From a virus: DNA of 32,629 bases. The translations under genes were made by a program, and so were the position numbers. The stretch spans positions 1 through 32,629 of the IMG/VR virus record IMGVR_UViG_3300032294_001948, one strand, 5' to 3'. Positions 1-32,629 of this stretch are shown piece after piece. The notes below the pieces were generated by a model. It did no database searches, was not told the origin of the DNA, and saw nothing but the letters and a program-made list of their open reading frames with translations. Numbering within the stretch: the stretch's first letter is position 1; the number at the start of each line of letters is the position of its first letter.

Positions 1-720
1 AGAGGAATTGATTCTCGTTTTATTGGAGAATCTGTTGGATTGCTTTGCAATACTGCTTCTCTACCTGGAAGTTCTTTTGCGACAGCAGATATTGTTGGTA
101 ATTATACTGGTGTTGCCGAAAAAATGGCACATACCAGAACATTTACCCAAATTGATTTAGAATTTTATGTTGACAGGTCTTATAGAACTATAAAATTTTT
201 AGAGCACTGGATGGAATTTGTGAGTAGTGGATCACAAGAACAACCATATCAAGATGGATATTATTTTAGAATGAGATATCCTGATGAATATAAGTGTAAC
301 GCAACAAGAATTGTAAAATTTGATAGGGATTATAAAAATTATATTGAATATACTTTCTATGGATTATTTCCATTAACTTTAAATTCTACTGCTATATCTT
401 ATGAATCGTCTGGGATTTTAAAGGCAAGTGCTTCTTTCAGTTATGAAAGATATGTTTGTGGAAGAACTTATAGTATTGATATTGCTAGAAATATGGATAA
501 TAACTTAGTACCAGAGTTGGCAACTAATTTTTTAAATGAAACGAATTTAAATAAACCAGTATATATTCCAATGTCTGCTGGTGCCGCTGGTGCTGGTGGG
601 GTTAGATTTAGACCTGCTAATATTTCATCAACAGAAGCAATTGTAACTGGTCAACTTTACGATCAACTCCCATCAGCAAAAAACTTTAATTCTGTAATAG
701 GAACTAGAAGAACCCTCTAA
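1..720 (+). CDS. 19: Tail tube protein, gp19-like (5' partial)
   Basis: The frame is open from base 1, so the start lies upstream and at least 239 residues are visible. The product resembles the T4-like tail tube subunit gp19, which polymerises into the inner tube through which DNA passes. The visible part begins with a loop and strand pattern typical of this fold (SVGLLCNTASLPGSSF), then a charged strand with FYVDRSYRTIKFLEHWMEF. T4 gp19 is 163 residues; cyanophage forms are longer, as here. The C-terminal part has an Ala/Gly-rich insertion (SAGAAGAGGVRF). The position just before a gp26-like gene and the tape-measure and hub genes fits a tail operon. The identification rests on sequence recognition only. 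Confidence 0.8.
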   Translation, partial: RGIDSRFIGESVGLLCNTASLPGSSFATADIVGNYTGVAEKMAHTRTFTQIDLEFYVDRSYRTIKFLEHWMEFVSSGSQEQPYQDGYYFRMRYPDEYKCNATRIVKFDRDYKNYIEYTFYGLFPLTLNSTAISYESSGILKASASFSYERYVCGRTYSIDIARNMDNNLVPELATNFLNETNLNKPVYIPMSAGAAGAGGVRFRPANISSTEAIVTGQLYDQLPSAKNFNSVIGTRRTL

Positions 721-723
721 ATA
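716..723 (+). promoter_or_regulatory. Possible T4-type late promoter
   Basis: TCTAAATA differs from the T4 late octamer TATAAATA at one position. It overlaps the stop codon of the tail tube gene and lies 26 nt before the next start codon. The same 15 bases (CTCTAAATATTTTTA) recur at 22065-22079 before another gene, which makes chance less likely. Late promoters of this kind are read by host polymerase with gp55-type sigma and gp33/gp45; those genes are not in this window. Confidence 0.45.
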
Positions 724-749
724 TTTTTATATGAATTGTAAGGATTATT

Positions 750-1469
750 ATGCCTTTACCCAAAATTTCCACACCAACTTATGAGTTGGAAATTCCTTCT
801 TCAAAAAAGACAATTAAATACAGACCTTTTCTTGTTAAAGAAGAAAAAGTTTTAATTATCGCAATGGAAAGTGAAGATAGTAAGCAGATTACAAATGCCG
901 TAAAGAATGTAATTTCTGCTTGCATTTTAACAAAAGGTATCAAGGTTGAAGAACTATCAACTTTTGACATTGAATACCTATTCCTCAACATTCGTGGAAA
1001 GTCTGTCGGGGAAGATGTTGAAGTTTTGATTACTTGCCCAGATGATAATCTTACTCAGGTTCCTACATTAATTAATCTTGATGAGATTAAAGTTCAAGTT
1101 TCTGATGATCATTCAAGAGATATTAAACTAGACGATAATCTAATCCTAAGGATGAAATATCCTTCAATGGATGAGTTTATTAAGAGCAATTTTACTGCTG
1201 GAACCGAAATTGGTGTAACAGAAACTTTTGATCTTATTGCTTCTTGTATTGAACAGGTTTATTCGGAAGAAGAGTCTTGGTCAGCAAAAGATTGCACTAA
1301 GAAAGAACTTTTAGAATTTATTGAGCAGTTGAGTTCAAAGCAATTCAAAGAAATTGAAACATTCTTTGACACAATGCCAAAACTTTCTCATACAATATCA
1401 GTTAAAAATCCAAAAACTGGTGTTGAAAGTGAAGTTGTATTGGAGGGACTTACTTCTTTTTTCGGGTAA
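750..1469 (+). CDS. 26: Baseplate hub/tail assembly protein, gp26-like
   Basis: This 239-residue protein matches the pattern of the T4 base plate protein family (T4 gp26/gp51 type; T4 gp26 has 208 residues), which acts in assembly of the baseplate hub. Conserved features are the opening PKISTPTYELEIPSS, the segment EYLFLNIRGKSVGE, a short cysteine-containing strand (ITCPDD), and an acidic helical C-terminus. A ribosome-binding sequence (AAGGA, 740-744) sits 5 nt before the ATG. The last codons contain an in-frame slippery heptamer, and the -1 frame stays open through the next small ORF. The gene therefore has the architecture of a phage tail assembly chaperone placed between tail tube and tape measure. 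The family call is firm; the chaperone role is inference. Confidence 0.78.
   Translation: MPLPKISTPTYELEIPSSKKTIKYRPFLVKEEKVLIIAMESEDSKQITNAVKNVISACILTKGIKVEELSTFDIEYLFLNIRGKSVGEDVEVLITCPDDNLTQVPTLINLDEIKVQVSDDHSRDIKLDDNLILRMKYPSMDEFIKSNFTAGTEIGVTETFDLIASCIEQVYSEEESWSAKDCTKKELLEFIEQLSSKQFKEIETFFDTMPKLSHTISVKNPKTGVESEVVLEGLTSFFG
1457..1463 (+). promoter_or_regulatory. -1 ribosomal frameshift slippery site T TTT TTC
   Basis: The heptamer fits X XXY YYZ in the reading frame of the upstream gene (codons TTT 1458-1460 and TTC 1461-1463). It lies one codon before the TAA at 1467. After a -1 slip, reading continues CGG GTA AGT ATG into the ORF at 1472-1645 without a stop. This would add 60 residues to the first 238, giving about 298. 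The geometry matches lambda gpG/gpGT-type frameshifting. I did not identify a stimulatory pseudoknot or stem downstream. Confidence 0.65.
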
Positions 1470-1471
1470 GT

Positions 1472-1645
1472 ATGGCTCATGAAGATCTTGAGTCATACTA
1501 TAAGGTTAATTTTGCCTTAATACAACATCATAAATATAGCTTGACAGAGTTAGAAAATATGATACCTTGGGAGAGAGAAATTTATCTTTCTCTTCTCAAG
1601 CAGTATATTGAAGAGGAAAATCTAAAACAAGGAATAAATGGCTGA
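1472..1645 (+). CDS. Small ORF, probable frameshift extension of gp26-like protein
   Basis: This 57-codon ORF begins 2 nt after the stop of the gp26-like gene and lies in its -1 frame. It overlaps the next gene by 8 nt. It encodes an acidic helical protein with a central LENMIPWEREIYLSLL segment. The arrangement and the PWER-type motif resemble the T extension of tail assembly chaperones, which recruits the tape measure protein. There is no clear ribosome-binding sequence before the ATG, which favours expression by frameshifting over independent initiation. It could also be a separate small protein; only expression data would settle that. Confidence 0.65.
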   Translation: MAHEDLESYYKVNFALIQHHKYSLTELENMIPWEREIYLSLLKQYIEEENLKQGING

Positions 1646-3263
1646 GATAAAATCGCCACTGTCGGGAGGATTGAGAATTGCTAGAAGAACAGTGTCTGCA
1701 GATGCTTTTGTTAGAGCAACACCTGCACCCACTCCTGCTGCTCAGCCAGATCCAGTTACAACATCATTAATTCAGAGAAACTCGTTAGCATTAAATTCGG
1801 TTTCCGAACAATTATCTGCACTGACACAACAAGTTAACTCATTAAACGTTGCGATGCAGAATGTTTATGGGAATGTTAGTCAAAGTGCTGCATTAGAAAG
1901 AAGACAAACTGCTCAGGAACAAGATCAAGAAAGAAGACTTGCTGAGCAACAATTAAGAGAAGGAAAAGAGAGTATTATTGAACGAAAGATACAAAATGCT
2001 CTTGTATATCCTGTACAAAAAGTTGCAGCAAAAGCATCATTTACTCTATCTCGTTTAATGCAATTTTTTACCACTCTTCTGGGTGGTTGGTTATTGCAGC
2101 AAGGTATAGAAACTATCAAGGCCCTTGGTGACGGAAATAGGCAAAAGTTAGAAGAAATTAAAAATAGTGTCATTAAAAATCTTGGTATTATTGGTGGAAT
2201 ATATGCTGGAATTAGGTTTGGATTAACTTCTGTATTCAATATACTAACAAGAGTTGCTGCTAGGGTTACAACTGCTGTTGCAGTTGGATTATTTTTAAGA
2301 CCCGTTCAAGCACTTCTTGATGGTGTAAAGGGAGCAGCAAATAAACTTATACCTAAAATTAAAAATATTCTCCCCAATTTTTCAAATAGTGGTAAAGGAA
2401 CACCACCGCCAGCAACACCACCGCCAGCAGCAACACCGCCCCCCGCAGGTCCGGCAAGAACAGTAGCAGAAGCAGAACAAAGAGTTTCGGGGCAAGGAAT
2501 AAACAGATTTGGGTTAACTTCTATACTCACCGGTGGTGCATTAGGAACTGGTTTAGACATTGCCGGAGGAGAAGATCCTGCAAGAGCAGCAGCAGGTAAT
2601 TTTGGTGCTGCTGGATTATCAGCTATGGCAGGAAATTTTGCCTCTAAAATTCCTGGACCACCTTGGTTAAAATTATTAACTGGGCTCGGTGCTGGGGCTT
2701 TTACTTTCAGTGAAACAATAGATCCAGTGAAGGGTTTTTATGATAAGACAACTGAAATGTTTGGTGGTGGTGCGTCTGGTGGACCAGGTGTAGATAAGAA
2801 TCTATTATCTACACCAATAACTAATAAAGTTACAGATATTGCTTTTAATTCTAATAATTTAATGGGTGATGAAAAAGAAACTTCCGACATAGCGACACAA
2901 TCTGAAAAGCAAGATTTTAGCAAACCAGCACAATATGGAGAAATTAATGTTGCTCAGTTGATGGGTGTAGAAGCAATTAATTTGCAAGATGCATTTAGTT
3001 CTTCTGCATTAAAGACTCCCATTGCTGATATAACTCCAATAAAACAGGAAGCAAAAATGAAAGCAGAAAGTGTTGGTCCTTTACCAGAACCAGCACCTAC
3101 AATTATTCCATTACCAATGGGTGGAACACAAGTTGCCGCAAAACAAGGAGCATCTGGACAAAATACTGGACCAGCAAACAATGTTCCAAGTATTGATCCA
3201 GAAAATCATAATAATTTTTATGTTGTTTATGCTCACTCAGTGTACAATGTACCGATGACATAA
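1638..3263 (+). CDS. Tail tape-measure or hub-type structural protein
   Basis: This is a 541-residue protein with an AAGGA ribosome-binding sequence at 1629-1633. Its parts in order are a Pro/Ala-rich N-terminus (about 25-40), a long polar coiled-coil-like helix (about 50-125), a hydrophobic segment (139-153, ending GGWLLQQG), further hydrophobic and glycine-rich helices (about 180-225), a Pro/Ala linker (TPPPATPPPAATPPP), and a low-complexity C-terminus. Coiled coil followed by hydrophobic helices is typical of tape-measure proteins, and the gene directly follows tail tube and chaperone-like genes. The same R-x2-x-F-x2-TL-x2-GWLL pattern occurs in the next protein, so the two look like paralogues. 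T4 counterparts would be gp29 or gp28, but I see no decisive similarity. Confidence 0.5.
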   Translation: MAEIKSPLSGGLRIARRTVSADAFVRATPAPTPAAQPDPVTTSLIQRNSLALNSVSEQLSALTQQVNSLNVAMQNVYGNVSQSAALERRQTAQEQDQERRLAEQQLREGKESIIERKIQNALVYPVQKVAAKASFTLSRLMQFFTTLLGGWLLQQGIETIKALGDGNRQKLEEIKNSVIKNLGIIGGIYAGIRFGLTSVFNILTRVAARVTTAVAVGLFLRPVQALLDGVKGAANKLIPKIKNILPNFSNSGKGTPPPATPPPAATPPPAGPARTVAEAEQRVSGQGINRFGLTSILTGGALGTGLDIAGGEDPARAAAGNFGAAGLSAMAGNFASKIPGPPWLKLLTGLGAGAFTFSETIDPVKGFYDKTTEMFGGGASGGPGVDKNLLSTPITNKVTDIAFNSNNLMGDEKETSDIATQSEKQDFSKPAQYGEINVAQLMGVEAINLQDAFSSSALKTPIADITPIKQEAKMKAESVGPLPEPAPTIIPLPMGGTQVAAKQGASGQNTGPANNVPSIDPENHNNFYVVYAHSVYNVPMT

Positions 3264-3264
3264 T

Positions 3265-5166
3265 ATGGCACAAAATCTTCAAGGGACTTTAATAAAATCA
3301 ACAATAGGAGTAGATAAAATTAAAAAGTCTGTAATGACTTTTAATAAGAGTATTAACACTACTCAAAAAACGGCGATGAAGATTAATACTTCATTGTCAA
3401 ATAGTAATCGCCAAAAACAACAATCAATAAGACTTTCCGTATCCAACTTTCAGAAAAGAAGAGAAGCAGTTAGAAGAAGAGAAAGAGAAGATATAATTGA
3501 AGCATCTGGAATTAGTGGGGCAATTAGAAGGCAGGGTAAAGTAATATCATCTAGCACAAAAGGTTTTCTTGGTAGAATATTAGATTTTATTGGAACTTTA
3601 ATGGTTGGTTGGTTATTAAATAATCTTCCAATAATTATTCGTCTTGGTGAACAACTCATAACAAGAATGGGTAAGTTATATGTTGTTTTGAGATCTTTTG
3701 TGGGTAACGTTACAACAATACTTTCTGGATTTGGAAGTCTTTTAACGGGAACTTTTAGAAATTTAATTGCTTTTGATTTCAGCACTCAGAAGCAATTAAT
3801 TGATAGTAGTCTGTCCAATATTCAAAATGGAATGATAGGTATTGAAATGGACTTTAATAGAGCAATAGATCTTCTTTCTCAACCACTTGATCTTGGATTT
3901 GATGAACTAGATATTCCAGAAGAAAGGGGTGAAGCACCACCTGCTGCACCGGAAGATGTCCCTACTACTCCTAGTGGGGGTGAGAAATTTAAACCATTAT
4001 TAGATTTAATTTCTTCTGGAGAATCTGCTGGTGGTGGATATTCTGCAATGTATCCCGGTGAGTCATATCCTCAAATATTGAATATGAGCATTGCAGAGGT
4101 TATTCAATTTCAAAAACAAAAATTAAAAGATGGGAGAAAATCCGCAGCAATTGGTAGATATCAAATGCTTTATCCTGAAAGTTATGCAAAAGCAGCTGGA
4201 CTTCCTTTAACTGCTAAGTTTTCCCCGGAAAATCAAGATAAGATGGTAATTGCATATCTCAAAAAGAATAGAAGACTTAGTGAATGGGAACAGGGAAAAA
4301 TAAGTGACGAATCTCTTAGTGAAGAACTAGCAAGAGAATTTGGAGCTTTTAGAAGTGCTAGTGGGTATGTTTTGCCGGGAAATACTGGAAGCATTGGATT
4401 CAGTAAATTAAAACCAGTTCTACAAAAAATAAAATCAACACCAGCGGCACCAGCAACACCAACACCAGTAACGCCAGTAACAGGATCTCGTGTTGTTGAT
4501 ACCGCTAAAATATCACAAGGTGGAAATAGAACAGTAGCACTGACACCAGGACAGGGATTTGGTGCTTATAGAAGTCCTACTAGATCACACGCTGGTATTG
4601 ATATTCATACTAGTGGGCAAACAGGTTGGTTAGTTGGATTTAAAGGATCAGGTACAGTAACCTACGCTGGTGTTGGTGGTGGGTATGGAAATCTGGTTAT
4701 TATTAAATCTGGAAATACCGAATATTACTTTGCGCACCTTGCAAGAATAATGGTTAAATTGGGAACTTATAATGGGCAAGTAATTGGTGAAATTGGTAAT
4801 ACTGGTGGATCGAGAGGAATACATTTACACTATGAGGTAAGACCAAATGGAAGACCAATTGATCCAAAACCATATCTAAACCTATTAGATATTGGAAGGC
4901 AAACTGCTGCACCTCAAACTGCCGCAAAACCAGCAACTTCAACAGGAATACAAATCGCAAGCGCAAAACCACCAACCACACAAGTTGCAGGAAAAGTTAC
5001 ACCAGAAAGAAAGGGACAAACAGTAGTGGTTCCAATACCAGAAATGCAAGTTGCACAAGCACCACAACAAGTTCAATCTTCATCTGGTGGTGGACTAAAT
5101 GTTTCTATTGATAAAAGTGGATTAAATAGATATATCGAACAAAGTCAGTATCTTTCCCTAGCGTAA
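3265..5166 (+). CDS. Tail-associated peptidoglycan hydrolase: muramidase-like plus M23 peptidase
   Basis: This 633-residue protein begins with a basic helical part (RRREREDI, about 65-75) and a hydrophobic segment (104-118, ending GWLL) shared with the preceding protein. A lysozyme-like domain follows at about 243-390, with a candidate catalytic Glu253 in LISSGESAGGGY and AIGRYQMLYPESY near 296-307. A Pro/Thr linker leads to an M23-type metallopeptidase domain at about 430-540, with His442 and Asp446 (SHAGIDIH), His491 (FAHLA), and His520/His522 (GIHLHYE). These are the usual zinc and catalytic positions. The protein should cut both glycan and peptide bonds of the host wall during injection. 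The tail is a low-complexity Gln/Pro/Ala region. It sits where T4 encodes hub and tape-measure proteins. Confidence 0.75.
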   Translation: MAQNLQGTLIKSTIGVDKIKKSVMTFNKSINTTQKTAMKINTSLSNSNRQKQQSIRLSVSNFQKRREAVRRREREDIIEASGISGAIRRQGKVISSSTKGFLGRILDFIGTLMVGWLLNNLPIIIRLGEQLITRMGKLYVVLRSFVGNVTTILSGFGSLLTGTFRNLIAFDFSTQKQLIDSSLSNIQNGMIGIEMDFNRAIDLLSQPLDLGFDELDIPEERGEAPPAAPEDVPTTPSGGEKFKPLLDLISSGESAGGGYSAMYPGESYPQILNMSIAEVIQFQKQKLKDGRKSAAIGRYQMLYPESYAKAAGLPLTAKFSPENQDKMVIAYLKKNRRLSEWEQGKISDESLSEELAREFGAFRSASGYVLPGNTGSIGFSKLKPVLQKIKSTPAAPATPTPVTPVTGSRVVDTAKISQGGNRTVALTPGQGFGAYRSPTRSHAGIDIHTSGQTGWLVGFKGSGTVTYAGVGGGYGNLVIIKSGNTEYYFAHLARIMVKLGTYNGQVIGEIGNTGGSRGIHLHYEVRPNGRPIDPKPYLNLLDIGRQTAAPQTAAKPATSTGIQIASAKPPTTQVAGKVTPERKGQTVVVPIPEMQVAQAPQQVQSSSGGGLNVSIDKSGLNRYIEQSQYLSLA

Positions 5167-5172
5167 TTATAA

Positions 5173-6540
5173 ATGGCAGCAATCGACAGGTCAATATACG
5201 AAACACTTATTCTCGAGTCAAGAGATGGAAAAAAAACTGTCGATGTTAGATTAGGAACGGTATCTATCGACTATTACGAAGACATTTTTTCACCAACAGT
5301 TACTGCAACAATGGTGATTACAAACTCTGGTAACTCTGTTCCAAAATCAGATAATCAAGGCAATCCAGATTTAGTTTGTATGACACCTGATGGTGAAATG
5401 CAATCAATTTATCAAGGTCTTCCGCTAAGAGGTGGTGAAAAGGTTTCTATTAAAATAGCGGGAAATTCTCCAACTAATCCTGGACTAGACTTTGCAACTA
5501 ATCCTGAGGATAATCTTTATGTTTCGAGTATTGGAAATGTTATTAGTGAAAACCAAAGGGAGACATTCGTTTTATACCTATCATCAAAAGAAGCAATTAT
5601 AAATGAAACTCAAAATGTTACTAAAAAATATCCAACTTCTTCCCCAATATCAGCATCTGCCGAGAATATAATTAAAGAATATATTGGAACTAATAAACCA
5701 GTTGAAATTGATCAAACATCAAATAAGTATGGGTTTGTAGGTAATTCCAAAAAACCATTTAGTCTTTTAGTAACTCTAGCATCAAAATCAGTTCCAGAAA
5801 TATCAAAAGGAAATTCAACTGCTGGATTTGTTTTCTTTCAAACAAAAGACGGTTTCTTTTTTAAATCCTTAGATAGTTTAATTACACAAGAACCAAAAGC
5901 ATCTTACACTTATACTGAAATTAATAAACATTCTTCCGAAAGAAATAATGATTTTAATATCTTATCATATACTACAAGCAAAAATCAAAAACTATTAGAA
6001 AATCTAAGAATGGGTGCATTTGCATCTGAAAGAATTGTTTTTGATCCTTCAACTTTTAGAACAACTATTTTAAATTTTGGAAAAGAAGAATATGCTGGAA
6101 AATCAAAAAATCTTGGAACAAAGATAGAACCTCCTAAGATTTCTTTTTCAGATGCGGCTGATCTAGATCTCGGAGAAACTACATCAAGAATAGTTGCAAC
6201 GATTGCAGACATTGGAACATTTGATCCAAAAGTTTCATTAGATCAAAATGCAAACTCAATAAATTATCAGGCACAATCTTTAATGAGATACAATACACTT
6301 TTTACTCAAGTATTAAATGCAACTATTCCATCAAATACAAATTTGAGAGCGGGAGATATTATTGAGTGCCAATTTCCAAAAACAACTATTTCTAAAAAGA
6401 AAGAATTTGATCAGGAGCAAAGTGGTCTATATATGATTAAAGCATTGTGTCATCATTTTGATACCACTGGATCGTATACATCTTTGAAATTAATTAGAGA
6501 TACATTTGGAAAATTCGGAACTAATAATAAGGTAGATTAA
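5173..6540 (+). CDS. Baseplate hub protein, gp27-like
   Basis: This is a 455-residue beta-rich protein starting MAAIDRSIYETLILESRDG. It then shows alternating strands (VDVRLGTVSIDYYEDIFSP) typical of the hub fold that joins tail tube and spike. Its position directly before the gp5-like OB-fold gene mirrors the gp27-gp5 pairing, in which gp27 forms the trimeric collar that holds gp5; T4 gp27 has 391 residues. The C-terminal part ends with a strand-rich segment (SGLYMIKALCHHFDTTGSY) as in other hub proteins. No enzymatic motif is visible. The assignment rests on context and general pattern, so gp27-like is better than a firm orthology call. It is separated from its neighbours by 6 and 3 nt. Confidence 0.55.
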   Translation: MAAIDRSIYETLILESRDGKKTVDVRLGTVSIDYYEDIFSPTVTATMVITNSGNSVPKSDNQGNPDLVCMTPDGEMQSIYQGLPLRGGEKVSIKIAGNSPTNPGLDFATNPEDNLYVSSIGNVISENQRETFVLYLSSKEAIINETQNVTKKYPTSSPISASAENIIKEYIGTNKPVEIDQTSNKYGFVGNSKKPFSLLVTLASKSVPEISKGNSTAGFVFFQTKDGFFFKSLDSLITQEPKASYTYTEINKHSSERNNDFNILSYTTSKNQKLLENLRMGAFASERIVFDPSTFRTTILNFGKEEYAGKSKNLGTKIEPPKISFSDAADLDLGETTSRIVATIADIGTFDPKVSLDQNANSINYQAQSLMRYNTLFTQVLNATIPSNTNLRAGDIIECQFPKTTISKKKEFDQEQSGLYMIKALCHHFDTTGSYTSLKLIRDTFGKFGTNNKVD

Positions 6541-6543
6541 GGA

Positions 6544-8670
6544 ATGTTAGATCAATCTCTCATAAAATCAAATTTCATTGGAAGGGATGGATTTGTATGG
6601 TGGATTGGTCAAATTCCACCAGAGGAAAATCATCAAGGACAAATTAATGGTGCTGGTTGGGGGCACAGATACAAAGTTCGCATTTTAGGATATGATTCTC
6701 CTAGAACATCAGAACTTTCAAATGATGAGCTTCGTTGGGCGCAAGTTATGCTCCCAACAACTGCTGGATCTGGTGCAGCAAACCAGGCAACAACTGTCTC
6801 AATCTCACCAGGAGATTGGGTTTTTGGATTTTTCTTGGATGGATCACCAGATTACAGTTTACCAGTAATCCTTGGTGTATTTGGCAGAACATCACTAGTC
6901 GGAACTAATCAATACATAGCACCTTTTCAACCATACACTGGATATACAAATAAGGTTGATAATGATGGTGCTAACCTCATAAAAAATGAGGCGAATGAAA
7001 ATAATGCAAATGCACAAAAATCACCAAGACACGTATCACCAAATCAAGCAAAGAAAATTGGTCCAGATGAAAGATCTTATTATAGTGCAATTGGAGATAC
7101 TATAAAAGCGGCAACTGGATCTACTTCAAGTGCTATTGAAAAAATATCAACTGAGATTGATAATTTTGTAACTAAAATACAATCAATTTCAGATAATGTA
7201 ACTGGGGCAATTGGGAAAACAAAAGCATTAATTAAGGCAGAGATTGGAAAGATAACAGCAAAAATACAAAAAATTGCAAGTGGAATTGTCAATAATGTAA
7301 TTAACAATTTATATAAAGCATTAGAACCAATATTAAATGCTGGATTAAAATTACTTTATAAAACAGTTTATGCAATTGTTTTTGCAGCAACTCAAAGTGA
7401 TCCAATAGCACATCGGGCAGGAGTTGCGGCACAAGCAGCAATGATTGCTCCAGTTCAGGCAATTGAGGAAGCATTACCTTGTATTGCCAATTCAATACTA
7501 GGATCTATTGGAAATGTAATTAAAAATCTTCTGAGTTCAGTTGCAGACAATGTTGCCAATTTTGTGAGTTGTATTTCAGAACAATTCATTGGTGGTTTAT
7601 TAAATCATATTGTTGGAGGAATAGATTCAATACTTACACCTCTTCTTGGTGGAGTTGAAAAGATTTTAATGGGATTTAATCTAATTTCATTTTTGAGATC
7701 AAGTGCAGAAGGACTATTAAGTAGAAATTTCAGACGCTCTTGCAATGAAATTGCTCCGAATTATAATTCCCCAACAAATCAATGGGTTATTGGTAAAGGT
7801 GCAAAAGAAGAACCAGGTATTCCTATAAAAACTATTTTAGAATCTGCTAATCTAGCAGCATCGATAGCAGAGTCTTTCATTAACACAGGAGAGGCAATAG
7901 ATGATTTTGTAAAAGATGTTGGATCTCTTGACTTCTTAGGAAAAGGTTTCTCAAATCCAGGATTTAAAGGTCTTGTTTCTGATTGTTATGGAGGACCACC
8001 CTTAAATTGTGGTGGAGTTAAAGTTAAGATATTTGGAAGCAATGGATCGGGAGCATCTGCAAGAGCAATTATTGGTTCATTAGTTGGTGATGGACCAATT
8101 ATAACTGGAAGTATTGTTGGATTTGAAATAGATGATGGTGGATCCAATTACGATTTCCCACCATTTGTAGAAATTATTGATGATTGTAAACAAGGATATG
8201 GGGCTGTGGCAAGATCAGTCATAGATTATGATGAAGAATCACCAACTTATGGGCAAGTGATTGAAATTTATATTGTTTCTGAGGGTGAAAATTATCCTGT
8301 TAGTGGTATAGTTGAAGAAACGAGTCCAGAACCACCGTATGTTATCGATGATATCGTTATCATTGAACCGGGAACTGGATATAAAAATACCGATACAGTT
8401 ATAAATGCATCTACTCTTGATGTTGTTGGCGCTGTTGGCATTTCCACTACGAGTCCAATTTCATATGAAATACAGGTTGGTGGTAATGGAGAAATTGTCA
8501 AAGTATTGCCAATAAATAGTCAATTGAATAATGTTTTGGAAGTTAATGATTTGCCAGTTCTTAAAGTGATAAGTGAAACTGGTTATGGAGCAACTCTTAA
8601 AGCAAAACTCAAACCGAGAAAACAATATCAAGGTGAAGTTAAACAACAAATAGATTGTATCGGTAAATAA
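6544..8670 (+). CDS. 5: Baseplate hub OB-fold protein, gp5-like, lacking lysozyme domain
   Basis: This is a 708-residue protein. Residues about 12-116 resemble the N-terminal OB domain of T4 gp5: FVWWIGQIPPEEN, YKVRILGYDSP, a conserved RWAQVMLP, then GDWVFGFFLDG and PVILGVFGRT. T4 gp5 continues with a lysozyme domain and a C-terminal beta-helix. Here residues about 150-420 are instead helical and partly hydrophobic. The C-terminal part (about 490-690) holds repeated strand motifs with GYGA, such as DCKQGYGAVARSVIDYD and ISETGYGATLKAKL, a repeat style common in cyanophage structural proteins. The hydrolase function seems to have moved to the protein at 3265-5166, and the spike to the next gene. 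The protein probably sits at the base of the tail tube. Confidence 0.75.
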   Translation: MLDQSLIKSNFIGRDGFVWWIGQIPPEENHQGQINGAGWGHRYKVRILGYDSPRTSELSNDELRWAQVMLPTTAGSGAANQATTVSISPGDWVFGFFLDGSPDYSLPVILGVFGRTSLVGTNQYIAPFQPYTGYTNKVDNDGANLIKNEANENNANAQKSPRHVSPNQAKKIGPDERSYYSAIGDTIKAATGSTSSAIEKISTEIDNFVTKIQSISDNVTGAIGKTKALIKAEIGKITAKIQKIASGIVNNVINNLYKALEPILNAGLKLLYKTVYAIVFAATQSDPIAHRAGVAAQAAMIAPVQAIEEALPCIANSILGSIGNVIKNLLSSVADNVANFVSCISEQFIGGLLNHIVGGIDSILTPLLGGVEKILMGFNLISFLRSSAEGLLSRNFRRSCNEIAPNYNSPTNQWVIGKGAKEEPGIPIKTILESANLAASIAESFINTGEAIDDFVKDVGSLDFLGKGFSNPGFKGLVSDCYGGPPLNCGGVKVKIFGSNGSGASARAIIGSLVGDGPIITGSIVGFEIDDGGSNYDFPPFVEIIDDCKQGYGAVARSVIDYDEESPTYGQVIEIYIVSEGENYPVSGIVEETSPEPPYVIDDIVIIEPGTGYKNTDTVINASTLDVVGAVGISTTSPISYEIQVGGNGEIVKVLPINSQLNNVLEVNDLPVLKVISETGYGATLKAKLKPRKQYQGEVKQQIDCIGK

Positions 8671-8671
8671 T

Positions 8672-9214
8672 ATGGCACAAAGACCTTTCGAAAAGCAAAA
8701 TTGGCAAAGAAGAAAGTATCATTCTTTTAGTCCTCATTTTAGAATCGATACAGGAAACCCTCAAATGGGTTTGAATGGTAGTGATGTTTATAATTTGTAT
8801 GGTGTAAATGATGAAAGAGATGTTTCTCTTGTAGGAATGTCTTTTGGTGGAATGTTTCATATCTACAATGATCAATCCATTGAAATTATAGGTGGTCAAA
8901 AAAGCACCACAACTGGAGTTGATATTATTATTACTGGAAAAAATGGTGATGTGTGGATTACAGCAGAGAAAAATGGTCAAGTTAGAATTCGTGGAGCAAA
9001 TGTTGTAGTAGATGCTGATGAAAATCTAACTTTAAAGGCAGGAAATAATGTTAAAATTGAAGCAGGTAATAAAATAGAATTAAAATCAAATATTGCAAAC
9101 TGTGATGCTCTTTCTGGTAATTTGGCACCAGAAAATGCAACTTTTATGAACGGTGTATTTAGAGGTACTTATGTGGTAGATAAAGCGTTAGGAACTCTTG
9201 GTGGTTTCTTATAA
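8672..9214 (+). CDS. Baseplate spike, gp5 C-terminal beta-helix-like
   Basis: This is a 180-residue protein starting 1 nt after the gp5-like stop. After a basic N-terminus (QRPFEKQNWQRRKYHSF) it has short regular strand repeats from about residue 85: DIIITGKNGDVWITAEKNG, VRIRGANVVVDADENLTLKA, NNVKIEAGNKIELKS. Such runs of about eight residues are the hallmark of the triple-stranded beta-helix that forms the membrane-piercing spike of gp5 and VgrG proteins. In T4 this helix is part of gp5 itself; here it is a separate gene next to the OB protein. The fold call is based on repeat pattern, not on alignment. A PAAR-like tip could be elsewhere; none is seen here. Confidence 0.65.
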   Translation: MAQRPFEKQNWQRRKYHSFSPHFRIDTGNPQMGLNGSDVYNLYGVNDERDVSLVGMSFGGMFHIYNDQSIEIIGGQKSTTTGVDIIITGKNGDVWITAEKNGQVRIRGANVVVDADENLTLKAGNNVKIEAGNKIELKSNIANCDALSGNLAPENATFMNGVFRGTYVVDKALGTLGGFL

Positions 9215-9225
9215 GAGGATCTTTT

Positions 9226-9762
9226 ATGACATTTGAAGATAAGGAAAATTTAACTGATTTAAAAACTTTTACTGATGCTGTTTACTTTAATGATGATGCA
9301 CATTTTTATGGAAATGCAAAACTTCTATCCAACACTGATGTAGAAGGATTTCTTAATCTAAATTCAAGTGCAGCGATAAAAGAAGTTTTTGAAAAAATAG
9401 TTGTTAAAGAGGAAATTTTAACTGGGGAAGTAGATATCAACATATATGAAGGATCTCTTATTAAATTTCAAAATAATGCGTCTGGCAATTTTGCTTTTAA
9501 TTTTAAAGGTGAAATTAATACTTCAATGCCAAATAGAAGAAGTTTAACGATCACAATACTTTGTCCAATGGGATCAACAGCATATGTTATTAATTCTTCT
9601 GATCAAATTAAAATAGATGGTATTACGCAGTCTGTTAAATGGATAGGATCATCAACACCAGCTTCCGGATTTTCCAATTCAATCAACACATATACATTCG
9701 TAATTATCAAAAATAATATTGATGATTACACAATTTTAGGGTCTTTATCTAGATTTGGATAA
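9226..9762 (+). CDS. Small distal tail/baseplate structural protein
   Basis: This 178-residue protein has a strong ribosome-binding sequence (AAGAGGA, 9213-9219). The N-terminal half is acidic and strand-rich with FYGNAKLLSNTDVEGFLNL, a pattern like the offset strands of fibre shafts. The C-terminal half (about 85-178) forms a compact beta domain with LTITILCPMGSTAYVINSS, IDGITQSVKWIGSSTP and a terminal YTILGSLSRFG. I recognise this C-terminal type from cyanophage tail structural proteins but cannot name a T4 equivalent. Its place between the spike and the glycine-rich adhesin suggests it belongs to the distal baseplate or fibre set. No enzymatic motif is seen. Confidence 0.6.
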   Translation: MTFEDKENLTDLKTFTDAVYFNDDAHFYGNAKLLSNTDVEGFLNLNSSAAIKEVFEKIVVKEEILTGEVDINIYEGSLIKFQNNASGNFAFNFKGEINTSMPNRRSLTITILCPMGSTAYVINSSDQIKIDGITQSVKWIGSSTPASGFSNSINTYTFVIIKNNIDDYTILGSLSRFG

Positions 9763-9764
9763 TT

Positions 9765-11771
9765 ATGCCAATACTTGGATCTCTTTCATCATTAAGTGCA
9801 AGAGGATTTGGTTTTAATTCCCAATCCATATCAGTAGATGCAAGCGTAACTCCTATAAATCTAATTGAAGGTACGCAAATTACGGTCACGGTGGATACTG
9901 ATGGTATTGCTGACGGGACAACACTTTATTATACAATTAGTGGGACGCTAGGAACAATTACTGCATCAGATTTCACTGATAATTCTTTAAGTGGTTCATT
10001 TACTATCACTAATGACAGTGGTTCTTTTACAAAAACCATAGCATCAGATGGTGTTGTAGAAGATGGTGAGGCATTTGTAGTTGAAATTAGACAAGATTCA
10101 ATCACAGGCGCAATACTGGATACTACGGTTTCTGTTTATATTCAGGGATCTCAATCTACTGGAGTTGTTAGAATTCAACCATCAGTTAATGGAATAGAAT
10201 TTTGGGATTTTGCCGCAAATGGTAATCTTATTTTAGATGGAGGAACATCAACATCATATACATTTACAGCTGCTACAAATATAAAATTTAAATCTTTTAT
10301 TTGGGGTCAAGGTGGAAGTGGTCCTGGAAGTGGATTGGGTGGTTATTCGTATGGAACATTTAGTTTATCTACAAATGATAGTTTGTATATGCGTCTTAAT
10401 TATGGTCCTGGACCATCAAGTCCTGGAAGTGGAAGTGGATTCAATCAAGGACAATCTGGCGGCGGACTTGCTGGTATATTTGCATCGTCAACTATCAATC
10501 AATCAAATTCACGTTTAATCGCTGGTGGTGGAGGAGGAGGGGCGCCCCCAGTTGGTGGATCTGGTAGTGCTTCTGGTGGTAGTGGTGGCGGTCCATCAGG
10601 TGGGAATGGTGGAAACTCGCCAGATTCAGTAACAGGTTCTACTGGTGGTTCTGGTGGTACACAGAGCGGTGCTGGTGGTGGAGGAGGTGGATCTGGATCT
10701 CCTGGTGCAACTCCTGGATCGGCTCTGCAAGGCGGAACTGGTGGACAAGGTTCTGGATCATATCCAAACTGGTCTGGCGGTGGAGGCGGAGGCGGAGGAT
10801 ACTATGGCGGCGGTGGAGGCGGCGGTGGAGACGACTATGGATCTGGAACCCGTGCTGCTTCTGGTGGAGGTGGTGGATCTGGATATGTTCATCCATCAGT
10901 AATTAATGGGTTTACTGGTGGATATTCGAGTGGATCTTCACACCCAGATAGAGGAAGTGCAGGAAATACAGGTCAAAATTCAAGAATTGTTCTTCAAGGT
11001 ATTATTGCTCTTGAATATAGAGGTCAAGGAAGTAACGAAACATATTATGTAAATGTGCCAGCAACTTCAACATCAATGACAGCAAAAGTATGGGCTTCTG
11101 GTGGTCAGGGTGTTGGTGAATGTCCATCTGGATCTTTTAGTGGGGGAAGTGGTGGATATGTTCAAGGAACAATTCCAGTCACATCTGGAAGTAGTGTTCA
11201 GGTTTATGTTGGTGCTAGTGGATTAGGATCTCCTTCTGGACAATCTGGATCTGGTGCAGGAAGAGGTGGGGAACTCAGTAGAGTTGTTTATGGTGTAAAT
11301 TACATGATTGCTGGTGGGGGAGGTGGTGCAGGACAAAATGGACAAGGTGGATATGGTGGTGGAAATGGTTCTGGTGGAGGTGGAACAGGAGCAAATAGTG
11401 GTGGTGCAGGAACACAAAGTGGTGGAGGAGGTGGTGGTTCTTCTGATGATAGAAATGGTGGGTCTGGTTCATATTTAAGTGGAGGAGAACCTGGCGGAAG
11501 TGGAATAAATCAAGGAAATCGTGGTGGTGGCGGCGGTTCTGGATATTATGGCGGCGGTGGTGGTGGTGGATATTCATATAGCAACTGTTCTGGTGGAGGA
11601 GGCGGAGGTGGATCTGGGATTATTTCCGGATCATGGACAAATACTGCATCTTATAATGGACAAACGGGAACTGGTGGAGGAAGACCTGCTGCAAACAGCA
11701 GTGATGAAAACTATGTGTCTGGATATGGAGGGAGCAGTCAAAACGGATTAGTTGTCCTTATCTTTGAATGA
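9765..11771 (+). CDS. Glycine-rich tail adhesin with Calx-beta-like N-terminus
   Basis: This is a 668-residue protein. Residues about 20-130 form a Calx-beta-like beta sandwich (LIEGTQITVTVDTDG, TASDFTDNSLSG, DGVVEDGEAFVVEI). The rest consists of two glycine-rich units. The first begins near YTFTAATNIKFKSFIWGQGG and ends near QNSRIVLQGIIALEY; the second begins near YYVNVPATSTSMTAKVWASG and ends NGLVVLIFE. Each has a short hydrophobic strand, a polyglycine block and a closing strand, which suggests an internal duplication. Polyglycine sheets are known at the receptor-binding tips of some T-even phages (gp38 of T2/T6 type), and similar glycine-rich domains occur in eukaryotic receptor kinases. 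A host-recognition role is inference. The ORF ends 1 nt before a sigma70-type promoter. Confidence 0.65.
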   Translation: MPILGSLSSLSARGFGFNSQSISVDASVTPINLIEGTQITVTVDTDGIADGTTLYYTISGTLGTITASDFTDNSLSGSFTITNDSGSFTKTIASDGVVEDGEAFVVEIRQDSITGAILDTTVSVYIQGSQSTGVVRIQPSVNGIEFWDFAANGNLILDGGTSTSYTFTAATNIKFKSFIWGQGGSGPGSGLGGYSYGTFSLSTNDSLYMRLNYGPGPSSPGSGSGFNQGQSGGGLAGIFASSTINQSNSRLIAGGGGGGAPPVGGSGSASGGSGGGPSGGNGGNSPDSVTGSTGGSGGTQSGAGGGGGGSGSPGATPGSALQGGTGGQGSGSYPNWSGGGGGGGGYYGGGGGGGGDDYGSGTRAASGGGGGSGYVHPSVINGFTGGYSSGSSHPDRGSAGNTGQNSRIVLQGIIALEYRGQGSNETYYVNVPATSTSMTAKVWASGGQGVGECPSGSFSGGSGGYVQGTIPVTSGSSVQVYVGASGLGSPSGQSGSGAGRGGELSRVVYGVNYMIAGGGGGAGQNGQGGYGGGNGSGGGGTGANSGGAGTQSGGGGGGSSDDRNGGSGSYLSGGEPGGSGINQGNRGGGGGSGYYGGGGGGGYSYSNCSGGGGGGGSGIISGSWTNTASYNGQTGTGGGRPAANSSDENYVSGYGGSSQNGLVVLIFE

Positions 11772-11772
11772 C

Positions 11773-11801
11773 TTGACACCCGCCCCCAGACCCCCTATAA
11801 T
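11773..11801 (+). promoter_or_regulatory. Consensus sigma70-type promoter
   Basis: TTGACA (11773-11778) and TATAAT (11796-11801) are both perfect and 17 nt apart. The C-rich spacer is unlike the surrounding AT-rich DNA. A GGAGG at 11804-11808 follows at once, but it lies 18 nt from the ATG at 11827 and falls near the expected transcription start. This is probably an early promoter used by unmodified host polymerase, placed directly after a late structural operon. Confidence 0.85.
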
Positions 11802-11826
11802 ATGGAGGTAATCAACGGAACACCAA

Positions 11827-12027
11827 ATGAGCACCGCACAAGAAACCGTACAGGGTATTGTGATTGATGTCTGCACCCGCACCTTCCTCCTTCTCAGCGA
11901 TCAAGGCGGTGAGCGCCTGGTTGAGTGCGAGACCGTTCAAGAGTTTATGAATGTATTGGAAGTTGTCACTGCTCAACTGAATCCTGAGCAGATTGAGTAT
12001 GCTGATGTTGCGATTTATGGCGAATGA
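11827..12027 (+). CDS. Conserved-type small protein, function unknown
   Basis: This 66-residue acidic protein starts MSTAQETVQGIVIDVCTRTF. It has a beta-strand opening, GIVIDV...FLLLSDQGGERLVEC, followed by a helix-rich half (TVQEFMNVLEVVTAQLNPEQ). I do not recognise a domain. It is the first gene after a perfect early promoter, so it is likely made soon after infection. Its composition is more GC-rich than the neighbouring late genes. The start is set by the first ATG downstream of the promoter. Its own 3' end carries the promoter of the next gene. Confidence 0.7.
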   Translation: MSTAQETVQGIVIDVCTRTFLLLSDQGGERLVECETVQEFMNVLEVVTAQLNPEQIEYADVAIYGE

Positions 12028-12036
12028 TGCTATAAT
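12008..12036 (+). promoter_or_regulatory. Sigma70-type promoter with extended -10
   Basis: A perfect TATAAT (12031-12036) is preceded by TGC, giving an extended -10. TTGCGA (12008-12013) lies 17 nt upstream and matches the -35 consensus at four of six bases. It sits in the last codons of the upstream gene and should drive the antitoxin-like gene and possibly the tRNAs. Confidence 0.6.
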
Positions 12037-12058
12037 ATAAATATCGAAAAAGAAGGGA

Positions 12059-12232
12059 ATGGAAGTTTTCACTGTGGCAGAGTTTCAAGAACGTTTTGAT
12101 GAACTGATTGAGAGAGTGGAAAACGGAGAGAACATAGGAATAATAGACGAGAATGGTAGAGCAGCAGTTATGATACCTGTGGATGATGACCTCATACGAA
12201 TATACACTGAGTGTAATAACGAGGCATCATAA
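12059..12232 (+). CDS. Phd/YefM-like antitoxin, apparently without a toxin
   Basis: This 57-residue protein was found by reading the gap between promoter and tRNAs. Its sequence opens MEVFTVAEFQERFDELIERV, then NGENIGIIDENGRAAVMIPV. That is the layout of the Phd/YefM antitoxin N-terminal domain: a strand, two helices that set up DNA binding, and a hairpin with a V-M-I-P closing strand. Family members bind operator DNA and neutralise a toxin through a C-terminal tail; here the tail is short (DDDLIRIYTECNNEAS) and no toxin gene follows. It could bind a host toxin or act as a repressor near its own promoter. An AAGAAGGGA purine run precedes the ATG. The family call is moderate. Confidence 0.6.
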   Translation: MEVFTVAEFQERFDELIERVENGENIGIIDENGRAAVMIPVDDDLIRIYTECNNEAS

Positions 12233-12240
12233 ACGCAAAA

Positions 12241-12328
12241 GCGAGTGAGACTTGGTAGTCAGAGGAGTCTTATAAACTCTTTCCGCCAGATTAGCGGCTT
12301 TGACCTGGTTCGAATCCAGGCACTCGTA
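12241..12328 (+). tRNA. Class II tRNA with anticodon UAU (Ile-type anticodon, Leu-like body)
   Basis: The acceptor stem is GCGAGTG (12241-12247) with CACTCGT (12321-12327), discriminator A at 12328. The T arm is CCTGG/CCAGG with loop TTCGAAT. The anticodon stem is GGAGT/ACTCT with loop CTTATAA, so positions 34-36 read TAT. A long variable arm with stem CCGC/GCGG (12283-12286, 12294-12297) makes it class II, the layout of Leu, Ser and Tyr tRNAs, none of which uses UAU. The D region is only 16 nt (12248-12263) with a 3-bp GAC/GTC stem. The likely origin is a tRNA-Leu whose base 36 changed, since CTTAGAA or CTTAAAA would be a normal Leu loop. Its amino acid is uncertain, and CCA is not encoded. 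Confidence 0.7.
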
Positions 12329-12330
12329 TT

Positions 12331-12353
12331 GCTATTCGCTGTTTGCGAATAGC
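12331..12353 (+). other. Perfect 9-bp hairpin between two tRNAs
   Basis: GCTATTCGC (12331-12339) and GCGAATAGC (12345-12353) pair without mismatch around the loop TGTTT. It begins 2 nt after the first tRNA and ends 4 nt before the second. There is no T tract after it, so a processing signal or RNA-stabilising stem seems more likely than a terminator. Confidence 0.7.
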
Positions 12354-12357
12354 GAAT

Positions 12358-12430
12358 GCTGGTTTAGCAATCTGGCGAATGCAATCGACTCATAATCGAT
12401 GGGAGGCGAGTTCGATCCTCGCAACCAGCA
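12358..12430 (+). tRNA. tRNA with CAU anticodon (elongator Met, or Ile2)
   Basis: The acceptor is GCTGGTT (12358-12364) with AACCAGC (12423-12429), discriminator A at 12430. The D stem is GCA/TGC, the anticodon stem ATCGA/TCGAT with loop CTCATAA, and the T arm GCGAG/CTCGC with loop TTCGATC. All arms are well paired. CAT is read as Met, but a tRNA-Ile modified with lysidine would look the same at this level. The 3' CCA is absent from the gene. Confidence 0.88.
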
Positions 12431-12431
12431 C

Positions 12432-12464
12432 TTGACCACTATGACTTTTTGAGTTATAATGGTC
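12432..12464 (+). promoter_or_regulatory. Sigma70-type promoter embedded in an inverted repeat
   Basis: TTGACC (12432-12437) and TATAAT (12455-12460) are 17 nt apart, a near-perfect early promoter for the following tRNA-Leu. The two elements also lie in a hyphenated palindrome. Bases 12434-12445 (GACCACTATGAC) pair with 12453-12464 (GTTATAATGGTC) around a 7-base loop TTTTTGA, with one C/A mismatch and one G/T pair. Transcripts entering from upstream would fold this into a hairpin, while on DNA it could be an operator. Confidence 0.75.
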
Positions 12465-12473
12465 TTACATCAC

Positions 12474-12555
12474 GGGGCGGTGATGAAATCGGTAAACATT
12501 CCGGTCTTAAAAACCGGTGGCGCAAGCCTTGCGGGTTCAAGTCCCGCTCGCCCTA
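12474..12555 (+). tRNA. tRNA-Leu (anticodon UAA)
   Basis: The acceptor GGGGCGG (12474-12480) pairs with TCGCCCT (12548-12554) with G/T pairs at both ends; the discriminator is A at 12555. The D arm is ATG/CAT with GG in the loop, the anticodon stem CCGGT/ACCGG with loop CTTAAAA (TAA), a class II variable arm follows, and the T arm is GCGGG/CCCGC with loop TTCAAGT. It would read UUA, a codon common in AT-rich phage genes. CCA is not encoded. Confidence 0.92.
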
Positions 12556-12560
12556 CTTAA

Positions 12561-12568
12561 AATAAATA
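12561..12568 (+). promoter_or_regulatory. Possible T4-type late promoter
   Basis: AATAAATA matches TATAAATA at seven of eight bases. It lies 5 nt after tRNA-Leu and 19 nt before the ATG at 12588. Short AT-rich motifs occur often by chance here, so position is the main support. Confidence 0.45.
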
Positions 12569-12587
12569 TAAGATATGGGAAAACCCT

Positions 12588-12890
12588 ATGTCTTATCGTA
12601 TTGATCACGCATACTGCTGGTACAATAATGGCAGTATGATTGTGAAGATGTATTTTATCAATCACATTCCATTTACATTTGACGAACTTCCAGACGGACA
12701 CTTATACGATCAAGATCTTTGTAGGGCAGCAGATAAAGAAAGGACGTTCGAACCAGAAGACTTATACAGAAACTCTTTCTATTTGATAGACGAAGAGGTC
12801 CACCCTTGCTTTTTTCCAGTTGAGTTAGAGAATCCTGAAGATATGCCTGATGATATTATTGAATATGATGAGGAGGATTTAATGGGATAA
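12588..12890 (+). CDS. Small acidic protein, function unknown
   Basis: This 100-residue protein starts MSYRIDHAYCWYNNGSMIVK. The N-terminal half is strand-rich (MIVKMYFINHIPFTFDELP), and the C-terminal third is strongly acidic (ENPEDMPDDIIEYDEEDLMG). I do not recognise a family. It stands between the tRNA cluster and the giant fibre gene, with a late-promoter-like octamer before it and another overlapping its stop codon. It is therefore probably expressed late and may be a minor structural or assembly factor, though only position supports this. Confidence 0.65.
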   Translation: MSYRIDHAYCWYNNGSMIVKMYFINHIPFTFDELPDGHLYDQDLCRAADKERTFEPEDLYRNSFYLIDEEVHPCFFPVELENPEDMPDDIIEYDEEDLMG

Positions 12891-12893
12891 ATA
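12886..12893 (+). promoter_or_regulatory. Possible T4-type late promoter
   Basis: GATAAATA matches the late octamer at seven of eight bases. It overlaps the stop codon of the preceding gene and lies 32 nt before the start of the giant fibre gene at 12926. Confidence 0.5.
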
Positions 12894-12925
12894 AAGCATA
12901 GAAATATCTTGGCGAATATAATCCG

Positions 12926-15900
12926 ATGCCTCTTAATAAGCTAGAGAATTTTATCAAGAATACAGAAGGACGTATTCTTTATGTTAACCCAAATGATCTT
13001 GATGCTACTGATGGTGTTGAGAATCAGGGTAATTCATTAACAAAACCATTTAAAACGATTCAGAGAGCATTAATTGAGTCTGCTAGATTCTCATATCTAA
13101 GAGGCAATGATAATGATATCACTGAAAAAACCACCATTCTGGTGTTTCCTGGTGAACACTTAATTGATAACAGACCTGGTTATGCCATTAAAGATAATGG
13201 TGGTGTAGCAACAGCAGTTTCTCCAACTGGTGCGGAGTCATTTGCTGGTGCAGAATTAACTCTGACACTTAATTCCAATTTTGACCTTACACAACCAGAT
13301 AATATTCTCTACAAATTTAATAGTATCAATGGTGGTGTTATTGTTCCAAGAGGAACTTCAATTGTTGGTCTTGATCTAAGAAAGAGTAAAATTCGTCCTA
13401 AGTATGTTCCAAACCCAACAGATCCTAATGTTCCAAATAGTGCAATTTTTAGAATTACTGGCGCTTGCTATTTCTGGCAGTTTTCATTCTTTGATGCAAA
13501 TGAATTAGGTCTTGTTTATACCGATCCTTCCGATTTTTCCACAAATAATCAGTCAAGACCTACATTTTCTCACCATAAACTGACTTGTTTTGAATATGCC
13601 GATGGTGTAAATTTACCTGGTGGTTATAGTATTACAGACCTTGACATGTATTATAGCAAGGTCTCAAATGCCTTTAACAGAGCATCTGGAAGAGAAATTG
13701 ATCAGAAATATCCAGCAGAACCAAATTCATTCGCCAAGCAAAGACCAGAATGGGAAATCGTCGGCGCATTTGCTGCGGATCCTATCCCCATTTCTTCAAT
13801 TATTTCTGGTGATGGTGCTACGCCAGGAACAGTCGTTACAGTTACGACTCAAACACCACACGGATTAACTGGGGGAACACCCGTTAAAATTCGTGGAATT
13901 AATGTTAATGATTACAACATCTCAACAAAAGTTGCTTCAATCATTAGTCCCACAGTATTTACTTATGCATTATCTAACGTAAGGGCGAACTTACCAGCAG
14001 GCCCAGCAGCAGGACTTGCTCCTGGAGCAACAGCAGCAGTCATCATTGAAACTGATACAGTTTCTGGTGCTTCTCCTTATATCTTTAACTGTTCCTTGCG
14101 TTCAGTATGGGGTATGGGTGGAATGCACGCTGATGGTGCAAAGGCATCAGGTTTCCGCTCAATGGTTGTTGCACAATTCACTGGCGTTTCTCTACAAAAA
14201 GATGACCGTGCTTTTGTAAAATATAATCCATCAAATAGAACATACGATAGTATTGCCATTACAAAGGTAACTGGTGAAGCTCTTTCATCCGAATCCTCAT
14301 CAATCAACCAGGCATTTGTTTATCACCTTGATCCTGACGCCATTTATAGAAGAGGTTGGGAAGTCAGTCACATCAAGATGTCAAACGATGCGTTTATCCA
14401 AATCGTTTCGGTCTTTGCAATCGGTTATACATTCCACTTTGATACTCGTAGTGGTGGTGATGCTTCCATTACAAACTCCAACTCTAACTTTGGACAGGTA
14501 TCTCTTCTTGCTGATGGATTTAAGGTAGAATCATTTTCCAAAGATAACAAAGGTTATATTACATCAATCATTACACCAAGAGCAATTGTTAAAGATGAGT
14601 CGCAAATTGAATGGGTGCAATTTGATGTAACCAAGACAAAAGCGGTTGGTATTGATAATCACTTATACTTGTTAGGGTACACTAAGCAAGATATTGCCCC
14701 TCCAATTATTTCTCAGGGATATAGAATTGGTGCAAGAGTAAATGATATAGTTTATGTTGATGGTTATAAGGCAAATGTTCTTATGACCAATGGACCGATT
14801 GTTCCTCCCGCTACAACAATTTCTGGATCAAATAGTTCTGCTAAAACTTATAGTGTCACACTTTCAAATACCAATAATGGAACTGTATACACTGTTTCGG
14901 GTGGACATTCTTTAAGAAATGGTGAATCAATTCGCCTTTTCAGTGAAACTGGTGATCTTCCAGAAGGAATTGAAGAAAATACTTTGTATTATGCAGTAAC
15001 TTCGGAGAAGAAAACTACATTAGGTGCTACTGAAATTCAAATTGCTTCTTCTAGAACAAACGCATCATCACAAACACCACTGACAATTACCAGTTATGGT
15101 GGTCAACAACTTAGAATTGAAAGTAGAGTTTCTGATAAAGAAGCAGGTGAATTAGGACACCCAATTCAATGGGATCCAAATCAAAATCAATGGTTTGTAC
15201 ATGTCAATGCATCTAGTGAACTTTATACTTATATCAATGGTCTTACAACTCCAGAAACAGAAATTTCCTATGTTTTAAGAAAAGAAGATGATAGAAGCTT
15301 AGATGAAAAGATTTACAAATTTCGATATGTTATTCCTAAGGAACTTGCAAATGGTAGAGATCCAAGTGAAGGATTTATTATTCAGGATTCAAGTTCAACA
15401 ACAGTCAGAGAAAATTCAGATTTCTCATTAACAACTTTATCCAAATCAGATTATGATTTTGATCGTAATCCAAGATTCTTAACAACTTGTACATTTAGTT
15501 CTGGAACTGCGTCAGTTACTGTCAGAGCAGATTCTACTCACGATTTGAGAGTTGGTGATAAAATTATAGTCACAAATGCTCAGAGTACAACCAATACTGA
15601 CGGAACAAAGAATCTTGGATATAATGGAACATTTACAGTTTCTTCAATTACTGATGATAAAACTTTCTCATATAGTTCTACTGATATATTTGGAGTAACT
15701 CATAATCCAGGAACATTTACTAGTAATACAAACAATAGAACAAAAGATCTTCCTAGATTTACCAGATCTGATGTTAATGATAATTTCTATGTTTATAGGG
15801 TAGAAGTTATTACGCCATACATTTATAATGTGCAAGATGGTGTCTATTACTTGTATGTTCTTAATTCTGGAAATCCAGTTCCAATAGAATTTACTGATTT

Positions 15901-23483: not shown

Positions 23484-24716
23484 ATGATGATGATTCAACT
23501 TCGCCCCCACCAGCAACGTGCTCTGGATGCCCTTGCCAAGTACCTGAAAGGGCAAGTGATTATCCCAACTGCCGGTGGCAAGACTAATGTTGCTATCTTT
23601 GATGCTATGCGTGAGTTTCAATCTGATGCTCCTAAGACCATTGTAGTGGTTGCTCCTCGCATTCTGCTTGCTGAGCAGTTGTCTGCTGAGTTTTTGGAGT
23701 TTATCACTAACGTTGCCGTGCTGCACGTTCACAGTGGTGAAACTCATCACATCAGCACGACCAAACCTTCTGAGATCTACAACTGGTCCCGTCGTGCTTA
23801 CAAGCATCAACTGATCTTCACCACCTACAACTCTCTACAACGTCTGCAACAGGCAGATATTCACGTCGATACTATCTACTTTGATGAAGCACATAACAGC
23901 GTTCAGCGTCACTTTTTTCCAGCAACCGAGCACTTTGCTTCTACTGCTAACCGCTGCTACTTCTTCACTGCTACTCCTAAGCATTCTGCTACTATTTCCA
24001 AACCTGGCATGAATGACGCTGCCGTTTATGGCAATGTGATTTGCAATGTTCCTGCTCCTGAACTGGTGGAAGGTGGTTTCATTGTTCCTCCTAAGGTTGT
24101 GGTGCAGCAGTTTGAGATGCTCGGTAAGGGTCAGATCGTTGCTGATGTTGACTGTGAGAATCTGATTCAGACCATCGATGCTCAGGAAGTGGGTAAGGTT
24201 CTGATCTGTTCTAAGGCAACCAAACAGATTCAGAATCTGGTTTCTCAGACTGATTTCTGTAAGCAACTGGAAGAGCGTGGTTTCTCTTGGATGTATATTA
24301 CTTCCAAGACTGGTGCTGTGATTGATGGTCAGAAGGTTAATCGTGAGGTGTTCTTTGACACTCTGAGTGCTTGGGGTAAGGATGACTCTAAGAAGTTTGT
24401 TGTTCTGCACCACAGCATTCTCAGTGAGGGTATCAACGTTTCTGGTCTGGAAGCGGTGCTGTTCATGCGTTCTATGGACTATATTGGTATCTCTCAGACC
24501 ATCGGGCGGGTGATCCGCCTCCACAAGGACGATGCAGAGGGTCTCAGCAGCGGCAGGATCGCCCCTGGTGCCGTTGAAACCTACACCAAGTCCTTTGGGT
24601 TGGTCTGCATCCCTGTCTACTCTTCTGTGGGCGTTAGCACCGCCCGTAAGGTGCAAGCGGTGGTGGACACCGTGTTCAATCAAGGATTGCCAGCCATCAG
24701 CGTTGTCAAACGCTAA
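23484..24716 (+). CDS. SF2 DEAH-box helicase
   Basis: This 410-residue protein starts at the first of three ATGs; the frame is open further upstream only across the terminator and promoter. Visible motifs are RPHQ (7-10), Walker A PTAGGKT (28-34), DEAH (134-137), motif III TAT (162-164), and motif VI QTIGRVIR (338-345). The protein thus has both RecA-like lobes of an SF2 helicase or translocase. It is smaller than T4 UvsW (about 500 residues), a relative with the same motifs, and could also be a type III restriction or defence-type helicase. The gene is clearly richer in GC than its neighbours (29 of 60 at 24061-24120, 34 of 60 at 24481-24540), which suggests separate acquisition. Confidence 0.88.
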   Translation: MMMIQLRPHQQRALDALAKYLKGQVIIPTAGGKTNVAIFDAMREFQSDAPKTIVVVAPRILLAEQLSAEFLEFITNVAVLHVHSGETHHISTTKPSEIYNWSRRAYKHQLIFTTYNSLQRLQQADIHVDTIYFDEAHNSVQRHFFPATEHFASTANRCYFFTATPKHSATISKPGMNDAAVYGNVICNVPAPELVEGGFIVPPKVVVQQFEMLGKGQIVADVDCENLIQTIDAQEVGKVLICSKATKQIQNLVSQTDFCKQLEERGFSWMYITSKTGAVIDGQKVNREVFFDTLSAWGKDDSKKFVVLHHSILSEGINVSGLEAVLFMRSMDYIGISQTIGRVIRLHKDDAEGLSSGRIAPGAVETYTKSFGLVCIPVYSSVGVSTARKVQAVVDTVFNQGLPAISVVKR

Positions 24717-24739
24717 TTCTCAATCACTATTAAATTAAA

Positions 24740-25426
24740 ATGAACCTTACAGATTTTATTACTACTACATTTACAAATCCTAATTCAACTAAAAGAACTA
24801 AAATTCTCAACGAATGTATTTTAGATGAGTTCAAGAAAGATAATCCACAATATGCAATGTTAAATTGGAAATATGAATGTAAATTGCGAGACAGTTATAA
24901 TTTAAAAAATAAGGACGAAAATGGTAATTGGGATGGAACGTGGTCATTTCATAAAAAATATGGATTTTTTCAGGTAGATATTGCTGGTTTTGATGATAAT
25001 AATATTCCAAAAATTGTTATTCTGAATAAATCGCTTAACAATAATATTCTTCAAAATATTTTTAACTATCCAAATACCACTCTTGGAGAAGCAGATCGTC
25101 TTCTTTTAGGTCCTCATAGGAATGACATTGAGCAATTATTTTTTGTTACAATTTATCCAAATAAAACACCTTATTTTTATGAGGGTGGTAAAATTAAAAG
25201 AATTGAAAACGTAGTTGAAAGAATGAAATGGGCTGATGCGAGTGAAATGCTTTATGAAAAATATGGTGACAAAATTAAACTTGTGGTGTATACTTATGAT
25301 ATCAATGATTTAAGTCAATATACACACAAATCTCAATTTCAACAAGGAATTACTATTTCCAATTTGCAGAAGTATGAATCAGATTTTTCAAGGCGATTGT
25401 ATTCAGATTATGTCCACACTTCCTGA
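24740..25426 (+). CDS. Unknown AT-rich protein, possible PD-(D/E)XK-like nuclease
   Basis: This is a 228-residue protein with no confident match. A segment KYECKLRDSYNLKN (44-57) is followed by FFQVDIAGFDDNN (76-88) and KIVILNKSL (91-99). This spacing of Glu/Asp, Asp80 and Lys97 recalls a PD-(D/E)XK nuclease core, but the usual E-x-K is L-N-K here, so the fold is only a suggestion. The rest is mixed helices and strands (QLFFVTIYPNKTPYF). Base composition is low in GC (16 of 60 at 24841-24900), unlike the helicase before it. It overlaps a methyltransferase by 53 nt, the arrangement expected of a restriction-modification pair, which is why a nuclease was considered. Confidence 0.6.
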   Translation: MNLTDFITTTFTNPNSTKRTKILNECILDEFKKDNPQYAMLNWKYECKLRDSYNLKNKDENGNWDGTWSFHKKYGFFQVDIAGFDDNNIPKIVILNKSLNNNILQNIFNYPNTTLGEADRLLLGPHRNDIEQLFFVTIYPNKTPYFYEGGKIKRIENVVERMKWADASEMLYEKYGDKIKLVVYTYDINDLSQYTHKSQFQQGITISNLQKYESDFSRRLYSDYVHTS

Positions 25427-26192
25427 TGGTTGTGTGGATATGGTCTTTTGCGATTTACCCTATGGAACTACCCAGAATGATTGGGATTGTTTGATTCCAT
25501 TTGATCAGTTGTGGGATCAATACCATCGTGTTGTAAAGGAGAATGGTGCTATTGTTCTCACTGCACAACCACCTTTTGATAAGGTGCTTGCCTGCTCTAA
25601 CTTGAAGTATTTTAAGTATGAGTGGATCTGGGAGAAGAATAAGGCAACTGGACACTTAAATGCCAAGAAGATGCCTATGAAAGCACACGAAAATGTGCTG
25701 GTGTTTTACCGTAAACTGCCAACATACAATCCCCAGATGACACATGGACATAAACCGATGAATGCGGTGCTACCGAAGGACCAGTTGCCCCCTCCCGACA
25801 GAAAACGCAATTATAATCATGTTGAGAAACGTCTGGGAAATCCTGGTGGTGGAACTACACGATATCCCCGTGATGTTCTGCAATTTCCTGTTATTAACAA
25901 CGATGATCCGTTGAAATTTCATCCAACACAGAAACCTGTACCCCTTATTGAATATTTTATCAGGACATATAGTAACGAAGGTGATGTAATTCTGGATAAT
26001 TGTATGGGTTCTGGGTCAACAATTATTGCCTGTAAGAATACAAATCGCCAGTATATCGGCATTGAGAACGATCCAGAGTATTTTGAAAAAGCACGGGAGT
26101 GGGTGGAGACCTATGACAAAATTGATCCCTTTGTGACAGATGAAGAAGTGGCACAACCCATTATGAATCCACTGCTCTCTGCACTAAAATAA
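25374..26192 (+). CDS. N4/N6 DNA methyltransferase (beta-class order)
   Basis: This 272-residue protein starts with the usual lead-in GDCIQIMSTLPDGCVDMVFC and then DLPYGTTQNDW (motif IV, D27-Y30). Motif IV precedes the AdoMet-binding motif, as in the N6/N4 (PF01555-type) methyltransferases. HPTQKP (183-188) is the typical motif X-like site, followed by motif I DNCMGSGST (208-216) and motif II with E231 in YIGIEND. All parts look intact, so this should be an active adenine-N6 or cytosine-N4 methylase. It may protect phage DNA from host restriction or pair with the overlapping upstream gene. The ATG at 25374 is needed because the lead-in is part of the family pattern. Confidence 0.88.
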   Translation: MNQIFQGDCIQIMSTLPDGCVDMVFCDLPYGTTQNDWDCLIPFDQLWDQYHRVVKENGAIVLTAQPPFDKVLACSNLKYFKYEWIWEKNKATGHLNAKKMPMKAHENVLVFYRKLPTYNPQMTHGHKPMNAVLPKDQLPPPDRKRNYNHVEKRLGNPGGGTTRYPRDVLQFPVINNDDPLKFHPTQKPVPLIEYFIRTYSNEGDVILDNCMGSGSTIIACKNTNRQYIGIENDPEYFEKAREWVETYDKIDPFVTDEEVAQPIMNPLLSALK

Positions 26193-26214
26193 CAAAGTAA
26201 TCAGGAGAAATCCA

Positions 26215-26358
26215 ATGCGCTGCAAAGTTCAACTTTTCGTTGCTGGTAAGGTCTTCGATGAGATCGTGGAAGCACGTGATTATCAGGATGCAAAGAGAAC
26301 TGCACTTGCTCGTAATCCCAGTGCAAAAGTAATCGGTGTAACTGCGGTATTCGGATGA
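26215..26358 (+). CDS. Small conserved-type protein, function unknown
   Basis: This 47-residue protein has a strong ribosome-binding sequence (AGGAGA, 26203-26208, 6 nt from ATG). The sequence has a strand, VQLFVAGKVFDEIVEARDY, and a helix, QDAKRTALARNPSAKV, then a closing strand. It is similar to small proteins I associate with cyanophage genomes, but no function is known to me. It leads the long operon of tiny genes and overlaps the next ORF by 4 nt. Confidence 0.75.
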   Translation: MRCKVQLFVAGKVFDEIVEARDYQDAKRTALARNPSAKVIGVTAVFG

Positions 26359-26603
26359 CTGAAAAGTTTTTAAAACCTTTTATTCCCTCTCCTGGTATTT
26401 TAAGTTCTAAACCAGGAGATCCAGAAGGGTATGTAACCAAGGATGGAATGTGGGCAGCAGTTCCTTTTGGTAAAAAATTTGTCATTGTGCATAATGGGCA
26501 GCAAGTTCATGTCGCTAACAATTACAAAGCAGCAAGAACTTATATCTCAAAAGAAATCAAATCTGCCAAAAGAGCAGCAACAACACTAGAAAAGTTTCTA
26601 TGA
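26355..26603 (+). CDS. Small basic protein, function unknown
   Basis: This 82-residue protein begins MTEKFLKPFIPSPGILSSKP. The middle has a strand pair (MWAAVPFGKKFVIVHNGQQV), and the end is a basic helix rich in Lys, Arg and Ala (KEIKSAKRAATTLEKFL). Nucleic-acid binding is possible from the charge, but there is no recognised domain. Its ATG overlaps the previous stop and its own stop overlaps the next ATG, so it is probably translationally coupled on both sides. Confidence 0.7.
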   Translation: MTEKFLKPFIPSPGILSSKPGDPEGYVTKDGMWAAVPFGKKFVIVHNGQQVHVANNYKAARTYISKEIKSAKRAATTLEKFL

Positions 26604-26830
26604 AACTTCTACCAATTCTCTTTCTACCATTTATTTCTTTACCTACACAAGCAATCACGTGGGATCAATTTTGGGCACCATTTACATATGATCGATCTTA
26701 TTATAGAGAATATATTCCAATTTGCAGGGAACGCATTGTTCACGAAGAATATGTTCCTGGTAATCGGTGGAGATCTGGTTATGTTAGGAGGTGGACAGAA
26801 GTTGTAAGAGTTCCTTGTGACCCTTATTAA
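26600..26830 (+). CDS. Small exported protein with signal peptide
   Basis: This 76-residue protein starts with a signal peptide: Lys2, a hydrophobic core (LLPILFLPFISLP), and a likely signal peptidase I site after TQA (residue 18). The mature part is about 58 residues with aromatic and basic residues (WDQFWAPFTYDRSYYREY, RSGYVRRWTEVVRVPCDPY). It has two Cys that could form a disulfide in the periplasm. No lipobox is present. A phage protein sent to the host periplasm could act in superinfection exclusion or lysis, but nothing in the sequence decides this. Confidence 0.7.
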   Translation: MKLLPILFLPFISLPTQAITWDQFWAPFTYDRSYYREYIPICRERIVHEEYVPGNRWRSGYVRRWTEVVRVPCDPY

Positions 26831-26853
26831 ATAGTACAACTACAACAAAAATT

Positions 26854-27033
26854 ATGGACAAAGAAGAAAAACGTCACCGTGCTCTGGGACTTTTTGTAGA
26901 GAGTGTTCTAAAACCAGATCACGAACTTCGTCAATGTGCCCATAATCAAAAATGTTACAATGAACTCCTTGAATGGAGACAAGAAGTGTTAGACTATCTA
27001 AACTCACGTAGAGAGCAGGAGTTTAGTGAATGA
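26854..27033 (+). CDS. Small helical protein, function unknown
   Basis: This 59-residue protein, starting MDKEEKRHRALGLFVESVLK, was found in the interval before the next ORF. It is mostly charged helices, ending WRQEVLDYLNSRREQEF, and has two Cys (Cys28, Cys34). It follows a 23-nt gap and overlaps the next gene through ATGA. There is no clear ribosome-binding sequence. No family was recognised. Confidence 0.6.
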   Translation: MDKEEKRHRALGLFVESVLKPDHELRQCAHNQKCYNELLEWRQEVLDYLNSRREQEFSE

Positions 27034-27263
27034 CTTCTTATTACATATGGATATTACTTTTTACAGTGGTCGCTTATCTGATTGTAACGGATAATAGCGT
27101 TGCTGCTGCTTTTTATTATCTCACAAAGTTAGCAAAATCTAACTTTGAAAAACAAAAGTGGTGGATTCTCAATAACCCACGTAATCCTGTGGTAAAATAT
27201 CTAATGTGGCGTCGTTCTATGAAACTCGCAAAAGAGTTGATGAACGAATACAAAAATAAATAA
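27030..27263 (+). CDS. Small membrane protein
   Basis: This 77-residue protein has an N-terminal hydrophobic helix (YYIWILLFTVVAYLIV, about residues 4-19), and a second weaker one (SVAAAFYYLTKLA). A basic cytoplasmic-type tail follows (KYLMWRRSMKLAKELMNEYKNK). The charge pattern suggests the tail faces the cytoplasm. It could be a holin-like or host-membrane-modifying protein, but one strong helix alone is not diagnostic. It overlaps the gene before it by 4 nt and is followed by one of the few real gaps in the operon. Confidence 0.65.
   Translation: MTSYYIWILLFTVVAYLIVTDNSVAAAFYYLTKLAKSNFEKQKWWILNNPRNPVVKYLMWRRSMKLAKELMNEYKNK
27255..27262 (+). promoter_or_regulatory. Possible T4-type late promoter within small-gene operon
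   Basis: AATAAATA matches the late octamer at seven of eight bases and overlaps the stop codon of the previous gene. It lies 21 nt before the next ATG, in a rare 20-nt intergenic gap. Chance occurrence is possible in AT-rich DNA. Confidence 0.3.
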
Positions 27264-27283
27264 CCCTATATCTGGTAATACAT

Positions 27284-27598
27284 ATGCTCTCTACACAATA
27301 TCGCCTGCGCCTTGAAGCAATCTGTGAAAAGATTGTTCTTCATGAAGAGGTGAGTTTAGAAGATATGATTTGGTGTGAGAAGTTAGCAAAATCAAATCGT
27401 TCTGCTGGAACTATGCTTCGTCAGGCAAGACGTAAGGCAGAAAATCCTAATATGGATGAGATGGATGACTTTCTAAATGCAATGGATATTGGTGGTCTGG
27501 GGCATGAAAGATTTGGTAAAAGATCTTTTGAAAGTGTAGATGATATGATAGACTGGTGGACGGAAGAAAAACCAGATGATTGGAGACAAAGGGATTGA
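27284..27598 (+). CDS. Small acidic protein, function unknown
   Basis: This 104-residue protein is mostly helical with charged residues: RLRLEAICEKIVLHEEVSLE, SAGTMLRQARRKAENPNMDE, and an acidic C-terminus (SVDDMIDWWTEEKPDDWRQ). No domain was recognised. The paired helices suggest a small interaction protein. It starts after a 20-nt gap with a late-promoter-like element and ends 1 nt before the next start. Confidence 0.65.
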   Translation: MLSTQYRLRLEAICEKIVLHEEVSLEDMIWCEKLAKSNRSAGTMLRQARRKAENPNMDEMDDFLNAMDIGGLGHERFGKRSFESVDDMIDWWTEEKPDDWRQRD

Positions 27599-27599
27599 T

Positions 27600-27785
27600 A
27601 TGAAACCTAACTTTCGTAAAGTATTGGAGATGGCACTTGAAGAAGGTGTTCGATTTGGATACAATCGTGTCCATAAACATGTAGAAAATCCGCACGAAGA
27701 TGCTGTGGTTGATTGTGTAGTTGAGAGTGCTATGAACTCTCTGTATGAATGGTTTGATTTTGAGGATGAGCATAAAAATGACTGA
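27600..27785 (+). CDS. Small protein, function unknown
   Basis: This 61-residue protein reads MKPNFRKVLEMALEEGVRFG at its start. The frame is open eight codons further upstream, but this ATG is favoured because it begins right after the previous stop. It has helical segments and an acidic end (LYEWFDFEDEHKND). Histidines cluster in RVHKHVENPHEDA, which may bind metal, though no known motif is met. It overlaps the next gene by 8 nt. Confidence 0.6.
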   Translation: MKPNFRKVLEMALEEGVRFGYNRVHKHVENPHEDAVVDCVVESAMNSLYEWFDFEDEHKND

Positions 27786-27972
27786 TAGAGCACAAGAGTT
27801 TATGAATGCAGTATGGCAGCGCAGAAACGAAGGTGCTGATACTGAGGAAAAATTGGTTGCAGCAATTCTTTCACTTGCTGCTGAAAATGTGAAGTATTAC
27901 AATGCTCAAAACGACATGATAGTCTTGGATAAGAATGATATGTTACAACTTGCTCAGGAACTTGTACAATGA
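27778..27972 (+). CDS. Small helical protein, function unknown
   Basis: This 64-residue protein, chosen from ATG 27778, starts MTDRAQEFMNAVWQRRNEGA. It is almost wholly helical (EEKLVAAILSLAAENVKYY, KNDMLQLAQELVQ). No domain was recognised. The ATG overlaps the stop of the upstream gene, and its stop overlaps the next start by 4 nt, which marks it as a coupled operon member. Confidence 0.62.
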   Translation: MTDRAQEFMNAVWQRRNEGADTEEKLVAAILSLAAENVKYYNAQNDMIVLDKNDMLQLAQELVQ

Positions 27973-28268
27973 ACTTAATTAAATTCAATAAACGCAAATT
28001 TTTGATTAAGTATAATCATCGTGAAGACTTTGGACACGAATGGTATATTCAGATTATCAATATCAAGCGTTGGAGTTTGATTCAAGCATCTGTAAGTTGG
28101 AATGATTATCCATCTTGGCCTTATCTACAAATCAAGTCTGGATCTGGTGATGTATTGAGTATTCTATTTTGGGCATATAAGTTTGGATTTGATATTGATT
28201 TTATCTCCCGTACTTGGAATTGGGATCATTTGGAGGAACTAGATGAAGACGAAACTGAACTGGTTTGA
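27969..28268 (+). CDS. Small aromatic-rich protein, function unknown
   Basis: This 99-residue protein has a basic start (MNLIKFNKRKFLIKYNHRED) and an aromatic middle with many Trp and Tyr (HEWYIQIINIKRWSL, SWNDYPSWPYLQIKSGSGD). It ends in an acidic tail (HLEELDEDETELV). The alternating strands suggest a small beta sheet. No family was recognised. The next gene begins inside its 3' end with a 26-nt overlap. Confidence 0.62.
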   Translation: MNLIKFNKRKFLIKYNHREDFGHEWYIQIINIKRWSLIQASVSWNDYPSWPYLQIKSGSGDVLSILFWAYKFGFDIDFISRTWNWDHLEELDEDETELV

Positions 28269-28590
28269 GTATTATTTTGGACACTGTTTCCAGACTGGTT
28301 GGAGAGAGATCTGGAACAACTTTAAGATGTGGAGAGATCTCATCAGTGGAAACTATGCTGATTATGCTCTGTTAAAAACTGATGATCCGTATGAAGAATG
28401 TTATCAGTGGTTCTGGTGTAGCATCAATATGGATGAAACATATCCAAAAGAGTTTCTAGAATATCTGATGGAAATGTGTGACAGAATTGATCGGGGTGAA
28501 GAGAAATTGATTCCATTGGATGAAGATTTCTTTGATAGAATAAAAGAACTTACTGATGGTGTGGAGTTAAATGATGAAGACTTTACCTGA
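28243..28590 (+). CDS. Small acidic protein, function unknown
   Basis: This 115-residue protein has aromatic helices at the start (LNWFEYYFGHCFQTGWREIW, NNFKMWRDLISGNYADY). It then has YQWFWCSINMDETYPKEF and an acidic end (KELTDGVELNDEDFT). I do not recognise a family. It overlaps the previous gene by 26 nt and the next by 20 nt, so the reading frames are tightly interlocked. Confidence 0.62.
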   Translation: MKTKLNWFEYYFGHCFQTGWREIWNNFKMWRDLISGNYADYALLKTDDPYEECYQWFWCSINMDETYPKEFLEYLMEMCDRIDRGEEKLIPLDEDFFDRIKELTDGVELNDEDFT

Positions 28591-28774
28591 TAAGAAAGCA
28601 TTGGATATTATGTGGACAGTGGCAACGTCGTCCAGTATAGAAACTGGTACACGACCCCATTACGGGTTTGCCTACCTGTTGTATGATTACCTCACAGACA
28701 ACCTCAAAAACAAGTATGGAGTCGAACTCTGCTATGAACCTCAAAGAGAAGAAAGCACTACTCAAGAAACTTGA
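28571..28774 (+). CDS. Small protein, function unknown
   Basis: This 67-residue protein starts MMKTLPDKKALDIMWTVATS. Two consecutive ATGs make the exact start uncertain by one codon. It has a helix (FAYLLYDYLTDNLKNKYGV) and a polar end. No domain was recognised. It overlaps its neighbours by 20 nt upstream and 41 nt downstream, so the 41-nt shared stretch encodes two proteins at once if both starts are right. Confidence 0.55.
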   Translation: MMKTLPDKKALDIMWTVATSSSIETGTRPHYGFAYLLYDYLTDNLKNKYGVELCYEPQREESTTQET

Positions 28775-29006
28775 AACCGTTGGAACCACCTGTATGGATT
28801 GTGGACAAAAGTATGGTGTCTATTCAGTCGGTTGTTCATCTGTCTGGAATGGTAAGTGTGGTGTTTGTGGCGAAGACAAACGTGTAACTGAAAGTCGTGA
28901 CTTTGCTTATTTTATCACTGGTATTCGCAAACTGAAACTGGAAATCCAAAATGAGAAAAATCAAAGTAAAACCAATAAGCAGCAAGGCGAAGAACCGTCT
29001 TGCTAA
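28734..29006 (+). CDS. Small zinc-finger-like protein
   Basis: This 90-residue protein reads MNLKEKKALLKKLETVGTTC at its start. Upstream in-frame ATGs at 28668 and 28716 exist but are within the previous gene. It has CMDC (about residues 20-23), later CGVCG (about residues 44-48) and a central Cys, giving a CxxC...CxxC zinc-binding layout. A basic helix follows (GIRKLKLEIQNEKNQS), and the C-terminus is low complexity, where it overlaps the next gene by 56 nt. Zinc-dependent nucleic-acid or protein binding is plausible, but the family is not known to me. Confidence 0.58.
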   Translation: MNLKEKKALLKKLETVGTTCMDCGQKYGVYSVGCSSVWNGKCGVCGEDKRVTESRDFAYFITGIRKLKLEIQNEKNQSKTNKQQGEEPSC

Positions 29007-29166
29007 CCTTATGGATAATAATCCTGTCTGTATTGTAGAACAGGACACTGGTGATGAGTTGTTTTTAGCATCAGAAAATCGTAAATACTTTTTCTGGATT
29101 AGCACTCGTACTGGTACTAACCGTTTTGGTGACAAATCTGACGCACATTGGGAGGTTATTGAATGA
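28951..29166 (+). CDS. Small basic-start protein, function unknown
   Basis: This 71-residue protein begins MRKIKVKPISSKAKNRLANL and then forms strands (NPVCIVEQDTGDELFLAS, KYFFWISTRTGTNRFGD) typical of a small beta barrel. No domain was recognised. The first 56 nt overlap the previous gene. A later start at ATG 29010 is possible and would remove the overlap, but the basic N-terminal stretch would then be lost. It overlaps the next ATG by 4 nt. Confidence 0.55.
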   Translation: MRKIKVKPISSKAKNRLANLMDNNPVCIVEQDTGDELFLASENRKYFFWISTRTGTNRFGDKSDAHWEVIE

Positions 29167-29444
29167 GTTTTTCTAAGACTGTTTCTGTTGTTGCTGCACT
29201 TGCAAGTATTTTCAGTGTTGGTGTGGCAAGTTGGAAAATGTCTGAAGAGATTAAAAAGGAACAAACTAATCCTCTTGAAGAAAAAATTCAACAACTTGAA
29301 AAGCAACTTGAAGAAGCAACGACACAAAAACCAGTTGAGCAAGTGGCACCAGCTCCACAAATAATCGCACCACAACCTGTTATAGTACCACCAGTAACAC
29401 CATCACCACCTCCTCCTCCTGTTCCCGAAAATGACACTCCTTGA
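29163..29444 (+). CDS. Membrane-anchored coiled-coil, proline-rich protein
   Basis: This 93-residue protein has an N-terminal hydrophobic helix (TVSVVAALASIFSVGVAS, about 6-23), an acidic/basic coiled coil (LEEKIQQLEKQLEEA, about 38-52), and a proline-rich end (PPPPPVPEN). The layout is N-terminal anchor plus coiled coil, as in inner-membrane spanins, but the proline-rich tail is unusual for that. A matching outer-membrane partner is not evident, so the lysis role is only a suggestion. It overlaps the next gene by 14 nt. Confidence 0.6.
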   Translation: MSFSKTVSVVAALASIFSVGVASWKMSEEIKKEQTNPLEEKIQQLEKQLEEATTQKPVEQVAPAPQIIAPQPVIVPPVTPSPPPPPVPENDTP

Positions 29445-29637
29445 TACACTTGAATACTTCATTGATGATACTCAGGCACATCTTTCTGATATTGAATGGG
29501 AAATCCGTGAAGAAACAAACTATGATGATGATGGACATCAGGAACGCATGGAACAGTTCTGTGAAGAGTATGATGAACACAAAGAACGACTAGAAGATCT
29601 TAAAACCATCAAATCTATTATTGGGGCACAAAAATGA
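29431..29637 (+). CDS. Small acidic helical protein, function unknown
   Basis: This 68-residue protein starts MTLLDTLEYFIDDTQAHLSD and is very acidic, with helices through the whole length (MEQFCEEYDEHKERLEDLKT). It may form a small helical bundle or coiled coil. The last residues are IIGAQK. No domain was recognised. It overlaps the gene before it by 14 nt and the next by 4 nt. Confidence 0.62.
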   Translation: MTLLDTLEYFIDDTQAHLSDIEWEIREETNYDDDGHQERMEQFCEEYDEHKERLEDLKTIKSIIGAQK

Positions 29638-29831
29638 CTTACGACCAACTCTATGAGCACATTACCTTTTATGTTGCTCAAGAACTTGATACCAAGCGTA
29701 AATCGTGTCTCATCCTTGGTGCTGTTATGGAGTTTATGCTTGATTGCCTTGATGAAGGTGTAGACCCACGAACACTTGATATGACTGGTTTTGTGAACGA
29801 AAAACTTGATGAATTGGAGGCAGTAAAATGA
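29634..29831 (+). CDS. Small helical protein, function unknown
   Basis: This 65-residue protein is helical (TYDQLYEHITFYVAQELDTK, CLILGAVMEFMLDCLDEG) with a closing acidic helix (TGFVNEKLDELEAV). It is linked to both neighbours by 4-nt stop/start overlaps. No family was recognised. The even helix pattern suggests a small bundle, but function cannot be read from it. Confidence 0.62.
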   Translation: MTYDQLYEHITFYVAQELDTKRKSCLILGAVMEFMLDCLDEGVDPRTLDMTGFVNEKLDELEAVK

Positions 29832-30130
29832 GCGGCGGACATTTTGGTTATTGTGGATACGATTACTACAAGGTGGCACAGTTTGCTGATGAGTTGGAAG
29901 AAGAAATCCAAAACAACGGTAAAGGCAAATATGAAGATAGAACTTATGGTCAGGAATGGTATCCAGATCACGAACCAGAAGTGATTGAGTATCTGAAAGA
30001 ACAACTTCCCAAGATGCGTAAGATGGCAGAGATCATGAGACATATTGACTATTTGTATAGTGGCGATCACGGTGATGACAGTTTCATGGAGCGTGTGAAG
30101 GAAGTAGAAGAGGAATACAAGGACACTTGA
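29828..30130 (+). CDS. MSGGHF-type conserved phage protein
   Basis: This 100-residue protein begins MSGGHFGYCGYDYYKVAQFA, a distinctive opening shared by a widespread family of small phage proteins of unknown function. It has an acidic helix (FADELEEEIQNNGKG), then EVIEYLKEQLPKMRKMAEIM, and a segment HIDYLYSGDHGDDSFMERV that is typical of the same family. It is the last gene before the terminator at 30142. I know of no assigned role for the family. Confidence 0.75.
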   Translation: MSGGHFGYCGYDYYKVAQFADELEEEIQNNGKGKYEDRTYGQEWYPDHEPEVIEYLKEQLPKMRKMAEIMRHIDYLYSGDHGDDSFMERVKEVEEEYKDT

Positions 30131-30141
30131 ATAACTGGCAC

Positions 30142-30167
30142 AGGGCATCTTCACAGGTGCCCTTTTT
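30142..30167 (+). terminator. Rho-independent terminator
   Basis: AGGGCATCT (30142-30150) pairs with AGGTGCCCT (30155-30163) around the 4-base loop TCAC, with one G/T pair. Five T (30163-30167) follow, the first being the last stem base. A TATAAT begins 5 nt later, so transcription is ended and restarted at one site. Confidence 0.8.
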
Positions 30168-30171
30168 GTCG

Positions 30172-30177
30172 TATAAT
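30172..30177 (+). promoter_or_regulatory. -10 element after terminator
   Basis: A perfect TATAAT stands 4 nt after the terminator T tract, as at 23462. The expected -35 position falls within the hairpin (30149-30154, CTTCAC) and fits the consensus poorly, so an activator or phage-modified polymerase may be needed. The first gene downstream starts at 30199. Confidence 0.55.
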
Positions 30178-30198
30178 AACTTCAGTTCAAACAAACCG

Positions 30199-30357
30199 AT
30201 GACCACCATCACTCAAGAGCACTGGGACACACTCTATACCAAACTCTATGAGGCATATGAAGAGTGCAGTAAGAACTATGATGAGACTTACCGACAAATG
30301 ATCGGTCAAGTTCTGGATCACATGATCTATAACAAACCTTATTTGAACATCAAATGA
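30199..30357 (+). CDS. Small protein, function unknown
   Basis: This 52-residue protein starts MTTITQEHWDTLYTKLYEAY, from the first ATG after the promoter; the frame is open further upstream across the terminator. It is helical (EECSKNYDETYRQMIGQVLD) and acidic. The last codons overlap the next start by 4 nt. No family was recognised. Confidence 0.62.
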   Translation: MTTITQEHWDTLYTKLYEAYEECSKNYDETYRQMIGQVLDHMIYNKPYLNIK

Positions 30358-30527
30358 TCAGAACAATTCTCAATCAGTTTCCTGCTCGCTATGGATCTTA
30401 TTCTGCTGAAGGTAACAAGATCCGCCGAACATTCTCCAACGGTTTTAGTTACATCGTAGAAGAATGTAAGTCACCACAAGAAGCACAACGCATCGTAAGT
30501 GACCTCAACTATCTTACAGACAAATGA
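30354..30527 (+). CDS. Small protein, function unknown
   Basis: This 57-residue protein, MIRTILNQFPARYGSYSAEG at its start, was read from the interval between two listed genes. It has a strand section (KIRRTFSNGFSYIVEEC) and an acidic helix (SPQEAQRIVSDLNYLTDK). It is coupled to both neighbours by ATGA overlaps. No domain was recognised. Confidence 0.6.
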   Translation: MIRTILNQFPARYGSYSAEGNKIRRTFSNGFSYIVEECKSPQEAQRIVSDLNYLTDK

Positions 30528-30619
30528 TTGTAATTATTACAGGTAGTTTTATTTCTTTAATCATCTGTAGTATTCTTTTCAAACTTGACGGACTAAATGA
30601 CATTCAAAACGATGACTGA
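30524..30619 (+). CDS. Tiny single-helix membrane protein
   Basis: This 31-residue ORF starts MIVIITGSFISLIICSILFK, a continuous hydrophobic helix, and ends LDGLNDIQNDD. It overlaps the previous stop by 4 nt and the next gene by 8 nt (or more if the next gene starts at 30597). Coupling to both sides supports it as a real gene in spite of its size. A one-pass membrane peptide could regulate a host membrane protein, but this is speculation. Confidence 0.5.
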   Translation: MIVIITGSFISLIICSILFKLDGLNDIQNDD

Positions 30620-30899
30620 AACTAAAACCTATCCCTACCTCAAATACATTCCACATCTTGTTGCAATTCGGTTGATTGTGCTTAGTCCCTTTGCGATTGC
30701 ACAAGCAACGGCAGAATTTATCTCCAACTCTTTGGACAAAGTGTGTCATAAGATTGATAAATTTCTCCCATCACCTTATATTGAAAAGCAAGTAGAATGG
30801 GATCAGTTGCCTAAACGAAATCAAAAAGCGATTGAACAACTTGCAAAAGCACGGGACACTACCAAAGAACGAATTCTCATTCAAACTGTGAAACCATGA
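30612..30899 (+). CDS. Small protein with amphipathic helix, function unknown
   Basis: This 95-residue protein is counted from ATG 30612; an ATG at 30597 in the same frame would add five residues. It begins MTETKTYPYLKYIPHLVAIR with a hydrophobic segment (LVAIRLIVLSPFAIAQATAEF) long enough for one membrane pass, then a charged tail (EKQVEWDQLPKRNQKAIEQ). No family was recognised. It overlaps the next ATG by 4 nt. Confidence 0.58.
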   Translation: MTETKTYPYLKYIPHLVAIRLIVLSPFAIAQATAEFISNSLDKVCHKIDKFLPSPYIEKQVEWDQLPKRNQKAIEQLAKARDTTKERILIQTVKP

Positions 30900-31138
30900 C
30901 TAAATCATTACCACAAAAAACACACGCAGAGACACTAATTAAGGTCACAGAAGAATACACTCTACGACCCAAATCAGGTGATCGTGCTCGTGTATGTATT
31001 GCTACTCTTCAGTATCTGCTGGACAACTTTGCTTATGATCTTGAACCTAGAGATGATTGGGATAGTGGTATTTCTGGGCAATATGTAGATACTATGGACA
31101 TTCATCATCTTATTTACCAACTGCAAAAACTGAAATGA
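30896..31138 (+). CDS. Small protein, function unknown
   Basis: This 80-residue protein reads MTKSLPQKTHAETLIKVTEE at its start and has RPKSGDRARVCIATLQYLLD followed by an acidic loop (EPRDDWDSGISG) and a helix (MDIHHLIYQLQKLK). No domain was recognised. It is coupled to both neighbours by 4-nt overlaps. Confidence 0.62.
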   Translation: MTKSLPQKTHAETLIKVTEEYTLRPKSGDRARVCIATLQYLLDNFAYDLEPRDDWDSGISGQYVDTMDIHHLIYQLQKLK

Positions 31139-31311
31139 ACTACCTCTGCCTTGTTGATGGTGTCGTAGAATACGGCAGCACAGACCTCTACCAATTCAAT
31201 CATTATCGTATGATGTATTATGAAGACCACAAAGATGCTGAAAATGTAGAGTATCTTGTGCTGACTGATGAAGCATACAACGAAATGTTCCCTTGTGAGG
31301 ATGAAGAATGA
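31135..31311 (+). CDS. Small acidic protein, function unknown
   Basis: This 58-residue protein (MNYLCLVDGVVEYGSTDLYQ at the start) was read in the gap between annotated ORFs. It has strand-like starts, a His/Tyr-rich middle (FNHYRMMYYEDHKD), and an acidic end (MFPCEDEE). It is tied to its neighbours by ATGA overlaps. No family was recognised. Confidence 0.6.
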   Translation: MNYLCLVDGVVEYGSTDLYQFNHYRMMYYEDHKDAENVEYLVLTDEAYNEMFPCEDEE

Positions 31312-31466
31312 CCTACCTCATCACCTATGACTATAAAAACGATTTGGAACAACGACACCAACGACACAAAACGATGCAGATGGCTATTGCGACTGCTAAT
31401 CTTCTGATTGCTCACGGAGATTATGTGATTGATAGTATTACTACTGAATATGGTGAAGAAGAATGA
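31308..31466 (+). CDS. Small protein, function unknown
   Basis: This 52-residue protein starts MTYLITYDYKNDLEQRHQRH. A helix (KTMQMAIATANLLIAHGDYV) and an acidic end (TTEYGEEE) follow. It overlaps both neighbours by 4 nt. No family was recognised. Confidence 0.6.
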   Translation: MTYLITYDYKNDLEQRHQRHKTMQMAIATANLLIAHGDYVIDSITTEYGEEE

Positions 31467-31744
31467 CTAACGAAGAACTCACAGTATCAAATGAATTCAC
31501 CACATTTGTAAGAATTCAACTTGACCACGAACAAAAGCAACAACTCAATCGTTATCTAAATCTCCATTATCTTAATGATGTAAATTGTAATGAGTATGAT
31601 GAGAACTTCAAACTTGTTCCCAAATACCCAGAGAAAGAAACAGAAGAGTTCAAAAATGCTATGTGGAGAGCAAATATGGTTCACGATTATCAAGTTAAAG
31701 TTGTGTATGATGTAAATGGTAAATGTAAATTGGAGTTGCTATGA
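31463..31744 (+). CDS. Small protein, function unknown
   Basis: This 93-residue protein has MTNEELTVSNEFTTFVRIQL at the start and a helical middle (DHEQKQQLNRYLNLHYLND). A charged loop (PKYPEKETEEFKN) and two closing strands follow (VKVVYDVNGKCKLELL). No domain was recognised. It overlaps both neighbours by 4 nt. Confidence 0.62.
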   Translation: MTNEELTVSNEFTTFVRIQLDHEQKQQLNRYLNLHYLNDVNCNEYDENFKLVPKYPEKETEEFKNAMWRANMVHDYQVKVVYDVNGKCKLELL

Positions 31745-32004
31745 ACTACGAAACTGAAATCATAGATGGACGCAAAGCAGTTGTCCGTCATTTCTTTGAA
31801 CCACACGAAATCCAAGTGGGTTCTCGTTGGGCACGAGCAGATGAATCCAAAGGTTATGTAACTGTTGAGGGTTTCAATTATTATGGAAGCACAAATCCTT
31901 ATGATTGGGATGTTGTGTATTCTTGGGAAGAGAACGGTGTAAAGAAAACCTGGCAAAAGGAAATGTTTATTTTTCAAACCAAATATTGCCTGATTGTAGA
32001 ATGA
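31741..32004 (+). CDS. Small beta-rich protein, function unknown
   Basis: This 87-residue protein starts MNYETEIIDGRKAVVRHFFE. Short strands follow (QVGSRWARADESKGYVTVEG, WDVVYSWEENGVKKTWQKEM), so a small beta barrel or sheet is likely. No family was recognised. It overlaps both neighbours by 4 nt. Confidence 0.62.
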   Translation: MNYETEIIDGRKAVVRHFFEPHEIQVGSRWARADESKGYVTVEGFNYYGSTNPYDWDVVYSWEENGVKKTWQKEMFIFQTKYCLIVE

Positions 32005-32258
32005 AACTCTTCCAATACGATAAAAAAGTTTGGGAAGGTGGTGAAACCTCACACACTTGGCAGTTTGGTATTCTCAAAAATCATTCACTTCTGTGGGTGA
32101 ATTATGAGAACCCCAGTTGTCAAGTTTATCCTTCTGGTGGTTTTCATATCCTATTCTCATTTTTTACTTCTTCTTTGTTTGGAGTAGATTTTCAGGTTGG
32201 TGATGTTGATTTGAGTTTTAATTTGTTGTCTGATTACTTTGAAGGGTGGGATGAATGA
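32001..32258 (+). CDS. Small aromatic-rich protein, function unknown
   Basis: This 85-residue protein from ATG 32001 (the frame is open upstream, but only within the previous gene) reads MKLFQYDKKVWEGGETSHTW. Its hydrophobic and aromatic composition (FHILFSFFTSSLFGVDF) suggests a beta sheet with a possible membrane contact. It ends in DLSFNLLSDYFEGWDE. No domain was recognised, and it is coupled to its neighbours by ATGA overlaps. Confidence 0.6.
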   Translation: MKLFQYDKKVWEGGETSHTWQFGILKNHSLLWVNYENPSCQVYPSGGFHILFSFFTSSLFGVDFQVGDVDLSFNLLSDYFEGWDE

Positions 32259-32497
32259 CTGACCTTGAACGACTACAAGCATACGATGAGGAACTCTCGA
32301 AAGTTATGCCGAAAGATTATAAGGATTGGCACCAGAACTCAAAGGATGAGAGACCCGAAGTTGCCCGTTGGGTAATTGAGAACCTGCGAAAAGACCGTGA
32401 ATGGTGCTATGAGGTAATGGATAAACAAGCACTAAAAATCAAAGAACTTGAAGAACAAATTGAATATCTTGAATGGCGTGCTTATGGTGAGGAATGA
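32255..32497 (+). CDS. Small acidic coiled-coil protein, function unknown
   Basis: This 80-residue protein has charged helices throughout (MTDLERLQAYDEELSKVMPK, EVARWVIENLRKDREW), ending in a coiled-coil-like helix (QALKIKELEEQIEYLEWR). No family was recognised. It overlaps the gene before it and the next one by 4 nt. Confidence 0.62.
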   Translation: MTDLERLQAYDEELSKVMPKDYKDWHQNSKDERPEVARWVIENLRKDREWCYEVMDKQALKIKELEEQIEYLEWRAYGEE

Positions 32498-32629
32498 TGA
32501 CTGACTCAGCATACAAAGTTTGGGAAGCATTCAAGGCAGAATTGATTGTGGAACCCACAGATGATATGAAGGAAGCACTGGCATCGGCAATCCGTGAGGT
32601 TGCTGACCAACTCTACTTTGACCCTGTTG
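32494..32629 (+). CDS. Small protein, 3' partial
   Basis: Two tandem ATGs at 32494 and 32497 start a frame that stays open to the window edge, giving MMTDSAYKVWEAFKAELIVE and on to VADQLYFDPV. The visible 45 residues are helical and acidic (DDMKEALASAIREVA). The ATGA overlap with the previous gene shows that the operon continues beyond the window. Nothing can be said about function. Confidence 0.6.
   Translation, partial: MMTDSAYKVWEAFKAELIVEPTDDMKEALASAIREVADQLYFDPV

Follow-up and report, generated by a model that had tools for sequence, protein, structure and literature searches.

The end of the gp26-family gene

The window, by which we mean the whole 32,629-nucleotide stretch of viral DNA analysed here, is a fragment of a T4-like cyanophage. 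A tail tube-family gene, incomplete at the window start (1..720; phrog_45, E 1e-34; PF23849, E 2e-18), lies directly upstream of a gp26-family gene (750..1469; 239 amino acids; PF12322, E 6e-75; phrog_150, E 4e-82), which we read as the short form of a tail assembly chaperone (TAC-N, lambda gpG-like). Downstream ORFs are candidate tape-measure genes only. The first (1638..3263, plus strand; 541 amino acids), to which no family is assigned, is placed in the tape-measure region by its position and has weak PHROG matches only. The second (3265..5166, plus strand; 633 amino acids) carries an M23 peptidase domain (PF01551, E 3e-18), and its weak tape-measure PHROG matches fall on the peptidase region. 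Upstream of the M23 domain this protein also matches an endolysin family; it could act as a lysin carried in the virion or belong to the tape-measure complex.

A slippery heptamer lies at the end of the gp26 gene. The zero-frame codons at the 3' end read TCT-TTT-TTC-GGG-TAA, and the heptamer T TTT TTC (1457..1463, plus strand) stands in the X XXY YYZ phase one codon upstream of the gp26 stop (TAA, 1467..1469, plus strand), just as the first-pass annotation had described it. TTTTTTC occurs in phase once among the 7,899 codons of 16 window genes, at this position. The same genes hold 40 in-phase XXXYYYZ heptamers, of which only that of gp26 lies four codons or fewer from a gene end. Because synonymous codon choice alone could account for the heptamer in the window (p about 0.10), a single sequence is little proof of its meaning, and the comparison with relatives described below is decisive.

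The −1 frame leads into a gp51-family domain. A −1 slip makes CGG at 1463 the next codon, from which the frame runs uninterrupted to its stop at 1643-1645 (extension 1463..1645, plus strand; 60 codons after the slip), reading SFF-RVSMAHEDLESYYK... The predicted gp26-gp51 fusion has 298 amino acids, with ...GLTSFFRVSMAHED spanning the junction. We assign the extension, as a C-terminal T-like domain, to phrog_634 (baseplate hub assembly catalyst gp51; E 3e-28); its AUG-initiated version (1472..1645, plus strand; 57 amino acids) matches the same family at E 8e-27. The 57-codon ORF reported from the letters alone is thus present in the −1 frame and belongs to a known family, gp51, even though no Pfam model matched it. 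The ORF has a further match in the last 40 positions of the gp26 profile phrog_150 (E 1e-8); therefore, some phages carry both parts in one protein.

Cyanophage records annotate gp51 as a separate gene, “baseplate hub assembly catalyst”. In GenBank, gp51 also appears as short ORFs that begin at internal codons (e.g., 34 amino acids at 3070-3174 of locus L098 and 47 amino acids at 3750-3893 of locus L085), and C48C1 and Melnitz are examples of records with such truncated ORFs. Several other records have no gene annotated at the gp51 position. The family is thus often misannotated or missing in these records.

Conservation of the heptamer and its flanking elements

The heptamer is invariant among close relatives. 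We compared a close set of 81 sequences, comprising 80 homologues at 66-90% identity and the window. All 81 have the heptamer, and each time the −1 frame enters gp51, within each contig's reach. Loss of the heptamer or of its phase in close relatives that keep both ORFs, which the first-pass annotation had named beforehand as the observation that would speak against a frameshift, is seen in none of them. Every close locus has TTT as codon 237 and TTC as codon 238, and TTC makes up just 28% of the Phe codons in these genes.

The heptamer is also kept by distant relatives. An in-phase TTTTTT(C/T/G) is present in 177 of 178 loci (TTTTTTC in 139, TTTTTTT in 36, and TTTTTTG in 2), although many of these loci are mutually related and the counts are not independent events. 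In these 177 loci the heptamer and the stop are 0 to 8 codons apart. The −1 extension is at least 40 codons long in 171 loci, and its translation shows conservation beginning at the heptamer. Heptamer, phase, and −1 ORF, whose conservation in relatives had been suggested as a check, are therefore kept together in nearly all 178 loci. Because many loci are kin, the weight of this conservation rests on the spread of hosts and on the identities, which fall to only about 22-45% in gp26 among the distant relatives that keep the heptamer. Their hosts include Caulobacter, Rhizobium, Vibrio, Aeromonas, Stenotrophomonas, and Desulfovibrio, and the loci include those of Cr30, pf16, Marzo, Desulfovibrio 7757, Aswh_1, ACP17, Bakedbeans, KVP40, phiM9, P10VF, Melnitz, S-H34, and C48C1.

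Many −1 frames have no start codon near the heptamer. In 65 of 171 loci (29 distinct peptides), the 15 codons that follow the heptamer include no ATG, GTG, or TTG. These loci keep the peptide from its first residues (e.g., RISLSHNSLEAYFETNFAL and similar), and Desulfovibrio phage 7757 has none of the three codons across the whole extension. A start-less −1 frame with a conserved peptide leaves frameshifting as the only evident route to gp51 in those 65 loci.

An SD-like element precedes the heptamer. In the window this putative 5' stimulator is GGAGGG (1442..1447, plus strand), 9 nt upstream of the heptamer. In 81 of 81 close loci, the end of an SD-like AGG(G) and the T run are separated by 9-10 nt, and AGG occurs in 84 of 96 distant loci, mostly at 9-11 nt. 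Codon choice follows the same pattern: Glu232 is GAG in 72 of the 81 close loci, against 31% GAG overall. The same GGAGGG is the sole SD-like stretch upstream of AUG 1472, from which it is 24 nt distant; the AUG had been said to lack a clear ribosome-binding site, and this is what we see.

A putative 3' stimulator follows. A stem-loop (1469..1499, plus strand; arms 1469-1479 and 1489-1499, 11 bp, with a 9-nt loop) begins 5 nt after the heptamer, and its 5' arm contains AUG 1472. The 60-nt stretch from 1469 in the window has an MFE z of -5.2 relative to shuffles. Across 75 distinct sequences, 82.5% of the hairpin cells are paired, compared with 27-50% for slid versions. Cells changed on both sides number 41 against 14.5 in shuffles, and the observed covariation score was reached in 0 of 500 shuffles, a control that overstates significance for related sequences; the slid versions lag well behind too. 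Pair types at columns 21-35 are UA 32, GC 13, and AU 11. Distant groups have other stems at the same place (GCCTCT...AGAGGC and GCCTGT...ACAGGC), some groups have none, and the hairpin is weak in three loci (L133, L141, and L174). Their proper spacing suggests that the SD-like element and the hairpin, the latter not universal, may both stimulate shifting.

The arrangement resembles the dnaX cassette of E. coli, which likewise combines an upstream SD-like stimulator, an X XXY YYZ heptamer, and a downstream stem-loop. The dnaX heptamer is A AAA AAG, however, and its frameshift yields the shorter product at about 50%. In E. coli, U_UUU_UUA and U_UUU_UUU shifted less readily than A_AAA_AAG (PMC5009743), and the shift efficiency in the window may therefore be low.

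Taken together, gene 26 and the downstream gp51 ORF very probably constitute one recoded gene, in which a predicted −1 slip gives a gp26-gp51 fusion. This reading draws on the heptamer, its phase and conservation, the start-less −1 frames, the covariation of the hairpin, and the homology of the fusion to T4 gp51, and it gives the frameshift close to the strongest support that sequence by itself can offer. That ribosomes slip here at all, how efficiently they do so, what the putative stimulators do, and which proteins are clients are inferences. Most ribosomes would terminate at 1467 and release gp26, the short chaperone of 239 amino acids. A minority, aided by the upstream SD-like element and the downstream hairpin, would slip by −1 on T TTT TTC as two Phe tRNAs re-pair from TTT TTC to TTT TTT. 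These ribosomes would enter the gp51 frame and produce the 298-residue fusion, the long chaperone.

It is conceivable, if rather unlikely, that the window lineage uses both routes, making the fusion by frameshifting and some free 57-residue gp51 from AUG 1472. This AUG is retained by most close relatives. Its conservation is accounted for by hairpin pairing, however (columns 16-18 with 38-40): because the AUG sits in the 5' arm, it can be conserved without any role as a start codon. Furthermore, it is lost in relatives that retain the ORF, and there is no SD near it.

T4 gp51 and the likely chaperone role

T4 gp51 has the layout of the predicted fusion. In this 249-residue protein, residues 1-201 match PF12322 (E 4e-52) and are followed by the gp51 C-terminal domain, the end of which matches phrog_634. 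The gp51 proteins of Thanatos-2 and avDM3 have the same gp26-like and C-terminal layout. Aligned with T4 gp51, the fusions predicted for the window and for 14 other phages show no gap across the junction. Genes 26 and 51 are divergent neighbours in T4 and the similar phages examined. Since T4 gp51 holds a gp26-like part and the same tail in one frame, T4 has the short and long chaperones as separate genes and not through a frameshift. The window and T4 thus agree in that gp26 is the short form and that a longer product adds the same C-terminal domain to a gp26-like one; they differ in that T4 has two divergent genes without a frameshift, whereas the window has one recoded gene. Two products with a common N-terminal domain, the long one with an extra C-terminal domain, are predicted in the window, and the long one is a real gene in T4.

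The predicted fold of gp26 is similar to that of known tail assembly chaperones. AF2 models of gp26 (pLDDT 86.7) and a T4-like gp51 (pLDDT 82.9) have the same order of elements, with additional C-terminal helices in gp51. Among re-aligned Foldseek candidates, the top PDB matches of gp26 are 2ob9 (Z 8.0), 3fgx (Z 7.8), and 3klu (Z 7.2), and the next scores 5.1. The match to 2ob9, the HK97 tail assembly chaperone, aligns 84 residues at an rmsd of 4.0; 3fgx and YqbN (3klu) are presumably TAC relatives. The TAC-like match is confined to gp26 residues 1-95. Over residues 1-88 the predicted fold resembles 2ob9 and 3klu, but identity is about 6-8%, and gp26 has roughly double their length. For the full T4-like gp51 model we obtained only weak matches (2ob9, Z 3.7). 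Foldseek returned no match at E <= 0.001 for either model (gp26 E-values were about 1), and sequence searches of the gp26 and gp51 profiles against the PDB gave no significant match. The fold is thus supporting evidence and not proof, because a Z of about 8 is borderline, perhaps reflecting only a common arrangement, and Foldseek gave no significant match.

We consider gp26 and gp51 of the window likely to be a tail assembly chaperone pair. The proposal that the gp26 family are such chaperones had been made from the letters alone, and both the HK97/YqbN-like predicted fold and the natural fusion in T4 gp51 argue for it. The lambda gpG/gpGT geometry that had been claimed is found as well: a −1 slip just before the stop of the short gene, with the extension in the next frame. 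In both systems, long and short forms have a common N-terminus. The heptamers differ, that of lambda being G GGA AAG, and no sequence similarity is shown; the window adds the SD-like and hairpin elements, and gp26 reaches well past its 95-residue TAC-like part. Xu, Hendrix and Duda reportedly described a conserved TAC frameshift in 2004.

By analogy with lambda, gp26 would form a coat around the tape-measure protein, and recruitment of tail tube or hub proteins would fall to the C-terminal domain of the fusion. Binding of the tape-measure protein by gp26 and of the tube protein by the fusion tail would correspond to the lambda case (PMC5009743). The products of 1638-3263 and 3265-5166 are possible clients, the first from gene order only.

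A different function for the same frameshift is improbable. Here gp26 would be a structural hub subunit and not a chaperone, and the fusion would serve baseplate assembly unlike that of lambda. Records annotate these proteins as baseplate hub, and genetic studies put gp26 in the hub (PMC3004832). Yet the same review lists T4 gp26 and gp51 as hub assembly chaperones, with gp51 required for assembly of the tail yet absent from the virion (PMC3004832). The predicted fold of gp26 matches TACs, the gene comes after the tail tube gene, and an independent group has named TAC genes of T4-like phages (Vladimirov et al. 2022, as cited in PMC10885494 and PMC12846349). The first-pass annotation had noted that T4-like phages are usually not thought to keep the general tailed-phage gene plan in this visible form; as these citations indicate, the general idea that such phages have these chaperones was already published in 2022. 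According to PMC10885494, Vladimirov et al. also noted that some T4-like phages have a short gene and a long fusion gene instead of a frameshift.

A similar arrangement is described for the TAC genes of Pseudomonas phage Adele, Vandenendeviridae, and Andersonviridae, which have a poly-T slippery motif at the TAC-N 3' end and a −1 frame open in all genomes (PMC12846349). Unlike the window, these belong to another phage lineage and have a GTTTTT motif, and the accessible text does not mention a hairpin and SD cassette (PMC12846349).

Exceptions and a proposed ancestry of the probable frameshift

Two loci depart from the −1 arrangement. In S-SCSM1 (locus L082, 2975-3024), the heptamer is kept, but what looks like an insertion of 11 nt just past it shifts gp51 to the +1 frame; this is either an error in sequencing or a true loss of the −1 layout. 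In Vibrio phage D532 (locus L091, around 3640-3680), the heptamer is lost (TCA CTT TTC AAG TAATG) and the −1 ORF is retained, with an overlap at TAATG; this phage may have switched to termination-reinitiation.

The overlap in D532 bears on the idea that gp51 is made separately throughout, by reinitiation at AUG 1472 after the gp26 stop, to give a free 57-residue protein, with the heptamer a by-product of encoding Phe-Phe. The AUG in the window is two bases past the stop, an ATG is the first start at that codon in 66 of 178 loci, and records annotate gp51 as its own gene. We nevertheless regard separate synthesis as very unlikely. It does not account for the 65 loci that have no start in the first 15 codons, or for the one that has none at all, each with the peptide conserved from the heptamer, nor does Phe-Phe account for the invariant TTT TTC. 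The sole SD-like element stands closer to the heptamer (9 nt) than to the AUG (24 nt), the AUG is buried inside the 11-bp stem, and T4 gp51 is itself the fusion. Slippage of RNA polymerase on the T6 or T7 run is still harder to credit: homopolymer slippage occurs in bacteria, but the T runs at these loci have a length of six or seven, in most cases six followed by C, and are shorter than the runs of 9 A/T cited for bacteria (PMC5009743), and an in-phase X XXY YYZ with SD and hairpin at ribosomal spacings points to translation.

With ribosomal frameshifting as the preferred reading, T4 would have replaced the frameshift by gene duplication and fusion, so that the two products come from separate genes 26 and 51. 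We found no remnant heptamer at T4-type gp26 ends: T4, Nispero, and Virsaitis27 have TTC TTT, the non-slippery order, and other T4-type gp26 genes have lost Phe-Phe at the 3' end. No second gp26-type gene lies within the 32.6-kb record, a genome fragment, and a separate full-length gp51 is possible elsewhere in the genome of the window phage. On balance, we favour a history in which the cassette of SD-like element, T TTT TTY, and stem-loop is ancestral for the long chaperone outside the T4/Tevenvirinae-type lineage and cyanophages have no independent gp51. The cassette would then have been left by two routes, duplication and fusion in T4 and termination-reinitiation in D532-type vibriophages.

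A frameshift would explain why cyanophage gp51 looks truncated. Sullivan et al. 2010 noted that cyanophage and marine vibriophage gp51 is without its first ~200 residues, the accessible text giving no cause (PMC3037559). The T4 hub protein gp51, in 2010 described as essential and of unknown function, would have lambda gpGT as a clear counterpart. Genes 26 and 51 have already been studied genetically in T4, and the same chaperone pair can therefore be compared with and without frameshifting. We found no published evidence for this frameshift in cyanophages in the open-access literature. In the accessible literature, which represents Vladimirov et al. 2022 through citing papers, we likewise found no description of the cassette, the start-less relatives, or the AUG-containing hairpin.

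Other features of the window lie further downstream. Positions 12926-18400 encode a 1,824-residue tail fibre-like protein (phrog_529), with C-terminal matches to several further tail fibre and baseplate families. Positions 26355-32628 contain many short, packed plus-strand ORFs of about 45-115 amino acids, many of them with 4-nt overlaps.
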